Source: Rhodoplanes elegans
GTDB taxonomy: Bacteria; Pseudomonadota; Alphaproteobacteria; Rhizobiales; Xanthobacteraceae
Reading direction: 5' to 3'
Length of the DNA stretch: 64,000 bases
NCBI RefSeq assembly: GCF_016653355.1
Contig: NZ_NHSK01000076.1
Location: 62,001 to 126,000, forward strand
Each line of letters opens with the position of its first letter. Position 1 is the stretch's first letter. Under the pieces are notes generated by a model. It saw only the letters and a list, made by a program, of their open reading frames with translations. It searched no databases and was not told the DNA's origin. A program made the translations under genes and the position numbers. This document shows, piece after piece, positions 1 to 64,000 of this stretch.

Positions 1-542
1 GATAACAAGCTTGCGGTCCTTGACGGCGTAGCCGAGGGGCGGCCAGCCGCCCATCCACATTCCCTTCTTGCGCGAGGCCGCGAACTTGTCGCGAATGCGC
101 TCGCCGATCACCTCGCGCTCGAACTGAGCGAAGGAGAGAAGGATGTTCAGCGTCAGCCGGCCCATCGAGGTCGTGGTGTTGAACGACTGGGTGACGCTGA
201 CGAAGGTGACGTCGTTGCGCTCGAAAGCCTCGACCAGCTTGGAGAAGTCCATCAGCGAGCGTGACAGGCGATCGATCTTGTAGACAACGACGACGTCGAT
301 CTTACCCTGCTCGATGTTGGTGATCAGGCGCTGCAGCGCCGGGCGCTCGAGGGTGCCGCCGGAGAAGCCGCCGTCGTCGTACCGGTCGGGCACCAGCAGC
401 CAGCCCTCGGACCGTTGGCTCGCGACGAAGGCCTCGCACGCCTCGCGTTGGGCATCGAGGCTGTTGAACTCCATGTCGAGCCCTTCCTCGCTCGACTTGC
501 GGGCGTAGACCGCACAGCGCCCCTTGCGGATCACCGGCTTGG

Positions 543-546
<4 letters not shown>
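1..546 (-). CDS. Large serine recombinase, partial (N-terminal 182 residues)
   Basis: Site-specific recombinase of the resolvase/invertase family, the type that integrates or excises mobile elements. The N-terminal catalytic domain is visible: CAVYARKSSEEG with the nucleophile serine near residue 15, LDAQREACEAFV, and a YKIDRLSRSLMDF block holding the arginines of the active site. LGYAVKDRKLVI marks the start of the recombinase (DNA-binding) domain. The frame is open to the window edge, so the C-terminal half is missing from view, not necessarily from the genome. The start is GTG at 546-544, whose bases overlap the stop of the upstream DUF2924 gene (GTGA). This overlap and the same arrangement one gene further up make a tight three-gene unit. 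Family call is secure; the element it mobilises is inferred. Confidence 0.9.
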
Positions 547-985
<439 letters not shown>

Positions 986-989
<4 letters not shown>

Positions 990-1177
990 GGGACCGGATC
1001 CGAAGTATGCGGATCCGGATGACCGCTCCAAACAGGCGAGATGTCGAGCGAACTCTCTCCAAAGTCGGGAGACTTTCGACTGGACTCTTTGGCTCGAAGC
1101 CGGATCAGCCCGGCCGCCAACAACTCGGCGATCTCGTCGAGTCGATCGTGCCGGTCTTGGGGCGGGTCGTGCGCCAT
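986..1177 (-). CDS. Small hypothetical protein of recombinase module
   Basis: 63-aa protein, first gene of the recombinase unit. The segment RLDEIAELLAAGLIRLRAKE followed by a serine-rich stretch ending in GESSLD resembles short uncharacterised proteins that I have seen before DUF2924 and recombinase genes in alphaproteobacteria; that is recollection, not a search. The helix RLDEIAELLAAGLIRL could be a protein-protein interface. Stop and next start overlap as ATGA at 986-989, so it is probably translationally coupled to the DUF2924 gene. No known function. Confidence 0.6.
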
Positions 1178-1366
1178 GCCACCAAGGATGACTGCAGAAT
1201 CGGATTGTCCAGGGTTTTGAAGACCTTATGGGCCCCATAGGGCGCCGCCGCCGGCGATCGGACGTCCCCGTAGAACTCGCTTGTGGACAGATCGGCCGGA
1301 CAGCCCCTCGGAGCGGTCGCCGGTGAGACAATTCCCCGTCACGGCGAATCAGCGCGGTCCGTCACC

Positions 1367-2668
1367 ATGGCGCACGACCCGTTCACAGGTCCCGGCCTGA
1401 GCCTTGCCGAAGCGCTCGAACGACCAGCCGACATCGACGCCTGGTGCGCGAAGGATCGGCTGGAAAAAGCCTTGGCGGCAGCCGGGGGCCCGATTACGCC
1501 GGATGAGTTTCCGCGGCGGCGGGATGCTCCGGACGAGGAGACCTACGATCAGCAGTGGCGGGCAGCGGAACGGCGCAGGAGCCTGATGGCGGACCTGGAC
1601 GATGCCCGCGAGCAGCTCCACCGGGAACTCGAATGCAGCATTCGCTCTACGCACGTGTTCGCCGTGGCTCGCGTGCCGCCCGACAGTCCCCGGCGTCTGT
1701 TGACCCATGCCGAATGCCGCAAGCTCAGGCTGTTCACGCTTCCGCCGCCGCCGGCGTGGGCCCCGGCGGAGCCTCCTTATGTCGCGGATCTCGGCTTCTA
1801 TGGGCTGCTCGATCTCCCGGACGTCGCGACGCGGCTATCCGGAATGCGGCTCGCCGACGCGTTCCGTGAAGCGGTGCTGAACTGGCCGGAGCTGCAACAC
1901 GTCATCGCGAGCAGCCATCTGGTCGGGCCGGTGCTGGACGGCCAATTCACCTTCGGCCGGCACGCCTGGCCGGTCACCATCGAGGACTGGTGCCTCGCCG
2001 ACGTGTGGCTGGTCAGCCAGGGGTACATGCGGGAGGCCGGAGACTGGCATTACACGAAGAACGGGACCTACACGCTGGACGATGAAGCCGGAGGTCGGCT
2101 GACCGTGATCGGGCGCTACATCGGCGCGCGTGTCGCCCGCTTCCTCGAACTGCTTCGCACCGGCGCGCTCGTCGCACGCGATGGCGCGGTCACGGTGCCG
2201 ACGTGGTGGTGGCAGAGGCCGAGCTTCCGCGTCCACTTCCCGAGGAGCCGTTTGTTCGAACAAATCGGCGAGGATCTGGTCGAAAGGTCGGGCGAGCTGA
2301 TCGTGACAGCCGGATCGCCTCGGCTCGCGGCGTCGGCAGATGCGCCTCCGCCGTCGGACTCGCCGCGACTTTCTGACAAGAACCCCGGCGCGAACGGGCA
2401 AGGCGCGTTTCACGTGAAGCCGACCGAGCCCGACCGGGCACGATCACCAGCGGCGGAACGCGCGGCCGAACAACCCACACGCAAACATTCCGCGACCCAC
2501 CAGAATATCGCTGTTGCAATCCGCATATTGTGGCCGGACGGCATTCCGAAAACTCTCACGGCCAAGGCGCGCAACTGGGAGATCATCGATTGGCTTGCAA
2601 CAAACAGAAAAATGAACGTGAGCGAACGGTCGGTTTACCGGTACATCCAGCGAGACGGAGCACCGTAG
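1367..2668 (+). CDS. Hypothetical protein with C-terminal HTH-like end
   Basis: 433-aa protein that I do not recognise. The ATG at 1367 is preferred; an upstream in-frame ATG at 1283 would add 28 low-complexity residues. The N-terminal 100 residues are rich in charged helices. The middle (about 140-320) is mixed alpha/beta with many Trp and Tyr residues, and residues 330-400 are a Pro/Ala/Arg-rich linker. The last 45 residues (LWPDGIPKTLTAKARNW to SERSVYRYIQRDG) look like a small winged or helix-turn-helix fold. It lies divergently from the recombinase module with a 189-bp gap, so it could be cargo or a regulator of the element. Nothing supports an enzymatic call. Confidence 0.65.
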   Translation: MAHDPFTGPGLSLAEALERPADIDAWCAKDRLEKALAAAGGPITPDEFPRRRDAPDEETYDQQWRAAERRRSLMADLDDAREQLHRELECSIRSTHVFAVARVPPDSPRRLLTHAECRKLRLFTLPPPPAWAPAEPPYVADLGFYGLLDLPDVATRLSGMRLADAFREAVLNWPELQHVIASSHLVGPVLDGQFTFGRHAWPVTIEDWCLADVWLVSQGYMREAGDWHYTKNGTYTLDDEAGGRLTVIGRYIGARVARFLELLRTGALVARDGAVTVPTWWWQRPSFRVHFPRSRLFEQIGEDLVERSGELIVTAGSPRLAASADAPPPSDSPRLSDKNPGANGQGAFHVKPTEPDRARSPAAERAAEQPTRKHSATHQNIAVAIRILWPDGIPKTLTAKARNWEIIDWLATNRKMNVSERSVYRYIQRDGAP

Positions 2669-2857
2669 CCGGACTGCAGGCGTCCGACTTTCGGGGGCTC
2701 CATCATTTATCATCGCGGCACGGCCGTCACCTCACGAGCGTGAGCTGTGACATGGCAGACTCTGTCAGATCCTGGCAGGTATCGGCAGTTCAATTTTGCT
2801 GAACTCGACGTCGTACGCGTGCATCGTGACTCATCGGAATCGATGTGGGTGAGAGCG

Positions 2858-3097
2858 ATGAAGACGAACTCCACGATCTCGAGTGGCGACACGCTACTCG
2901 ACGAGAGGCAAGCGGCCGAGCTGCTGAACCTCTCCTGCCGTACCTTGCAGGCTTGGCGAGCGGTCGATGCCGGCCCGCGGTTCATCCGGGCGGGCCGCGC
3001 CGTGCGCTATCGCCGGACCGACCTCCTCGCCTGGGTGGAGGCCAACGCCGTCGCCCCGACGCGCCTCGCGCCGGCCAGCCGGGAGGTGCGGTCATGA
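2858..3097 (+). CDS. Excisionase/MerR-type HTH DNA-binding protein
   Basis: 79-aa protein with the short winged helix found in phage and plasmid excisionases (HTH_17 type). The motif runs LLDERQAAELLNLSCRTLQAW, then the wing GPRFIRAGRAVRYRRTDLLAWVE. The start at 2858 has a GGTGAGAG-like ribosome site just upstream; a longer frame from 2747 adds residues without family similarity. The stop overlaps the next start (ATGA at 3094-3097), so the two are coupled. In mobile elements such proteins control excision or replication, which fits the recombinase 1.7 kb away; that link is inferred. Confidence 0.75.
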   Translation: MKTNSTISSGDTLLDERQAAELLNLSCRTLQAWRAVDAGPRFIRAGRAVRYRRTDLLAWVEANAVAPTRLAPASREVRS

Positions 3098-3657
3098 TCC
3101 GGGCCGACGAGACGCGGCGCGCTGCCAGCCTCGGGCAGGCCGACCTACATGATCGCGAGCTCCGGGTGACGGCGCCGTCGAACGTCATAACGGTATGCGC
3201 GTCCTCAGCGGCAGGCGGCGACTCGCTCACGATTTCGATCGCGCTCCCGCCGGGGCGAGCACATCAGTTGACGCCTGCCGAACTCCACTCGATCGGCGAC
3301 CAGGTGTTGCGCGTGCTCGTCACGCCGATAGCAACGAACCGTGCAGGATCACGAGCGGTTGCCGGTGCGACCGCGCCGGCCCGACGCCCGGTCCTCACCC
3401 AAAAAGCCAGCGTGGCTGCCGCCGCCGAGGCTATTCGAGCATTCATCGACGCGCAGTGTATTTTGGACAGGAACGCGTGGGAGCAGGCCAGTGTTCTGCG
3501 CGAGGCGTATGGGTCTTGGGCCTCCACGCGAAACTTGCCGCGCCTGGGCGGCAGGGTGTTCGGTATGGCTTTGGGCGCGCTGGGCTACGAGCGCCGAAAG
3601 TCTTGCAACGTTCTTTGGTGCGGGCTCCGGCTGGAGCGACGCAAGGATGCCCCGTGA
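3094..3657 (+). CDS. Hypothetical protein with primase-tail-like C-terminal domain
   Basis: 187-aa protein translationally coupled to the excisionase-like gene. Residues 1-110 are unrecognised and Ala/Arg-rich. The C-terminal 70 residues (AIRAFIDAQCILD, WEQASVLREAYGSWA, LGGRVFGMALGALGYERRK) match the pattern of the small winged domain at the end of P4/D5-type phage and plasmid primase-helicases, in which a wing of the form F-G-x-x-L-x-x-x-G-(Y/F) is typical. No helicase or primase catalytic motifs are present, so this is a stand-alone binding domain or a remnant. It is followed at once by the 9-bp repeat array, which could be its target. Domain resemblance is moderate. Confidence 0.55.
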   Translation: MIRADETRRAASLGQADLHDRELRVTAPSNVITVCASSAAGGDSLTISIALPPGRAHQLTPAELHSIGDQVLRVLVTPIATNRAGSRAVAGATAPARRPVLTQKASVAAAAEAIRAFIDAQCILDRNAWEQASVLREAYGSWASTRNLPRLGGRVFGMALGALGYERRKSCNVLWCGLRLERRKDAP

Positions 3658-3671
3658 CGAGCCGACGAGAC

Positions 3672-4332
3672 GGGAGACCGCCCAGGTCTCCCGCGCGAAC
3701 TGCGCTCGATCAACGACGATGGTGTGCGCGTGTTCACCACGGTAACCCATCATCGGGCATCTGATCACGTGTGATCAGGTGATCAGGCTGGTCCTGTCGA
3801 TCAGCTGTGTATCTGATCAGGTTCTCGTTGCCGTGCGGCGGGCGCAATTCGGGCGCGCAATGTGCTGTGGATAAGCACGGTCCGTCCAAGCCAGTGCTCT
3901 CATCGAGGCGTATCGTGTCCAGGCGTCCGAGTCGAGCTTGCCTGCGAGCAGGCCGACGTTCGGTCCGGCCCAGGTGAAAACGCTGCATGCCGCTGCAGGC
4001 GGGGTGCGGCGCATTATCGTATTGACCTCGCGATTGGCCGAACAGGGCGAGGTCTCCCAGGTCTCCCAAAAATGGGAGACCTGCCCTCCTGGCAAGCCCT
4101 TGTTTCAAAAGCGTTTGGGAGACCTTTCCGAAAATGGGAGGCATTTTCCATGTGCGCGCGTATAGGAAGCACACATGAGAAAATAAATTCAGATTTGTAT
4201 CTCTCATATGCGCGTATACGGGAAACGTCTCCCAGTATCCCAATGCTATACATAAGATGTTGATATGAGCGCCAAAATTTGAAATGGGAGACCTTCAAAG
4301 ACTGCGTTGGCGGGTATCCCAAGGGTCTCCCA
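3672..4332. repeat. Iteron-like array of 9-bp TGGGAGACC / GGTCTCCCA
   Basis: Copies read by eye: 3672-3679 (plus) and 3685-3692 (minus) form an inverted pair with a 5-bp gap; 4051-4059 and 4060-4068 (both minus) are directly adjacent; 4073-4081 (plus) forms an inverted pair with the previous copy; 4116-4124 (plus); 4135-4142 (degenerate, TGGGAGGC); 4226-4234 (degenerate, CGTCTCCCA); 4285-4293 (plus); 4324-4332 (minus). Orientation is mixed. The 9-bp exact tandem at 4051-4068 and the conservation of the core argue for protein binding rather than chance. Confidence 0.75.
3761..3820. repeat. Cluster of TGATCA palindromic repeats
   Basis: CTGATCAC at 3761-3768 and GTGATCAG at 3771-3778 form a perfect inverted repeat with a 2-bp centre. 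GTGATCAG repeats directly at 3779-3786, and CTGATCAG occurs at 3813-3820. This is a plausible operator cluster 100 bp after the primase-tail-like gene. The binding protein is unknown. Confidence 0.5.
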
Positions 4333-4836
4333 AAGTGAGAAATTGTCATTGAGCGAGAATCGCTAGCCGCTCCGGCGCTCATCGAGCCCGGCCGTCGTCC
4401 TCGGCATGCGCGATGCGGCCTGAGCGATGTCCTGACTCGCGTCGGATCCTGGAGCATCCGCGTTCTGTGACGCCAGGGCCCGACCACAATGGGTCGTCCG
4501 CGGCCAGAGAAGGCCGCCAGTGCGGATCCTCGATCGCGGGGTCCTGAGGGTAGCGCTCGGAAGATCTGCGCACCAGATCACGTCTGGCGCCGACTACGGG
4601 GCATCAGCCGCCTCTCGCGTCTGCGTGTCAGCTCGTTCGAACGGATGTGGCCTCCGATGTACCTCGGTCGACTTTGCGCGATCAGGCGAGTGCCTGTCCG
4701 GATGGGGGTGGGGGGTGGCGAATCTTGCCGGCAATTCGCCTCGCGACCGGTGGGCTAAGCGCGCGCGTGATGCCGCGAAATTCGGAAGTATTTTTTTCAG
4801 CACGCTTCGATCAAACGATCTGATCAGCGGGGCGGA

Positions 4837-5328
4837 GTGGCCGAGAGGCACTGCCGAGCAACTCAGTGGAAATACCGGATCGAGTTGAAGGTTGTCGCTG
4901 ACGCTGACGCAGAGGCTGCCGTGCTCCGGTTTTCCCTCTTCCGCGCCCGCAAGGGCCGGGCCTACGGCTTCCGCTTCCGTGACTGGAACGACTTCGAGGC
5001 GGCGGGCGAGCCGCTCGGCGCGACGGCCGAGCCGCTGGTGTGGCAGCTCTTCAAGCAGTACGTGTCGGGATCGTCCGCCGAGCAGCGGGTGATCACCAAG
5101 CCGGTCGCCGGCTCCGTCGTGGTGCGGATCGGCGGGACCCCGGTCGCGGTCACGGTGAACCACCTCAACGGCAAGGTGACGTTCGCGGCGGCGCCCGGCG
5201 CGCAGCCCTATGCCGATTTCCAGTTCGACGTGGCGGTCCGGTTCGACACCGATCACCTGCCGGTGGTCGCGGTCGACTACCACATCCATCAGGTCAGCTC
5301 GATCGTCGTCGTCGAGATTCGCGCATGA
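4837..5328 (+). pseudogene. DUF2460 phage/GTA tail protein, N-terminally truncated
   Basis: Tail-assembly protein of the DUF2460 family (equivalent to gene 12 of the Rhodobacter gene transfer agent). The family core is clear from residue 30 on: FRARKGRAYGFRFRDWNDF, then the QLFKQY and beta-rich AGSVVVRIGGTPV segments, and the end HIHQVSSIVVVEIRA. Family members usually begin about 40-45 residues earlier with an N-terminal beta region. Here the sequence before FRARKGR is short and unlike the family, so the start has been lost or rearranged. The stop overlaps the next start (ATGA at 5325-5328), preserving the phage gene order. Probably non-functional. Confidence 0.75.
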
Positions 5329-6030
5329 AGACCGCAACGGGTGCGCTTGCGGCGCACATCGCCGGCGAGGTGACCACGCTGCCACCTGCTGGCGGTTGGA
5401 GCGGACCGACGGCTGGGTGCGCGGCTTCACCGACCACGACCAGCCGCTCGTGATCGACGGGCTCACCTATGTGGCGGCGACCGGGTTCCTGCCGAGCGCC
5501 ATCAAGTCGGGCTCGGATCTCTCGGGTCGACAACCTCGACGTCGAGGGCTTTCTCGACGACGACGCCCTCACGGCGGAAGACCTCTCGGCCGGGCTGTTC
5601 GACGGGGCCAGGATCGACATCTTCCTCGTCAACTGGGCCGACCTCGCCCAGGGCCGGTTGCTGCTGCGCCGCGGTTGGCTCGGCGAGATCAAGCGCGCCG
5701 ACAGCCGCTTCTCCGCCGAGATCCGCGGGATCGCCAACCGCCTGCAGCAGTCGGCCGGCAAGCTCTATTCCCGGCTCTGTCGCACCGATCTCGGCAGTGC
5801 CGAGTGCAAGGTGGCGCTGGCGCCGTTGATCGACACGCTCGCCGTCACGGCAGTCGCGAGCGGCGACAGTTTCACGGTCGGGACGGGCCGGCCGACGGGC
5901 TTCTACACCTTCGGGGTCTGCACGTTCCTCTCCGGCGCGAACGTCGGCGCTGCGACCGAGATTCTCCAGCTCAACGGCCAAGCGATCCAGCTGTTCACGC
6001 CGATGCCGCGTCCGATGGCCGTGGCGACCA
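5325..6030 (+). pseudogene. DUF2163 phage/GTA tail protein, frameshifted
   Basis: Remnant of a DUF2163 protein (GTA gene 13 type). It starts MKTATGALAAHIAGEVTT in one frame and shifts near 5382, where one base appears lost, into TCWRLERTDGWVRGFTDHDQ. It returns to the first frame near 5522 (VDNLDVEGFLDDDALT) and reads on through LYSRLCRTDLGSAECKV to about 6020. The normal cysteine-bearing C-terminal end is missing. A further shift near 6020 leads into the holin remnant. Three breaks in 700 bp make it non-functional as read, unless there are assembly errors. Confidence 0.8.
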
Positions 6031-6375
6031 GGTGCGGCTGGTCGCTGCCAAGGCGGACGCCGAGGCCTAATCCAAGGCGCTCGCCGAAACGAACGACACC
6101 ATGCGGATCGAGGTGGCGTCCGGCGACGTCGTGCAGCGCTGGTGGCGGCCGATCTATGCCTTCGAGCTGACACTCGAATGCGCGGTCTGCTGGGCGCTCG
6201 CGACTTGGGCGGTCAACGCCTTGGGACTTCTCTCGCTGTACTGGGGCCCGCGCTTCGGCGTCCTCGGCGTGTACGTCAACGGCCGCTCGCGCGAGAAGAA
6301 GGCGGCGCTCACCGGCCAGCCCGCCCCGACCGCGATCAATCCCCTCGTAAAGGCTGCGGCCCGGAAGGTGCGCGA
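6030..6375 (+). pseudogene. 3-TM GTA/phage holin remnant
   Basis: Remnant of a small three-helix holin of the GTA-holin type. After an in-frame TAA at 6068-6070, the frame reads ETNDTMRIEVASGDVVQRWW, then one hydrophobic stretch (LECAVCWALATWAVNALGLL), and the family-typical end FGVLGVYVNGRSREKKAALTG. The 5' part is joined directly to the decayed DUF2163 reading frame without a start of its own. This suggests a deletion fused two genes that in intact modules are separated. At 6375 an ATG opens a new frame (MTILSELADVAWRAVAGLL) that is cut after 19 residues by the transposase fragment. Confidence 0.65.
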
Positions 6376-6423
6376 TGACCATTCTCTCCGAACTGGCCGA
6401 CGTGGCCTGGCGCGCCGTTGCCG

Positions 6424-6635
6424 GCCTCCTTGCTGTTCCTGCCGTCCCGCTCGCCGGAGCTCGACCCCGTCGGAAACGTCTGGCAGTCCCTGCGCGGCAA
6501 CTGGCTCTCGACCGTGTCTTCGACACCTACGACGAGATCGTCGACGCCGCTTGCGACGCTTGGCGACGCCTCGTTGCCCAGCCCGCAACCATCGGGTCCA
6601 TCGGACCGCGGGCATGGGCTCACATCGTTCAGCCG
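6424..6635 (+). pseudogene. IS630-family transposase, C-terminal fragment
   Basis: End of a DDE transposase of the IS630/Tc1 type. One frame reads LLFLPSRSPELDPVGNVWQ with the family-typical SPELxPVxxxW block and its glutamate, then NWLS. Near 6510 the reading moves to another frame that continues RVFDTYDEIVDAACDAW and ends IGSIGPRAWAHIV, the usual IS630 C-terminus. Only about 70 residues remain of some 340, so it cannot be active. It interrupts the phage module. Confidence 0.75.
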
Positions 6636-6843
6636 TCAGGGCCGTCGGTATTACAGGCCTGAAGCACGCGGAGCGCCCGGGGCCGTCTTGGGTCCCATCG
6701 GGCCTCCGGAGCTCCACCCCGGGGGGTCAGAATCGACGACTTCGAAGGCTCCGGGAAAGGCTTGCGCTGGACCGCCGACGTCGCACGGCTTCTGTTTCGA
6801 TCACCTGATCTCTCCAGCCGGGCGGCACCAGCGCCCGCCAGCG
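6636..6843. other. Intergenic stretch, nothing recognised
   Basis: About 200 bp between the transposase fragment and the end of the GntR gene. I see no gene; it marks the border between accessory DNA and the catabolic operon. Confidence 0.5.
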
Positions 6844-7653
6844 TCAGGCCCTGCGCGTCTGGCGGCGCTGCATGAACAGGCCGTAGGTCGCCTGCAGGTG
6901 CAGCCGCATGGCGGCCTCGGCGTAGTCCCGGTTGCGCTGGGCGATCGCCGTCGCGATGTCGCGGTGGTGCTGCAGGCTGCGCAGCAGCTCGACGTCGGTG
7001 TAGAAGTAGAACGAGCCGATGATCACCGGCAGGTCCAGCAGGTTGTCCAGGATGGTGCGCAGCCGCGGCGAGCCGGCGGCGATCACGACGGCGTGGTGGA
7101 ACTCGGAGTTGGTCCGCTGGATGTCGGCGATGCGGCCCTTGCCGGTCGAGGCGATCGCCGCGGCGAGGCGGTCGTTCAGCGCCTCCAGCCGGGCGATCTG
7201 CTCGACGGTGGCGCGCTGCGAGGCGAGGCCGGTGGCGCGCGCCTCAAGCAGGAGCCGCAGCTCGAACACCTCGATGATGTCCTGCTCAGTCCATTCCGCG
7301 ACGAACACGCCGCGGTTGGCGGCGGCCACCACCATGCCGTCGAGGGTCAGCCGCTTGAGCGCCGCCCGCACCGGCGTGCGGCTGACCGCGAGGTCGGCCG
7401 CGATGTGCTCCTCCTTGAGCTGGGCACCGGGGACGAAGTGGCCGGCCATCAGGCGCTGCCGCAGGATGGCGTAGACCGCGTCGGCGACGCTCCGGGGCTC
7501 CGGCGGACCGGACGCGTCCGGCGGGCCGGGCGCGTCCTCCGGCACCGGCAGTCCCGCGCCGGCCGGCCGTCCGCTCTGCCGCGAGGCTCGCATGGTGGTC
7601 GTGTCGTCCGTGTCGCCCGGTGCGCCGCGAACGGCCCCGTCCGGCGGGGCCAT
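6844..7653 (-). CDS. GntR family regulator (FadR/FCD subfamily)
   Basis: Transcription factor with an N-terminal winged helix and a C-terminal FCD ligand domain. The DNA-binding part, about residues 55-120, reads VADAVYAILRQRLMAGHF, EEHIAADLAVSRTPVRAALK. The FCD domain (about 130-260) has the acidic and histidine residues of its metal/ligand pocket (FELRLLLEARAT, TNSEFHHAV, QHHRDIATAI). It is the last gene of the minus-strand operon and probably controls it. The outer ATG at 7653 gives 269 aa with a Pro/Gly-rich N-terminus; an ATG at 7593 would remove 20 residues and is also possible. Effector is unknown but should be an intermediate of the pathway. Confidence 0.88.
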   Translation of the reverse strand: MAPPDGAVRGAPGDTDDTTTMRASRQSGRPAGAGLPVPEDAPGPPDASGPPEPRSVADAVYAILRQRLMAGHFVPGAQLKEEHIAADLAVSRTPVRAALKRLTLDGMVVAAANRGVFVAEWTEQDIIEVFELRLLLEARATGLASQRATVEQIARLEALNDRLAAAIASTGKGRIADIQRTNSEFHHAVVIAAGSPRLRTILDNLLDLPVIIGSFYFYTDVELLRSLQHHRDIATAIAQRNRDYAEAAMRLHLQATYGLFMQRRQTRRA

Positions 7654-7709
7654 CCTCCGTCGCGCTACCGCCTAACAGATCGGTCGGCCGACCGGAAGAG
7701 GCGCGCGGC

Positions 7710-8387
7710 TCAGTCGACCACGCGGCAGCCCTTGGCGGCCAGGGTCTTGTCCACCCAGGCGCGGTCCCAGCGGTCCTGCTCGATCTCCTCGCGGGTCTTC
7801 TCCTCGTCGCGCATCTTGGCCCGCGAGGTCGCCAGGATGTCGGGCGCGTCGGCCGGCGCGATCACCACGACGCCGTCGTCGTCACCGACCACGATGTCGC
7901 CCGGATGGACCGTGACGCCGCCGCAGGAGACGACGCCGTTGATCTCGCCCGGCCCTTCCTTGTAGGGCCCGGCCGGGGTGACGCCGGCGGCGTAGACCGG
8001 GATCGGCAGGATCTTGAGGGTCGAGAGGTCGCGGATCGCGCCGTCGATGACGAAGCCGCCGATCCGGCGCCGCATCGCCCAGCGAACCATCAGCTCGCCC
8101 ATCAGCGAGTTGGCGGTGTCGCCCTGGCCGTCGACCACGATGATGTCGCCCGGCTCGGCGAGATCGAGCGCCTTGTGGAGCAGCAGGTTGTCGCCCGGCC
8201 GCGCCTTCACGGTGAGGGCCGGACCGAGCAGCGGCACGCTGTTGACCGGGCGAATACGCGCCGCGACGCAGAACATGCGGCTCATGTTGTCGGCGATGTT
8301 GGCGACCGGAAGGCCTGCGAACCCCTCGACGAGATCGCGGGGCGGCCGCTGGATGCAGTTGGTGATGCGAAAGCCGACGGCAGGCAT
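7710..8387 (-). CDS. RraA-family aldolase/decarboxylase
   Basis: 225-aa member of the RraA-like family, which contains HMG/CHA aldolases (4-carboxy-4-hydroxy-2-oxoadipate or 4-hydroxy-4-methyl-2-oxoglutarate aldolase) and oxaloacetate decarboxylases. The conserved active-site pieces are present: GFVIDGAIRDL with the Arg-Asp pair near residues 115-120, and GDIVVGDDDGVVVI near 168-181 with the metal-binding acidic residues. In the operon it follows two dehydrogenases that would yield a 2-keto acid, so a retro-aldol or decarboxylation step on that keto acid is likely. RNase E inhibitor function is not expected from this context. Confidence 0.85.
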   Translation of the reverse strand: MPAVGFRITNCIQRPPRDLVEGFAGLPVANIADNMSRMFCVAARIRPVNSVPLLGPALTVKARPGDNLLLHKALDLAEPGDIIVVDGQGDTANSLMGELMVRWAMRRRIGGFVIDGAIRDLSTLKILPIPVYAAGVTPAGPYKEGPGEINGVVSCGGVTVHPGDIVVGDDDGVVVIAPADAPDILATSRAKMRDEEKTREEIEQDRWDRAWVDKTLAAKGCRVVD

Positions 8388-8441
8388 GTGGTGCTCCGTT
8401 GTGAAGGATCGATCGGGTGTCGGTGGACGGTCGTGCGAACC

Positions 8442-9380
8442 TCACACGACCGGGAAGCGCGGCGGCCGGCCCTCCAGCACGTCGAGCACACCGGCGGCGA
8501 CGTCGCGGCCCATGCGCGACAGCGCCTCGGTGGTGGTGCCGCCGATGTGCGGCGTGGCGACGAAGCCGGGAAGGCCGAGCAGCGGATGGTCGGCGGACGG
8601 CGGCTCCGCGACGAAGACGTCGCTCGCCGCGCCTCCGATGCGGCCGGCGCACAGCGCCTCGTGGAGCGCCGTCTCGTCGATCACCCCGCCGCGCGCCGTG
8701 TTGACGAGCAGCGCGCCGGGCTTCATCGCGGCGAGCTCTGCGGCGCCGATCAGCCCGCGGGTGGCCGGCAGCAGCGGCACGTGGACCGTCACCACGTCGG
8801 CGCGCGCCAGCAGCTCCGGCAGCGTCGCCACGCGGATCGCGCCGGCGTCGGCGAACACCTCGGACGCCACCCCCGGATCGAAGGCGACGACCGTGGCGTC
8901 GAAGGCGGCGCGGACCAGCGCCGCGACGCGGCGCCCGATGGCGCCGAAGCCGACGACCCCGAAGGTCTTGCCGGTCAGCTCGGTGCCGATCCGCTCGGCC
9001 GGCGACAACGGCGTGCCGGTGCGCAGTCTGCGGTCGGCGAGCGGAATGCGGCGCGCCAGCGCCAGGGTCAGCCCGAGCGTCAGCTCGGCGACCGAGCAGC
9101 TGTTGGCGTCCGGCGTGGAGACGACGCGCACGCCGTGGGCGCGGGCGGCGGCGAGATCGATGGCGTCAACCCCGGCGCCGTGCTTGCCGATCACCTTCAG
9201 AGTCGGCGCCGCGGCGGCGATCTCGGCGGCCGTGACGCCGGCCGCCCGTACGATCACGGCGGCGGCGCGTCCGACCCACGGGATCTCGCGCGACTGCGGC
9301 AGCGCCACCACGGGGACCCGCTCCGCCAGCAGGGCGATCGCCTCGGCGGCGACCGGCTCCAGCACGAAGACCTCGTTCAT
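8442..9380 (-). CDS. D-isomer-specific 2-hydroxyacid dehydrogenase
   Basis: 312-aa NAD(P)-dependent dehydrogenase that oxidises a D-2-hydroxy acid or reduces the keto acid. Rossmann motif FGVVGFGAIGRRVA lies near residue 145. Catalytic arginine is in NTARGGVID, glutamate in the FVAEPP segment, and histidine in TPHIGGTTTEA. The ATG at 9380 overlaps the stop of the upstream Ldh-type gene (ATGA at 9377-9380), so the two dehydrogenases are coupled. The frame stays open far upstream only because of high GC. Substrate is not determinable from sequence. Confidence 0.9.
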   Translation of the reverse strand: MNEVFVLEPVAAEAIALLAERVPVVALPQSREIPWVGRAAAVIVRAAGVTAAEIAAAAPTLKVIGKHGAGVDAIDLAAARAHGVRVVSTPDANSCSVAELTLGLTLALARRIPLADRRLRTGTPLSPAERIGTELTGKTFGVVGFGAIGRRVAALVRAAFDATVVAFDPGVASEVFADAGAIRVATLPELLARADVVTVHVPLLPATRGLIGAAELAAMKPGALLVNTARGGVIDETALHEALCAGRIGGAASDVFVAEPPSADHPLLGLPGFVATPHIGGTTTEALSRMGRDVAAGVLDVLEGRPPRFPVV

Positions 9381-10492
9381 GGCACCGCCTCCGCGGCGGC
9401 GAGCGGCCGGTGCGAGACCGCCGGGAAGGCGACGCCGTGACGGGCGGCGAGCGTCTCCAGCAGGCGCACGATCTCGGCGGTGAGCGGGATGCCGCTGCGC
9501 AGCCGCTCGTCCTGCAGCCGGGTCTCGATCTCGCCGGGCATCAGCACCTCGGCGTGGCCGGCGGCGCGTTTCGACGCTTTTAGGGTGGTGATCATGTCGT
9601 CGACGCGGGCGCGGAACCGGTCCATGTCCATGAACCGCGCCACGTCGAGGCAGAGGAAGAAGTGGCCGAAATTGGAGACCCGCTTGAGGTCGCGGTAGAA
9701 GTCGGGCACCTCCTGCAGCGAGTTCGCTCCGGACAGGCGGCCGGCGAGCAGCTCGACCAGCATGGCGAAAGCCGAGCCCTTGTACTCGCCGAACGGCAGC
9801 ACGGCGCCGATCAGCGCGGCGTGCGGATCGGTGGTCGGCGCCCCTTCGGGATCGAGCGCCCAGCCGGGCGGGATCATCTCGCCGCGCTGCGCCGCGAGCA
9901 GGATCTTGCCGCGCGCCACGATGCTGGTGGCGAGATCGGCGACGATCGCCGGGTAGCGTCCCGTCGGCATGCCGTAGCCGAGCGGGTTGGTGCCGAACAG
10001 CGGCTCGCGGCCGCCCCACACCGCCATGGTGGGCGGCGCGTTGGAGCAGACGAAGGCGAACATGCCGCGCGCCACCGCCTTGGCGATGTAGTAGGCCGTG
10101 GTGCCGAAGTGATTGCTGTGCCGAACCGTGACGGCGCCGAGCCCGGTCGCCGCCGCCATCTCGATCGCCTCGCCGATCGCGGCCGTGCCGACCACGGCGC
10201 CCATGCCGTTGTCGCCGTCGATCGTGCAGGCGGCCGCCCCGGTGCGGTCGATGGTGATCCGCGGGTGCGGGTTGAACAGACCGCGCCGCAGCCGCTCGGT
10301 GTAGATCTCCATCCGGGTGACGCCGTGGGAGTGCACACCGCGCAGATCGGCGACGACGAGATTGTCGGCGACCGTGGCGGCGGCATCCGCCGGAAGTCCA
10401 GCGTCGACGAAGACGTCGGCGCAGAACGTCCGCAGGGCGCGCGCTTCGATCCAGGTGTCGGCCGACGCTTCGGTGACGTACTGCTTGGACAT
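9377..10492 (-). CDS. Ldh/ComC-family malate/L-lactate-type dehydrogenase
   Basis: 371-aa protein of the Ldh_2 family (malate/L-lactate, ureidoglycolate, sulfolactate ComC-like dehydrogenases), structurally unrelated to Rossmann dehydrogenases. Visible blocks are LRGVHSHGVTRMEIY with the substrate-binding histidine, TVRHSNHFGTTAYY with the catalytic histidine, FGTNPLGYGMPTG, and PFGEYKGSAFAML. The ATG at 10492 gives MSKQYVTEAS, matching family length; the longer frame from 10567 is rejected. Coupled by ATGA overlap to the D-2-hydroxyacid dehydrogenase. Two unrelated dehydrogenases side by side suggest use of both enantiomers of one hydroxy acid. Confidence 0.88.
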   Translation of the reverse strand: MSKQYVTEASADTWIEARALRTFCADVFVDAGLPADAAATVADNLVVADLRGVHSHGVTRMEIYTERLRRGLFNPHPRITIDRTGAAACTIDGDNGMGAVVGTAAIGEAIEMAAATGLGAVTVRHSNHFGTTAYYIAKAVARGMFAFVCSNAPPTMAVWGGREPLFGTNPLGYGMPTGRYPAIVADLATSIVARGKILLAAQRGEMIPPGWALDPEGAPTTDPHAALIGAVLPFGEYKGSAFAMLVELLAGRLSGANSLQEVPDFYRDLKRVSNFGHFFLCLDVARFMDMDRFRARVDDMITTLKASKRAAGHAEVLMPGEIETRLQDERLRSGIPLTAEIVRLLETLAARHGVAFPAVSHRPLAAAEAVP

Positions 10493-10607
10493 GTCGAGTG
10501 CTCGGTTTCGGGGCGTCGGAAGCCGGCCCACGGAGCCTCCGCGGGGGCGTGACGACCGTCGGCGCATCCGCGGCCGGGCGGACCGGAGCCCGCCCGGCCG
10601 GCATCGC

Positions 10608-11591
10608 CTATTTGACGTTCCAGGGGGTGTCCTTCCACATCTGCTGCAGGTTCGCCTCGACGCCGGCGAGCTCGGCGGCGTACGCGGCCGGCGGCAGGAA
10701 CCGCATCGGGGCGTAGATCCCGGCGACCTTGGCGACGAACTCCGGATCGGCCGCCGTCTTCGCCACCGCGTCGACCAGCCGGTCGCGCAGCTCCGCCGGG
10801 ATTCCCTTCGGCGCGCCGACGCCGCGCATCGACGCGAACACCATGTCGAAGCCCTGCTCCATGAAGGTCGGCGTGTCCTCGGCGATGTTGACGCGCTTGA
10901 CGCTCATCTGGCCGAGATTGCGGAACGGGCTGCCGCCGGCGACGTACTGCTTGGCCTCGCCGATGTTGATGGCGCCGAGGACGATGTGCTTGCCGACGAG
11001 CGCATTGCGGACCGCCGAGGCGCCCGCGAACGGAACGTGGGTCAGCTTGGTGCCGGTGAGCCGCTCGAACGCCATCATGGCGAGATGGTCGTCGGAGCCG
11101 ACCCCGGTGGTGCCGACCGTCACGGCCCCCGGCTTCTCCTTGGCGTAGGCGACGAGATCCTTCAGCGACTTGATCGGGCTGTCGACGTGCACCGAGAAGC
11201 CGCCCGGATCGTCGAGCAGGTTGCCGAGCAGCTCGTACTGGCGCCAGTTGAACTTGGTGGTCCGCTCGATCGGGATCGACAGCACGTTCGGCGTGTTGAG
11301 GAAGCCGATCGTGTAGCCGTCGGGCGTCGATTCGGAGAGCGCCGTGAAGCCGATCTCGCCGCCGGCGCCGGGACGGTTGACGACCGCGATCTTGGCGCCG
11401 CCGCCGATGTACTTCTCCAGATAGGTGGCGAGGACGCGCGCGGTCAGGTCGGTGGAGCCGCCGGGCGCGTAGGCGACGATCATGGTGATCGGCTTCTCCG
11501 GCCAGGCCGCCCGGGCCGGGCCGGTGCCGAGCAGGGCCGTGGTGGTTCCGGCGAGGCCCAGTTCGAGAAATGTCCGCCGCGTCGCGATCAT
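10608..11591 (-). CDS. Tripartite tricarboxylate transporter binding protein (TctC/Bug)
   Basis: 327-aa periplasmic solute-binding protein of the TctC/Bug family. A twin-arginine-like signal (TRRTFLELGLAGTT) ends near AARA; the mature part begins WPEKPITMIVAYAPGGSTDL. Family landmarks follow: the PGAGGEIGFTAL loop near residue 75 that holds the carboxylate ligand, and FAGASAVRNAL. It is the binding component of the transporter formed with the TctA and TctB homologs directly upstream. The ligand is a carboxylic acid, probably the substrate of the dehydrogenases in this operon. Confidence 0.92.
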   Translation of the reverse strand: MIATRRTFLELGLAGTTTALLGTGPARAAWPEKPITMIVAYAPGGSTDLTARVLATYLEKYIGGGAKIAVVNRPGAGGEIGFTALSESTPDGYTIGFLNTPNVLSIPIERTTKFNWRQYELLGNLLDDPGGFSVHVDSPIKSLKDLVAYAKEKPGAVTVGTTGVGSDDHLAMMAFERLTGTKLTHVPFAGASAVRNALVGKHIVLGAINIGEAKQYVAGGSPFRNLGQMSVKRVNIAEDTPTFMEQGFDMVFASMRGVGAPKGIPAELRDRLVDAVAKTAADPEFVAKVAGIYAPMRFLPPAAYAAELAGVEANLQQMWKDTPWNVK

Positions 11592-11627
11592 CGAAGTTCC
11601 TCCAGCTCGTTTGTCTCGTTGGATCGG

Positions 11628-13124
11628 TCAGGCGCGCAGCACCTGCCGTTTTCGCTTCAGGGTCGGCACCAGCGCGGCGAGCAGCAGCAGCGCCGAGACG
11701 CCGAGCATGCCGGCGGCGATGGGCCGCGTGACGAAGACGGACGGGTCGCCCTGGGACAGCAGCAGGGCGCGGCGCAGGTTCTCCTCGAACATCGGCCCGA
11801 CCACGAAGCCGAGCATCAGCGGAGCGACCTCGCAACCGAGTCGGCGGCAGACGTAGCCGAGCACCCCGAAGGCGGCCATGAGACCGACCTCGAAGACGCT
11901 GTTGTTGAGCGAGTAGGTGCCGATCGCGCAGAACACCAGGATGATCGGGAACAGCACCGAGTAGGGCACGCGCAGCAGCCGCACCCACAGGCCGATCAGC
12001 GGCAGGTTCAGCAGGACCAGCGTCACGTTGCCGATCAGCATGCTGGCGATCATGCCCCAGAACAGCGCCGGCTGGGTGGCGATCACGGCGGGCCCGGGCT
12101 GGATGCCCTGGATCATCATCGCGCCGATCATCAGCGCCATGATGGCGTTCGGCGGCACGCCGAGGCTGAGCATCGGGATGAAGCAGGCCTGCGCGGCGGC
12201 GTTGTTCGCCGATTCCGGCCCGGCCAGTCCCTCGATCGCGCCGCGGCCGAACTCCTCCGGCCGGCGCGAGACCTTCTTCTCCAGGGCGTAGGAGGCGAAC
12301 GACGCCAGGGTGGCGCCGCTGCCCGGCAGGATGCCGAGCAGGATGCCGAGGATCGTGCCGCGCAGGCTCGCCGGCCAGGCCCGGGCGAAATCGGTGCGCG
12401 ACGGCCACAGCCGGCTGATCTGCGCCGTCGTCTGGCCGCGCCCGCCGGTCTCCTCCAGGCTAACCACCACCTCGGCGAGGCCGAACATGCCCATCGCCAG
12501 CGGCACGAAGCCGATGCCGTCGTAGAGCGTGGTGACCTCGAAGGTGAAGCGCTTTTCGCCGGTCGAGATGTCGATGCCGACGCAGGCCAGCAGCAGACCG
12601 AGCAGCACCATGGCGATAGCCTTGGGGATCGATCCGCTGGCCAGCACCACGGCGCCGATCAGGCCCATGGTCAGCAGCCCGACATACTCGGCCGGGCCGA
12701 ACATCACGGCGATGTCGGCGAGCGGCGGGCCGGCGAGCGCGATCACGAAGGCGGTGGTCAGGCCGGCGAACAGCGAGCCGAGGGCGGCGACGGCGAGCGC
12801 GGCGCCGGCGCGGCCCTGCTGCGCCATCGCGTAGCCATCGAGGCAGGTGACCACCGAGGAGGCCTCGCCCGGCAGGCGGACCAGGATGGCCGTGGACGAG
12901 CCGCCGTACTGCGCGCCGTAGAAGATGCCGGCGAGCATGATGAGCGAGCCGGTCGGCGGCAGATAGAACGTCACCGGCAGCAGCATCGCCACCGTGGCGG
13001 TGGGGCCGAGCCCCGGCAGCACGCCGATCAGGGTGCCGAGCAGGGCGCCGACGAAGCAGAACAGGAGGTTGTCGGGAGAGATGGCGATCCCGAGCCCGTA
13101 GGCGAGATTGGTGAAGACGTCCAT
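11628..13124 (-). CDS. tctA: Tripartite tricarboxylate transporter large permease TctA
   Basis: 498-aa membrane protein with about 12 helices, the large subunit of TTT-family secondary carriers. Typical landmarks are GVLPGLGPTATVAMLLP near residue 38 and its internal duplicate GILPGSGATLASFASY in the second half, plus YGGSSTAILVRLPGEASS near residues 71-88. The ATG at 13124-13122 overlaps the TctB stop by one base (TGATG), which fixes the start. Works with TctB and the periplasmic TctC of the same operon. Confidence 0.93.
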   Translation of the reverse strand: MDVFTNLAYGLGIAISPDNLLFCFVGALLGTLIGVLPGLGPTATVAMLLPVTFYLPPTGSLIMLAGIFYGAQYGGSSTAILVRLPGEASSVVTCLDGYAMAQQGRAGAALAVAALGSLFAGLTTAFVIALAGPPLADIAVMFGPAEYVGLLTMGLIGAVVLASGSIPKAIAMVLLGLLLACVGIDISTGEKRFTFEVTTLYDGIGFVPLAMGMFGLAEVVVSLEETGGRGQTTAQISRLWPSRTDFARAWPASLRGTILGILLGILPGSGATLASFASYALEKKVSRRPEEFGRGAIEGLAGPESANNAAAQACFIPMLSLGVPPNAIMALMIGAMMIQGIQPGPAVIATQPALFWGMIASMLIGNVTLVLLNLPLIGLWVRLLRVPYSVLFPIILVFCAIGTYSLNNSVFEVGLMAAFGVLGYVCRRLGCEVAPLMLGFVVGPMFEENLRRALLLSQGDPSVFVTRPIAAGMLGVSALLLLAALVPTLKRKRQVLRA

Positions 13125-13597
13125 CAGAACGGCCACGCGTTCAGGGGCAGCTTGGCGCCCCAGATGAAGATGGCGACACACGCGAAGGACAGCACGGTAC
13201 CGACCACCAGCGACTGCAGGACGCGGGGACGGTCGCACGCGAAGGTCGACAGGAAGACCGTGAGCATGGTGGCGAAGACGAGCCCGAGCCGCTCGACCGT
13301 GAAGGCGAACAGGACGACGCAGGCCGTGACCACGACCAGCGGCCGTAGCGACGCGATCGACGGCAGCCGGCCGCGCTGCCGCAGGCCCTGCAGCAGCACG
13401 ATCAGACCGAACAGGATCAGCAGCGAGGAGACTAGCGTCGGCACGAAGCCGCTCTGGATCTCGCCCGCCCGCCACACCGCCATCTGGCGCGAGAAGACGA
13501 GGCCGAGGGTCCCGATCGTGACGAACAGCGCACCGGCGGGAAGGTCGGTGCGGTCCTCCACCTCCGCGGGGAATCGGTCGGAGTCGGTCTCGTCCAT
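13124..13597 (-). CDS. tctB: Tripartite tricarboxylate transporter small subunit TctB
   Basis: 157-aa small membrane subunit with four predicted helices (GALFVTIGTLGLVFS, PTLVSSLLILFGLIVLL, PLVVVTACVVLFAFTVERLG, VVGTVLSFACVAIFIWGAKL). Sequence is poorly conserved in the family, but length, topology and position before tctA are standard. The ATG at 13597 has a strong AGGGAGG ribosome site. The final IWGAKLPLNAWP ending is typical of the family. Confidence 0.88.
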   Translation of the reverse strand: MDETDSDRFPAEVEDRTDLPAGALFVTIGTLGLVFSRQMAVWRAGEIQSGFVPTLVSSLLILFGLIVLLQGLRQRGRLPSIASLRPLVVVTACVVLFAFTVERLGLVFATMLTVFLSTFACDRPRVLQSLVVGTVLSFACVAIFIWGAKLPLNAWPF

Positions 13598-13683
13598 CGT
13601 CGCCTCCCTGAAACGTCCCCGGTCGAACGCCGGGTCTGCATCGTCGGCGCGCGGCGCGTGCGCCGCGGACGGAGGTCGTGGCG

Positions 13684-14598
13684 TCAGGCGGCGTCGCCGC
13701 ACCGGTCGGCGGCACGCGGCGCGGGGTTGGCGCGGCCGCTGTCGGCGACTACCGACAGCCACGACAGGGCCGCGTCGGCGCCCGCCGGCTCGGCGGCGGG
13801 GGGGAGTTCGTGGAGGGCGTCGGCGGTGCGGGCGAACAGCGCCCGCACGCCGGGCGTGACGCAGGGCGCGACCCCGGCCAGCAAGAGCTGGTCTTCCGCC
13901 TCCTCGACCTCGTGCAGGCGCCGTTCCGCGTGGAGAACGTGGGTGCGCACCAGCATCTCGAGGAAGGCGCGCAGCGGCGCGGCGTCGAAATCCTTGAGGT
14001 TGTCGTGCAGGGCGTCGACCAGCTTCAGCCGGCGGGCGAGCACGAAGGTCTCCACCGTGAGCGCTTCGAGGCCCTTCATGAAGATGCTGCGCAGCAGCTT
14101 CAGGGTCACGGCGTCGCCCGCCTCGCCGGTCAGCACCGTCACGGGCGCCTTCACGGCGGCGAGCAGGTCGCGCAGATCGGCGGCGCCGTCGCCGGCGCAG
14201 ATCAGCCCGGTCTCGGCCCGCTTGAGCGAGATGCCGCCCATGATGGCGACGTCGACGAAGCGCACGCCCGCCGCCTGCGCGGCGACCGCGGCCGCACGGA
14301 TGTCGTCCGGCGAGGCCGTGGTCATGTCGGCGAACACGGTGCCGGGCCGCAGGAACGGGAAGCTGGCGCGCGCCACCGCCAGCGCCTGCCCGCCGGTGAC
14401 GGCGGACAGCACCAGATCCGCCCCGGCGAGCCACGCCCCGGGGGCGTCGTGCAGCGGCGCGCCGATCCGCGAGGCGAGGTCGCGGGCCGCCTGAGACGGG
14501 TGGGCGTCGCAGAGATCGGAAACCGAAATGCCCGCCTCGGCGAGCGCAGTGACGTAACAGCGGCCGACTTCGCCGCAGCCGACGACAACAATCCTCAT
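13684..14598 (-). CDS. NAD(P)-dependent oxidoreductase, DUF1932 C-terminal domain
   Basis: 304-aa protein related to beta-hydroxyacid/6-phosphogluconate dehydrogenases. N-terminal Rossmann motif MRIVVVGCGEVGRCYVTAL; FADMTTASPDDIR and VDVAIMGGISL follow; TLKLLRSIFMKGLEALTVE is the catalytic-helix region, with Lys before the invariant-type helix. The C-terminal domain matches the DUF1932 type. First gene of the operon, with a strong AAGGAGG ribosome site. It gives the operon a third, unrelated dehydrogenase, perhaps for a beta-hydroxy intermediate. Substrate unknown. Confidence 0.85.
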   Translation of the reverse strand: MRIVVVGCGEVGRCYVTALAEAGISVSDLCDAHPSQAARDLASRIGAPLHDAPGAWLAGADLVLSAVTGGQALAVARASFPFLRPGTVFADMTTASPDDIRAAAVAAQAAGVRFVDVAIMGGISLKRAETGLICAGDGAADLRDLLAAVKAPVTVLTGEAGDAVTLKLLRSIFMKGLEALTVETFVLARRLKLVDALHDNLKDFDAAPLRAFLEMLVRTHVLHAERRLHEVEEAEDQLLLAGVAPCVTPGVRALFARTADALHELPPAAEPAGADAALSWLSVVADSGRANPAPRAADRCGDAA

Positions 14599-14621
14599 GC
14601 CCCGGCCTCCTTAATGAATGA

Positions 14622-14638
14622 TACAATCACAGTACAAT
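14622..14638. promoter_or_regulatory. Direct repeat TACAAT, 11-bp spacing
   Basis: TACAAT at 14622-14627 and again at 14633-14638, directly upstream of the first gene of the minus-strand operon. One-turn spacing suggests a dimer of a regulator such as the operon's GntR protein. Location is good, identity is inferred. Confidence 0.4.
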
Positions 14639-15099
14639 TCGTGCGTCGCGTCCAGTGCTCGTCGCATCCGGATTGTTGCGGACGCGACCTGCCGGCGCGA
14701 CGCGAGACGGGGACCGCGAGCTCCGGCCGACGTCCGGGCCGCTCAAACGAGTTGAGCACACCGGAAGTCAGCTCTATTTATCGCCGATAATTGCAGGGAA
14801 CTCAGACCCTGGAAGCGGCCGGCGCGACGGGCGCCCGACGGACGAGCGGCCGCTCGGGCCTGTCGGCCTCCCTGAGCGCGCCACCGCCGGGACGGGCCGC
14901 GTCCCTGACCGGCTGCGACTGTGTACTTAGATTGTATCCGCGAGCGATGCCGGTCGAGCCCGTCAGGGCTTCGAAAAACTCGAACCAGACGTCAGCTCGA
15001 TGCACATCAACGCCCACCGCTCGGCGGCGTGTGGAAAAGGAGGGGCTTCCAAGCAGCCAATCGGCCGTTCACGCGGCGGGCGAGCGACGATAATGCACA
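14639..15099. other. Intergenic region, nothing recognised
   Basis: About 460 bp between the start of the catabolic operon and the endolysin remnant. Contains no family-like frame on either strand. Given the phage remnant just downstream, it may be further decayed prophage DNA. Confidence 0.5.
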
Positions 15100-15429
15100 C
15101 GCTGGCGCGCGAAGCACGGTCTGCACGACAGGAGCGTCCGCAACATCTCCGAGGAGGAGCTGCAGGACATCTACCGCGGGAACTACTAGGTCCCGATGGT
15201 CGGCGACGCCTGGCCCAAGGGGCCCGACCAGATCGTATTCGACACCGCGGTCAATTCCGGGACCGGCCGCGCTCCGCAGATCATGGGCACCGCCATCGGC
15301 GTCGCCACCAGAAACCCGCAGGAGCTGGCGGCGCTCGCGTTCCGCTCCGCCGACACGGTCGGCATCGTCAAGCGCGCCTGTGCCCGGCGTGCGAGCTTCT
15401 ATCGGTCGCCCGCGAGCGCGGCCGCATAG
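15100..15429 (+). pseudogene. Phage endolysin (GH108-type muramidase) remnant
   Basis: Fragment of a glycosyl hydrolase 108 family peptidoglycan hydrolase. The frame reads AKHGLHDRSVRN, ISEEELQDIYRGNY, an in-frame TAG at 15187-15189, then VPMVGDAWPKGPDQ and IVFDTAVNSGTGRA, and ends with a KRACARRASFYR stretch. The family normally has tryptophan where the stop lies (the YW of I-Y-R-x-x-Y-W), so TGG to TAG is the simplest change. The N-terminal catalytic glutamate region is absent. About 100 of roughly 180 residues remain. It is a phage lysis-gene relic 9 kb from the tail remnants. Confidence 0.6.
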
Positions 15430-15610
15430 GCCCTGGCCCGCTCGCCATGCCGCCGCCAGGCCCAGACGAGCGCCAGCGTGAGCGCGACCGCGCCGCCGGT
15501 GAAGACGTCGGACAGCATAGGCGCCGCGAGGGTCGGCGCGAACCGGAGACTTTCTGCGAACAGGACGGATCGCTATGCCTGATCTTGGGCATGTTGCACA
15601 ATTGGCAGGG

Positions 15611-15624
15611 CCGATGCAGATCAA
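15611..15624. promoter_or_regulatory. Weak FNR/FixK-like dyad
   Basis: CCGAT-GCAG-ATCAA; compared with the TTGAT-N4-ATCAA consensus it matches 8 of 10 positions. Weaker partner of the site at 15675, centred 64 bp upstream of it. Confidence 0.35.
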
Positions 15625-15674
15625 CGCCGAGCTCGCGAAAATGTTATGTACGTCGTAACGCATTTAACGCCGTG

Positions 15675-15688
15675 CTGATCCAGATCAA
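15675..15688. promoter_or_regulatory. FNR/FixK-like box
   Basis: CTGAT-CCAG-ATCAA, 9 of 10 positions of the TTGAT-N4-ATCAA consensus of FNR-type regulators, about 75 bp before the start at 15756. The position suits activation of the downstream cassette at low oxygen. Confidence 0.5.
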
Positions 15689-15755
15689 CGATGCGGTCGG
15701 TTGAATGTGTGCGTGATCAGTTGCTGAATTTGTTCCCTCCATCGGGAGGTGCGCC

Positions 15756-16766
15756 ATGCGCACCGGCTTGGATCGCGCCGAGCTGTTCGAGGAGAGGATC
15801 GCGACCGACGCCGTCGGCTTCGCCGAGGCGACGATCGCCGGGCTGCTCGCGTTCGTCGGCTCCAGCACCGCAGCGAAGCGCAAGCTCGGCCTGAAGGCGG
15901 TGAGCCGCCGGGCCGACGGTTGGCCTGCATGGTATGTCTGGTTGGCGGGGCGAACCGACGCCTTCGAGATCGTGTTGGTTCCCTCGGACGGCGACGGCGC
16001 GACGGGCGTCGATGGGATCGAGCTGGCGATCCGCTGCTTCCCCGATCCCGCCGACGAGACGCTGTTTGCGACCTTCACGGACGGGGAGCAGGAGGCACGG
16101 ATTTCGGCCCTCTTCGATCGGACCGGCACGCCCGCCGTCGGCGCGGCCGGCGATCTCGATCCGAGCCTCTATCACGTCGGCACGATCGGTCTGGTGCCGC
16201 GGGCCGGCGGCTGGGTCGACCTCACGCTGTCGACCCAGGACGTCTGGTGCGAGATCGAGACGTCGGCGTGCGGACCGCGCCGGCGCCGGTCGGTCCCCGG
16301 GACCGCCCTGTCGGCGCCGATCGTCGATCTCCTGGTCTGCGCCCATGCCCTGGTCGGCCGGCAGCCGCCGGCGGCCGTCGAGATCCGGTCGGCGCCGGGC
16401 CTCGTGTGGCATCTCGGTCCCGGTGACAGCGCCACGGTCCGTCCGGACCCGGACCTGTCCGCCCTCGAGATCCGCGTGACCGGGCTGCCGCGCTTCGGGG
16501 TTCCGGTCGATCGGCAGAGACGGGCGGCGGCCCGGCTGGACGACGCTGCGGGCGGCCGATTGCTGCTGTGGCCCGCCGGACCGGAGCGTCCGCCTGCGGT
16601 CGCGCCGTTCGATCTCGCCGCCTGGTGGGACGCCGCCGGGTGGCGACTGCCGCCGATCGGGGCCATGTGCGGCTGCCATGCGGGCGAGGTCGGCGTCGCC
16701 GGACCCGACGAACGCGACGAGCCCGCGTCGTCTCGTCCCACGGTCCGCCAGGGAGGTCGCGCATGA
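15756..16766 (+). CDS. Unknown soluble protein with C-terminal CxCH motif
   Basis: 336-aa protein that I do not recognise. No signal peptide or membrane helix is visible. Residues 1-110 are alpha/beta with many Asp and Ala residues (FVGSSTAAKRKLGLKAVSRR; GWPAWYVWLAGRTDAFEIVL). The middle is beta-rich with Trp at regular intervals. Near the end, IGAMCGCHAGEVG holds two cysteines and a histidine that could bind a metal; the last 30 residues are disordered-looking. It starts after GGGAGG with MRTGLDRAE. The stop overlaps the next start (ATGA at 16763-16766). First gene of the cassette, downstream of FNR-like boxes. It could be a cofactor or metal carrier, but nothing proves that. Confidence 0.7.
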   Translation: MRTGLDRAELFEERIATDAVGFAEATIAGLLAFVGSSTAAKRKLGLKAVSRRADGWPAWYVWLAGRTDAFEIVLVPSDGDGATGVDGIELAIRCFPDPADETLFATFTDGEQEARISALFDRTGTPAVGAAGDLDPSLYHVGTIGLVPRAGGWVDLTLSTQDVWCEIETSACGPRRRRSVPGTALSAPIVDLLVCAHALVGRQPPAAVEIRSAPGLVWHLGPGDSATVRPDPDLSALEIRVTGLPRFGVPVDRQRRAAARLDDAAGGRLLLWPAGPERPPAVAPFDLAAWWDAAGWRLPPIGAMCGCHAGEVGVAGPDERDEPASSRPTVRQGGRA

Positions 16767-17023
16767 GCGCCGACCCGGTCACCCGCCGTGCCTTCCTCGC
16801 CTTCCGGCTCGCCGGCGCGCCCGACCGGGAGCCCCGCGAGGAGACCGCCCCCGAGACCCCCGACGACCCCTTCGCCTCCTACGACATCGCGTGTGCGCTG
16901 GTGAACGAGGCGCGACCGTTCCTCGCCGACGAGGCCCGCCGGTACGAAATCAGCATGGAGAACCGAACCGACCTCGAGATCTGTAAGGCGATCTTCGCCA
17001 AGGCTGCGCCGCCGACCGACTGA
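16763..17023 (+). CDS. Small unknown protein with RRAF-type N-terminus
   Basis: 86-aa protein coupled by ATGA overlap to the gene before it and preceded by AGGGAGG. The start MSADPVTRRAFLAFRLAG resembles a twin-arginine motif but lacks the hydrophobic core of a Tat signal. Residues 20-40 are a Pro/Glu-rich linker, followed by a helical part with two cysteines (DIACALVNEARPF, DLEICKAIF). Similar RR-F starts occur in small redox-chaperone proteins such as NapF, but no iron-sulfur cysteines are present. Function unknown; context suggests an accessory factor for the membrane/MBL pair downstream. Confidence 0.65.
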   Translation: MSADPVTRRAFLAFRLAGAPDREPREETAPETPDDPFASYDIACALVNEARPFLADEARRYEISMENRTDLEICKAIFAKAAPPTD

Positions 17024-17113
17024 CGCATCCCCCGACGACAGCCGACCGACACGGGCCTCGGCGTCCGAACTGTGTCGAAGAGCACTGTGTCGAACCTACC
17101 CAGGGAGGCCCAC

Positions 17114-18433
17114 ATGGGGGCTCAATCCGGAACCGCGACGGAGCGGTACGGCGAGGGGTGGCTGGAGGAGCGCAAGCTGACCGCCCGCTGGCCGTGGCCC
17201 GTAACGCATGCCGTCAACGTCGTCTGCCTGCTGTCCGTGTTCTTCGTGACCTGGTGGATCTTCCAGGATCCGCGCGGGATCATGCGGCTCTACACGCCGT
17301 ATGTCGGCTACATGTACACCCGTTGGCTGCTCATCATCCTGATCTGGATGGTCTACATCTTCCAGTTCTGGCCGATGCGCCGCGTGCAGCTCGAGACCTG
17401 GCATCCGCTGGTCAAGGCGATGATCGCGCTGCCGGTCGCCGTCGCGATCATGTTGCTGGTGATCCACGGGTTCTTCCAGTGGTTCCTGGGCTCGCTCGGG
17501 ATCACCTACTTCAACCCCGAGCGCACCGCCGCCTTCCCGCGCATGACCCGGTTCTTCGCCGAGGAGTACGCGGCGCTCGCGATCCTGATGTTCGCCGCGC
17601 TGGCGAGCTGGCTGTCGCCGGCCTGGGTGGTCGGCATGGAGCGGGCGCCGTGGCGGAACGAGCCCCAGCCCGTGCAGGGAATCACGATTCTGATCGTGAC
17701 CTTCTTCCTCTCGACGGTGCTGTATTTCGTCACCATGCATCCGCACATGGGCATCCTCTACTATCCGTGGCAGCAGTTCACCGCGGTATCGCCACCCTAC
17801 TGGGAGGATTTCGCCAACACGGTCAGTGGCAACTTTCACATCTCGTGGATTATGTGCGCGACCGTCGTCGTCTGGTTGGTCGAGACGGTCTGGGAGCGTT
17901 GGCCGTTCAAGCTGATCAGGCACGCCTGGACGCGTCGGGTCGTCACCTTCTTCGGCATCGTGGCGATCGCCTGGGCCTTCCACCTGTTCTTCTACTTCGC
18001 GCTGGAGCTCTACATGGGGCCGGTGATCCGCGGCACCCGCAACGAGAACGCGCCCGATTGGCGGTGGCTTCACGTCGGCGAGATCATGATCTTCTTCCTG
18101 CTGCCGGCGCTCTATCTCCACTTCTACTGCGGCAACAGGCCGACCCGGTTCTCGACGCCCGTCAACGTGGCGCTGCGGACCCTGATCGTCGCGATCGGCG
18201 GCGTCGCGCTGATGATCGTCTATTACAACATCAGCCACCTCGCTCTGGGGACCCAGCGCGGCGTCTCGCAACCCGAGCAGTTCCCGATGATCCCGACCAT
18301 CTGGCTCATCAACGTGATGCTGCTGCATCACTGGTACATGGACAACTGGCCGGCTTGGCGCCTGACGGTCCCGCGGACCGCCGAGGACGCCGCGCCCGTG
18401 CGGCCGCAGATCGCCGCCGTTCCGGCCGAGTGA
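17114..18433 (+). CDS. Ten-helix histidine-rich membrane protein, unknown
   Basis: 439-aa integral membrane protein with about 10 predicted helices. The ATG at 17114 has AGGGAGG at ideal spacing; an in-frame ATG at 17072 is rejected. Histidines and aromatic residues lie within or at the ends of helices: FVTMHPHMGILYYPWQQF, GNFHISWIM, AWAFHLFFYFALELYMG, WLHVGEIMIFFLLP, LYLHFYCGN, YYNISHLALG, LLHHWYMDNWPAW. That pattern is common in haem-, metal- or quinone-binding membrane enzymes. I do not recognise the family; length and motifs do not match Amo/Pmo, NarI or cytochrome b. It is followed by a 40-aa peptide and an exported MBL protein, which suggests a membrane complex. Confidence 0.75.
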   Translation: MGAQSGTATERYGEGWLEERKLTARWPWPVTHAVNVVCLLSVFFVTWWIFQDPRGIMRLYTPYVGYMYTRWLLIILIWMVYIFQFWPMRRVQLETWHPLVKAMIALPVAVAIMLLVIHGFFQWFLGSLGITYFNPERTAAFPRMTRFFAEEYAALAILMFAALASWLSPAWVVGMERAPWRNEPQPVQGITILIVTFFLSTVLYFVTMHPHMGILYYPWQQFTAVSPPYWEDFANTVSGNFHISWIMCATVVVWLVETVWERWPFKLIRHAWTRRVVTFFGIVAIAWAFHLFFYFALELYMGPVIRGTRNENAPDWRWLHVGEIMIFFLLPALYLHFYCGNRPTRFSTPVNVALRTLIVAIGGVALMIVYYNISHLALGTQRGVSQPEQFPMIPTIWLINVMLLHHWYMDNWPAWRLTVPRTAEDAAPVRPQIAAVPAE

Positions 18434-18444
18434 GGAGATTCGTC

Positions 18445-18567
18445 ATGTCCGACACCCTCAAGATGAGCTCCGGCTTCGTGGTCGGCATCGGCGTGGGCAT
18501 CGCCCTCTACTTCGCCGTGGTCGCGCTGCTGCCGATCGTCGGCAAGATGAACCTGGTCTTCCTGTGA
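18445..18567 (+). CDS. 40-aa single-TM peptide
   Basis: Short gene between the 10-TM protein and the MBL protein, 11 bp after the former, with ribosome site TGAGGAGA. One membrane helix, GFVVGIGVGIALYFAVVALL, with a short polar N-terminus. Such peptides (compare CydX, CcoQ or PufX in other systems) stabilise membrane complexes. Its conserved place between two larger genes supports that it is real. No named family. Confidence 0.7.
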   Translation: MSDTLKMSSGFVVGIGVGIALYFAVVALLPIVGKMNLVFL

Positions 18568-18626
18568 CGGCGGCGCGCGGTGCCGCGCGCCGGCGCCGCG
18601 CCCGTGTCACGACACGGAGCTTCGTC

Positions 18627-19880
18627 ATGTCCGAACAGAAACCCGAGGTCAGCCGCCGCACCTTCGCGGGCGGCGTCGCGGCCGGCACGCTCGCCGGCGC
18701 GGTCGGCACCATGGGCGTGTACTCCTACTCGCCGTGGCGCCAGCGTCACTTCGTCAAGGCCGAGCCGACCCGCCGTCAGATCGGCGAGGTGAAGAGCGTC
18801 AAGGTGACCAACATCAGCGAGACGAGCTGGTTCGACAACCGCACGCTGATGAGCGACATCCGCGGCGCCGGCGGCCTCCTGGTCAACCAGTACACCTACA
18901 ACTGGGCGCCGTTCACCGACGTCAAGGGCAAGCTCGGCAAGGGCAGCTACGAGCAGGGCGTACGCAACATCCAGCCCTATCTCGCCAAGGCCAATCTGGA
19001 GGACGCCTGGGCGTTCCAGATGGAGAATGCCGTCAACCCGCTCAACTCGGGCGGCTTCTCGGCGCTGATCGAGGTCGAGACACTGGAGGGTGAGACCAAG
19101 CGGATCCTTCTCGACTCCGGCTGGTCCTTCGACTGGATCGACAAGTCGTTCCAGCGCGAGGGCATCGACAAGATGCTGGCCGAGAACAAGATCGACATCT
19201 TCATCGTCTCGCACGAGCACTTCGACCACTTCTGGGGCGTCCCGGTCGTGTTCAAGTACGCGCCGACTATCAAGACCTACTATCCGAAGGGGTTCTATGC
19301 CGAGGGTCTCGACTACTTCAACGTCGCCGGCCACCGCGGCGAGCGCATCGAGACCCAGCCCGGCCTCACCGTGTTGTTCCCGGGCGCCGCGCTCTACAAC
19401 TTCCAGACCCCGATCATCTGCCGAGTGTTCGGCGAGCAGTCGCTGTTCTTCAACGTGAAGGACCGCGGCCTCGTCACCATCACGGGCTGCTGCCATCAGG
19501 GCATTCTGCAGTTCGCGTCGGTGGCGCAGCGCGCCGTCGAGGCCAAGAAGCTCTACGGCCTTTATGGCGGCCTGCACGTCTCGCCGTTCGAGGAGTGGGA
19601 TCCGAAATACGACGACCTCGTCGCCGTGTTCAAGAAATGGGGCTTCGAGAAGGTCGCTTGCAATCACTGCACCGGCATTCTCACGGCCCGCAAGCTGCAG
19701 GAGGCCGGCATCGGCATCGTCAGCGGCACGGCGCGGTACCGCTCCAAGGATACGGCCTATCTGGGCAACGGCGACCAGGTGACGTTCGCCATGAACGACG
19801 ACGACAAGCCGGCCGTGCTGGTCCCGGGCGGCTCGGCGTCGGCGGCGCCGGCCCAGGCCGGCGGCGGCGTCAAATACTGA
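18627..19880 (+). CDS. Tat-exported metallo-beta-lactamase-fold protein
   Basis: 417-aa protein with a Tat signal (SRRTFAGGVAAGTLAGAVG, residues 10-28) and an MBL-fold domain. Metal-ligand motifs: HEHFDH at about residues 196-201, GCCHQG at about 287-292, and GGLHVS near 316. The ACNHCTGIL block near 344 is typical of the MBL branch that includes dihydropteridine ribofuranosylaminobenzene phosphate synthase-like proteins. The enzyme would act in the periplasm or be membrane-anchored by its uncleaved signal. The C-terminus is a Gly/Ala-rich tail. It ends the cassette and is followed by a strong hairpin. Substrate unknown; the linked 10-TM protein suggests a membrane-bound process. Confidence 0.85.
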   Translation: MSEQKPEVSRRTFAGGVAAGTLAGAVGTMGVYSYSPWRQRHFVKAEPTRRQIGEVKSVKVTNISETSWFDNRTLMSDIRGAGGLLVNQYTYNWAPFTDVKGKLGKGSYEQGVRNIQPYLAKANLEDAWAFQMENAVNPLNSGGFSALIEVETLEGETKRILLDSGWSFDWIDKSFQREGIDKMLAENKIDIFIVSHEHFDHFWGVPVVFKYAPTIKTYYPKGFYAEGLDYFNVAGHRGERIETQPGLTVLFPGAALYNFQTPIICRVFGEQSLFFNVKDRGLVTITGCCHQGILQFASVAQRAVEAKKLYGLYGGLHVSPFEEWDPKYDDLVAVFKKWGFEKVACNHCTGILTARKLQEAGIGIVSGTARYRSKDTAYLGNGDQVTFAMNDDDKPAVLVPGGSASAAPAQAGGGVKY

Positions 19881-19906
19881 AAGACGGGCGTCGAGAGGAC
19901 ACCCCT

Positions 19907-19943
19907 CCGTTGCTCCGGCCGGAGGATCCGGCCGGGGCAACGG
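19907..19943. terminator. Strong hairpin between convergent genes
   Basis: Arms at 19907-19923 and 19927-19943 pair over 17 bp with one mismatch around a 3-base loop. No T-tract. Lies between the MBL gene and the convergent thioesterase gene, so it can end transcripts from both sides. Confidence 0.75.
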
Positions 19944-19973
19944 TACGAGGCAGCCTGCGGTCATAACCGCGTG

Positions 19974-20456
19974 TCATCGATGTGGCGCCGGCGGCGCGGC
20001 GCCGAAATCCGCCGGCATCTGCACCGCGACGACGGTGCCACGGGCCGTGACCACGCCGCCCGCTCGCAGCTCGGTCTCCACCACGACCTTGCGGCCCTTA
20101 ATCTCGACGGCGCGTCCGCGGATCTCGAGCGCACCGTCGATCGGGGTCGGCTTCAGGTAATCGACATGCAGCGAGCCGGTGACGAAGCGGAACGGCGGCA
20201 GCGTGTCGAGGCCGCGGCCGTCCTGGCGATACATCGCGGCGGCAGCCGTCGCGGTGCTGTGGCAGTCGATCAGCGAGGCGACGAGCCCGCCATATACGAA
20301 GCCAGGGATCGCGGTGTGATAGGGCTCCGGCGTGAAGCGCGTGACGGTCTCGTCGCCGTTCCACACGGTCTTGATTTGGTGTCCGTGCGCGTTGAGCCGC
20401 CCGCAGCCGAAGCAGTGGGCGACGGCGTCGGGATAGTGGTCCTGAAACGCATCCAT
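19974..20456 (-). CDS. PaaI-type hotdog thioesterase
   Basis: 160-aa hotdog-fold protein of the PaaI group of acyl-CoA thioesterases. Landmarks are HCFGCGRLNAHG near residue 12, a G-x-x-x-G-G-hydrophobic block (GFVYGGLVASLIDCHSTATA), and LHVDYLKPTPI in the central helix-strand region. The ATG at 20456 is chosen over the open frame to 20546, because MDAFQDHYPDAVAHCFGCG is the usual family start. The substrate is an acyl-CoA of unknown type. Convergent with the MBL cassette, divergent from the secreted protein next door. Confidence 0.85.
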   Translation of the reverse strand: MDAFQDHYPDAVAHCFGCGRLNAHGHQIKTVWNGDETVTRFTPEPYHTAIPGFVYGGLVASLIDCHSTATAAAAMYRQDGRGLDTLPPFRFVTGSLHVDYLKPTPIDGALEIRGRAVEIKGRKVVVETELRAGGVVTARGTVVAVQMPADFGAAPPAPHR

Positions 20457-20720
20457 GCACGTGTCCCTGGTCGGTCGACGGGGCGGCATTGTCGCGACGC
20501 GCGCGGGGCGCCTGTGCCGGGCGGCGCGCATCGATGGCGGCGGCAACGGACGCGGTGACGCGCGACGATGTCCCTGAACGAGGCCGTCAGGCTAACGTCA
20601 GCCCGTCCGGCACACAATGTCGTCGGTCGCTCTCGACGGTGCGGTCATCTCGATCGCAGCGCCGCCGAGCGCGACGGCCACGGGGCCGTGGAGGGACGGG
20701 GGCAGGACAGGAGACCTGCG

Positions 20721-21224
20721 ATGAGACACTTTCGTTCGCGTGCCGCGCTCGGCGTGCTGATCGTCGTTGTGGCGGCCGGATCGGCGTTTGCCCAGAAGGG
20801 GACCGGGGAGGCCACCGGGATCGCCCGCCGGGCCGAGAAGCCGCCCATCGTCACGCTGTCCGGGGCCGTGACGGAGACCAAGATCGGGCCCTGCAAGCTG
20901 ACCACCGGACGCGCCTCGGAAGGCGCGCATCTGATCGTCCAGACCGGTGACAAGACGATCAATCTCCACCTCGGCCCGTCGGCGGCCGTCGCCGACGTCC
21001 TGAAGGCCGCGCCGGTCGGCCGCTCCATCACGGTCGACGGGTTCCGCACCGACCGCATGCCGACCGACGCCTATGTCGCCAAGTCCGTGAAGGTCGACGA
21101 TCGGACGTTCACGTTGCGTGACGACTCGCTCCGGCCGACTTGGGCGGCGGGCCGCGGCCGCGGGCGCGGCGCGTGGTCCGGTCGCGGTCCGGGATGGCGG
21201 CGCGGATACGGCGGCTGCTTCTGA
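20721..21224 (+). CDS. Secreted hypothetical protein with Gly/Arg-rich tail
   Basis: 167-aa exported protein. The signal peptide SRAALGVLIVVVAAGSAFA ends at residue 25 with an AFA-Q cleavage site. The mature part has a small beta domain (residues 45-135: PIVTLSGAVTETKIGPCKL, KTINLHLGPSAAVADVLK, SITVDGFRTDRM) resembling magnetosome/OB-like proteins with a DNA/RNA/Mg-binding type fold, but no named family. The last 30 residues are repeats of GRG and ARG-type, ending in GGCF. Ribosome site CAGGAGA supports the start. Function unknown. Confidence 0.7.
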   Translation: MRHFRSRAALGVLIVVVAAGSAFAQKGTGEATGIARRAEKPPIVTLSGAVTETKIGPCKLTTGRASEGAHLIVQTGDKTINLHLGPSAAVADVLKAAPVGRSITVDGFRTDRMPTDAYVAKSVKVDDRTFTLRDDSLRPTWAAGRGRGRGAWSGRGPGWRRGYGGCF

Positions 21225-21251
21225 AGGCACGAGCTGCTGGGGCGGGTCGGC

Positions 21252-21284
21252 GGCGCGGCCGGTCGCCGACGTCGACCGGCCGCG
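21252..21284. terminator. GC-rich hairpin, 13-bp arms
   Basis: Perfect arms at 21252-21264 and 21272-21284 with a 7-base loop, 28 bp after the stop of the secreted protein gene. No T-tract. Confidence 0.65.
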
Positions 21285-21438
21285 CGGGCCGATGCCGAGA
21301 AGGGCCGATGCGCCGGGGCGGCGACACGCCGGCGCATCTCCGTGGCCCCGCTGCTCCAAGGTGACTTGGTCGCAGACCGCCGTGTCGGGTGACCTAAAAC
21401 CCGCTCATCGGACAGAGGCATCGACAAGCGAGGACGAC

Positions 21439-21633
21439 ATGCTTGCGAAGAACATGGGACTGATCGACCGGGTGCTGCGCGCCGTGCTCGGCGCGGGCCT
21501 GATCGCGTGGGCGCTGGCCGGCGGCCCGGTCTGGGCCTGGATCGGCGTCGTTCCGCTGTTCACCGCCGCGGTCGCGCGCTGCCCGCTCTACTCGATCGTC
21601 GGTATCAAGACCTGCGCGGTCTCGAAGGCCTGA
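21439..21633 (+). CDS. YgaP-like DUF2892 inner-membrane protein
   Basis: 64-aa protein of the DUF2892 family: N-terminal NMGLIDRVLRAVLGAG, two membrane helices (LIAWALAGGPVWAWIG and VVPLFTAAVARCPLYSIVG), and a C-terminal CPLYSIVGIKTC with the two family-typical cysteines. Members are often tied to rhodanese or sulfide stress proteins, but no such partner is adjacent here. Start ATG at 21439 has GAGGA upstream. Confidence 0.85.
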   Translation: MLAKNMGLIDRVLRAVLGAGLIAWALAGGPVWAWIGVVPLFTAAVARCPLYSIVGIKTCAVSKA

Positions 21634-21657
21634 CGCTCCGGCCGTCCCGATGCGGTC

Positions 21658-21681
21658 GGCGCCCGCCGTGTCGGGGGCGCC
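21658..21681. terminator. Hairpin between DUF2892 gene and cydC
   Basis: GGCGCCC at 21658-21664 pairs with GGGCGCC at 21675-21681. Between convergent genes. Short arms, so moderate support. Confidence 0.4.
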
Positions 21682-21732
21682 GCGCCGAGTTCGATCGAAC
21701 CGTTCGGCCCATCGTCCCGACCGTGAGTCCTC

Positions 21733-23472
21733 TCACGACTGTCGCGTCGTCGGTCCTGGGCCGCTGTGGGCTCCGCCGGCGTCGGCGCCGGTCGTCGTTC
21801 GCGGGTCGAGACGCGAGACCACCCGGCCGTCCTCCAGCCGGACGATCGCGTCCATGCGATCGAGCCGCGCCGGCCGGTGGGTCAGCAGCATGAGCGACCC
21901 GACGCCGGGGTCGTCGAGTAGTGCATCGAGCAGCCGCGCCTCGGTGTCGGGGTCGAGCCCCTCGGTCGGCTCGTCGAGAATCAGGATCGGCCGGCTTGCG
22001 ACCAGGGCGCGGGCGACGAGCAGGCGGCGGATCTCGCCGCCCGAGAGCTTGGCGCCATGGGCGCCCACGAAAGTGTCGAAGCCGTCCGACAGCGCCTCGA
22101 CGAAGGGCAGGATCTGCGCGATCCGGCACGCCGCGCGCAGGCGCTCCTCGTCGGCGTTCGGATCACCGAGCAGCAGATTGTCCCGGATCGTCGCGGCGAA
22201 CAGATGGTCGCGCTGGCCGACGAAGGCGATCCGGCTGCGCACCGCCTCGCCGGTCAGGCCGCCATAGGGGACGCCGCCGAGCGCGAGCCCGCCCGCGTGC
22301 GGGAGCGCGAAGCGCATCGCGAGCTGCGCCAGCGTCGATTTCCCCGCGCCGCTCGGCCCGACCACGGCGATCCGCCGGCCGGCCGGGAGGTCGAGCGTCA
22401 CGCCGTCGAGCGTGTCGCGCGATGCGCCGGGATAGCGGAACGTGACGGCGTCGAAGTGCAGATGGGTGGCGGACGGCACCGGCACGGGGTCGGCCGGATC
22501 GGGGGCGCCGGTCGGCCGGTCGGCGATCTCGAACACCCGGCTGGCCGACGCGACGACGGCTGGCATCGCCTGCACGGCGAGCGGGACTGCGGCGACGGCG
22601 TCGAACAGCGCGAGGCCGAGGAGCGCCAGCATCGGCAGGTCGGCCGCCGCCAGCGCTCCGGCCGCCACGACGGGCAGGCCGAGCAGCAGGACCGCCACCA
22701 GCAGGACATGGCCGGCAAGCAGGAGTCCGGCGCTGCTCAGCGCCGCGGTGTTGGACAGCACGCGCTCGTCGGCGACGAGGGCGTCGCTCGCGGCCAGCGT
22801 GGCGCGGCGATGCAGCCCGTCGGGATCGTAGACGGCGAGCTCGGCCAGGCCTTCGACCTCGTCGACGAGACGGGCGCCGAGCGCCGCCGTTCCGGCCGTC
22901 AGCCGGACGGCCGCGGGGGCGCCGGCGCGCAGCAGCACGAGCGGCAGGACGAGGCCGGCGACCGCCAGCAGCACGGCCGCGAGGGCGGCGATCCGCCGGT
23001 CGTAGGCCGCCATCGCGAGGACCGACGGCACCGCGATCGCGAGGCCCGCGGCGAGCGGCCCGACGACGCGCAGGAACGCGTGCTCGAGCCGGTCGATGTC
23101 GCCGCGCAGGCGGGCGAGCAGATCGCCGTCCGTCCGGCCGCGAAGATTTCCCGGGGCGCCGCGCTCCAGCCGCGCGAACAGCCACGGCCGCAGGCCGGCG
23201 ACGAAGCGCAGCGTCGCCTCGTGGCCGATCACCCGCTCGGCGTAGCGGCCGGCGGTGCGGATGATCGCGAGGCCGCGGATCACGGCGGCGGGCGTGAAGA
23301 AGTTCATGGTCACGCCGGCGGCCCCGGCCAGCGCCATGCCGGTGATGAACCAGCCGGCCGTCGCCATGAGGGCCACCTGGGCGAGGCCGACGATCGCGGC
23401 GAGCAGGACGGCGAGCGTCATCCAGGCCGCATGCGGCCGCATCAGTCGAACGAGCCGGAGGACGACCGCCAT
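21733..23472 (-). CDS. cydC: Thiol reductant ABC exporter subunit CydC
   Basis: 579-aa half-transporter that with CydD exports glutathione and cysteine to the periplasm, needed to assemble cytochrome bd. Six membrane helices in the first 300 residues. The ATPase domain is complete: Walker A GPSGAGKST near residue 371, signature LSGGEIRR near 477, Walker B ILILDEPTEGLD. Stop-codon spacing to cydD is 6 bp, so the two are co-translated. Last gene of the cydABXDC operon. Confidence 0.95.
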   Translation of the reverse strand: MAVVLRLVRLMRPHAAWMTLAVLLAAIVGLAQVALMATAGWFITGMALAGAAGVTMNFFTPAAVIRGLAIIRTAGRYAERVIGHEATLRFVAGLRPWLFARLERGAPGNLRGRTDGDLLARLRGDIDRLEHAFLRVVGPLAAGLAIAVPSVLAMAAYDRRIAALAAVLLAVAGLVLPLVLLRAGAPAAVRLTAGTAALGARLVDEVEGLAELAVYDPDGLHRRATLAASDALVADERVLSNTAALSSAGLLLAGHVLLVAVLLLGLPVVAAGALAAADLPMLALLGLALFDAVAAVPLAVQAMPAVVASASRVFEIADRPTGAPDPADPVPVPSATHLHFDAVTFRYPGASRDTLDGVTLDLPAGRRIAVVGPSGAGKSTLAQLAMRFALPHAGGLALGGVPYGGLTGEAVRSRIAFVGQRDHLFAATIRDNLLLGDPNADEERLRAACRIAQILPFVEALSDGFDTFVGAHGAKLSGGEIRRLLVARALVASRPILILDEPTEGLDPDTEARLLDALLDDPGVGSLMLLTHRPARLDRMDAIVRLEDGRVVSRLDPRTTTGADAGGAHSGPGPTTRQS

Positions 23473-23478
23473 GCGCGC

Positions 23479-25293
23479 TCAGCCCATCCAGCCCGGCACG
23501 AAGCCGGCCGACCGCACGAGCGCCGCGAAGCGGCCGTCGGCGGCGCGCAGCTCCGCCTCGGACCCAGCCTCCGCGATCCGGCCGCTCTCCATGACGACGA
23601 TCCGGTCGGCGTGCCGCAGCGTCGCCAGCCGGTGGGCGATCACCAGCATGGTGCGGCTCTCGCGCAGCCGGGCGAGGCTCCGCTGCACCACGGCCTCGGT
23701 CTCCGCGTCGAGATGCGCCGTCGGCTCGTCGAGCAGCACGAGCGGCGCCTCGCGGTAGAAGGCGCGGGCGAGGCCGAGCCGCTGCGCCTCGCCGCCCGAC
23801 AGGGCATGGCCGCCGCTGCCGACGAGTGTATCGAAGCCGTCGGGAAGCGCTGCGATTCGCTCGGCGATCGCCGCCGCGCGGGCCGCCTGCAGGATGCGGT
23901 CGCGGTCGGGGGCGGGGTCGCCGAGGGCGATGTTGGCGGCCACGGTGCCGGTGAACAGGCGCGGGCGCTGCGGGATGTAGGCGATGCGGCGGCGGAAGCC
24001 GGCGAGATCCAGGTCGTCGAGATCGCGGCCGTCGATCAGGACGCGGCCGCTGCTCGGCCGGACGAAGCCCATCAGCAGCGCCAGCAGGCTCGACTTTCCG
24101 GCCCCGGACGCGCCGACGATCGCGATCGTCTCGCCCGCCGCCACGTCGAGGGTCACGCCGTCGAGCGCCACGCGCCCGTCCGGATAGGCGAGCCGCACGT
24201 CGTGGAACGCGACGGCGGTGCCGGCCGACGATGGGGCGTGCAGTGACTGCGCGCGCGGCGCCGGCTCCGTGGGTCCGGCGCGCCGGCCGGCGCGGGCGAG
24301 GTCCGGCATGGCCTCGAAGGCGACCAGCCGCTCCGCCGCGCCGAGCGCCTCCATGCGGGCGTGATAGGCGGTGCCCATGGCGCGCAGCGGCAGGTAGAAC
24401 TCCGGCGCCAGCAGCAGCACGAACAGGCCGTGCTGGTAGCTCATGTCGCCCCACAGCAGGCGGAAGCCGATCAGCACCGCGACGATCGCGATCGACATGG
24501 TGGCGAAGAATTCGAGCGTGAGCGCCGACAGGAAGGCGAGGCGTAGCACCGCCATGGTGTCGCGCCGATAGGCGTCCGCGGCCGCGGCGACCGCCTCGAT
24601 CATCCGCGCCCCGGCATTGTAGGCGCGCAGCGTCGGCAGCCCCTGGATGGCGTCGAGCAGATGGCCGGACATGCGCTGCATGCGGCCCCATTGGCGCTGG
24701 TTCAACGCCTCGGCGCCCTTGCCGATCAGCACCATGAAGACCGGGATCAACGGCGCCGTGACGGCGAAGGCGAGCGCCGAGATCCAGTCGAGCGGCGCGA
24801 CGACGAGAACGATTCCGAGCGGGATCACGGCGGCCTGGACGACGGCCGGCAGGTAGCGCGAGAAGAACGGCTCGACGCCGCGCGCCGCCTCCGAGAGGAT
24901 CGCGACGATCTCGCCGGACGGCCGCTCCGCGAGCCCGGCCGGGCCGGCGCGATCGAGCTTGGCGAGCAGTGCGGCGCGCAGCGCGGGAACCACCCGCATC
25001 GCCGCCGAGAAACCGAACCGGTCGGCCGCCCAGGCGGCCGCGGCGCGCAGCAGCACGACGGCGACCAGCAGCACGAACGGGAGCGCGAGCGAATCGCCGA
25101 GCGGCTCCGTGATGCGGAGCGACTCCGTGACGCGTCCCTCGAACAGCCCGTCGTGCAGGATCGTGGCGACCAGCCACGCCTGCGCCACGACGGCGATGCC
25201 GCCGAGGAGCCCGGCCGCGATCGCGAGGCGCAGCTCGCGCCGCGCGATCGGCCGTAGACCCCTGAGATACGTCGTTTCGGCTCGCGCGGTCAC
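23479..25293 (-). CDS. cydD: Thiol reductant ABC exporter subunit CydD
   Basis: 604-aa partner of CydC. Transmembrane domain in the first 310 residues; ATPase domain with Walker A GASGAGKSS, signature LSGGEAQR and Walker B LVLLDEPTAHLD followed by the H-loop region VIAHRLATL. The start is GTG at 25293. It lies 28 bp after cydX, in the usual order for bd oxidase operons with built-in assembly exporter. Confidence 0.95.
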   Translation of the reverse strand: MTARAETTYLRGLRPIARRELRLAIAAGLLGGIAVVAQAWLVATILHDGLFEGRVTESLRITEPLGDSLALPFVLLVAVVLLRAAAAWAADRFGFSAAMRVVPALRAALLAKLDRAGPAGLAERPSGEIVAILSEAARGVEPFFSRYLPAVVQAAVIPLGIVLVVAPLDWISALAFAVTAPLIPVFMVLIGKGAEALNQRQWGRMQRMSGHLLDAIQGLPTLRAYNAGARMIEAVAAAADAYRRDTMAVLRLAFLSALTLEFFATMSIAIVAVLIGFRLLWGDMSYQHGLFVLLLAPEFYLPLRAMGTAYHARMEALGAAERLVAFEAMPDLARAGRRAGPTEPAPRAQSLHAPSSAGTAVAFHDVRLAYPDGRVALDGVTLDVAAGETIAIVGASGAGKSSLLALLMGFVRPSSGRVLIDGRDLDDLDLAGFRRRIAYIPQRPRLFTGTVAANIALGDPAPDRDRILQAARAAAIAERIAALPDGFDTLVGSGGHALSGGEAQRLGLARAFYREAPLVLLDEPTAHLDAETEAVVQRSLARLRESRTMLVIAHRLATLRHADRIVVMESGRIAEAGSEAELRAADGRFAALVRSAGFVPGWMG

Positions 25294-25321
25294 GGGCCCG
25301 GCTGCTGCGTCCAGAACGCGA

Positions 25322-25438
25322 TCAGATCCGGCCGCCGTCCGGCGGCTCGAATTCGCTCTGGAACTCGTACCACATCACGTTGATGACGCCGAAGGCGAGC
25401 GCCGCCGTCACCCCGAGGATCCAGGCAAAGTACCACAT
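25322..25438 (-). CDS. cydX: Cytochrome bd small subunit CydX
   Basis: 38-aa membrane peptide of cytochrome bd. The start MWYFAWILG is diagnostic of CydX/CbdX; one helix follows (VTAALAFGVINVMWYEF) and a Glu-rich end (QSEFEPPDGG). It stabilises the haem b595/d centre in characterised bd oxidases. Too short for routine gene calling. Lies 21 bp after cydB. Confidence 0.93.
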   Translation of the reverse strand: MWYFAWILGVTAALAFGVINVMWYEFQSEFEPPDGGRI

Positions 25439-25459
25439 GGTCGGCTCCGGTTCCGGGTT

Positions 25460-26611
25460 TCAGTAGGCGTGGTGCTTCTTGGCCTCGATCTCCGCGACCG
25501 TGACCTTGCCCCACATCGCGCGATAGCACCACAGCGTGTAGCCGAGGACGATCGGCAGGAAGATCACGACGGCGAAGAACATGATCGTCAGCGTCAGCCG
25601 GCTCGACGGCGCGTCCCAGACCGTGAGGCTGGAGCCCGGCTGCGAGCTCGACGGCATGACGAATGGGAACATCGCCGCGCCGGCCGTGCCGATGATGCCG
25701 GTCATGCCGAGGCTGCTTGCCACGAAGCCGAGCCCGGGGCGGTCCATGCCCGACAGGGCGCGGGCCGCCAGCGGGGCGAGGAGCCCGGTCGCCGGCAGCA
25801 GCATCGCGATCGGTAGCGTGGCGTAGACGGCGAACCACGCGCCCGCCTCGCGGACGACCTCCTTGGCGAGCGGGTTCGGCAGCGCCGAATGGGCGGGCTC
25901 CGAGACGATACGGTAGCCGTCGATCCCGAGCAACACCCAGATCCCGCCGAGCGCGAAGGCGCCGGTCACGACCAGGGCGAGCAGCGAGACGGCGCGCTTC
26001 GCCCGCGCCGCGACGGCGCCCTCGGTGCGGATCTGCAGCCATAGCGCGCCGTGCAGCGCGAGCATCGCGACGCTGATCAGCCCGGCGAGCAGCGCGAACG
26101 GGTTGAGCAGCGGCAGCAGCGCCCAGATGAACGTGCCCTCGTAGTGCGGCTTGAGGAACGCGTCGAGATGGAACGGCACGCCCTGCAGCAGGTTGCCGAA
26201 GGCGACGCCGAAGATCAGGGCCGGCACCAGGCCGCCCGCGAACAGCCCCCAGTCCCAGGCGTTGCGCCAGCGGGGATCCTCGAGCTTCGAGCGATAGTCG
26301 AAGCCGACCGGCCGGAAGAACAGCGCGACCAGCACCAGCAGCATCGCCAGATAGAAGCCCGAAAAGGCGGCCGCGTAGACGGCCGGCCAAGCGGCGAAGA
26401 TGGCGCCGCCGGCCGTGATCAGCCAGACCTGGTTGCCGTCCCAGTGCGGGCCGACCGTGTTGATGACGACGCGACGCTCGGCGTCGTCGCGTCCGACGAA
26501 GGGCAGGAGCATGCCGACGCCCATGTCCATGCCGTCGGCGATGGCGAAGCCGATGAGCAGCACGCCCACCAGCACCCACCAGACCAGCTTCAGGGTCTCA
26601 TAGTCGAGCAT
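25460..26611 (-). CDS. cydB: Cytochrome bd ubiquinol oxidase subunit II
   Basis: 383-aa subunit II with about nine helices. Conserved blocks: KLVWWVLVGVLLIGFAIADG, DGMDMGVGMLLPFVG, PHWDGNQVWLITAGGAIFAAWP, FRPVGFDYRSK. Ends with AKKHHAY. Forms the oxidase with CydA, sited in the cytoplasmic membrane. 27 bp after the cydA stop. Confidence 0.96.
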   Translation of the reverse strand: MLDYETLKLVWWVLVGVLLIGFAIADGMDMGVGMLLPFVGRDDAERRVVINTVGPHWDGNQVWLITAGGAIFAAWPAVYAAAFSGFYLAMLLVLVALFFRPVGFDYRSKLEDPRWRNAWDWGLFAGGLVPALIFGVAFGNLLQGVPFHLDAFLKPHYEGTFIWALLPLLNPFALLAGLISVAMLALHGALWLQIRTEGAVAARAKRAVSLLALVVTGAFALGGIWVLLGIDGYRIVSEPAHSALPNPLAKEVVREAGAWFAVYATLPIAMLLPATGLLAPLAARALSGMDRPGLGFVASSLGMTGIIGTAGAAMFPFVMPSSSQPGSSLTVWDAPSSRLTLTIMFFAVVIFLPIVLGYTLWCYRAMWGKVTVAEIEAKKHHAY

Positions 26612-26638
26612 CGCGAGGTCCTCTCGGCGGCGTCGGGA

Positions 26639-28237
26639 TCATTCGGCGGGAACGAGGCGCGGCGCGGGCGCGGCGTCGGCCCGCGTGTCGGCGCGCTCGT
26701 GATGGTAGCGCCCGGTGTGGAGCGAGCTCGGGCCGAGCCTGGCGAAGCGCACCATCAGGTAGAGCTCGATCGCCAGCAGGATCGAGTAGAAGATCAGATA
26801 GGCCGCCATCGACGTGACGATGTCGGTCGTGGTCAGGGCCGAGGTGGCCAGGAAGGTCGGCAGCACCTCGCCGATCGCCCAGGGCTGGCGGCCGTACTCG
26901 GCGACGAACCACCCGGTCTCGCTGGCCAGCCAGGGCAGCGGGATGCACCACACCAGCACGCGAAGCAGCCAAGCGTTCTTCTCCAGCCGGCCGCGCGCCA
27001 GGAGATAGAACGAGGCGGCGAACAGGCCGAGCATCAGGAAGCCGAGCCCGACCATGATGCGGAAACTCCAGAACAGGTAGGGCACGTGGGGCACGCTGTC
27101 CCAGGCGGCCTGCCGGATCTGATCCTCGTTCGCGGTCGCGGGATCCGCGACGTAGCGCTTGAGCAGCAGCCCGTATCCGAGGTCCTTCTTGTGGCGGTCG
27201 AAGCTCGCGCGCGTCTCGGTCCCTTTGTCGCCGCTGCGCAGCTTCTCCAGCATCGCGTAGGCGACGGCGCCGGAGCGGACGCGCGTCTCCGCATGGGCGA
27301 CGAGCTCGTCGATGCCGAGCACCGGCTTGTCGATCGACCGGGTCGCGATCAGCCCCAGCGCCCAGGGAAGCTTGATCTCGAAGCTGTTCTCGCGCTTGTC
27401 CTGATCCGTGATCGCGACGACGTTGAAGCTGGCCGGCGGCGGCTGGGTGTGCCACTCGGCCTCGATGGCGGCGAGCTTCATCTTTTGGACGTCGCCGAGC
27501 TCGTAGCCGCTCTCGTCGCCGAGCACGATGACGGACAGCGAGGACGCGAGTCCGAACCCGGCGGCAACCGCGAAGGAGCGCTTGGCGAAGGCCACATCAC
27601 GTCGCTTCAGCAGATACCAGGCCGAAATTCCGATCACGAACATGCTCGCCGTCATGTAGCCGGCGGCGGTCGTGTGGATGAACTTCACCTGCGCGACCGG
27701 ATTGAGCAGGACCGCCGCGAAGTCGGTCATCTCCATGCGCATCGTCTCGGCCGAGAACTCGGCGCCGACGGGGTTCTGCATCCACGCATTGGCGACCAGG
27801 ATCCAGAGCGCGGAGAGGTTGGTGCCGAGTGCCGTCAGGAACACGACGAGGAGATACTGCACCTTGGAGAGCCGATCGCGGCCGAGCAGCAGAAGGCCGA
27901 CGAAGGTCGATTCGAGAAAGAAGGCCATCAGGCCCTCGATCGCCAACGGCGCGCCGAACACGTCGCCCACGTAGTGCGAGTAGTAGGCCCAGTTGGTGCC
28001 GAACTGGAACTCCATCGTCAGGCCGGTGGTGACGCCCAGCGCGAAGTTGATGGCGAACAGCTTCGTCCAGAACCGCGACATGTCCTGATAGATCTGCTTG
28101 CCGGTCATCACGTAGACCGACTCCATGATCACCAGGATCCAGATCAGGCCGATGGTGAGCGGCACGAAGATGAAGTGGTACATGGCGACGGCGGCGAATT
28201 GCCATCGCGACAGTTCGACGAAGGTCGGGTCGATCAT
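26639..28237 (-). CDS. cydA: Cytochrome bd ubiquinol oxidase subunit I
   Basis: 532-aa haem-carrying subunit I that oxidises ubiquinol and reduces oxygen with high affinity. Present: the haem-ligand histidine in AVAMYHFIFVPLTIGL (residue 20), the EGLMAFFLESTF segment with two acidic residues of the proton path, the long periplasmic quinol loop (Q-loop, about residues 240-330), and the hallmark GRQPWAIGEVLPT near 420. First gene of cydABXDC. Its length fits the long-Q-loop type. A perfect dyad lies 205 bp upstream. Confidence 0.96.
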   Translation of the reverse strand: MIDPTFVELSRWQFAAVAMYHFIFVPLTIGLIWILVIMESVYVMTGKQIYQDMSRFWTKLFAINFALGVTTGLTMEFQFGTNWAYYSHYVGDVFGAPLAIEGLMAFFLESTFVGLLLLGRDRLSKVQYLLVVFLTALGTNLSALWILVANAWMQNPVGAEFSAETMRMEMTDFAAVLLNPVAQVKFIHTTAAGYMTASMFVIGISAWYLLKRRDVAFAKRSFAVAAGFGLASSLSVIVLGDESGYELGDVQKMKLAAIEAEWHTQPPPASFNVVAITDQDKRENSFEIKLPWALGLIATRSIDKPVLGIDELVAHAETRVRSGAVAYAMLEKLRSGDKGTETRASFDRHKKDLGYGLLLKRYVADPATANEDQIRQAAWDSVPHVPYLFWSFRIMVGLGFLMLGLFAASFYLLARGRLEKNAWLLRVLVWCIPLPWLASETGWFVAEYGRQPWAIGEVLPTFLATSALTTTDIVTSMAAYLIFYSILLAIELYLMVRFARLGPSSLHTGRYHHERADTRADAAPAPRLVPAE

Positions 28238-28593
28238 CGGGAGCTCTCTGATCGCGTCGTTGCGGAAGCGCGCGGGTCTCGGCCGAGGAGCACGGACGAG
28301 AGGTTGTGTGCGGACGGTCGGATCGCCGTGTTCGGACCTGTTCGGATCGTGGTGTCTGAACCGTGGTGCTCGGACCGTCGTGTCACGTGTCGGCGTCGCG
28401 CATGTGCCGGGACGACCCGGCTTCGCTCGGTCGAAGCGAGACGTATTCTATGATGCGAATACGACTTTCACGCCGCGGAAAACGCGTCAATCCGTAAGAT
28501 CCCGTCGCTCTCGTCTCAGACAAGCGACGTGCGTGGCGACTGCGCACGCCGGTCCGCGGATGCGTGCCGCGACTGCCGCTTCGACGTCGTTCA
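28238..28593. other. Upstream region of cydA
   Basis: 356 bp without a gene. It contains the dyad at 28442-28463 and scattered degenerate GTTCGGA/GTGCTCGGA repeats (about 28325-28380). No FNR-like box was found here by eye. Confidence 0.5.
28442..28463. promoter_or_regulatory. Perfect dyad CGTATTC-N8-GAATACG before cydA
   Basis: Arms 28442-28448 and 28457-28463, spacer 8 bp. On the minus strand the arm region overlaps a TAGAAT sequence that could be a -10 element for cydA. MarR- or GntR-type dimers bind sites of this geometry. The regulator is not known. Confidence 0.5.
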
Positions 28594-29073
28594 TCAGGTG
28601 GAAACGAGGTTCGCCGGTCGGCACCGGTCCTCGGTCGGTTGGTGGGCGAGACGCAGGGATTTGGGGAACGGCCGCGCGCGCCCACCTGCAACGAGCGCGA
28701 TGCGGGCCCGGGCATCGATCAGCACGGTGCCGTCACGTGTGATGGTCTGAGCGAGGATCATCGATGCGCCGCCGATCGCCTCGGCTGCGGTCGTGACGGT
28801 CAACAGATCGTCCATGACGGCCGGCTTCAGGAACTCCAGCGTCATCGCGCGAACCACGAAGGCGTGCCGCGGCAGAGACTCGTCGGTGCCGTCCCACAGC
28901 CTGCGCTGATGCACGCCGAGCAGTCGCATGTAGTTGGTGCGCGCGCGCTCGAGAAACCGCAGATAGCTCGCGTGATAGACGATGCCGGAGAAGTCGGTGT
29001 CCTCGATGTAGACGCGCACGCGCATGCGATGCCGCCCGCCGTCCAGAGCACCGTCCAGCGACAGCTCGCTCAT
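28594..29073 (-). CDS. YbgC/tol-pal-type acyl-CoA thioesterase
   Basis: 159-aa hotdog thioesterase of the YbgC group. The hallmark VYIEDTDFSGIVYHASYLRF with the catalytic aspartate and the tyrosine/histidine pair is complete, followed by LERARTNYMRLLGV. The ATG at 29073 has a GAGGCGGGG ribosome site. Usually the first gene of tol-pal clusters, but no tol or pal gene is next to it here. It lies upstream of cydA on the same strand, 356 bp away, so probably a separate transcript. Confidence 0.88.
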   Translation of the reverse strand: MSELSLDGALDGGRHRMRVRVYIEDTDFSGIVYHASYLRFLERARTNYMRLLGVHQRRLWDGTDESLPRHAFVVRAMTLEFLKPAVMDDLLTVTTAAEAIGGASMILAQTITRDGTVLIDARARIALVAGGRARPFPKSLRLAHQPTEDRCRPANLVST

Positions 29074-29179
29074 CGCCCCGCCTCGTCGGTCGTGAAGCGC
29101 GTCGGCGCCGCGAAAGCAAACTCGCGCGCGACCGTGACGACGAGCGCGGCGGCGCGATCGATTGGGGCGGTTCGCGAAG

Positions 29180-29638
29180 TCAGATGTGGCCGCAGCAGCA
29201 GTCGGCGCACTCTGCCTCGTGGTCCGGATCGGGCGCGGTGTTGTCGTGCCCGCCGCTCCGATGCGCACCATGATCGTGCGACGCATGCTCGTGCGATGCA
29301 TGGTCGTGCGGGGCGGCGGGCGTCAGCGTGCCGTCGAGGAATCCGGCGACGGCCTTTGCGGGATCGGGTTCCGCGGTCGCGACCGCGACGACGCCGTGCT
29401 CGGCCATCCGGCGCACGAAGCCGGCGCTCGCACTGCCGGCGATCACGGCATCGACCGCGAACAGCGGATGCGGGCCGTCGCACTGGAACTCGTGAATCGA
29501 CATCTCCTTCGGCAGGTCGAGACGCGCGACCTCGCGGGGCGGCGCCCCGCGCTCCGCCTCGAACACCAGGAACCGCCGGCTCTTGCCGGCATGGCCCGTC
29601 ACGGTCCGGAAGTTCTGGCTGGCAACCGCGATTCTCAC
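29180..29638 (-). CDS. NifX/NifB-type Fe-Mo cofactor family protein, His-rich tail
   Basis: 152-aa protein of the dinitrogenase iron-molybdenum cofactor family. The single domain (residues 1-105) has the family start MRIAVASQNFRTVTGHAGK and the mid GADAVIAGSAS-like strand-turn (VDAVIAGSASAGFVRRM). A tail of about 45 residues is rich in His and Asp with a CADCCCGH end, a likely metal-binding region. Family members bind Fe-S or metal clusters. The tail, and position between an orphan Rieske gene and a thioesterase, point to metal handling rather than nitrogen fixation. No nif genes are in view. Confidence 0.82.
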   Translation of the reverse strand: MRIAVASQNFRTVTGHAGKSRRFLVFEAERGAPPREVARLDLPKEMSIHEFQCDGPHPLFAVDAVIAGSASAGFVRRMAEHGVVAVATAEPDPAKAVAGFLDGTLTPAAPHDHASHEHASHDHGAHRSGGHDNTAPDPDHEAECADCCCGHI

Positions 29639-29715
29639 GTCGATGCTCCTGTCACGATGGATCGGCCGGCCGGCGGCGCTCCGCCGCCGGTCGGGAGGAG
29701 GGGCCTGGCGAAACC

Positions 29716-30249
29716 TCAGGCTTCACCGATGCGGATCGTCGAGTCGTCGACGAACGCGTAGGGCGGCACCGGGAGGTTGAGCTGCGCCGGTCCGTGGCGG
29801 ACGCGGCCGGAGGCGTCGTATTGTGAGCCGTGACACGGGCAGAACCAGCCGCCCCACTCGCCCTGCTTGCCGAGCGGGATGCAGCCGAGATGCGTGCAGC
29901 TCGCGAACACGACGAGCCACTGCTCGCGTCCCGCCTTCACGCGGTCGCCGTCTGCCTGCGGATCCATCAGCTCGGAGAGCTTGGTCGCCTGCTCCTTGGC
30001 GATCTCGTCCGGGGTGCGGTGGCGGATGAAGATCGGCTTGCCGCGCCAGAAGATGCTGATGATCTGCCCCGGCGCGATGGCGGCGAGGCTGATCTCGATC
30101 GGCACGCCGGCCGCGATGGTCGAGCGGTCGGGATTCATCTGGTCGACGAGCGGCCACACGGCGGCGCCGACGCCGACGGCGGCGACTCCCCCGGTGGCGA
30201 GATAGAGAAAGTCGCGGCGGCTCGGATCGGCGGCGGGCACGATGGTCAT
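29716..30249 (-). CDS. Rieske [2Fe-2S] protein, PetA type
   Basis: 177-aa Rieske iron-sulfur subunit of the ubiquinol-cytochrome c reductase type. Tat signal/anchor in residues 8-33 (SRRDFLYLATGGVAAVG). Cluster motifs CTHLGCIPLG near 127 and CPCHGSQYD near 147 are both intact, with the bridging cysteines. No cytochrome b or c1 genes follow, so it is an orphan copy. The start ATG at 30249 gives the standard length. It could be a substitute subunit for another bc1 complex or feed a different oxidase. Confidence 0.9.
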   Translation of the reverse strand: MTIVPAADPSRRDFLYLATGGVAAVGVGAAVWPLVDQMNPDRSTIAAGVPIEISLAAIAPGQIISIFWRGKPIFIRHRTPDEIAKEQATKLSELMDPQADGDRVKAGREQWLVVFASCTHLGCIPLGKQGEWGGWFCPCHGSQYDASGRVRHGPAQLNLPVPPYAFVDDSTIRIGEA

Positions 30250-30461
30250 GGGGTCATCCTCGTGGGCAGCGGAGGGCGCGCACGGCGCCCGTTCCGGGCG
30301 CCGCACGGCTTCGGAAACGTCTCTGGCATCGGATCGGCGGCAGGCAGTCCCGCACCCGCGTCGCGGCGGGCCGGGCGCGTTTCGCCGCGAGCCTGGGTCG
30401 GTGGCGGGGGCGTCGCGCGCCGTCCACGCCCTCGACCGTGATATGATCAACCCTAGCGCAT

Positions 30462-30471
30462 TATGAGCATA
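30462..30471. promoter_or_regulatory. Dyad TATGAGCATA before DUF134 gene
   Basis: TATG-AG-CATA, 25 bp upstream of the gene at 30497, with a second overlapping CATATG. It lies between the divergent Rieske and DUF134 genes. Autoregulation by the DUF134 protein is inferred. Confidence 0.35.
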
Positions 30472-30496
30472 TGTTCAATACAGGATCCCCGAGCCG

Positions 30497-30958
30497 ATGC
30501 CCCGTCCCCGCAAGCTGCGCACGGTCCGCGAGCCGGTCCCGGCCCGCGTCTACAAGCCGGCCGGCGTGCCGCGGCGCGATCTCGACGAGATCGTGCTCAC
30601 GCTCGATGCGCTGGAGGCGTTGCGCCACGCCGACGCGGAGGGGTTCGAGCACGCCGCCGCCGCCGCTCAGATGGGCGTCTCGCGGCCGACCTTCTCGCGG
30701 CTGATCGCCGAGGCGCGGACCACGGTCGCGACCGCGCTCGTGCAGGGCCTCGCGCTCCGCATCGAGGGCGGTCCGGCGCGCGTCGCCGAGGAGGGCGACG
30801 AGCCTTGCTGCGGCCGCGGCATGCGCCGGCGCCGCGGTCATTGCGGGCGGCTCGGGCCGGGCCGGGGTCTCGAGAGCGCGACGGAGCGGCGGGTCGGATC
30901 GGCTGGACCTGCCGCACGTCCCGCGCCTTCCGATGGACGGACCGACGGCTCCGACTGA
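30497..30958 (+). CDS. DUF134 DNA-binding regulator
   Basis: 153-aa protein of the DUF134 family, small winged-helix regulators often next to NifX-type and metal/redox genes. N-terminus PRPRKLRTVREPV, then PVPARVYKPAGVPRRDL, and the helix-turn-helix part HADAEGFEHAAAAAQMGVSR with PTFSRLIAEART. The C-terminal 55 residues have CCGRGMRRRRGHCG, cysteines that may sense metal or redox state. Divergent from the Rieske and NifX-like genes it may control. Confidence 0.82.
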   Translation: MPRPRKLRTVREPVPARVYKPAGVPRRDLDEIVLTLDALEALRHADAEGFEHAAAAAQMGVSRPTFSRLIAEARTTVATALVQGLALRIEGGPARVAEEGDEPCCGRGMRRRRGHCGRLGPGRGLESATERRVGSAGPAARPAPSDGRTDGSD

Positions 30959-31237
30959 CCGGGAGGCGGCGGCGGGATGGCGGCTTGCTTCGGTCGAGCC
31001 GACGCCGGGGTGAGGCAGCAATCGGGCGCGCTTCATACATATGCAATCATACGCATGTAATTGGTCGGCGAGATGCCGTCATATCCGGGGCTTGGTCGCG
31101 CCCGGCCGGTGACCGAGTTGCGCGATGTCCGTCGTTGGTTGCCCGTGCGGCCGGCCGGGTCATGGGTCCCGGCGGCGGCGCGCGACCCGTCGTCGTGACG
31201 GTCAGTCATGCTGGCTGAACGTGCCCGGAGAACCCGC
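30959..31237. other. Intergenic region with CATATG-type repeats
   Basis: 279 bp without a gene. At 31035-31060 there is an imperfect TACAT...ATGTA dyad and CATATGC/GCATG elements similar to those before the DUF134 gene, so it may be a second operator for the same regulator. Confidence 0.35.
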
Positions 31238-31612
31238 ATGCACCTCGCTCGCCTGATCCGCTGCCTCGCTCTCCTCCTGCCGGTGGCGCTGTCCGGCGCG
31301 GTCATCGCCCAGGAGCAGCCGCCGACCGCGACGCTCCTCTTCTTCCTCAACCCGAACGGCGAGCCCTGCCGGATCCAGTCGCAGATCCTCGACGGGATCC
31401 GCCCGCAGCTCGACGCGCGCGTCCGGGTCGTTCCGGTCAGCACGGCGGTCTTCTCCGACACGATCTGGTTCCGCCAGTTCGGCATCCGTTATTTGCCGAG
31501 CCTCATCCTGGTCGACGGCGAGCAGCGGGAGATCAAGCGCTTCCCGCCGGGCATCCAGCCGGCCGAGCAGATTCTGAAGGAGATCGGTGCTCTCGGCGAC
31601 AAGCGCTCCTGA
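31238..31612 (+). CDS. Thioredoxin-fold protein lacking first CxxC cysteine
   Basis: 124-aa exported thioredoxin-like protein. Signal peptide LIRCLALLLPVALSGAVIA. The motif region is FLNPNGEPCRIQSQIL, so the usual C-x-x-C appears as G-x-x-C: only the second cysteine remains. The cis-proline region is present as RYLPSLILVDGEQ. The ATG at 31238 has a CGGAGA ribosome site and is chosen over an ATG at 31208. The gene sits 6 bp before a CcdA-type gene, so both act on periplasmic thiols. A single-cysteine form may bind a thiol rather than reduce disulfides. Confidence 0.75.
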   Translation: MHLARLIRCLALLLPVALSGAVIAQEQPPTATLLFFLNPNGEPCRIQSQILDGIRPQLDARVRVVPVSTAVFSDTIWFRQFGIRYLPSLILVDGEQREIKRFPPGIQPAEQILKEIGALGDKRS

Positions 31613-31618
31613 CGCGCC

Positions 31619-32266
31619 ATGTCGCTTCTGCTCGAAGCCCCGCTCGCCTTCGGGGCCGGACTCGTCAGCGTGCTCAGCCCCTGCGTCTTGCCGGTGCTGC
31701 CGATCATCGTCATCGGTGGCGGCGACGATCACCGGAGCCGGCCGCTTCTGATCGTCCTCGGCCTGTCGCTCACCTTCGTTCTGATGGGAATCGTGAGCGT
31801 GCTGTTCGGCACGCTAGTCGCCGGCGTCATGCCGCAGATCGAGCGCGCCGCGGGCATTCTGATCATCGGCCTCGGGCTGCTCATGCTGCTCGACGTCAAT
31901 CCGTTCAAGCGTCTCGGCGTCCTGTCGCGGGTGAGCGTGTCGACCGGCGGCGGCCGCTGGTCCGGCCTGCTGCTTGGCGCGACGCTCGGCGTCGTCTGGA
32001 TCCCCTGCGTCGGCCCGGTGCTGTCCGGCATCCTAACGCAGGTCGCCGGCCGTGCTGAGATGGGACACGGCATCGCTCTGCTGGCCGCCTATGCGGCCGG
32101 ATTCGCCGTGCCGATGCTCGCCGTCGGCTATCTGTCGCACGGCGCCCGCCACCGCTTGCGCGCCCTCCAGCAGCACCAGACCGCCGTCCGTCTGGTCAGC
32201 GGCGGCATCCTGATCGCGCTGGGCATCGTCATCGCCAGCTCGGGAATGCTGACCTTCGCCGTCTAG
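31619..32266 (+). CDS. CcdA-type thiol-disulfide membrane transporter
   Basis: 215-aa membrane protein of the CcdA/DsbD family with six helices. The two redox cysteines are in LVSVLSPCVLPVLP near residue 22 and GVVWIPCVGPVLSG near 127. It moves reducing power from cytoplasmic thioredoxin to periplasmic targets such as cytochrome c maturation factors. Directly downstream of the single-cysteine thioredoxin-fold gene and likely its partner. Confidence 0.88.
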   Translation: MSLLLEAPLAFGAGLVSVLSPCVLPVLPIIVIGGGDDHRSRPLLIVLGLSLTFVLMGIVSVLFGTLVAGVMPQIERAAGILIIGLGLLMLLDVNPFKRLGVLSRVSVSTGGGRWSGLLLGATLGVVWIPCVGPVLSGILTQVAGRAEMGHGIALLAAYAAGFAVPMLAVGYLSHGARHRLRALQQHQTAVRLVSGGILIALGIVIASSGMLTFAV

Positions 32267-32312
32267 CGTCGATCCGAGGGTCGCGGGCTGCTTCCCTGGC
32301 GAAGGGACGGCT

Positions 32313-32939
32313 TCAGGACGGATCTGGCTTTCGCGCGACGATGTAGGGGCCGGCCGGGTTCGTGCCGAAGACGCGCTCGTCGACGATCTCGAAGCCGGCG
32401 TGGCGGATGGTCTCGCGCAGCGCGACCTTGGTCAGCTTCTTCACGGGCGGGAACACCCGGAGCGCGCCCAGCACGAAGAACACACTGCGCAGCTTGAAGC
32501 TCATGTCGGCGAAGCACCAGGTCTTCGAGATCAGCAGGCCGCCGGGTTTCAGATGGGCGTGGATCTGGGTGAGCGTGGCCGGGAGATCGCCGACCAGGTG
32601 CAGCACCTGAAAGGCGCAGATCGCGTCGAACGGGCCGCCCGCGAAGGCGTTCTGCGTATCGGCGAGAACGAAGCGCAGGTTGTCGGGCGCCGGTTTGGCA
32701 CGGGCGATGCGCAGCATCTCGGACGAGAAGTCGGTCGCCGTCCACGCTGCCACGTGAGGAGCGAGGCGGATCGCGGTCGAGCCCGAGCCGCAGCCGATCT
32801 CCAGCACCTGGTCGGTCGCGCGAAGCCGTCCGGCGGCGTCGGCCAGCATCGCCTCGTAGGCGGCCGTATCCTTCACGGGCTTCGCCGCGTAGCGCGCGGC
32901 GATCCGGTTCCAGAACCTGACGTGTCGAGTCTCGGCCAT
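32313..32939 (-). CDS. Class I SAM-dependent methyltransferase
   Basis: 208-aa methyltransferase. Motif I is QVLEIGCGSGSTAIRLA near residues 44-60, motif II region TATDFSSEMLRIAR, motif III FDAICAFQVLHLV with the UbiE/Coq5-type tail. The ATG at 32939 starts MAETRHVRFWN, which fits family length. It ends 46 bp from the convergent CcdA gene. Substrate not evident. Confidence 0.85.
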   Translation of the reverse strand: MAETRHVRFWNRIAARYAAKPVKDTAAYEAMLADAAGRLRATDQVLEIGCGSGSTAIRLAPHVAAWTATDFSSEMLRIARAKPAPDNLRFVLADTQNAFAGGPFDAICAFQVLHLVGDLPATLTQIHAHLKPGGLLISKTWCFADMSFKLRSVFFVLGALRVFPPVKKLTKVALRETIRHAGFEIVDERVFGTNPAGPYIVARKPDPS

Positions 32940-32979
32940 CGCGTGGGCTCTCCCGGGTCTGCTGTCGACGATGCGGCGG

Positions 32980-34298
32980 TCAAAGATGCGGCGCGACGAT
33001 GGCCCGCAGGTCGACCCGGGCTCGCATCCGGGTGGCGAGCAGGTACAAGCCGCCGAACTTGCGCTGCAGGAACAGCGTGTCCATCGGCGGGATGCGGAAA
33101 TAGGCGTGATCCTCGGCCATCGCCATGCCGGCCTCGCGCATGCGCATCGCGAGGTCGATCGCGCCGAAATCGAACGGCGCGTCCTGCCGCAACGGCTCGA
33201 GCGACATCTCGAACATCTCCAGCATGGCCCGTTCCAGGCGTTCCGGCGTGTCGCCGGCCACGACGCCGATGTCGCGCGCGCCGGTGCGGATGCCGTTGCG
33301 GTCGCCGGCGAGCCCGGCACGCAGGAGGCGGCGCCAGAGATCGGCGAAGTTCTCCGAGAACGCGCGGGTGGCGCCGAAGTCGAGCAGGATCACGCAGCCG
33401 CTCGCGCCGTCGTAGCGGTAGTTCGCGAAATTCGGGTCCGTCTGCATCAGCCGGAACACGAACAACTCCTGGAACAGGAGGCCGATCAGCAGCGTCATCA
33501 CACGGTCGCGTTCGGCCTGCGGCGCGCCCACGAGACCGTCGATCGGTCTGCCCTCGACATAGCTCATCGCCAGCACGCTCGTCGTGGTGAGCTCGGGGTG
33601 CAGCGCGGGCACGCCAAACTCCGGCCTGTCGGCCAGGAGCGCACCGAACTGCGCGAGGCAGCGGCCCTCGCGCTCGTAGTCGGCCTCCTCGTGGAGCTGG
33701 CGCTTGGCCTCGGCCAGCATGGGGGCGATGTCGACGGTCCGCGGCACCAGCCCGGCGACGCGCAGCAGCGAGGCGACGTTGTTCACATCGGAGTCGATGC
33801 TGCGGCGGACGCCCGGATACTGCACCTTGATCGCGAGGTCGCGGCCGTCTTTGGTGCGCGCCCGGTGGACCTGGCCGATCGAGGCCGCGGCGACGGGGTG
33901 GGTGTCGAACGTCTCGAACCGGCCCCGCCAATCGGTGCCCCAGGCGTGGGCCAGCACCCGCTTCAGCTGCGGCCACGGCATGTGATGCGCGTCGGAGCGC
34001 AGGCGGGCGAAGATCTGCGCGAGCTCCGGCGGCAGCATGTCGCCGGCATCCATTGAGATAAGCTGGCCGACCTTCATGGCCGCCCCGCGCATCCGCGCCA
34101 GCTCGTCGGCGACCTTCATGGCATTGGCCGGCGTGAGCAGCAGGTCGCCGAGCCGCGGGCGCTCGCCGCGCGCCAGCTGCCGCGCCACCCCCCCCCCAGC
34201 GACGTTGCCCGCGAGGCGAGACCGCCCAGCTTCGCCAGCCGCGACAGGCGCGAGCTCGGCACGGCGAGGGCCTTTCTCTCGATTGTCCGATGCGGCAT
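32980..34298 (-). pseudogene. UbiB/ABC1-type atypical kinase, frameshifted in G tract
   Basis: Member of the AarF/ABC1/UbiB family. The start at 34298 (MPHRTIERKALAVPSS) reads to GGLASRATSLGGG. A run of ten G (minus strand) at 34188-34197 then puts the rest in another frame, beginning at GTG 34188 (ARQLARGERPRLGDLLLTPAN). One extra G would join them as LGGGVARQLARG and give about 439 aa. The C-terminal part has the family motifs: KVGQLISMD (KxGQ), AAASIGQVH (Ala-rich loop), DFGATR. Ubiquinone biosynthesis or lipid-related kinase is the usual role. Either a homopolymer sequencing error, phase variation, or a broken gene. Confidence 0.8.
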
Positions 34299-35079
34299 CG
34301 CTAGCTCCTGGCCGGCGGGGTGGGGCGACGGGGGCCGGGTGCGGTCACGGCTGGTCGGGCCACGGAGCCGGATGCCGTGTCCTTGCCGAGCTCCATCAGC
34401 CGCGTGCCGAAGCCGCGGCCGACCGCCGACACGCGCGACGAGGTGGCTGCCGATCTCCGCACGAACCGCTCGCTCCTCGGCAGGCCGGTGCCGACGATCG
34501 GCGGCCGTTCCGTCGAGGGCACCTGTCTCATGGGAAGGCCCTCGTGCCGTGCGCGACCGGCCCGGCCGTTCTCGGAGATCCGTGATAGGTGAGTTTTCCG
34601 CGGCAGCGAGTGACTTTGTCACAAGACGGCCATTCCTTCGCGCGGTGGACGCGGCCGTCATCGACCGCACGACCCGTCTGCAGCGCAGCCTCTCGCGGCG
34701 CGCTTTGCGACGCATATGCCCAAATGGTCTCGGCTGGAGCCGCTGCCGGCCGGTCTGCGCTGCTCGTGTTTGCAGCTCTGGACGAGAGGCTCGAAGGAAG
34801 CCGTCGCGAAACTTTCGTCTCCCATTCGCACTGTCGATTTTGTGCGAATCCTCTCTCGCACGATCTGGTGCGCTCCACGACGCGGAGAATGATCGAACCC
34901 AGTTGCTCTCCCTCCGCCACCGGACCGAGACGAACCGGGTTCGAAACGTCTCCGAGGTACGCTTTCCGGGGACGCGCCTCCGAGGCTCCATGCGAATTCG
35001 TCTCGCCCCTCCGCTCGAGCGCGCTTCACTGCATCGAGGGACGATCGCGCTGGGCTATGAGTCTCTGGCGGCAACGCTG
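34299..35079. other. Intergenic region with one inverted repeat
   Basis: 780 bp between the UbiB-type gene and the frameshifted unknown gene. Open frames here show no family-like sequence. ATTCGCAC at 34824-34831 and GTGCGAAT at 34842-34849 form a perfect dyad with a 10-bp spacer. Otherwise nothing recognised. Confidence 0.5.
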
Positions 35080-35591
35080 TCATGTGCGCAACTCCAGCGG
35101 AAACGGCGTCGGTTCCCATAACTTCTCGATCTTCAAATTCCTGACGGTGATCGCCTCCCACTCGTGCAGCAGGGCCGCGAGTCTTGGCCGATCATCGGCC
35201 TCGAGCCGAGCGCACAGCTCGCGGACGCGCTGATATTTTGCTCGGCTCTCTTCGTCGTATGCAGGATTGTCGCCCCAGCCGTCGATATGGGCATCGCGGA
35301 GCGCACGTGCCCGGCGAGATCGCCGCGTGCGACGTCGACGATGATCCTGACCTCCGGCCAGTCGAACAGCTTGTGGCGAAACGTGTGCGCGGACACGAAG
35401 GTGAGATAGTCTTCGAGCGACGTCACCGATCGGAGTTTCAGGAGTGCCTGCTCCTCGAACGCTTCGATCAGGGCCTCCTGGATATCGGGCTGCGACATCA
35501 GCCAAAGCCCGGGACGGCGAGACCGCCTGTTCGCGAGGAACTCACCCCAGTTGAGCGAGAATGTACGACGGGCTTGGAACACATGGATCAT
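35080..35591 (-). pseudogene. Frameshifted hypothetical protein
   Basis: Two overlapping frames read as one protein. The first (from 35591) gives MIHVFQARRTFSLNWGEF, then EALIEAFEEQALLKLRSVTS, and ends its meaningful part at DLAGHVR near 35310. The second continues ALRDAHIDGWGDNPAYDEES and KYQRVRELCARLEADDRPRL to KLWEPTPFPLELRT. A single base change between them would restore about 165 aa. No known family; mostly charged helices. Could be a sequencing error or decay. Confidence 0.5.
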
Positions 35592-35945
35592 CGCCCATTG
35601 GGGTTCGATCTCGTCGGCGTAAACCGAGCAAGACCCTCTCGGCTGCGACTAACGACTTGTACCGGAGGATTTGGGAGGCGAGGTCGGGAGAGGATGCCAC
35701 GATCTGTGTCTCGGTAGGTCAGGACAAAAATCCGGTACCGGCAGAGCGGGGCCGGCAAGGAAAAAATTCATGTCCCAGCGTCGCCCGGATTGCGCCGCTC
35801 TTGCACACACCTCGCGGACGCGAAGCTCTCAGGACGGAGGGGGAGCTTCTCGTATGGCGCCCTGTGGACGAAATGATGCCCTCTCGGCGCTGAACTCGAC
35901 CACCGGCACGGGCCGGCATCGCCGGGCGGCGCCGCGTGATCAGCG
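35592..35945. other. Intergenic region, nothing recognised
   Basis: 354 bp between the frameshifted gene and the IclR regulator. No supported gene or repeat seen. Confidence 0.5.
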
Positions 35946-36866
35946 TCAGTCCGCGATGCGCGGCCGGCCGCGGCGGCGGCTCGGCGGGTCGTCGAGGCGC
36001 GGTCCTCGGGCCTGGTAGGCCGTGCCGCTGAGCGATTCGGACAGCAGCCGCGCATGGCGGTGCAGCACCTCGAGCTGATGCGGGTCGGCCTCGCTCGGGA
36101 CGTTGCGACTGAGCCCGACGATCGAGAAGACGCCGGCGATCTCGTCGCCCTCGCGCAGGATCGGCACCGACAGCGTGTTGACACCTTCGATGATCTCGCT
36201 GTCGGCCGTGTCCCACATCCGCTCGCGCACCAGCGCGAGCCGCTCGCGCAGCAGCACCTTGTCCGTGAGCGTGTAGGGGGTCAGCCGGACGAGTTCGCGC
36301 GACAAGGCGCGGTCGACCATCTCGGGGGGCGAGAACGCCAGCACGACCCGGCCCTGGGCCGCCGCATGCGGCAGCGGGCGGTTGCCGGGCTTGATCGAGA
36401 TGAAGACGCGGGCATGGATGTTGTCGGCGACGCTGACCACCTGGGTCTCCCAGCCGATCGGGACGGCGAGCAGCGCGGTCTCGCGGGTCTCGTCCCGGAT
36501 CGCGGTCAGATGCGGGGCGGCGATCTCGCGCAGGTTGAACTGCTCGGCCACCGACTCGCCGAGCTGGACCAGCTTCCAGCCGAGCCGGTAGCGCTCGGTG
36601 CCGCCGTCCTGCTCGATGACGCCGAGCTGGCGCAGCGTCGCCAGATGGCGGTGCACCTTGGCCTTGGTCTCGTCGAGCGCCGTGGCGATCTCGGTGAGGC
36701 GCAGCGGCCGGCCGGCGGCGGCGAGCTCGTCGAGGATCCGGAAGGTGGTCGCCACCGACTGGACCGCGACGTCGTCGGTGTCGACCGATCCGGCGGGCGA
36801 TGCGGTGCGGCCTTGTCCCGCCGAGGCGGCGCGCTTGGGCGAGACGGTGTCGTCGGTCATCGGCAT
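35946..36866 (-). CDS. IclR family transcriptional regulator
   Basis: 306-aa IclR-type regulator. The winged helix lies in residues 35-95 (VATTFRILDELAAAGRPLRL, TEIATALDETKAKVHRHLATL). The effector domain follows (IGWETQVVSVADNIHARVF, RPLPHAAAQGRVVLAFSP, GVNTLSVPILREGDEIAGV). The start at 36866 has GGAAGGTGGGG upstream. The basic C-terminal tail is RRRGRPRIAD. It is downstream of an MFS gene and likely controls that transporter or the aldolase cluster across the promoter region at 38.4-38.9 kb. Confidence 0.9.
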   Translation of the reverse strand: MPMTDDTVSPKRAASAGQGRTASPAGSVDTDDVAVQSVATTFRILDELAAAGRPLRLTEIATALDETKAKVHRHLATLRQLGVIEQDGGTERYRLGWKLVQLGESVAEQFNLREIAAPHLTAIRDETRETALLAVPIGWETQVVSVADNIHARVFISIKPGNRPLPHAAAQGRVVLAFSPPEMVDRALSRELVRLTPYTLTDKVLLRERLALVRERMWDTADSEIIEGVNTLSVPILREGDEIAGVFSIVGLSRNVPSEADPHQLEVLHRHARLLSESLSGTAYQARGPRLDDPPSRRRGRPRIAD

Positions 36867-36945
36867 CCCCACCTTCCGTTCGGCGCCCGGGCGGGCGGGC
36901 CTGCACGCCCGGCGGACTCCCCCGCACTCCCGGCCCGATGAGATC

Positions 36946-36969
36946 GGGGCACGCCCGCGGGCGTGCCCC
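36946..36969. terminator. 24-bp perfect palindrome after MFS gene
   Basis: Perfect palindrome of 24 bp, giving a GC-rich stem, between the MFS stop and the IclR start on the same strand. Probably ends the MFS transcript. No T-tract. Confidence 0.65.
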
Positions 36970-37013
36970 TCGTCTCGTGGTGTCGTTGTATGTCGACCGG
37001 CGGACCGGAGCAA

Positions 37014-38369
37014 TCAGGTCGCGGACATCACCTCGTCGCGGCGGACCGGCGCGGTGGCGCTGCGGCGCAGCTTGGGGATGACCAGCATCACGAGCCCGCC
37101 GATCACCATCATCACGGCCATGGCGTAGAGCCCGAACTCCACCCGCTGGGTGAGCTGCTTCACCCAGCCCAGGATGAACGGCATCGTGTAGCCGCCGAGA
37201 TTGCCGATCGTCGCCATCAGGGCGATGCCGGCGGCGGCCGCGGCGCCGGTCTGGATGGTCGCCGGCAGCGCCCACATCACGGCGAGGCCGGCGAGCGCCG
37301 CGGCCACCGCGACCGACAGGCCGAACAGCGAGATGTAGGGGTTGAAGCCGAACATCCCGCTCAGCACCAGGCCGCCGGCGCCGACGAAGGCGCAGATCGC
37401 GGTGTGCCACTTGCGCTCGTTGCGGCGGTCGGAGTGCTTGCCGACGACGATCATGGCGATGCTGGCCGCCGTGAACGGAATGGCGGTCAGCAGGCCGTTG
37501 ATCAGCAGGTTGTTGACGCCGAGGTCCTTGACGATCTGCGGCATCCAGAACGACAGGCCGTAGGTGCCGCCGAGCAGCGCGAAGTTGGTGATCGCGAGCA
37601 GCCAGACATTGACGTCGCGGATGGCGTCGCCGAAGCGGTGGCCGGCGCCCTCGGCTTTCTTCTGCAGATCCTCGGCGGTGAGCGCGTCGACCACCAGGCG
37701 GCGCTCCGGCTCGCTGAGCCACTTCGCCTTGGCCGGACCGTCGTCGAGATAGATGAACGCCGCGATTCCACCGAACACCGCCGGCAGGCCCTCGACCAGG
37801 AACAGCCACTGCCAGCCGGCGAGGCCGAGCGAGCCGCCGAGCGCGTGCATGATCCAGCCCGACAGCGGGCCGCCGATGACGCCCGAGAAGGCGATGCCGA
37901 GGAAGAAGATGGCGCAGATCTGCGAGCGCAGCCGGGCCGGGAACCAGTAGGTGAGATACAGGATGATGCCCGGATAGAAGCCGGCCTCGGCGATACCGAG
38001 CAGGAAGCGCATCACGTAGAACTGCGTCTCGGTGGTGACGAACATCAGCCCGGCCGAGATCAGGCCCCACACGACCATGATCCGGGCGATCCAGATCTTG
38101 GCCCCGAATCGCTGCAGGGCGAGGTTGCTCGGGATCTCGCAGACGCAGTAGCCGAGGAAGAACACGCCGGCGCCGAAGCCGAACGCGGCGTCGCTGAGCC
38201 CGATGTCGGCCGCCATCTGCAGCTTGGCGAAGCCGACGTTCACGCGGTCCAGGAACGAGATGACGTAGAGCACCAGGAGGAACGGCAGGAGGCGCAGCGC
38301 GATCTTGTTGTAGACGCGCCATTCGGGCTCCTGATCGGCCCCGAAGTTCGATCGCGGAAGAAAGTTCAT
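37014..38369 (-). CDS. MFS transporter, anion:cation symporter (ACS) type
   Basis: 451-aa major-facilitator carrier with 12 helices. The start region RVNVGFAKLQMAADIGLSDA and the GYCVCEIPSNLALQRFG block are typical of the ACS family, which imports organic acids such as glucarate, tartrate, phthalate or 4-hydroxyphenylacetate. The ATG at 38369 has GGGGAAGA upstream; a longer frame adds a low-complexity N-terminus and is rejected. It probably feeds the aldolase cluster on the other strand. Confidence 0.9.
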   Translation of the reverse strand: MNFLPRSNFGADQEPEWRVYNKIALRLLPFLLVLYVISFLDRVNVGFAKLQMAADIGLSDAAFGFGAGVFFLGYCVCEIPSNLALQRFGAKIWIARIMVVWGLISAGLMFVTTETQFYVMRFLLGIAEAGFYPGIILYLTYWFPARLRSQICAIFFLGIAFSGVIGGPLSGWIMHALGGSLGLAGWQWLFLVEGLPAVFGGIAAFIYLDDGPAKAKWLSEPERRLVVDALTAEDLQKKAEGAGHRFGDAIRDVNVWLLAITNFALLGGTYGLSFWMPQIVKDLGVNNLLINGLLTAIPFTAASIAMIVVGKHSDRRNERKWHTAICAFVGAGGLVLSGMFGFNPYISLFGLSVAVAAALAGLAVMWALPATIQTGAAAAAGIALMATIGNLGGYTMPFILGWVKQLTQRVEFGLYAMAVMMVIGGLVMLVIPKLRRSATAPVRRDEVMSAT

Positions 38370-38584
38370 CGGTCTTCCCCAGCTTGCTTTTTTGGTGCCG
38401 GCGCGAGGGTGGTCCGCGGCGGCGCGGGCGACGGCCCGGTCAGCGGGACCGGACGCGATGGGCGACCGACGCGGCGACGAGGGTACGCCGCGTCGGCGAC
38501 GCGCCGACGGGGGGCGGCGCATCGGTGAACGGATGCGCCGCGGCAGCGGCGCCCGGACGAATGGCATCGGCAGGCGACAAATAT

Positions 38585-38601
38585 GTCTCGTATTGCGAGA
38601 C
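38585..38601. promoter_or_regulatory. Dyad GTCTCG-N5-CGAGAC
   Basis: Perfect 6-bp arms with a 5-bp spacer, about 216 bp upstream of the MFS start; followed at 38612-38628 by a TCTAGAGACATCTAG repeat. Position suits an IclR operator. Confidence 0.4.
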
Positions 38602-38864
38602 GATTTTCTTTATCTAGAGACATCTAGCTCCGAAATTTTCACCATCGTCAAGCGGCTTCCGGGTCACGATCGAGCCCTCCGGACTTTGTCCCGAGCATCT
38701 CGTGGAGGGGGTCGGGGGCGCTGCCGAATGATCGAGAGACCGGCGTGGTCGGCCATCAAGACACTGAAATACTTGATATAAAAAGACCGTCGTTAGCCGT
38801 GCTCGGGGGTCTTTATACGGGCCGCAGCCTGGCTTCCGGCGCTCCCGGCCCGGTCGGCTCCGCA

Positions 38865-38906
38865 TTGACACGTATATCGTAGGTCAAAAATAAATATCGT
38901 AATACG
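38865..38906 (+). promoter_or_regulatory. Sigma70-like promoter with ATCGTA direct repeats
   Basis: TTGACA at 38865-38870 and an AT-rich ATAAAT at 38890-38895 as a -35/-10 pair (19-bp spacing). ATCGTA at 38876-38881 repeats at 38896-38901, exactly 20 bp apart, flanked by CGTAT (38871) and ATACG (38902-38906). Repeats two helical turns apart over the core promoter suggest repressor binding. Confidence 0.45.
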
Positions 38907-38963
38907 GAACCGAGGCGGCCGACTCTATCGGCCGCATGGATCCCCACGTCCGACGAGAGTCCC

Positions 38964-39707
38964 ATGCCTCTGACCCTGCCGAGAATGCCGCGCGACGGCC
39001 TGCGCATCGGCACCTTCGTGAAGACCGCATGTCCCCAGACCATCGAGATCCTGGGCATGAGCCGGTTGCACTTCGCCGTGGTCGACGCAGAGCACGCGCC
39101 GTTCGACCGCGTCACGCTCGACCTGATGATGACGGCGAGTTGCGCGGTCGGGCTGCCGCTCGCTGCGCGCATCCCCGAGGTTAACCCGGCCGTCGTCCTC
39201 TCCACCCTCGACATCGGCGCCGCCGGGCTCCTGGTGCCCCATGTCGACACGCCCGACATTGCCCGCGACGTGGTGGCGATGACGCGCCACCGCGGCGGCG
39301 TGCGCGGGTTCTCGGGGTCGCCGCGCTTCGCGCGCTACGGCACGCTGTCGATGGCGAAGTCGCTCGACGCCGGCGAGGACGCCTATGTCATGTGCCAGAT
39401 CGAGAGCGCCGAGGCGGTCGAGAACGCCGCCGCGATCGCCGCCGTCGAGGGCGTCGACGGGCTGTTCATCGGCTATGCCGACCTCGCTCTGTCGATGGGG
39501 CTGGAGAGCCCGCAGGATCCGCGCGTCACGGCCGCCGCCGACGCGGTGATCGAGATCGGCCGCGCCGCCGGCAAGACGGTCGGCATGTTCGTCTCCAACA
39601 CGGCCGAGCGCGACCGCTTCGCCGCCCGCGGCGTCAGCTGGATCGTCCTCGGCTCCGACCAGAGCCTGTTGCGCAACGCCGCCGACGCGATCGTGCCGGC
39701 CGCCTGA
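38964..39707 (+). CDS. HpcH/HpaI-family aldolase
   Basis: 247-aa class II aldolase of the HpcH/HpaI family, which cleaves 2-keto-4-hydroxy acids to pyruvate plus an aldehyde. Landmarks: GTFVKTACPQTIEILG near residues 16-31, FAVVDAEHAPFD with the metal/histidine site, LVPHVDTPD, VMCQIESAEAV with the metal-binding glutamate, and GLFIGYADLALSMG with the aspartate. First gene of a plus-strand group of four. Substrate not defined. Confidence 0.9.
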   Translation: MPLTLPRMPRDGLRIGTFVKTACPQTIEILGMSRLHFAVVDAEHAPFDRVTLDLMMTASCAVGLPLAARIPEVNPAVVLSTLDIGAAGLLVPHVDTPDIARDVVAMTRHRGGVRGFSGSPRFARYGTLSMAKSLDAGEDAYVMCQIESAEAVENAAAIAAVEGVDGLFIGYADLALSMGLESPQDPRVTAAADAVIEIGRAAGKTVGMFVSNTAERDRFAARGVSWIVLGSDQSLLRNAADAIVPAA

Positions 39708-39766
39708 GCGTCGTGCGCCTCGCGTCACATCACCCGCCGATCTCCTCGTCCTTCGCAGAGTCCGTC

Positions 39767-40612
39767 ATGTCGACATCCTCACGTCCGTTGCCGCCCGTCC
39801 TGGCCCGCTTCTACGATACGCCGCCGACCGAGACCGGCCCGGGCACGGAGACCTGGATCTGCCGCGCCGCCAACTTCGTCGTGACGGTCTCGCGCGTCGC
39901 CGCAGGCGCCGTGCTGACGCGCGACAATCCCGACGAGTACGTGCTGCTCTCCAACGATCTCGCCGCGACCGTGACGGCCGGCACGACCGGCGCCGAGACC
40001 ATCGAGGCGGCGCCCGATTCGCTCACCATCGTGCCGCCGGGCGAGAGCCGCATCGTTGCGCGCACCGCCGGCACGCTCGCGCGGGTGTTCTCGGCGCACG
40101 CGACCGACCTCGCCGCGAAGGCCGCGAACGCCGCGGACTACGCCAACGGCGCGCCGCTCGTCGCGCCGCTCGGAGAGTGGCCCGCGCCGAAGGGCGGCTA
40201 CCGGCTGCGCACCTACGCGCTCGCCGATCACGTCACCGAGGGCTCGTTCCTGCGCGTCTTCCGCACCGCCAATCTGATGGTCAACCCGCTGGTGCCGTGG
40301 GCGGCGGCGCGCGACGTGCACAAGCTCAGCCCGCATTCGCACGGCGACTTCGAGCAGGCCTCGCTCGCGCTCGAGAGCACCTGGATCCACCACCTGCGCA
40401 CGCCCTGGACGGCCGACATGGACGACTGGGTCGACGATCTGCATGCCGAGATCGGCAGCCCGTCCGTCACCGTGATTCCGCCGACCATCGTCCACACCAG
40501 CCGCAACATCGCGCCGATGGGGCGCCTGGTCGATGTCTTCGCGCCGCCGCGTCTCGACTTCCTGCAGCAGGGCGTGGTGCGCAACGCCGACGACTATCCG
40601 ATGCCGGCCTGA
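39767..40612 (+). CDS. Cupin-fold hypothetical protein
   Basis: 281-aa protein with two beta-barrel-like halves and metal-ligand-like residues (HKLSPHSHGDFEQASLALES) that resemble a cupin motif with its H-x-H. The N-terminal half has GAVLTRDNPDEYVLLSNDL. The ATG at 39767 is chosen; an earlier open frame has no family sequence. Possibly an oxygenase or isomerase; name not assigned. Between the aldolase and a quinone reductase. Confidence 0.6.
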   Translation: MSTSSRPLPPVLARFYDTPPTETGPGTETWICRAANFVVTVSRVAAGAVLTRDNPDEYVLLSNDLAATVTAGTTGAETIEAAPDSLTIVPPGESRIVARTAGTLARVFSAHATDLAAKAANAADYANGAPLVAPLGEWPAPKGGYRLRTYALADHVTEGSFLRVFRTANLMVNPLVPWAAARDVHKLSPHSHGDFEQASLALESTWIHHLRTPWTADMDDWVDDLHAEIGSPSVTVIPPTIVHTSRNIAPMGRLVDVFAPPRLDFLQQGVVRNADDYPMPA

Positions 40613-40679
40613 CGGCCCCATGCGGCCCGGCGCGTCGCCGCCGGGTCGCTCGCCTGTCGCGCCCCACAGAAGGCCCCTC

Positions 40680-41351
40680 ATGAACATCCTGGTCGTCCAT
40701 GCCCATCCCGAGCCGCGCTCGTTCTGCGCCGCCATGAAAGACGTCACGGTCGAGACGGCGGCCGCTGCCGGCCACGCCGTGGCGGTGTCGGATCTGTTCG
40801 CCGAAGATTTCGATCCGGTCGCCGGCCGGCACGACTTCACGACCGTCGCCGACCCGGATTTGTTCCACTATCAGCGCGAGCAGGCGCTTGCCGCGGAGGA
40901 GGGCGCCTTCGCGCCCGACATCGCCCGCGAGCAGGCACGCCTCGCCGCCGCCGATCTCCTGGTGCTGCATTTCCCGATCTGGTGGGGCGCTCCGCCCGCG
41001 ATCCTGAAGGGTTGGTTCGACCGCGTGCTCGCCTTCGGCTTCGCCTATCGGGACGGCACCCGCTTCGACAGCGGCCTGTTCAAGGGCAAGCAGGCGATCT
41101 GCTGCGTCACCACGGGCGGCACGCCGCAGCGATTCTCGGAGGGCGACGCCTACGGGCCGATCGACAAGGTGTTGTGGCCGGTCGAGCGGCTGACGCTCGC
41201 CTATCTGGGCGCCGCCGTGCATCCGGCCCACGTCGCCTATGCGGCGCCGCGCGTCGACGACGCGGCGCGCGCCGCGATGCTGGCGGCGTGGCGCGAGAGG
41301 CTCGCCGGCCTCCTGGCGGTCGCCCCGGCCGCCGTCCCGGTTCCGGCCTGA
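40680..41351 (+). CDS. NAD(P)H dehydrogenase (quinone), flavodoxin-like
   Basis: 223-aa NQO1/KefF-type NAD(P)H oxidoreductase. FMN/FAD-fold signatures: MNILVVHAHPEPRSFCAAMK at the N-terminus, LLVLHFPIWWGAPPAILKGW near residue 91, and TTGGTPQRFSEGDAYGP near 144. Two-electron reduction of a quinone; a detoxification or ring-reduction step is possible. ATG at 40680. Confidence 0.88.
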   Translation: MNILVVHAHPEPRSFCAAMKDVTVETAAAAGHAVAVSDLFAEDFDPVAGRHDFTTVADPDLFHYQREQALAAEEGAFAPDIAREQARLAAADLLVLHFPIWWGAPPAILKGWFDRVLAFGFAYRDGTRFDSGLFKGKQAICCVTTGGTPQRFSEGDAYGPIDKVLWPVERLTLAYLGAAVHPAHVAYAAPRVDDAARAAMLAAWRERLAGLLAVAPAAVPVPA

Positions 41352-41404
41352 CCGCGTTCTTCCGTTCCGTTCCACCGTTCCGCCGAGGCTTCGAGGAGAA
41401 GACC

Positions 41405-42370
41405 ATGACCGCCACCGACACGACCGCTTCGATCGAGGCGCGAATCGACAGCCTCTTGGTCGGCGCCGTCGATCCTCACGTCCATTCCGGGCCGTCGATC
41501 GCGCCCCGCGGTCTCGATCATCTGGCGCTGGTGCGGCAGATGTCCGAGGCCGGCTTCGCCGCCGTGATCACCAAGGATCACGACTATGCGGGCGTCGCGA
41601 CGGCGGCCCTGATCACGGCCAACTTCCCCGAGCTGCGCACCCGGATCTTCTCGGGCATCGCGCTCAACAACGCGGTCGGCGGGCTCAATCCGTGGGCGGT
41701 CGAGCACACGGCGGCGATGGGCGGCAAGATCGTGTTCATGCCGACGCTGGCGGCCGAGCATCACCTGCGCTGGGAGAAGACTTCGGCGTGGTCGCATCCC
41801 GCCTCGACGAGCAAGATGCGGCCCGCCGTCGGCGTTCCGGTGGTCGATCCGAACGGCAAGGTGCGCGACGACACCAAGGTGATTCTCGACATCGTCGCCC
41901 GCACCGGCCTGGTGCTGGCGAGCGGCCATCTGCACATCAGCGAGACCTGGGCCGTGTTCGAGGAGGCCAAGCGCCGCGGCGTCGAGACCATGGTGCTGAC
42001 CCATCCCGAGGACATCGTCGAGGCGACGCTCGACGACGTGCGCGGCCTCGTCTCGCTCGGCGCCCATGTCGAGCACTCGCTGTGCATGTTCATCGAGGGG
42101 TCGAAGTTCAAGACCCGGACGGGCGAGGATCTGAAAGCCCAGATCGACGCCGCCGGCGTCGACCGCACCATCATGTGCTCCGACCTCGGCCAGACCGGCG
42201 TCTACTCGCCGCTGGAAGGCTTCCGGCGCGGCATCCGGCTGTGCATGGATCTCGGCTACACCGACGCCGACATCCGCAAGATGGTCGCCACCAACGCGGC
42301 GCGGGTGTTCCGGCTAGAGCCGGAGCAGGGCGCCGTCGCGACGCCCAGGAAGGTTCCGGTTCCGGGCTGA
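41405..42370 (+). CDS. DUF6282 amidohydrolase-like protein
   Basis: 321-aa TIM-barrel-type protein of the DUF6282 group, related to metal-dependent amidohydrolases. It has the metal-site start VDPHVHSGPSIAPRGLD, a second histidine region GLVLASGHLHISETW, then VLTHPEDIVE and CSDLGQTGVYSPLEGFRR with the aspartate. ATG at 41405 is preceded by GAGGAGAAG. Probably a hydrolase for a ring or amide intermediate; substrate unknown. Last gene of the cluster. Confidence 0.78.
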   Translation: MTATDTTASIEARIDSLLVGAVDPHVHSGPSIAPRGLDHLALVRQMSEAGFAAVITKDHDYAGVATAALITANFPELRTRIFSGIALNNAVGGLNPWAVEHTAAMGGKIVFMPTLAAEHHLRWEKTSAWSHPASTSKMRPAVGVPVVDPNGKVRDDTKVILDIVARTGLVLASGHLHISETWAVFEEAKRRGVETMVLTHPEDIVEATLDDVRGLVSLGAHVEHSLCMFIEGSKFKTRTGEDLKAQIDAAGVDRTIMCSDLGQTGVYSPLEGFRRGIRLCMDLGYTDADIRKMVATNAARVFRLEPEQGAVATPRKVPVPG

Positions 42371-42422
42371 CGCGGGCCCGGGGATCGCATCGACGCGCGC
42401 GGCGTCGCGACCGTCGCGGCGC

Positions 42423-43169
42423 TCACTTCAACTTCATGTCGATGCGCAACGTGTCGCCGCGATACTGGCCTTCGCCGACGAACACCAGGCAGCCGTCGCG
42501 GTCGACGACGGTGCGATGGACGATGGCGACCGGTGCGTTCAGCGAGACGTCGAGGAGCTTCGCGGTCTCCACGTCCGCGGTCGCGATCGTCAGCGTCTGC
42601 CGCGCGTCCTTGATCTTGAGGCCGGGGATGTCGGCGATCAGCTTCAGGGCCGGCTTGGTCTGGAAGTCCTTCTTCGAGATCTTGCCGACCAGGCGCTCGT
42701 CGATGAACAGGTCGCTCAGGTAGTAGGGCGTGCCGTTGCGCGAATGCAGGCGGCGCATGCGCTGATAGGCCGGGGCGAGCTTGCCGATCGGGTGCATCAC
42801 ATGCGCCGGCTGCATTCCCCGCTGCTCCGAGAGGGTCTGGATGACGGCGTTCTCGCGCGGCATCAGCAGCCCCGACCAATCGGTCGCGACTTCGCACCAC
42901 GCCTGCACCTCGGGGCGCTTGCGCACGAACGTGCCCTTGGCACGGAACCGCTCGATCAACTGATCCTTCGCGAGCTCGTCCAAGGCCTGCCGAATGGTGG
43001 CGCGGGCGACGCCCACCTCCTCGGCCAGCTCGTCGACGGTCGGGATCTGCTGCCCGACCGGCCACTGGCCCGATTCGATTCGGCGGCGGAACAGGCTGGC
43101 GAGCTGAATGTAGCGCGCGACGGCGCTGCGGTTGAGATCGGGCGCGATGTCGGTCTTGGGTGAGGTCAT
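42423..43169 (-). CDS. GntR family regulator (HutC/UTRA subfamily)
   Basis: 248-aa regulator. Winged-helix in residues 15-80 (YIQLASLFRRRIESGQWP, TVDELAEEVGVARATIRQAL). The UTRA ligand domain follows (WCEVATDWSGLLMPREN to FVGEGQYRGDTLRIDMKLK). The ATG at 43169 gives MTSPKTDIAPDLN. It faces away from the CoA-transferase operon; the dyad at 43592-43613 lies between them and is a good candidate target. Confidence 0.9.
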   Translation of the reverse strand: MTSPKTDIAPDLNRSAVARYIQLASLFRRRIESGQWPVGQQIPTVDELAEEVGVARATIRQALDELAKDQLIERFRAKGTFVRKRPEVQAWCEVATDWSGLLMPRENAVIQTLSEQRGMQPAHVMHPIGKLAPAYQRMRRLHSRNGTPYYLSDLFIDERLVGKISKKDFQTKPALKLIADIPGLKIKDARQTLTIATADVETAKLLDVSLNAPVAIVHRTVVDRDGCLVFVGEGQYRGDTLRIDMKLK

Positions 43170-43779
43170 GGTCCAGGCTCGGCCGATCGATTCGCATCGG
43201 CGCACGTATGGCAGCCGGCACGACGCCGTGTCCGCCAGTATGCCACGCCCGTCTGACGCAGCGGCAGGCGCCGAGACGCCGCAACGTGGATCGCCTCACG
43301 GACGACGGTAACGTCCGCCGCGCCACCGAGAGCGCCACGGCCTGCCGTGCGCCATGGTGTCACGGATGGCGGGTAATAGCTCATTCCTCTAGCCAATTCA
43401 ACCAAGCCGCACTAGCTGCATCGCACCGCTCGCGCGGCGCGCGAGTCGTGTCGTCGGGGCATGACCACGGCTCGGGACGCGCCCACGCGCCGACGCGCGG
43501 CGGGTGACGGCCGCGCGGTCGTACCGTGCCCTGAAGCCGGGGACCGCCGTGCAGGCCAGGATCGAGCAAAACGCGCTGGACATCGCGGCTATTAGGTCAT
43601 AATTCTGACCTAACGGCACTTTGCTCCTCCCGGGCGGTGCCGCGGCGTCGTCGCCAGCCGTCGACCGACGCCACGACGGCCCGGCGGGCCGACGCCGGGC
43701 GACACCGGCGCGACCGCGCATCGATCGGCCGGACGATCACTGACGCGACCATCGCGAGACGCATACAGCCGGAGCCGCC
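43170..43779. other. Divergent intergenic region between GntR and CoA-transferase
   Basis: 610 bp without a supported gene. It carries the perfect operator-like dyad at 43592-43613. Open frames here are GC shadows. Confidence 0.55.
43592..43613. promoter_or_regulatory. 22-bp operator dyad TTAGGTCA-N6-TGACCTAA
   Basis: Perfect 8-bp arms around TAATTC. The same half-sites and 6-bp spacing recur at 55459-55480 and, with one decayed arm, at 58070-58091. Lies 167 bp before the CoA-transferase gene. Confidence 0.7.
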
Positions 43780-45057
43780 ATGCCCGTACCGACGTCACCT
43801 CGGCCCGCCGAAGCGACGGCCGAATCGCAGCCGCCGCGGGTCGGCCCGCTGGCGAATATCCGGGTACTCGACATGGGGCGCATCCTGGCGGCGCCGTGGG
43901 CGACCCAGATTTTCGCCGATCTCGGCGCCGACGTGATCAAGATCGAGCGCCCCGGCGTCGGTGACGACACGCGCGGATGGGGGCCGCCGTTCCTGACGAG
44001 CGCGAGCGGCGAGCCGACCCGCGACGCCGGCTACTTCCTGGCCGTCAATCGTGGCAAGCGGTCGGTGACGATCGACATCACCAAGCCGGAAGGGCAGGAG
44101 ATTCTGCACCGGCTCGCGGCGACGGCCGATGTCGCGATCGAGAATTTCAAGGCCGGCACGCTGGAGCGTTATCGGCTCGATGCCGCCTCGCTGCGCGCCG
44201 TCAATCCGCGGCTGATCTACTGCTCGGTGACCGGCTTCGGCCAGGACGGTCCGCGCAAGGACCAGGCGGCCTACGACTTCGCGATCCAGGCCATGGGCGG
44301 GCTGATGAGCGTGACGGGCGAGCGCGACGATCTGCCCGGTGGCGGCCCGCAGAAGGTCGGGCTGCCGATCGTCGACCTGATGACCGGCATGTATGCGGCC
44401 GTCGCCGTGCTGGCCGCGCTCACCCGGCGTGCCGAGACCGGGCAGGGCGAGACCATCGACCTCGCGATGCTCGACGTCCAGGCGGCCGTCCTGGCCAACC
44501 AGGCGATGAACTGGATGCTGTCCGGCAAGGTGCCGCGGCGCGGCGGCAACCGGCATCCGAACATCCAGCCGCAGGACGTGTTCCCCTGCGCCGACGGGCA
44601 TCTCGTGCTGGCGGTCGGCAACGATGGGCAGTTCGCCCGGTTGTGCCAGGTTCTCGACCGCGCCCAGTGGGTGACCGACGAGCGGTTCGCCAGCAATGCC
44701 GGGCGGGTCCGCAACAACGCGGTGCTGACCGCGCTCTTGAGCGAACGCTTCCGCAGCTTCGAGCGCGACGCGCTGATCGCGGCGCTCGACGCCGTCGGCG
44801 TGCCCTGTGCGCCGATCAACACGATTCCGCAGGTCTTCGACGACCCGCAGATCCGTCATCGCGAGATGAAGCGGGACCTGCCGCACCCGGTCGCCGGCAC
44901 GGTGCCCCAGGTCGTCAGCCCGCTGCGCTTCGCCGAGGCTCCGCTGCGCTTCGACCGGCCCCCGCCGGTGCTCGGCCAGCACACCCGCGACGTCCTCGCC
45001 GAGCTCGGGCTCGATGACGCCGCGCTGAGCGACATGGCCGCGCGCGGCGTGACCTGA
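43780..45057 (+). CDS. CaiB/BaiF family CoA-transferase
   Basis: 425-aa class III CoA-transferase that activates a carboxylic acid with CoA from a donor thioester. Landmarks: NIRVLDMGRILAAPWATQ near residue 27, DLGADVIKIERPG, TIDITKPEGQEIL, and the catalytic aspartate in AMLDVQAAVLANQAMNW near residue 230. MPVPTSPRPAEAT is the start. Opening gene of the plus-strand operon; activation of the pathway substrate is the expected role. Confidence 0.9.
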   Translation: MPVPTSPRPAEATAESQPPRVGPLANIRVLDMGRILAAPWATQIFADLGADVIKIERPGVGDDTRGWGPPFLTSASGEPTRDAGYFLAVNRGKRSVTIDITKPEGQEILHRLAATADVAIENFKAGTLERYRLDAASLRAVNPRLIYCSVTGFGQDGPRKDQAAYDFAIQAMGGLMSVTGERDDLPGGGPQKVGLPIVDLMTGMYAAVAVLAALTRRAETGQGETIDLAMLDVQAAVLANQAMNWMLSGKVPRRGGNRHPNIQPQDVFPCADGHLVLAVGNDGQFARLCQVLDRAQWVTDERFASNAGRVRNNAVLTALLSERFRSFERDALIAALDAVGVPCAPINTIPQVFDDPQIRHREMKRDLPHPVAGTVPQVVSPLRFAEAPLRFDRPPPVLGQHTRDVLAELGLDDAALSDMAARGVT

Positions 45058-45102
45058 CCACCGTTCCGTCCCGATCCGAACCGACGAGACCGCGAGATCG
45101 CC

Positions 45103-45705
45103 ATGCCCCGGATTCCGCTTCCCGAGCCCGACGAGATGACGGACGACCAGCGCGCCGTCCACGCCACCGTGGTCACCGGCAAGCGCGGCAAGATGATCGG
45201 GCCGCTGCGGGCCGTCATTCACAGCCCCGAGCTCGCCAGGCGGTGGTCCGCGCTGGGCGAGTTCCTGCGCTACGACACCTGCCTGCCGCCGCGTCTGAAC
45301 GAGCTCGCCATCATCGTGGTCGGGCGGCACTACACCAGTCAGGTCGAGTGGTGGGCGCATTCCGCCGCCGCCGCCGCGGCCGGGCTCGGCGCCGAGATCA
45401 TCGAGGCGATCCGGGTCGGCGAGGCGCCAGTCTTCGCGGATCCGGACGAGGCGGACGTTTACGAGTTCGCCCGTCAGCTCGTGCAGTCCGGGCAGGTGGA
45501 GGATGCCGTCTACGCGGCGATCGTGCAGCGCTTCGGCGCTCGCGGGGCCGTCGAGCTCGCCGGGGTGGTGGGCTACTACACGATGGTGTCGATGACGCTC
45601 AACGTCCACGTCGTCCCGCTGCCGGACGGGCTCGCGGATCCGATCGCCCCGCTGCCGCAGTCGGACGGGCTGATCACGACGCTGCCGCCGGCCCGCCGCA
45701 TCTGA
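45103..45705 (+). CDS. Carboxymuconolactone decarboxylase family protein
   Basis: 200-aa CMD/AhpD-like helical protein. Core: RWSALGEFLRYDTCLPPRLN, ELAIIVVGRHYTSQVEWWAH, and ARQLVQSGQ. The AhpD-type C-x-x-C is absent: the corresponding region is TSQVEWWAHS, with the E-x-x-x-H of CMD-type members. It could process a lactone or act on a peroxide; function is uncertain. 45 bp after the CoA-transferase. Confidence 0.85.
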   Translation: MPRIPLPEPDEMTDDQRAVHATVVTGKRGKMIGPLRAVIHSPELARRWSALGEFLRYDTCLPPRLNELAIIVVGRHYTSQVEWWAHSAAAAAAGLGAEIIEAIRVGEAPVFADPDEADVYEFARQLVQSGQVEDAVYAAIVQRFGARGAVELAGVVGYYTMVSMTLNVHVVPLPDGLADPIAPLPQSDGLITTLPPARRI

Positions 45706-45716
45706 CGAGGATCACC

Positions 45717-46607
45717 ATGCCGGATTTCGACGTCGTTCCAGCGCCGCCGGTCTCGCCGCCGACGGTCGCGCTGCCGCCGGGCGCCTGCGATGCCCACAGC
45801 CACGTCTTCGGACCGTTCGACAGGTTTCCGCCATTGCAGTCGTCGGTGTACGCCCTGCCGGATGCGTCGCCGTCGGTTCACGCGGCCGCGCGCGAAAAGC
45901 TCGGCGTCCGCTACGGCGTGCTCACCCAGCCGGCGCCCTACGGCAACGACCCGGCCGCCATGCTGGACGCGGTGCGTGGCTCCGCCGGCGCTCTCAAGGC
46001 GGTGGCGGCGACCCACAGCGCGATCGACGACGCGACGCTGGCGGCGTGGCGCGCCGGCTGCATCTGCGGCCTGCGCTTCGTCGAGATGCGGGCGCCCGGC
46101 GGCGGGCGTTATCCCGGCAGCGTCGGGGTGGAGCATCTGACCGCCCTGGCGCCGCGCATGCGCGCGCTCGGGTTGCACGCGCAGCTCTGGGCCAAGGCCG
46201 AAGACCACGCCGTGCTGCTGCCCGATCTCCTGAAGCTCGGCGTGCCGCTGGTGCTCGACCACATGGGCTGCCCGGACCCTGCACGCGGTGCGGACGATCC
46301 GAGCTTCCGGGCGATCCTCGCCGCGATGAAGAGCGGACAGGTCTGGGTGAAGCTGTCGGTGTGCCGGGTGTCGCGCTCCGGGCCCGACTATCCCGACGTT
46401 CGCCCGCTGCACGACGCGCTCGTCGTCGCCGCGCCCGATCGCCTCGTCTGGGGATCCGACTGGCCCTATGTGCGGCTCGATCCCGCGCCGGACGCGGGCC
46501 GGCTCCTCGATCTGTTCACGACCTGGCTCGGGGACGACGATCTGCGCCGCCGGATCCTCGCCGACAACCCCGCCACGCTCTATGGATTCGGCGCCGCCGC
46601 CGACTGA
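45717..46607 (+). CDS. LigI-like amidohydrolase (2-pyrone dicarboxylate lactonase family)
   Basis: 296-aa amidohydrolase-2 family protein, closest by eye to 2-pyrone-4,6-dicarboxylate hydrolases. It has ACDAHSHVFGPFDRFP with the metal-ligand H-x-H, MRALGLHAQLW, VLDHMGCPDPARG and LVWGSDWPYVRLD with the catalytic aspartate. Starts at 45717, 11 bp after the CMD gene. Hydrolysis of a lactone ring in aromatic breakdown is the usual role of the family; substrate here is inferred only. Confidence 0.85.
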   Translation: MPDFDVVPAPPVSPPTVALPPGACDAHSHVFGPFDRFPPLQSSVYALPDASPSVHAAAREKLGVRYGVLTQPAPYGNDPAAMLDAVRGSAGALKAVAATHSAIDDATLAAWRAGCICGLRFVEMRAPGGGRYPGSVGVEHLTALAPRMRALGLHAQLWAKAEDHAVLLPDLLKLGVPLVLDHMGCPDPARGADDPSFRAILAAMKSGQVWVKLSVCRVSRSGPDYPDVRPLHDALVVAAPDRLVWGSDWPYVRLDPAPDAGRLLDLFTTWLGDDDLRRRILADNPATLYGFGAAAD

Positions 46608-46679
46608 GCCGCCCCGGTCCGAATCCAAGCCTTCGGAGCGACGATGCCGTCGGAAGAGCGACGCTGCAGGAGTCTTGTG

Positions 46680-48212
46680 ATGACTGACGCCACACCCGCC
46701 CTGCCCTCCACCGTGCCGGTCGCCGTGATCGGGGCCGGGACGATGGGCAGCGGCATCGCGCTCGTCGCCGCGCGGGCCGGGCATCCGGTGCTGCTGCACG
46801 ACGCCGCGCCCGGCGCGATCCAGCGCGGCCTCGACGGCCTGCGGCGCGACCTCGACCGCCTGGTCGACAAGGGCAAGCTGTCGGCGGAGGCGCGGGACAC
46901 GCAGCTCGGCCGCATCACGCCGCTGCCGAACATCGACGACATCGGCCCGGCCGGCTTCGTCGTCGAGGCGATCGTCGAAGACTTCGGCGTGAAACGTGAT
47001 CTGTTCCGCCGCATCGAGGCCGCCGTCGCGCCCGACGCGATCCTCTCCACCAACACCTCGTCGCTGTCGGTGACGGCGCTGGCCGCCGTGCTGGAGCGGC
47101 CGGAGCGCTTCCTCGGCGTGCACTTCTTCAACCCGGCGCCGATCCTGCCGCTGGTCGAGATCGTCAGCGGCCATGTCACGACCCCGGCGGTCGCCGCGAC
47201 CGCCTTCGCGACCTGTCTCGCCTGGGGCAAGACGCCGGTGCACTGCCGCTCGACGCCGGGCTTCATCGTAAACCGCGTCGCCCGCCCGTTCTACGGCGAG
47301 ACGCTGCGGCTGATCGCCGAGGGCGCCGCGACGCCCGCGACCCTCGACGCCATCCTGCGCGAGGCCGGCGGCTTCCGCATGGGGCCGTGCGAGCTGATGG
47401 ATCTGATCGGCCACGACGTGAACTACGCCGTGACCCGCACGGTGTGGGAGCTGTTGTTCCAGGATCCGCGCTACAAGCCGTCGCTGGTGCAGAAGGAGCT
47501 GGTCGATTCCGGCCAGCTCGGCCGCAAGAGCGGCCGCGGCTTCTACGATTATGCCAAGGGCGCGGCGCCGCCCGTCGTGGACGACGCGCCCGCCGGGCCG
47601 CGGCCGAGCCGCGTGGTCATCGAAGGCGATCTCGGTCCGGCGGCGGCGCTCGCCGGTCTCGCCCAGGCGGCCGGCCTGAATGTCGAGACACGCGACGGCG
47701 ACGGCGTGATCAGGATCGACGGAGTCTCGCTCGCGCTCACCGACGGACGCAGCGCCACCGAACGCTTCGCCTCGGAAGGCGGGCCCGAGAGTCTGTTCGA
47801 CCTCGCCCTGGATTACGGCGCGGCCAAGCGCATCGCCATCGCCGCGGCCGATCAGGCGCCGGCGGGTGCGTGCGCCGCGGCGGCCGGCTTCTTCCAGGCG
47901 CTCGGAAAGCGCGTGTCGGTGCTCGACGACGCGCCCGGCCTCGTGGTGATGCGCACCGTCGCCATGCTGATCAACGAGGCGGCCGATGCCGCGCACCAGC
48001 AGGTCGCCAGCGCCGCCGACATCGATCTGTCGATGCTCAAGGGCGTCGCCTATCCGCGCGGGCCGCTCGCCTGGTGCGACGCGCTCGGCGCCGCCCGCAT
48101 CGCCGCCGTGATCGATGCGCTCGCCCGCACCTATGGCGAGGACCGCTACCGCACGGCGCCGCTGCTGCGCCGCCACGCGCTGACCGGGCGCTTCTTTCAT
48201 CCGTCGAACTGA
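46680..48212 (+). CDS. 3-hydroxyacyl-CoA dehydrogenase, PaaH-like
   Basis: 510-aa NAD-dependent 3-hydroxyacyl-CoA dehydrogenase with an N-terminal Rossmann domain (AVIGAGTMGSGIALVAARAG), catalytic His/Glu blocks (LGVHFFNPAPILPLVEIV), FIVNRVARPFYGE and MGPCELMDLIGHD. An extra C-terminal domain of about 200 residues (ending RRHALTGRFFHPSN) is typical of phenylacetate-type enzymes. The ATG at 46680 has CAGGAG upstream; a frame from 46644 is rejected. Beta-oxidation step three. Confidence 0.9.
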   Translation: MTDATPALPSTVPVAVIGAGTMGSGIALVAARAGHPVLLHDAAPGAIQRGLDGLRRDLDRLVDKGKLSAEARDTQLGRITPLPNIDDIGPAGFVVEAIVEDFGVKRDLFRRIEAAVAPDAILSTNTSSLSVTALAAVLERPERFLGVHFFNPAPILPLVEIVSGHVTTPAVAATAFATCLAWGKTPVHCRSTPGFIVNRVARPFYGETLRLIAEGAATPATLDAILREAGGFRMGPCELMDLIGHDVNYAVTRTVWELLFQDPRYKPSLVQKELVDSGQLGRKSGRGFYDYAKGAAPPVVDDAPAGPRPSRVVIEGDLGPAAALAGLAQAAGLNVETRDGDGVIRIDGVSLALTDGRSATERFASEGGPESLFDLALDYGAAKRIAIAAADQAPAGACAAAAGFFQALGKRVSVLDDAPGLVVMRTVAMLINEAADAAHQQVASAADIDLSMLKGVAYPRGPLAWCDALGAARIAAVIDALARTYGEDRYRTAPLLRRHALTGRFFHPSN

Positions 48213-48224
48213 GCTGAGCCGACC

Positions 48225-49016
48225 ATGACCATCAATACGCAGACCAAGCCCCCGGTGACGACGACGCGCCGCGGCGACGGCGTTGCGATCGTCACCATCG
48301 ACCGTCCGGAGCGCCGCAACGCCCTGAACCTCGAGGTGAAGGCGCTGATCGCCGACGCGATCGAGACGCTGACGGCCGACGACGCCGTGCGCGTGATCGT
48401 GCTCACCGGCGCCGGTGGGTATTTCGTCGCCGGCACCGACATCGCCGAGATGGTCGAGATGACGCCGCAGACGCATGTGGCGAAGCAGACCGGCCGCGTG
48501 TTCGACGTGCTGCGCCACTGCCCGAAGATCGTGATCGCCGCCGTGGAAGGCTACGCGCTCGGCGGCGGCTGCGAGCTGGCGCTCTGTTGCGACATGATCG
48601 TCGCCGGCGAGGACGCCGCGTTCGGTCAGCCGGAGATCCGGGTCGGCATCATGCCGGGTGCCGGCGGCACGCAGCGGTTGATCCGCGCCATCGGCAAGTA
48701 CCGGGCCATGAAGCTGATGCTGACCGGTGAGGCCGTGAAGGCGCCCGACGCGCTGGCGATGGGCCTGATCACCGAGGTGGCGCCGAAAGGCGGTGCGCTC
48801 GACCGTGCGCTGGTACTCGCCGAGACGATCCTGAAGATGCCGCCGCTCGCCGTGCGTGCCATCAAGGAGGTGGTGGCGCTCGGCCAGGACGTGCCGCTGG
48901 AGACCGCGCTGGCGCTGGAGCGCAAGGCGTTCATCATGCTGTTCGACAGCGCTGACCAGGTGGAGGGCATGACGGCCTTCCTGGAGAAGCGCAAGCCGGT
49001 CTATCGCGGCGAGTGA
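48225..49016 (+). CDS. Enoyl-CoA hydratase/isomerase family protein
   Basis: 263-aa crotonase. Oxyanion-hole segments are IVLTGAGGYFVAGTDIAEM and AVEGYALGGGCELALCCD; the acidic region is GQPEIRVGIMPGAGGTQRL. It starts 12 bp after the hydroxyacyl-CoA dehydrogenase stop. It supplies hydration of the enoyl-CoA or ring cleavage for the pathway. Confidence 0.92.
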   Translation: MTINTQTKPPVTTTRRGDGVAIVTIDRPERRNALNLEVKALIADAIETLTADDAVRVIVLTGAGGYFVAGTDIAEMVEMTPQTHVAKQTGRVFDVLRHCPKIVIAAVEGYALGGGCELALCCDMIVAGEDAAFGQPEIRVGIMPGAGGTQRLIRAIGKYRAMKLMLTGEAVKAPDALAMGLITEVAPKGGALDRALVLAETILKMPPLAVRAIKEVVALGQDVPLETALALERKAFIMLFDSADQVEGMTAFLEKRKPVYRGE

Positions 49017-49084
49017 TCGTGTCGCGTGTCCGCCACGGGGACACGCACACCCCTCATTCTTCTTCTCGCCGACGCGAGGCTGTC

Positions 49085-50011
49085 GTGCCCGACCATGCGC
49101 TCCTGGTTTTCGGCTTCATTCCGCCCGACCTTCGGGCGACGCTGAGCGAACGTTTCGCGCTGGTGGAGCTCGATCGTGCGCGCGCCGCGCCGTGGACCGG
49201 CTTCGACATCGCCGTCACGACCGGGATCGTCGGCGCCGGCCGGCGCGAGTTCGACCTGTGCCCGGATCTGCGTCTGGTGGTCAGCCAGGGCATCGGCCTC
49301 GAGACGTTCGATCTCGCCGAGGCGAGGCGGCGCGGCATCGCCGTCGCGCACACGCCCGACGAGATCGCCGAGGATGTCGGTGATGCCGCCATCGCGATGA
49401 TCTACGCCGTGCTGCGCGGCACGCTGCGCGCCGACGCCTTCGTGCGCGCGGGCCGCTGGGGCAAGGAGCGCATCGCCGCGACCCGCCGCGTGGCGGGCAG
49501 GACGGTCGGCATCGTCGGTCTCGGCCGGATCGGGCGCCACGTCGCCGATCGCGCGACCGCCATCGGCATGCGGGTCCTCTATCACACGCGGCGCCGGGCG
49601 GAGGCGCCGTACGAGTGGATGGCGGATGTCGTCACGCTGGCGACTCGCAGCGACGTCCTGGTCCTCGCCTGCCCGGGCGGCGAGGCGACCCGCCATCTGG
49701 TCGACGCGACCGTGCTCGACGCGCTCGGCCCGGACGGCGTGCTGGTCAACGTCGCGCGCGGCTCGGTGGTCGACGAGGCGGCGCTGCTCGATGCGCTGGA
49801 GGGCGGGCGGATCCACGGCGCCGCGCTCGACGTCTTCGCCACCGAGCCGGCGATCGATCCGCGCTTCCTGGCGCTCGACAACGTGGTCCTGTCGCCGCAC
49901 TCCGCCTCGATCACCCGCGAGACGCGCGCCGCGATCATCGCCCGCATGATCGACGACATCGACGCCTATCGGAACGGTCGCCCGTTCTTCGACGCCGCCG
50001 CCGCGCCCTGA
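49085..50011 (+). CDS. D-isomer-specific 2-hydroxyacid dehydrogenase
   Basis: 308-aa NAD(P)-dependent hydroxyacid dehydrogenase related to glyoxylate/hydroxypyruvate reductases. Rossmann motif VGIVGLGRIGRHVA near residue 143; NVARGSVVDEAALL with the catalytic Arg; LDVFATEPAI; SPHSASITRETR with the catalytic His. GTG at 49085 is chosen, since PDHALLVFGFIPPDL matches the family N-terminus; a GTG at 49013 overlapping the previous stop is the alternative. Substrate unknown. Confidence 0.87.
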   Translation: MPDHALLVFGFIPPDLRATLSERFALVELDRARAAPWTGFDIAVTTGIVGAGRREFDLCPDLRLVVSQGIGLETFDLAEARRRGIAVAHTPDEIAEDVGDAAIAMIYAVLRGTLRADAFVRAGRWGKERIAATRRVAGRTVGIVGLGRIGRHVADRATAIGMRVLYHTRRRAEAPYEWMADVVTLATRSDVLVLACPGGEATRHLVDATVLDALGPDGVLVNVARGSVVDEAALLDALEGGRIHGAALDVFATEPAIDPRFLALDNVVLSPHSASITRETRAAIIARMIDDIDAYRNGRPFFDAAAAP

Positions 50012-50024
50012 CGCGGGCGCGTGC

Positions 50025-50708
50025 TCACGATCCTTCGGGCGTCGTCGGCCGATCGCCGGCCCAGCCTTCGCCGCCGGGCGGACGCTGCAGCATCGGGCGC
50101 TCGAAGATCTCGCCCAGCGCCGCGTAGAACGGCCCGCCGAGACGGGCCACCGGCCGCATCGCGATGCCGTCCACGCGTCGCCCGTCGTAGATGTCCGGCG
50201 ACAGATGGAACGCCACGACCTCGCCGATATAGAGCGTGTTGATGCCGCGCCCGAGCACGACGATCTGATCGAGGCGACACTCCATCTGCACGGGCGACAG
50301 CGCGATGCGGGGCGGCGCGACGATCCGGCTCGGCAGCAGCGGGATGTCGAGCGCCTCCGTCTCGCTGGTCTCGGGCGGGAAATTCTGCCCGCAGCGGTGC
50401 ATCACCTCCATGTTCGCCTCGGTCGCGACGTTGACCACGAACTCCCCGCTCGCCTTGATGTTGCGGGCCGTGTCCTTGATCGTCCCGACCGGAGTGCCGG
50501 GCCGCAGTGCGATGTTCACGGCGAGCATCGGCGGGGTGGTGGCGACGTAATTGTAGGAGCTGAACGGCGCGGCGTTGACGAGCCCCTGCGCGTCGATCGT
50601 GGTGATCCAGGCGACCGGCCGCGGGACGACGCATCCGACGAGCAGCCGGTACGCCGCCTCGGTGTCGAGGGTCCGGCTTTCGATCGTGATGAAGGTGTCG
50701 TCTGACAT
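50025..50708 (-). CDS. Flavin reductase family protein
   Basis: 227-aa flavin-reductase-like protein of the split barrel FMN-binding type. VVPRPVAWITTIDAQGLVNA holds the flavin-binding region, followed by APFSSYNYVATTPPMLAV and EFVVNVATEANMEVMHRCG. The ATG at 50708 gives MSDDTFITIES. Supplies reduced flavin to an oxygenase, or acts alone; no two-component monooxygenase lies beside it. Last gene of the minus-strand operon. Confidence 0.85.
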   Translation of the reverse strand: MSDDTFITIESRTLDTEAAYRLLVGCVVPRPVAWITTIDAQGLVNAAPFSSYNYVATTPPMLAVNIALRPGTPVGTIKDTARNIKASGEFVVNVATEANMEVMHRCGQNFPPETSETEALDIPLLPSRIVAPPRIALSPVQMECRLDQIVVLGRGINTLYIGEVVAFHLSPDIYDGRRVDGIAMRPVARLGGPFYAALGEIFERPMLQRPPGGEGWAGDRPTTPEGS

Positions 50709-50817
50709 CGTGGGAGTCCGATCGGCTATGCAGTGCATGCAGTGTGGCGGAGGTGAGCGCGCGACGCACGGTGCGTCCGGACCACGTGCGCGAGGCGTGG
50801 TCCGGACCGGCTTGCGA

Positions 50818-51810
50818 TCAGCGGGTCTTGAGCCCGGCCGTGTCGATCAGCTTCGCCATCCGCTCGGCGTCGCGCTTCAGGTAGGCCGCGAAGGCGTCGG
50901 CGTCCAGATAGAACACCTCGCTGCCCTGGCCGACGATCTTCTGCCGCACGGCCGGCATCGCCATTACGGTCGCCAGCGTGCGGCGGAGCTTGTCGAGCAC
51001 GGCGGGGGGCGTCTTGGCGGGCGCCGAGATCCCGTACCAGGTGCCGATGTCGAATCCTTTCAGCCCGAGCTCGTCGAGCGTCCGCACCGACGGGAGCTGG
51101 TCGGCTCGCTTCGGAATCGTCACGGCGAGCGCCCGCAGGCGCCCCGACTCGATGTGCTGGAGCAGCGGCGGCGCGTTGAGGAAGCCGAGGTCCATCTGAC
51201 CCGAGAGCAGATCCGTGGTCGCCGGCGCGACGCCCGTGTACGGGACGTGCACCATGCTGGCGCCGGTCATCTGCATGAACAGCTCGCCGGCGAGATGCGG
51301 CTGGCTGCCGATTCCGACCGAGGCGAAGTTGAGCTGCCGGGGATGCGCCTTGGTGTAGGCGACCAGCTCGGCCATGGTCGTGATCGGCAGCGAGCTTCGC
51401 ACCACCAGCACGTTCGGGACGTTGGCGATCATGGCGATCGGCGCGAAGTCGGCGACCCCGTCGTAGGTCGTCTTGGACAGGCGCGGCATGATCGTGTGCG
51501 CCGTCGCGGTCGAGAGATAGAGGGTGTGGCCGTCCGGCTCGGCATGGGCGACGAAGCTCGCCCCGATGGTGGTGCCGGCGCCCGGCTTGTTGACGACGAT
51601 CACCTCCTTGCCGAGCAGGTCGCCCATGGCGGAGGCGACGGTGCGGGCCAGGAGGTCGGCCGAGCCGCCGGCTGCGTAGGGGTTCACGAGCTGAATCGTC
51701 GTGCGCGGAAATGCTTGTTCCTGTGCCTGCGCCTCGGCGCGCGTCGTGCCGGCCGTGGTGGCGGCGACGAGCAGGCTCAGGACGGTCGTGATCAGTCGTC
51801 GCCCGGTCAT
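50818..51810 (-). CDS. TctC/Bug family solute-binding protein
   Basis: 330-aa periplasmic binding protein of the TctC family. Signal peptide in residues 1-28; mature start near TTIQLVNPYAAGGSADL. It has the KPGAGTTIGASFVAHAEPD loop and YTGVAPATTDLLSGQMD. GGGAGGA ribosome site at 51810. There is no TctA/TctB pair next to it, so it must use a transporter encoded elsewhere. Carboxylate ligand expected. Confidence 0.9.
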   Translation of the reverse strand: MTGRRLITTVLSLLVAATTAGTTRAEAQAQEQAFPRTTIQLVNPYAAGGSADLLARTVASAMGDLLGKEVIVVNKPGAGTTIGASFVAHAEPDGHTLYLSTATAHTIMPRLSKTTYDGVADFAPIAMIANVPNVLVVRSSLPITTMAELVAYTKAHPRQLNFASVGIGSQPHLAGELFMQMTGASMVHVPYTGVAPATTDLLSGQMDLGFLNAPPLLQHIESGRLRALAVTIPKRADQLPSVRTLDELGLKGFDIGTWYGISAPAKTPPAVLDKLRRTLATVMAMPAVRQKIVGQGSEVFYLDADAFAAYLKRDAERMAKLIDTAGLKTR

Positions 51811-51882
51811 GGGTCCTCCCGTTCGTTCGTTGTGATTGTCGCGGGCCCGCCGGCCCGCGAGGTCGACGTCGCGGCACACCGC

Positions 51883-52848
51883 TCATTCGATCCGGATGCC
51901 TGCGGTCTCGATCACGGCTTTCCACTTGGCGGTCTCGGCCGCCATGAAGCGCGCCAGATCCTGCGGCGTGCCGCCGGTCGGCACGGCGCCGAGATCCTGG
52001 ATGCGCTTCGCCATCGCCGGGTCCTTCAGGGCGGCATCGACCTCGGAGGCGATCTTCTCGACCACGGCCCGCGGCGTGCCGGCCGGCGCCAGGAAGGCGA
52101 GCCAGCTCCCCATCTCGATGCCGGGAATGCCCGCCTCGGCATTGTTCGGCACGTCGGGAATGGCCGGCGCGCGGTCCTTGCCGGTGACGGCGAGGGCCCG
52201 CACGGTGCCGGCCGTGATGAAGCTCATCAGACCAGGCACGGTGTCGACCGTGAAGTCGATATTGCCGGCGATCAGATCCTGCAGCATCGGGGCACTGCCG
52301 CGGTAGGGGACGTGAGTGCCGTTCAGGCCGGTGCTCGCCACCAGCACGGTGCCGCCGAGATGGCCGGTCGAGCCGACCCCGGCACTGCCGTAGGTCGCGC
52401 CCTTCGGCGCGGCCTTCAGCTCGGCGACGAAGTCCTTCACGGTCGTCGCCTTCACCTTGGGGCCGACCACCAGGACGCTCGGGAAGTCGGCGATCGAGAC
52501 GACCGGCGTGAACGCTTTGGCGGAGTCGAACGGCATCTTCCGGTACATGAACTGGTTCATGACCGCCGGTCCGGGCGTCGCCATCAGCAGCGTGTATCCG
52601 TCGGGCTGGCTGCGGGCGACCGCGGCGGCGCCGAGATTCCCGGCGCTGCCGCCCATGTTCTCGACGACGACGGGCTGGCCGAGCCGCGTCTGCAGGCTGG
52701 CGGCGACGAGGCGGGCGACCACGTCGGTGCTCCCGCCCGCCGCGTAGGGGACGACGATGCGCACCGACGCGTCCGGCCACGCGGCGGCGGCCGTACCGGT
52801 GCATGCGAGCAGAAGCGCGACCGCGAGACCTTTCCAGCAGCTTCGCAT
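51883..52848 (-). CDS. TctC/Bug family solute-binding protein, second copy
   Basis: 321-aa TctC-type protein adjacent to and distinct from the other. Signal MRSCWKGLAVALLLACTGTA; mature part WPDASVRIVVPYAAGGSTDV; ligand loop ENMGGSAGNLGAAAVARSQP. Two binding proteins in series without permeases suggest two related substrates served by distant TctAB, as in large Bug families of some proteobacteria. Confidence 0.9.
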   Translation of the reverse strand: MRSCWKGLAVALLLACTGTAAAAWPDASVRIVVPYAAGGSTDVVARLVAASLQTRLGQPVVVENMGGSAGNLGAAAVARSQPDGYTLLMATPGPAVMNQFMYRKMPFDSAKAFTPVVSIADFPSVLVVGPKVKATTVKDFVAELKAAPKGATYGSAGVGSTGHLGGTVLVASTGLNGTHVPYRGSAPMLQDLIAGNIDFTVDTVPGLMSFITAGTVRALAVTGKDRAPAIPDVPNNAEAGIPGIEMGSWLAFLAPAGTPRAVVEKIASEVDAALKDPAMAKRIQDLGAVPTGGTPQDLARFMAAETAKWKAVIETAGIRIE

Positions 52849-52898
52849 GGGACCTTCTCCGAGTCCTGATCGAGATCGGCGGCCGTCGCGACCGGCCG

Positions 52899-53747
52899 TC
52901 ACGGCAGCGTCGCGATCCAGGTCGCGAGCGCGTCGACGACGGCCTTCGGCTGCTCGGGGATCAGCGCGTGGCTGGCGTTCGGAATCACCGCGATGGTGAC
53001 GCGCGCGCCGAACTCGTCCTTCATCTCGTTGCGCTTCGCCGGCGGCTTGAACGGATCCTGCTCGGCCTGCAGATCGAGCAGGGGCGCGGTGCCGCCGGAC
53101 CACCAGTCGCTCTGCTTGACGGCGGCGACCGCGGCGCGCTGGGCGTCGCGCACCTGTGGGTGCCAGCCGTCGAGCCACACGCGCGGATCGTTGCCCGGGG
53201 CGAAGAAGCCGAACCGCAGCGCGGCGAGCCGCTCCTCCTCGGGCAGCGACGGATTGCCCGCCTTGGTCACCGCGACGGTGAGCTCGGGCGCGTACTGCTT
53301 GGCCGCGGCGGCTGCGATGACGACGCCGCGCACCAGCGCCGGGTGGTCGACGGCGGTCATCCGCGCGACCCAGTTTCCGTAGGCGTGGCCGACCACGACG
53401 GCGCGGCCGCCGCCCAGCGTCTCGATCACGGTAGCGATGTCGCGGGCGAAGTCGTGCAGGCTGATGCCGGTCATCGGGCCTTTGCTGCGGCCGATGCCGC
53501 GCGGCTGCGGCCGCAGCACGCGGAAGCCGCGGGCCGCGAGCCCCTCGGCCACCGCGTCGTAGTCCTCCGAGTCGCGAGCGAGCGAGGGCAGCAGCACCAC
53601 GGCCGGCCCGCTGCCCTCGACGATCACGTCGATCTCGACGTCGGCATGGCGGACGATCTCGCGGTGGCGATCGGCCGCGGTCGCCGCCGTGACCAGCACG
53701 GCCAAGGCCGCGATCAGCCCGATCAGACTCTCGAACAGGGGCGTCAT
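52899..53747 (-). CDS. Alpha/beta hydrolase-fold protein, nucleophile Ser replaced
   Basis: 282-aa alpha/beta hydrolase with a signal-like N-terminus (LIGLIAALAVLVTAATAA). The nucleophile elbow is VVVGHAYGNWVARM, so the usual G-x-S-x-G is G-H-A-Y-G with alanine in place of serine. Later blocks AALRFGFFAPGNDPRVWLDG and IPNASHALIPEQP with the family histidine are intact. Similar G-H-A elbows exist in some families of unknown function. It may bind without hydrolysis or use another residue. Confidence 0.8.
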   Translation of the reverse strand: MTPLFESLIGLIAALAVLVTAATAADRHREIVRHADVEIDVIVEGSGPAVVLLPSLARDSEDYDAVAEGLAARGFRVLRPQPRGIGRSKGPMTGISLHDFARDIATVIETLGGGRAVVVGHAYGNWVARMTAVDHPALVRGVVIAAAAAKQYAPELTVAVTKAGNPSLPEEERLAALRFGFFAPGNDPRVWLDGWHPQVRDAQRAAVAAVKQSDWWSGGTAPLLDLQAEQDPFKPPAKRNEMKDEFGARVTIAVIPNASHALIPEQPKAVVDALATWIATLP

Positions 53748-53861
53748 CGTTCGTGTTCCTCTCCCTTTGGGGCTCGCTCTCGTGGAGACGAGACCTCGTC
53801 GTTGGGCCGGACGGTCCGGCGGGTCCGTCAGGACCGTGCCACCGTCCGGTCGTGTGCCGGC

Positions 53862-54488
53862 TCAGACCATCCGTCTGCCCCGTTCGGCGTCGAGCGTCTT
53901 CACGATCTCCGGAAGGCGCTCCTCTGCGGTGCGCGAGCACTGCTCGAAGATGCTGTTGCCGTGGCTGTCGATGCCGACCACCAGCGGTCCGAGATCGGCG
54001 ACCCGCAGCCTCACCAGGCGATAGTGGGAAATGAGATCGTCCCAGGCGACCGCGACGACGCTCCGGATCGCCTCGGTCAGCAGCGGGCAGCCGCCACCCA
54101 GGAACGACAGGTAGACGCAGCCGACCTCCTGCATGGCCGCGGTCGAGGTCATCCCGAGCCCGCCCTTGCCGCCGACCATGCGCAGCCGGTAGTGGCGGAT
54201 CAGGTCCGGCATCAGGCCGTCGAAGCGGGTGCTGGTGGTCGGGTTCATGTAGAGGACGTCGAAGCGGCCGTCGGTCTCCTCGCTGTAGCTGCCGAGGTGG
54301 AAGAGCGTGTCCTCGGTGATGTCGATGGGGAGCGCCCGGCCGGCCTTCATGTACTCGACGATGCGGTGGTGGGTCGGCAGGCCCGCCGTGATGGTGATGT
54401 CGCCGTTCAACGTCACCAGATCGCCGGCCTCGAGGGAGCGGACGTCGGCTTCCGTCACGGGGAGCGCGAGAGACTTGAGGTCCGGCAT
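53862..54488 (-). CDS. Class I fumarase/tartrate dehydratase, beta subunit
   Basis: 208-aa beta subunit of an Fe-S hydro-lyase (FumA C-terminal/TtdB type). Landmarks: VTLNGDITITAGLPTHHRIVEY, YMNPTTSTRFDGLMPDLIRH, GGKGGLGMTSTAAMQEVG. With the alpha subunit upstream it forms a [4Fe-4S] dehydratase acting on tartrate, malate, fumarate or mesaconate. Substrate choice is not possible from sequence. Confidence 0.9.
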   Translation of the reverse strand: MPDLKSLALPVTEADVRSLEAGDLVTLNGDITITAGLPTHHRIVEYMKAGRALPIDITEDTLFHLGSYSEETDGRFDVLYMNPTTSTRFDGLMPDLIRHYRLRMVGGKGGLGMTSTAAMQEVGCVYLSFLGGGCPLLTEAIRSVVAVAWDDLISHYRLVRLRVADLGPLVVGIDSHGNSIFEQCSRTAEERLPEIVKTLDAERGRRMV

Positions 54489-54497
54489 GCCGTGCTC

Positions 54498-55367
54498 CTA
54501 TTCGAGGGTCTCGATGCGGCCGTCGTCGTAGAGACGCGCGCTCGCCCGCCGATTGATCCAGCAGTTGAAGCACACGGCGACCGGCACGAAGCCGTGCGAC
54601 GCCGCGTAGTCGACATGGACGGCGAGCGCCGTGGTGTCGCCGCCCGTGCCCATCGGGCCGAAGCCGGTCTTGTTGACGGCATCGAGGAGCCGGGCCTCCA
54701 TGTCGGCGAGGATCGGCTCCGGGTTGATCTGCCCGAACGGGCGCAGCGACGCCTGCTTGGCGAGCTTGGCGCAGTAGTCGAAGGTGCCGCCGATGCCGAC
54801 ACCGATCACCACGGGCGGACAATGCTGCGATCCCGCCTTCAGGACGCAGTCCATCACGTAGCGCTCGATCACGTCGAGGCTCGGGAAGCTGAAGATCTCG
54901 AGCGCCGCCCAGCGGCCGGAGCCGAGCCCCTTCGGCGAGCAGGTGATCTCGAGCCAGTCGGCGCCGTCGACCAGCTCGAAGCTGACCAGCGGCATGCTGC
55001 GGCCCTTGTGGCCGCGCTCGAGCGTCAGCGGGTTCGTCACGTGCTTGAGGATCGGCGGCTGGACCGTGGCGACGAGATGGTCGAAGCCGTCGGAGATCGC
55101 CTGCCGGATGTTGCCCTCCAGGCGCACGGCCGTGCCGATCTTGACGAAATAGGTCGGAATCCCAGCGTCGGAGCAGAGATGGCGATCGGCCGCTTCGGCC
55201 CGCTGGGCGCTGCCGATCATCATCGACAGCACGCTCTGCGCCACCGGGCTGCTCTCCGCGGCGCGGGCCCGGACCAGCGCCGCCTTGGTGTCCTCGGGGA
55301 CCTTCTTCAGGGCGCTGCCGTAGAGCTGCGCGGCGACCGCCTTGACCTGCTCGTAAGTGACTGGCAC
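54498..55367 (-). CDS. Class I fumarase/tartrate dehydratase, alpha subunit
   Basis: 289-aa Fe-S alpha subunit. The cysteines expected for the cluster are at CSDAGIPTYF, VLKAGSQHCPPVVIGVGIGG and VAVCFNCWINRRA. TFDYCAKLAKQASLRPFGQI and GPMGTGGDTTALAVHVDY are family motifs. Starts at 55367 after a short leader that carries the operator at 55459-55480. First gene of the minus-strand operon of six. Confidence 0.92.
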   Translation of the reverse strand: MPVTYEQVKAVAAQLYGSALKKVPEDTKAALVRARAAESSPVAQSVLSMMIGSAQRAEAADRHLCSDAGIPTYFVKIGTAVRLEGNIRQAISDGFDHLVATVQPPILKHVTNPLTLERGHKGRSMPLVSFELVDGADWLEITCSPKGLGSGRWAALEIFSFPSLDVIERYVMDCVLKAGSQHCPPVVIGVGIGGTFDYCAKLAKQASLRPFGQINPEPILADMEARLLDAVNKTGFGPMGTGGDTTALAVHVDYAASHGFVPVAVCFNCWINRRASARLYDDGRIETLE

Positions 55368-55674
55368 GGGCGTGACCCTCTGTGGTCGCGGCGATCCGGG
55401 TGCAGCTCTTCGTCGGGGACGTCTCTGGTCGACGGCGGGGCGGACGACCTCTTGCCTTAAAGGTCATAAAGATGACATTATAAGGACAATCAGCTAGCTG
55501 AATAAGGAAACGGTGTCAACACATGGACGATCCGCAGCACGTGGCGACACGGATGGAAGCGGGGCCGCACTGCAGCATGCGCCGCTCCGCTCCTCAGGCC
55601 GGCGACGGCGTCGCGTCGGCCGACCGTCGTCCCGGAGCCGAGCCGTCGACGTCATGACGAAAAGCGAGTGTCCG
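55368..55674. other. Divergent region between hydro-lyase operon and GST
   Basis: 307 bp, no gene. Holds the operator-like sequence at 55459-55480 and a relatively AT-rich stretch to about 55510. Confidence 0.55.
55459..55480. promoter_or_regulatory. Operator-like AGGTCA-N6-TGACA site
   Basis: AAAGGTCA-TAAAGA-TGACATTA, the same half-site and 6-bp spacer as at 43592-43613. It is 92 bp before the hydro-lyase operon start. Confidence 0.6.
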
Positions 55675-56283
55675 ATGAAACTCCACTGGTCTCCCCGCTC
55701 TCCGTTCGTCCGCAAGGTGATGCTGTTCGCCCACGAGACCGGCCTGGTCGACAGGTTGGAGCTGCGGCGGACCGTCGTCGCGATGACGAAGCCGAATCCG
55801 GAGCTGCTTCCGGACAATCCGCTCAACAAGATCCCGACCCTGATCCTCGACGATGGGTCGTCCCTCTACGACTCCATCGTCATCTGCGAGTATCTGGACG
55901 GCCTGCACGGCGGTGCGAAGCTGTTCCCCGAGGAGCCGAAGGCCTATTTCACGGCGATGCGCCGCTGCGCGCTCGGCGACGGCCTGCTCGACCTCCTGAT
56001 CCTGTGGCGCAACGAGCGCGAGCGGAAGCACCCCGATCCTGATTACCTTGCCGCCTATGCGGTGAAGTTCGACGCGAGCCTCGCCGCGCTGGAGAGCGAG
56101 GCCGACGCGCTCGCTGCGACGCCGTTCGGCATCGGCCATATCGCGATCGGATGCGCGCTGTCCTACACGGGCTTCCGCTTCCCCGATCTGGAATGGCGTC
56201 CGCGCCATCCGAAGATCGCCGCCTGGCTCGCCGACTTCTCGCGGCGCCCCGCCGCCGTCGCCACCGAGGCGCGCGACGGCTGA
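55675..56283 (+). CDS. Glutathione S-transferase family protein
   Basis: 202-aa GST. N-terminal thioredoxin-like domain MKLHWSPRSPFVRKVMLF with the serine of the active site, NPLNKIPTLILDDGSSLYDS with the Ile-Pro and Ser-Asp of the glutathione site. Helical C-terminal domain FPDLEWRPRHPKIAAWLADF. The ATG at 55675 fits the family; an in-frame ATG at 55654 is the alternative. May conjugate glutathione to a reactive pathway intermediate. Confidence 0.9.
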   Translation: MKLHWSPRSPFVRKVMLFAHETGLVDRLELRRTVVAMTKPNPELLPDNPLNKIPTLILDDGSSLYDSIVICEYLDGLHGGAKLFPEEPKAYFTAMRRCALGDGLLDLLILWRNERERKHPDPDYLAAYAVKFDASLAALESEADALAATPFGIGHIAIGCALSYTGFRFPDLEWRPRHPKIAAWLADFSRRPAAVATEARDG

Positions 56284-56332
56284 GGCGCGCGACGTCTGAT
56301 ATCGGCCGACACGCCGGCCCCGAGACGCGAAA

Positions 56333-56360
56333 GGACCGACAGGCGGGCGCCTGCCGGTCC
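56333..56360. terminator. Hairpin between GST and thiolase genes
   Basis: Arms 56333-56344 and 56349-56360, 12 bp with one mismatch, loop of 4. Between convergent genes. Confidence 0.65.
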
Positions 56361-56382
56361 ATTCTCCGCGAAGCGTGCGACG

Positions 56383-57525
56383 TCAGCGCTTCAGGATCGT
56401 CACGGCGCAGTTGCCGCCGGCGCCGAGCACGTGTGCGAGCCCGACCTTCGCGCCCTCGACCTGGCGCTTTCCGGACTGTCCGCGGAGCTGCGACACGATC
56501 TCCACCACCTGGCCGAGATGCGAGGCGCCGACCGGCTCGCCCTTGCTGATCAGGCCGCCGCTCATGTTCACCGGCTTGGCGCCGCCGATCTCGGTGGTGC
56601 CGTCGTCGATCAGGCGGCCGGCCTCGCCGAGCCCGCACAGGCCGAGCTCCTCGTAGATCTCGATCTCGCAGAACGCGTCGGTGTCCTGGACCTCGAAGCA
56701 GTCGATGTCCTCCGGTCCGAGCCCGGCCCGCTCGTAGGCCATCTTGCCGGTCACCTCGGTCGGCCCGGGATTGTTCGCCGTGGCGCTCATGCTGTCGGCC
56801 GGGCAGCGGAAGTCGGCCGAGAAACGCGCGATGCTGTGGCAGCAGGCCGCGATGGTGATCGGGTCGCCGCCGAGCTTCGCGGCGCGCTCCTTCGAGGCGA
56901 CGACGACGGCGGCGGCGCCGTCGTTGGGCGCGCAGATCTCGAGCCGCCGGATCGGGTCGCAGACCAGCGGCGAATGGAGAATCTCCTCCAGGCCGAACTC
57001 CTTGCGATACATGGAATTCGGATTGTGCACGCTGTTGCGGTGGTTCTTGTAGGCGACCTTGGCGATGTGCAGATCGGTGGTGCCGAACTCGTGCATGTGG
57101 CGGCGCGCTCGCATCGACCAGTAGCTCGGGTTGAGCGACATGCCCATCGCGATCTGCCACGGCGCGTAGATCATTCGTGGATCCATGAAGCCGCGCGGCA
57201 TCTTTTCGGTGCCGAGCACCATCACGAGGTCGGCCTCGCCGGAGCGGATCGCGAGGATCGCCTGACGCAGCGCGACGCCGCCGGAGGCGCACGCCGCCTC
57301 GACGTCGACGATCGGGATGTCGGTCGAGCCGAGCCGGCGCAGGATGCGCGCCCCGGAGGTCGCGGGAAGATACATGCGCGCCAGATAGGCGGCCTGGATG
57401 TCCTTCCAGGCGACCCCGGCATCAGCGAGCGCGGCGGCCGCCGCATGGGCGCCGATCTCTTCGTAGCTCGTGTCGAACCGGCCGAACGGATGGATGCCGG
57501 CCCCCAGAATCACGACATCGGACAT
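56383..57525 (-). CDS. Thiolase-like protein (SCP2/lipid-transfer thiolase type)
   Basis: 380-aa thiolase-fold protein. The cysteine region is VDVEAACASGGVALRQAI near residue 79; later LEICAPNDGAAAVVVAS and the C-terminal GLAHVLGAGGNCAVTILK region. Two histidine blocks (GGLISKGEPVGASHLGQVVE) match thiolases of the acetyl-CoA acetyltransferase/nonspecific-lipid-transfer type. Linked to a DUF35 protein, the usual partner of this group. Ends a CoA-thioester pathway by thiolysis. Confidence 0.9.
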   Translation of the reverse strand: MSDVVILGAGIHPFGRFDTSYEEIGAHAAAAALADAGVAWKDIQAAYLARMYLPATSGARILRRLGSTDIPIVDVEAACASGGVALRQAILAIRSGEADLVMVLGTEKMPRGFMDPRMIYAPWQIAMGMSLNPSYWSMRARRHMHEFGTTDLHIAKVAYKNHRNSVHNPNSMYRKEFGLEEILHSPLVCDPIRRLEICAPNDGAAAVVVASKERAAKLGGDPITIAACCHSIARFSADFRCPADSMSATANNPGPTEVTGKMAYERAGLGPEDIDCFEVQDTDAFCEIEIYEELGLCGLGEAGRLIDDGTTEIGGAKPVNMSGGLISKGEPVGASHLGQVVEIVSQLRGQSGKRQVEGAKVGLAHVLGAGGNCAVTILKR

Positions 57526-57537
57526 GATCGATCCTCT

Positions 57538-57999
57538 TCAGCTCTCGGCCGCGAACGCGAAGGCGACGACGTCCTCGCCGGACGGTCCGACGTGGTGGAT
57601 CGCGACCTTCAGGGTCAGCGGCATGCCGACGCGCAGGCTGTCGACGTCGCCCTCGATCGGCGACATCACCCGCAGCCCGTCGGGCAGCTCGACAAGACCG
57701 AGGCCGAACGGCCGGAACGGCTCCGGCCCGCGATAGTCACCCGGCGGCTTGTGGCGCACCACCGTGTAGGTCCACAGCTCACCGCGGTCGGAGAGCGGGA
57801 TCGTCTCGAGGTCGCTGCCGCCGCAGTTCGGGCACAGGCTGTTGCGGCCGAGCGTGACCTCGCCGCAGTGGCGACAGCGCGATCCCTGCAGCCGGACCCG
57901 GCCGAGATCGTCCAGCGGCTCCGTCAGCACGCCGTCACGAATTGCCACCCTGCGCGGGCCCCCGGTATCGTTCGCCATGTCTGCGGCCATGTCTGCCAT
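57538..57999 (-). CDS. DUF35 zinc-ribbon OB-fold protein, thiolase partner
   Basis: About 153 aa. The rubredoxin-like zinc ribbon has CRHCGEVTLGRNSLCPNCGG near residues 40-60, followed by an OB-fold (ELWTYTVVRHKPPGD and later strands). Zinc-ribbon plus OB-fold proteins sit beside SCP2-type thiolases and assist acyl-CoA binding. Several ATGs are available (58011, 57999, 57990, 57978); 57999 follows GGGAG closely. Directly upstream of the thiolase. Confidence 0.88.
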   Translation of the reverse strand: MADMAADMANDTGGPRRVAIRDGVLTEPLDDLGRVRLQGSRCRHCGEVTLGRNSLCPNCGGSDLETIPLSDRGELWTYTVVRHKPPGDYRGPEPFRPFGLGLVELPDGLRVMSPIEGDVDSLRVGMPLTLKVAIHHVGPSGEDVVAFAFAAES

Positions 58000-58482
58000 G
58001 CTCCCGTGCAAGGACCGATCTTCGACGCGAGATGACGTCGGGCCGCGCCGCCGGTTCCTCCGGATTTGTTTAGGTCATAATGCTAGCCTTTAGAGCATGA
58101 GGGGTCAAGGGCGCGGTGGCGCGCCCGTGGGCGATCGGCCGATCGCAGCGATACCCGCCGAGATCGGAGATCGATCGCGAACGTCGTCCGCTCGACTCGG
58201 CGCTCGACCGCATGGAGCCAGTAGTCGGCTTCGCCGCAGACTCGATCCGGGCTGGAGCGCTTGGTCGTCGGGGATTTGTCGGTGCCGGCCGCCACCCCCG
58301 GCAAAGCCGATGCCGGACCAGGCGAGGGCTACCGTGAGCACGTCGCCGGTTCAGGCCATCGGGGCGCACAGCCATGGCCCGGCGAGGATCACGCCGGCGC
58401 TGTCGTGGCGCTCGGCCGCCGACAGGACGGCGGCATCGACCGCGTCGGCCGTATCGGAAAGGTCGCTATCGCCGCCAGGGCA
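58000..58482. other. Intergenic region before DUF35-thiolase operon
   Basis: 483 bp. It has the degenerate operator at 58070-58091; beyond that no gene or clear repeat is seen. Small overlapping open frames are not supported. Confidence 0.5.
58070..58091. promoter_or_regulatory. Degenerate copy of the TTAGGTCA-N6 operator
   Basis: TTAGGTCA-TAATGC-TAGCCTTT. The first arm and spacer start match 43592-43613 exactly; the second arm matches 4 of 8. About 70 bp before the DUF35 start. Confidence 0.5.
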
Positions 58483-58611
58483 TCAAAAGAAGTCGGTGAA
58501 GTTGAACAGCCACAGAAAGCCACCCGACACGACCGCGGCCAGAATCGCGAGCGCGACGAGAATGCGACGGTCGAACGTCGCCGAGCCGGAGGCGTCGAGG
58601 GCTGGTTCCAT
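58483..58611 (-). CDS. 42-aa single-TM protein
   Basis: Small protein with one membrane helix: RRILVALAILAAVVSGGFLW then LFNFTDFF. ATG at 58611 with an AGGA ribosome site. No family. Lies after the DUF1488 pair on the same strand. Confidence 0.5.
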   Translation of the reverse strand: MEPALDASGSATFDRRILVALAILAAVVSGGFLWLFNFTDFF

Positions 58612-58672
58612 GGTTCCTGATCCGGTGAGGGAGGACCTGCATGCCGGATCGGCTGGACCGATCCGTCGCGGT

Positions 58673-58942
58673 TCAGAAGTCGTCGTCGCTGAGCGCATGC
58701 GCTCCACTCCCGCCGCGCGCATAGGCCTTCACGGCGGCGGCCTGGATGCGGTCACGATGCGCATCGAACGCCTGCAACATGCTCGGCTCATCCGCGGACA
58801 TGCCCGGCTGGAGCTGCCGAAGAATGCCCTCCGCCACGAAGAACGCGGCCTCCATGGCCCTGTCGTGCGCCCAGAATCCCACAGCGCGGCGGGTCGCATC
58901 GTAGTAGCGCGAGCGGTTCGGAAAGCGCAGCGCGACGGTCAT
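58673..58942 (-). CDS. DUF1488 family protein
   Basis: 89-aa protein of the DUF1488 family. The start TVALRFPNRSRYYDATRRAV and GFWAHDRAMEAAFFVAEGIL are typical; the end is YARGGSGAHALSDDDF. Function unknown. The ATG overlaps the stop of the upstream gene (ATGA at 58939-58942), so the pair is coupled. Confidence 0.75.
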   Translation of the reverse strand: MTVALRFPNRSRYYDATRRAVGFWAHDRAMEAAFFVAEGILRQLQPGMSADEPSMLQAFDAHRDRIQAAAVKAYARGGSGAHALSDDDF

Positions 58943-59241
58943 CCGACCGATCCGTTGGACAGGACCTCGAAGTCTTTCAGAACATCGGCGATCAGGCGCT
59001 GCCGGCGTGGATCCAGCGCTGCCGGAGTGGCGGCGAACAGCGAGAGCAGATAGTGCGCCTTCTCGGCCGCCTCCGCCCAGCTCTGGGCCGGCGCGGCCAG
59101 AAGGTGGGACTCCAACGCCTGCTCACGCTCGCGCAGGGCCTTGGCGTTCGCCTCGACGTCGGCGCGCATCCGCCGCAGCTCGGTCGCCTGCTGAGCGATC
59201 ATTCCACGGTGATTGTCGAGCGTCACGGGCTGATCGGTCAT
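58939..59241 (-). CDS. Hypothetical coiled-coil protein
   Basis: 100-aa protein. Residues 10-45 form a helical, probably coiled-coil stretch (QQATELRRMRADVEANAKAL). The ATG at 59241 is chosen over a longer frame to 59277. Coupled to the DUF1488 gene downstream. No family known to me. Confidence 0.6.
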   Translation of the reverse strand: MTDQPVTLDNHRGMIAQQATELRRMRADVEANAKALREREQALESHLLAAPAQSWAEAAEKAHYLLSLFAATPAALDPRRQRLIADVLKDFEVLSNGSVG

Positions 59242-59680
59242 CTGGGCCTCTGGCGATGATCGCCGGAGGACCACCATGGACCTCGCCGGCGATATAAGCG
59301 AGACAATTCGCTGTATCCCGATGTCGCAACGGTCCGCGCGGAGAGCGCCTCCGTCCCGTCGTGAGACTCGCCACCTTCGTGAAACTGCAGCCTTCGATGA
59401 GAGAAGCCGTCGTGAAAAAGACGGACCATCTCGATAATAGGCTGGTCATCGTGAGACGAGACCGTCGTGAGAGGTGGTCTCGTGATAACGTTGATTCGGC
59501 GCCGCGGTCGTTCGGGGTCGAGATCGTATCGGGGGCGAAATCGTAGCGAAGCCGCTCGTCACATTCGCTTCTTTGCCCTTCTCCATCGCTGGAACATTCT
59601 CTCTCTTCGGGCGTTGACCCTTGTTCCTCGGACAGGTCCGCGATGTCGACGCCCCCTTCGGGAGGCAGGAAGGATCCTTC
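59242..59680. other. Intergenic region with GTCGTGA repeats and a dyad
   Basis: 439 bp. It has several GTCGTGA-type elements (for example near 59408 and 59464) and a perfect dyad ACGAGACC (59456-59463) with GGTCTCGT (59476-59483). No gene supported. Confidence 0.4.
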
Positions 59681-60007
59681 ATGACGACGTTCCTGCGAGC
59701 CGAGAAGCCCGACGCCGACTGCGTGACGATCGCCTTCTGGAGCGAAGAAGGGATCACACGCTGCCGCATGCTCGGTCCGACGAAGATGATCTTCGGGCAA
59801 CCGTTCGAGCTGCACGGGCCGGTCGCCGGCTCGGCGGCCGTCGTGCGGTCCCTCGAGATCGGACGTCGGTTCGCGGACGATCTCGGCGTGCCGATGGTGA
59901 TCGTCGATCCGGACCGGCTGTGGAACGACGCCTGGGGCACGCTCGCCGACCGCGGCGCGCCCGGCCCACTCCTGCCGAGCGAGACGATCGGCTCGGTCCG
60001 AATTTGA
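59681..60007 (+). CDS. Hypothetical protein
   Basis: 108-aa protein, ribosome site AGGAAGG before ATG at 59681. Compact alpha/beta sequence (TTFLRAEKPDADCVTIAF, GPTKMIFGQPFELHGP, VPMVIVDPDRLWNDAW) resembling small uncharacterised alphaproteobacterial proteins. The stop overlaps a possible TTG start of the next gene. Confidence 0.6.
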   Translation: MTTFLRAEKPDADCVTIAFWSEEGITRCRMLGPTKMIFGQPFELHGPVAGSAAVVRSLEIGRRFADDLGVPMVIVDPDRLWNDAWGTLADRGAPGPLLPSETIGSVRI

Positions 60008-60423
60008 GACCCGCGAGCGAAGCCCTCACGGCGACGATCGGCGCGCCCGCGTGCAGCTTGGCGCGATCGCGCATCGGCCTTGCCGTTTTACTGGCGGCAC
60101 TCGCGCTGCCGGGTGCAGTGGCGACCGCGATCGCCGCCGGCGACCAGCCGGTGTTGGGACACGGCAATGTCGCCTGCCGGGCCTGGAGCGACGACCGACG
60201 CAGCCCGACGTCTGCCGGCGAGCCGCGGACCGCCTGGATTCTCGGATTCCTCACCGCCACCAGTCAGTACGGCGAGGCACCGGCAACCGACGTGTCGCGC
60301 GGCAGGAGCACCGAGGAGATCGTGGCGGCGATCGACCGGTATTGCGGCGAGCACCCCGACGACTCGCTTCACAAGGCCTCGTCGGTGTTGGTCGAGACCT
60401 GGCGCCAGCAGGCGAAGCCGTGA
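60004..60423 (+). CDS. Secreted small protein, HdeA-like
   Basis: Up to 139 aa, with TTG at 60004 or 60058 as start (no ATG in frame). The signal segment RIGLAVLLAALALPGAVATA is clear. The mature part has TAWILGFLTATSQYG and AAIDRYCGEHPDDSLHKASS, a pattern like small secreted proteins with an HdeA-type helical fold. Two cysteines could form a disulfide. Start uncertain. Confidence 0.55.
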   Translation: MRPASEALTATIGAPACSLARSRIGLAVLLAALALPGAVATAIAAGDQPVLGHGNVACRAWSDDRRSPTSAGEPRTAWILGFLTATSQYGEAPATDVSRGRSTEEIVAAIDRYCGEHPDDSLHKASSVLVETWRQQAKP

Positions 60424-60538
60424 CGACACGACGAGTGCGGCGCAGCGACCAAACCCACATGTCACGAGGCGCCGTCGCCCGTGGACAAGAACCCGAAGCA
60501 TCAGGCCGGTCGTTGCCGGCGCCCTTGGAGATCGATCA

Positions 60539-60841
60539 ATGAACACCCGATCCGTTCGCGTGCGTGAGGATGCCGAGAAGCGTTTCAAACGGAAGGCCGA
60601 GGATGTCGCACTCGCCAGCCGGGCGGCGGCGGATTACGCCGCGGCCCACCAGGGCGCGCTCGTCAACATGGCGCGGCTGAAGGCGTTGCGAATCGCGCGC
60701 GATGCCGGAGCGGTCCTCGCAAGCGCTCCCGTTCCCGTCCCCGCACCCGCGATCGCGGCGCCGCGGGCGAAGCGGGCGCGGCCGGCGCCGCTCGGCCATC
60801 GGCTGAAGCGCGTGAGCACCTCCGAGCGGGCGACATCCTGA
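60539..60841 (+). CDS. Basic hypothetical protein
   Basis: 100-aa, Arg/Lys- and Ala-rich, with a Pro-rich stretch (PVPVPAPAIAAPRAKRARPA). ATG at 60539 with GGAG upstream. N-terminus RVREDAEKRFKRKAEDVALA is helical. No recognised family. It is followed by a 46-bp palindrome. Confidence 0.5.
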   Translation: MNTRSVRVREDAEKRFKRKAEDVALASRAAADYAAAHQGALVNMARLKALRIARDAGAVLASAPVPVPAPAIAAPRAKRARPAPLGHRLKRVSTSERATS

Positions 60842-60894
60842 TCGCGATGTGAGCCGGCCGGTCCGTCGACCGGCACGGCATACGGCACGCGGAA

Positions 60895-60940
60895 ACGTCC
60901 CGGTGGATCCGGCCTCGCGAGGCCGGATCCACCGGGACGT
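60895..60940. terminator. 46-bp perfect palindrome between convergent genes
   Basis: Perfect palindrome of 46 bp (23-bp arms, no unpaired centre), giving a very stable stem. It lies between the basic protein gene and the convergent small gene at 61029-61184, so it should terminate both transcripts. No T-tract. Confidence 0.8.
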
Positions 60941-61028
60941 CTGCTCGTCGGGGCTGGAACGGATGTCGGAACCGTGCGACAGGCGCGGCGCCGCGCGGTG
61001 ACGGTGCCGCGGCAGGCCGCCACCCGGC

Positions 61029-61184
61029 TCAGGCCTTGCTCTTCCTGAACAGTTCGCTCGTCGAGACGACCGTTGGTCTGCCCTTGGGCGCACCCGTCGG
61101 CGCGCTCGTGGCGATCGCGCCCTGCACCTTGTTCTTCTTCGGCTTCTTCTGCTCTCGATTGCCGCGCCGCTTCTCCTTCGACAT
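61029..61184 (-). CDS. 51-aa Lys-rich small protein
   Basis: MSKEKRRGNREQKKPKKNK start, then a Pro/Ala-rich end with SELFRKSKA. Small basic proteins of this type occur in Hyphomicrobiales genomes; that is recollection. Function unknown. ATG at 61184 with GAGG upstream. Confidence 0.6.
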   Translation of the reverse strand: MSKEKRRGNREQKKPKKNKVQGAIATSAPTGAPKGRPTVVSTSELFRKSKA

Positions 61185-61405
61185 GCCGTCCTCCTCGGGC
61201 TTTTTCGGGCCGTTCGGCCCTCTTCAAGCAGAACGGCCCCGCACCTCGGAGAGGCGCGGGGCCGAGACGAGGCGCCGAGCGCCTCCTCGAGGGTGATTGT
61301 CGCCGCATCCTTCATCCGGGCCGCCAGTACATCCGTGGTCGGCCGATCGGAACGATGCGGGCTGTGCCGGCGGCGTGGCGAGATACGCCCGGGCCGCCGA
61401 GACAA

Positions 61406-61618
61406 TCAACCCAGAAGCTCGAGCTTCGTGGCCGTCATCTTGCCGGTGTTGCCGTCGGGAACGAGGTCGTAGCCGACCTTCTGCCCCTCCCGCAGATCGG
61501 AGATGCCGGCGCTCTCCAGTGCACTGATGTGCACGAAGGCATCCGCACCGCCGCCGTCCGGAGCGATGAACCCGAAGCCCTTTTGGGCGTTGAACCACTT
61601 CACGGTTCCATTGATCAT
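61406..61618 (-). CDS. Cold shock protein, CspA family
   Basis: 70-aa cold-shock domain protein that binds single-stranded nucleic acid. RNP1 is KGFGFIAP and RNP2 is DAFVHISAL; the C-terminal strand is KMTATKLELLG. ATG at 61618. Length and single-domain architecture match the family. Confidence 0.96.
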   Translation of the reverse strand: MINGTVKWFNAQKGFGFIAPDGGGADAFVHISALESAGISDLREGQKVGYDLVPDGNTGKMTATKLELLG

Positions 61619-62079
61619 GGCGACCGCCTTTCGTGAGCTGAAACGGGGAGCGCCCGCTCGCACACGGGCCGTCGAAATCGCATTGTCAGGAAAGAGGAGC
61701 GGGCGCGGCGCTGATCCATCAGCGCAAGGCCAGTCGTCCGGCCGTCTATCGACCTCTTTCATATGGGAGACGCGAGCCGGCATGACAAGGGGCGTGGTTT
61801 CGACGGCCGCGTGCGCCTCAGATCGCTGGTCGATCTGTGCATCCGCCACCGGACGATCCTCGATCGTCGTATTTCCGTGACGCCGTGGCCGCGCCGTGCG
61901 ATGGTGCGCCACCGGATGCCACGCGACGAGGGTCATGGGCCTCGCGCTCACGGTGACCTCGATGCGTGGATTGGCTGCGCCCGCGATGTCTTCGGCGACG
62001 CCGTGGCGACGCGACGGTCGGCGACGGTGCCTCCACCCGCGAACCCCTGGACCACACAGGCCTCGGCGGCGCAAATCTG
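61619..62079. other. Long leader/intergenic region of cold-shock gene
   Basis: 461 bp between csp and the desaturase. Cold-shock genes often have long 5' leaders, so part may be transcribed untranslated RNA. No gene supported. Confidence 0.4.
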
Positions 62080-63438
62080 ATGCCGGTCGCGGTGGCGCGG
62101 GACATCCGGCAAGCAATCCGGCGATCAGCGGCCTTCGCCACATCGTCGACACGAGAATCGGGCCGTCTGCGGCCCACCCGTGCCCACCGGCATCGGAGGC
62201 GAGTGACTTCACTCCGCCCCGACCGATGCAACCCGGCGAGGCACCGCGACGTTCACGACCAGACCCCAACCTCCTGGAGCCCCCGTTTGCCGAATCAGAT
62301 CGAGTGCAGCGACGAGCACGACGACATCGTCTATCCGTCCGCCATACCGTTCCTGCTCGTCCACCTGGCCTGCTTCGCCGCGATCTGGACCGGTGTGACC
62401 CTGGACGCCGTGATCCTCGGGGTCGGCCTCTACTGGCTCCGGATGTTCGGAATCGGCGCCGGCTATCACCGCTACTTCTCGCACCGCGCCTTCTCGACCA
62501 GCCGCGTTTTCCAGCTCGGCCTCGCCGTCCTGGCCCAGAGCACGGCGCAGAAGAGCGTGCTGTGGTGGGCCGCCAAGCACCGGCATCACCACCTGCATTC
62601 CGACACCGAGCAGGACGTGCACTCGCCGGTGCGGAACAGCTTCCTGTACAGTCACGTCGGCTGGATCTTCGCCCGCCGGCACGACGCCACCGACCTGTCG
62701 AAGATCGCCGACTTCGCCCGCTTCCCCGAGCTGATGTGGCTGCATCGGTTCGAGCTGGCGCCGGCCGTGCTGCTGGCGGTGCTGTGCTTCCTGGTGGCCG
62801 GCTGGCCCGGGCTCGTGGTCGGCTTCTTCTGGAGCACCGTCGCGGTCTATCACGCGACCTTCTGCATCAACTCGCTCGCCCATGTGCGCGGCAAGAAGCG
62901 CTTCGTCACCGGCGACGAGTCGCGCAACAACTGGGCGCTCGCGCTCATGACCATGGGCGAGGGGTGGCACAACAACCACCACGCCTATCAGAGCAGCGTG
63001 CGCCAGGGGTTTCGCTGGTGGGAGATCGACCCGACCTACTACATCCTGCTCGGCCTGTCTCGGCTCGGCCTCGTGTGGGGCCTGAAGACTCCGCCGGCCG
63101 AGGTGCTCCGCAACGAGCAGCGCCTCGGCACCAAGGTGGTGAACCGGGCGGCCGAGCAGCTCGCGGCTCGCTTCAACGTCGAACGCATCGCCGCGGCGGC
63201 GGCGGCGGCGCTGCAGGGGCCCGACCTCGCGGCGTTCCGCGCCAGCGTCGCCTCGGCGCAGCACCGCGCGGCCGACATGCTGGCGAGCCTGCACCTGCCG
63301 CACGTTCCCGGTCGCGACGAGCTGCTGGCCGAGGCCCGTGCCATGTTCGCCAAGACGCCCTCGCTCGACGACATCGTCGACCGCGCCTACGGCCTGCTGC
63401 TCGCATCGGTCGCGTCACGCCTGGCGACCGCGAGCTGA
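62080..63438 (+). CDS. Acyl-CoA/fatty acid desaturase (delta-9 type)
   Basis: About 450 aa. The di-iron histidine boxes are complete: YHRYFSHRAF (HRxxxH), KHRHHHLHSD (HxxHH region) and WHNNHHAYQ. Membrane helices include AIPFLLVHLACFAAIW and GLVVGFFWSTVAVYHATF. Introduces a double bond in acyl chains. N-terminus uncertain: the ATG at 62080 adds about 70 low-complexity residues; TTG at 62287 (LPNQIECSDEHDD) is an alternative closer to family length. Confidence 0.88.
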   Translation: MPVAVARDIRQAIRRSAAFATSSTRESGRLRPTRAHRHRRRVTSLRPDRCNPARHRDVHDQTPTSWSPRLPNQIECSDEHDDIVYPSAIPFLLVHLACFAAIWTGVTLDAVILGVGLYWLRMFGIGAGYHRYFSHRAFSTSRVFQLGLAVLAQSTAQKSVLWWAAKHRHHHLHSDTEQDVHSPVRNSFLYSHVGWIFARRHDATDLSKIADFARFPELMWLHRFELAPAVLLAVLCFLVAGWPGLVVGFFWSTVAVYHATFCINSLAHVRGKKRFVTGDESRNNWALALMTMGEGWHNNHHAYQSSVRQGFRWWEIDPTYYILLGLSRLGLVWGLKTPPAEVLRNEQRLGTKVVNRAAEQLAARFNVERIAAAAAAALQGPDLAAFRASVASAQHRAADMLASLHLPHVPGRDELLAEARAMFAKTPSLDDIVDRAYGLLLASVASRLATAS

Positions 63439-63616
63439 TCACGACGGAGCTGCGGGGCCGGACGCCCATGGCGCCGGCTCCCGACGCCATCCTCGCACTT
63501 CTCGTAGGCGCGGCTCGGTTCCAGCCTGCACGCGCCAGTGTCCGCAGCAGGTCACCCGCCCGGCCGTGGTCGTCAACGAGCATCTCCGGCGGGTGGTGCC
63601 GGGCGGGTGTCCCCGA

Positions 63617-64000
63617 TCAGCGGATCCGCTGCGGATGGGCATAGACCTCGAAGGACGCTCCGCGCGCCATCGCCACCAGCGTGATGCCGGCCGCGGCGGC
63701 GACCCGGACCGCGAGCGCGGTGGGGGCCGAGACGGCGATCAGCACCGGGGCGCCGATCGCGGCCGTCTTCTGCACCATCTCGACGGAGACGCGGCTGGTG
63801 ATGACGACGGCGCCCGACGCGGTGGACACGCCGCTGCACGCCAACGTGCCCGCGAGCTTGTCCAGAGCATTGTGGCGTCCGACATCCTCGCGCAGCGCCA
63901 CCAGGCCGTCCTCCGGCGAGAAGAAGCCGGCCGCGTGGGTCGCGCGGGTCGCATGCTGGAGGTGCTGGGCGGATGCGAGCGCCGCCACGGCGGCGGCGAT
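63617..64000 (-). CDS. fdhD: FdhD, formate dehydrogenase accessory sulfurtransferase, partial
   Basis: C-terminal 127 residues of FdhD, cut by the window edge. HAAGFFSPEDGLVALREDVG, RHNALDKLAG, and GAVVITSRVSVEMVQKTAAIG are the family hallmarks. It supplies sulfur to the molybdenum cofactor of formate dehydrogenase. The catalytic cysteines lie outside the window. The frame is open to 64000. Confidence 0.92.
   Translation of the reverse strand: MAAAVAALASAQHLQHATRATHAAGFFSPEDGLVALREDVGRHNALDKLAGTLACSGVSTASGAVVITSRVSVEMVQKTAAIGAPVLIAVSAPTALAVRVAAAAGITLVAMARGASFEVYAHPQRIR

Follow-up and report, generated by a model that had tools for sequence, protein, structure and literature searches.

The metallo-beta-lactamase (MBL) superfamily is characterised by the metal motif HxHxDH and a further metal-ligand His later in the chain. 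For G3E GTPases, metal delivery is the natural reading of function, and the client list of the COG0523 GTPases is still poorly matched. In the operons of NiFe hydrogenase with HypB and of urease with UreG, enzyme genes adjoin the gene for a GTPase accessory of this superfamily. ComEC combines a membrane part with an MBL part.

Here we analysed a cassette of five genes, A, B, M, S and L, within a window of 64 kb (the whole stretch of DNA under analysis). Most relatives of the cassette resemble the HypB and UreG operons in that a GTPase accessory adjoins the enzyme genes, but the enzyme is an MBL protein (L) with an orphan membrane partner (M). The M–L pair likewise recalls ComEC, although the two parts are separate chains and M has no competence-family match. 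Judging by titles and the opening parts of abstracts, none of the open-licence PMC papers listed in our literature searches describes this operon.

Cassette Organization and Coding Evidence

The first-pass annotation had placed five same-strand genes at 15,756–19,880, and the open reading frames (ORFs) confirm this layout (Table 1), including the ATGA overlap that couples A and B, the 11 bp between M and S, and wider gaps elsewhere (90 bp between B and M, 59 bp between S and L). A purine-rich stretch lies just 5' of the start codon in all five genes. Compared with the Accumulibacter locus L008, pN/pS was 0.67 for A, 0.48 for B, 0.31 for M, 0.73 for S and 0.36 for L. Since amino-acid-changing differences are thus rarer per site than silent ones, all five ORFs look coding, a signal that is weak for A and for S (38 codons). 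The GC content of the cassette (67.4%, against 69.4% for the window) falls within the spread of windows of the same size.

Table 1. Genes of the cassette and FNR-like boxes upstream of it (positions in the window).
Feature	Position	Strand	Description
FNR-like box	14997-15010		One mismatch; ~0.7 kb further upstream, in a stretch without a clear gene
FNR-like box CTGATCCAGATCAA	15675-15688	+	One mismatch; 67 bp before A
A	15756-16766	+	336 aa; stand-alone form of the domain otherwise N-terminal in the A-CobW GTPase
B	16763-17023	+	86 aa; small, RRxF(L/F)-type start
M	17114-18433	+	439 aa; integral membrane protein, 10 helices here
S	18445-18567	+	40 aa; corresponds to transmembrane helix 11 of fused M
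L	18627-19880	+	417 aa; Tat-signal metallo-beta-lactamase-fold protein, HEHFDH motif

A tripartite tricarboxylate transporter cluster lies upstream of the cassette (10,608–14,598, minus strand), where Pfam confirms TctC and an NAD-binding/DUF1932 dehydrogenase. Downstream, four minus-strand genes (21,733–28,237) look by sequence like cydC, cydD, cydB and cydA, which encode cytochrome bd with its exporter. Towards the left end of the window, a plus-strand gene for a phage baseplate hub-type protein (5469–6170, Phage_phiJL001_Gp84_N) suggests a prophage or gene-transfer-agent remnant. The ORF at 15,196–15,429 was considered as a phage lysozyme, a reading left unconfirmed by Pfam (0 families).

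Membrane Protein M Is an Orphan Family Conserved Across Phyla

When one genome per species was searched with M, 22 loci emerged, whose M proteins share 53–78% identity with the query over nearly the whole protein. Together with the window stretch and genomes G295, G003 and G004, these form a gene-order set of 26 loci. Locus L029, which has a masked stretch in M, was left out of the M alignment, distance test and tree; relatives in the alignments are one residue short at the C-terminus where they end at a stop codon.

The window M has 10 helices, with the eleventh in S, and contains 13 His, 27 Trp and 19 Tyr residues, in agreement with the earlier description of a roughly ten-helix protein rich in histidine and aromatic residues. 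The remark that it matches no familiar family also held, as no significant match was found in Pfam, NCBIfam or PDB sequences. When 24 M rows were compared with Pfam and NCBIfam, none exceeded the cut-off in the tables (bit scores being known for ten rows, the window and L023), and neither phmmer nor a profile search of PDB sequences gave a significant match. The weak local matches comprised Ureide_permease in 11 of the 24 rows (best E 0.0012; no more than 18.1 bits in the ten rows examined, where the cut-off is 27), spanning about 65–82 residues, and DUF1761 in three.

A structural model built on the L012 protein reached a middling pLDDT of 72.7. Foldseek returned 0 PDB matches at E ≤ 0.001 with this model, the first row being alternative complex III chain 6lod_C (E 0.093, TM 0.16), and the best VIA-align result was a GPCR (Z 6.3, rmsd 7.2, 174 residues aligned). 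Structure searches list mainly GPCRs, and we rejected this likeness because Z values of up to 6.3 are background for a helical bundle according to the tool's own note. The single weak genome match outside the family, in L007 (27% identity over 96 residues), to what we take to be an MBOAT-type acyltransferase, was considered chance. A likeness to particulate methane monooxygenase and to NrfD/ActC was also considered; neither family occurs among the Pfam matches of the 24 rows.

M is sharply conserved, with 125 invariant columns over 25 rows. With the helices taken from the L012 model, the positive-inside rule is satisfied if the N-terminus is inside, with 18 Lys and Arg residues in six inner stretches against six in five outer loops, and we assign the two sides on this basis. 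In this predicted topology, 37 of 89 positions are invariant in the periplasmic loops against 24 of 109 in the cytoplasmic ones (mean conservation 0.856 against 0.761), as are 45 of 137 positions in the outer helix halves against 33 of 136 in the inner halves. The near-invariant polar residues include H209, H211, H242, H320, H375, D52, D315, E231 and E323 (window numbering), and of the five His, two fall in a loop predicted to be periplasmic and the other three within helices; 12 Arg are near-invariant as well. The clustering of invariant residues on the predicted periplasmic face fits an active or docking site there.

In 22 of the 25 aligned rows, M and its last helix form a single chain of 458–476 aa (as aligned) that ends in one extra helix. 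The M proteins of the window, L008 and L009 end before this helix, and a separate small ORF is present instead. By tblastn, the window S aligns to the C-terminal end of the fused M proteins from four loci (E 5.7e-6 to 6.8e-4). That the two are fused elsewhere suggests that S is physically a part of M. The 40-aa peptide had been likened to small subunits of respiratory complexes: it does belong to a membrane complex, but it equals the eleventh helix of M and is no respiratory subunit of a known type. In the M tree, the three two-chain loci group together (support 100/99), so the split or fusion happened once. The drawn root lies just at this group, so both directions, S splitting off here or being fused elsewhere, fit the tree.

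L Is an MBL Protein with a Tat Signal, Tied to M

The window L matches Lactamase_B at 29.9 bits, above the cut-off of 22.7, and its L023 relative falls just below (22.6). The metal motif (HEHFDH or HEHWDH), H290, H317 and a CNHC stretch are kept in 24 of 24 L rows; L011, with a truncated L, was left out of this alignment and of the L tree. The closest structures are 7dck (E 1.1e-15) and 2p4z (5.3e-13), and 3h3e also aligns; all three are COG1237-type MBL proteins. The likeness covers the metal-motif stretches and the C-terminal half. Unlike 7dck, L carries a Tat signal and about 100 extra residues before the aligned part, and it is tied to M. PADLOC yielded no defence assignment that convinces, its hits LmuA (E 0.0023) and RTasMBL (E 0.028) both being for L.

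An L-like protein (E ≤ 1e-10) occurs in eight of 299 genomes including the window's own, two of them holding full-length partners of M and six partial matches. In the five partial-match genomes examined (all six except G061), no match to M or A lies within 10–17 kb. L is thus derived from a wider MBL group. The relatives at L054–L058, at about 35% identity, have no M or A match nearby; their neighbours at L056 and L057 are genes that appear to encode a sirtuin, an ABM-type monooxygenase and an iron alcohol dehydrogenase.

The Tat signal of the Rieske protein is not cleaved and serves as an anchor. The signal of L may likewise stay in the membrane, and one L relative weakly matches PF10399 (E 0.025), but no Fe-S domain was found in L. 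The signal region is conserved at a mean of 0.74, against 0.79–0.85 for the MBL parts. In several rows it contains small residues that would permit cleavage, so anchoring of L in the membrane is no more than a possibility.

The combination of a many-helix membrane protein and an exported MBL protein could also be that of a transport or secretion machine, in which M would be a channel or flippase and L would trim cargo outside, as in ComEC-type proteins. We consider this rather improbable. The MBL part of L is weakly like that of ComEC (E 0.0027, but 15.9 bits against a cut-off of 190), and the 12 near-invariant Arg of M could bind anions. The weak Ureide_permease matches of almost half of the M rows also speak for it, but they are short and below threshold in the ten rows examined, and no competence family is found among the Pfam matches of the 24 M rows.

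Accessory Proteins A and B

A was suspected at first pass to be a cofactor or export accessory, and its counterpart in other loci supports the former: the A domain occurs in 24 of the 26 loci, in 22 of them as a CobW fusion after L, whereas the window and L008 have it as a separate gene preceding B. L009 lacks it, and the contig of L011 ends before its expected position. Profile–profile comparison of the window and L008 A proteins with the N-terminal half of the CobW fusions gave a probability of 97.7 (E 1.4e-12); in a two-sequence search the window A alone was a weak match at 6.6 bits (E 0.00044). Pfam confirms CobW and CobW_C in both of the fused relatives examined with it, and profile matches to them extend to the 22 loci with the fusion. 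The relatives' A-CobW proteins therefore share their C-terminal half with CobW/COG0523 (G3E) GTPases but differ by an extra N-terminal domain of about 300 residues; the window has no GTPase half.

Indeed, the window A matches 0 Pfam families, the GTPase domain PF02492 being absent. The 18-row alignment of the A domain, which includes the window and L008 and omits L013, L016 and L028 (where the A-CobW gene is present), has no Pfam match either (best E 0.042). Its fold, predicted on the L012 relative with a pLDDT of 90.7, has no PDB match at E ≤ 0.001, and the nearest structures, plant Bet v 1/START-like proteins (best Z 4.6), provide at most a hint. Of 398 sampled genomes, two gave a match to the domain, namely the window's own and that of G295; both carry M, and about 100 of the 398 fall outside the M search.

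Neither the window nor L008 or L009 has a CobW protein, fused or beside the operon, and a profile search of the entire window gave no CobW and no PAS match. The window's genome contains ten CobW-domain matches, all on other contigs and none with an A domain; seven of these proteins align with the relatives' A-CobW from residue 259 on, i.e., over the GTPase half and the preceding linker. Metal loading in this organism would therefore have to rely on a general GTPase or proceed without one.

The B proteins share a twin-basic RRxF-type start and a short helical-looking tail in the alignment; after this start, the marked hydrophobic segment that a Tat signal would have is missing. A profile that includes B itself finds the window B at E 8.4e-18. 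That B assists export or maturation is conjecture.

Distribution, Gene Order and Inheritance

By record title, M carriers include Accumulibacter, Rhodospirillum, Rhodospirillales, Rhodobacterales, Methylocystaceae, Shewanella, Desulfovibrionaceae genera, Desulfomicrobium, Desulfobacterium, Desulfogranum, Desulfuromusa, Malonomonas and Deferribacteraceae; the M–L pair spans Pseudomonadota, Thermodesulfobacteriota and Deferribacterota. The carriers are probably mostly anaerobic bacteria. Of five further genomes from the genus of the window (one only 58% complete), two carry M; beyond the genus, M was found in two of 299 genomes across the phylum (the window's own and G295) and in one of 385 genomes of the class (the window's own), with the best few candidates per genome (e.g., five) scored in each search. 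It was not found in plasmid records. The family thus combines sharp conservation with rarity in the sampled genomes.

M adjoins L in all 26 loci, the contig of L011 ending inside L. Recurrence of the five genes together, named at first pass as a test of the cassette, holds for M and L, which recur in unrelated bacteria; the complete five-gene form with A alone, B, M, S and L was seen only in the window and L008. The conserved unit is M–L plus the A(-CobW) accessory.

A GntR/FCD regulator gene accompanies 19 of the 26 loci and a PAS protein gene 18, and chemoreceptor, histidine kinase or sigma-54 regulator genes stand beside some of them. The profiles behind these and the other gene-order counts, and those used to search the entire window, were built from the very loci scored, and their E-values are not independent; Pfam confirms GntR, FCD and PAS on one relative protein each. 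Such neighbours could suggest a periplasmic sensing or signalling unit that feeds the regulators, which we regard as highly improbable. Neither regulator gene is found in the window, L008, L009, L026, L027, L042 and the short contig L019, yet M and L are complete there, and the window's two nearest GntR genes score 34.3 and 32.7 bits against 227–366 for the operon GntR and are distant relatives.

Members of the ExbB, ExbD and TonB gene clusters lie near the operon in L018 (10,058–13,652), L028 (12,342–16,116), L023 (5102–6132) and L027 (6654–8360), as supported by Pfam on four example proteins, with a dCache chemoreceptor beside them in L018 and L028. These neighbours hint that something related may be taken up by a TonB-dependent route or sensed.

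The window M and L are closest to their Accumulibacter counterparts (75–78% and 74–76% identity), and the two same-genus copies are placed elsewhere than the window in both trees, which argues for horizontal transfer. The sparse distribution and the disagreement of the trees with taxonomy are consistent with this, indicating transfer between unrelated bacteria. Distances of M co-vary with those of L (r 0.93 over 23 loci) and of the A domain (r 0.90 over 17 loci), suggesting that the parts travel together, with shared ancestry alone yielding part of the correlation.

FNR-like Boxes and a Possible Redox Role

The FNR consensus is TTGAT-N4-ATCAA. In addition to the two boxes in Table 1, a third with one mismatch lies at 36,391, giving three in the window against 0.35 expected. 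Upstream of 24 other loci (up to 2.2 kb before the M frame, less where the locus is short, with the G295 locus left out), the only such box lies inside a gene in L028. The boxes had been taken to suggest low-oxygen expression: their presence here makes such control plausible for the window cassette, but the lack of conservation argues that it is not a property of the family.

Low-oxygen expression would suit a respiratory or redox complex in which M binds haem or quinone and L is a redox or metal subunit, a reading we judge unlikely. Consistent with it are the many carriers in groups known as anaerobes, the Tat export of L, the FNR-like box in the window, the downstream genes read as cydABCD, a Rieske protein and a DsbD-type protein, and the five near-invariant His of M. 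Against it, the box is not conserved across loci, and the first 80 recurring neighbour clusters listed include no recognised gene for a cytochrome or for an Fe-S, flavin or molybdenum protein, with families run on examples and a map incomplete for L018, L019 and parts of L017 and L020. Furthermore, the only redox membrane family matched by any M row in Pfam or NCBIfam at E ≤ 5 was photosystem I subunit XI (E 0.089, two rows). The redox or haem role originally suggested for M thus received no direct support, as its recurring neighbours include no recognised redox partner gene.

Proposed Mechanism

We tentatively read the cassette as a membrane-bound metallohydrolase facing the periplasm, with the metal site of L made in the cytoplasm, and put the likelihood of this a little short of even. 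The reading builds on the observed gene order, conservation, family assignments, one- and two-chain forms of M/S and A/CobW, and co-occurrence of the parts. L would be folded and loaded with metal in the cytoplasm, aided by the A domain and perhaps by B, and the CobW-type GTPase fused to A in most relatives would act as the metallochaperone. The fusion of the A counterpart to a CobW/COG0523 GTPase points to metal-centre maturation. Tat exports folded proteins, and cytoplasmic metal loading of L therefore fits both A-CobW and the Tat signal.

Once loaded, L would be exported by Tat and may dock on M from the periplasmic side, where its conserved signal helix might hold it in place. M, completed by S as its final helix, would bind or deliver a substrate through the invariant His, Asp, Glu, Arg and Trp residues at this face, and L would hydrolyse the substrate that M presents. 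L relatives exist without M, so hydrolysis as such need not depend on M.

Significance

M is at least 53% identical between phyla, with its invariant columns and no recognised relative, which indicates strong constraint and probably a specific chemistry. The cassette would also add a new client for the COG0523 GTPases. A bolder reading, possible though doubtful, is that M represents a new class of membrane metalloenzyme that itself holds a metal or cofactor site on its periplasmic side. It would form one catalytic unit with L acting on a substrate from the environment that anaerobes use or respire, and would have spread by horizontal transfer with a new GTPase-fused maturation factor. The fixed partner L, the GTPase-linked accessory and the regulators make the function testable in named carriers, among them Malonomonas rubra DSM 5091, Desulfogranum mediterraneum DSM 13871 and Shewanella algicola JCM 31091.
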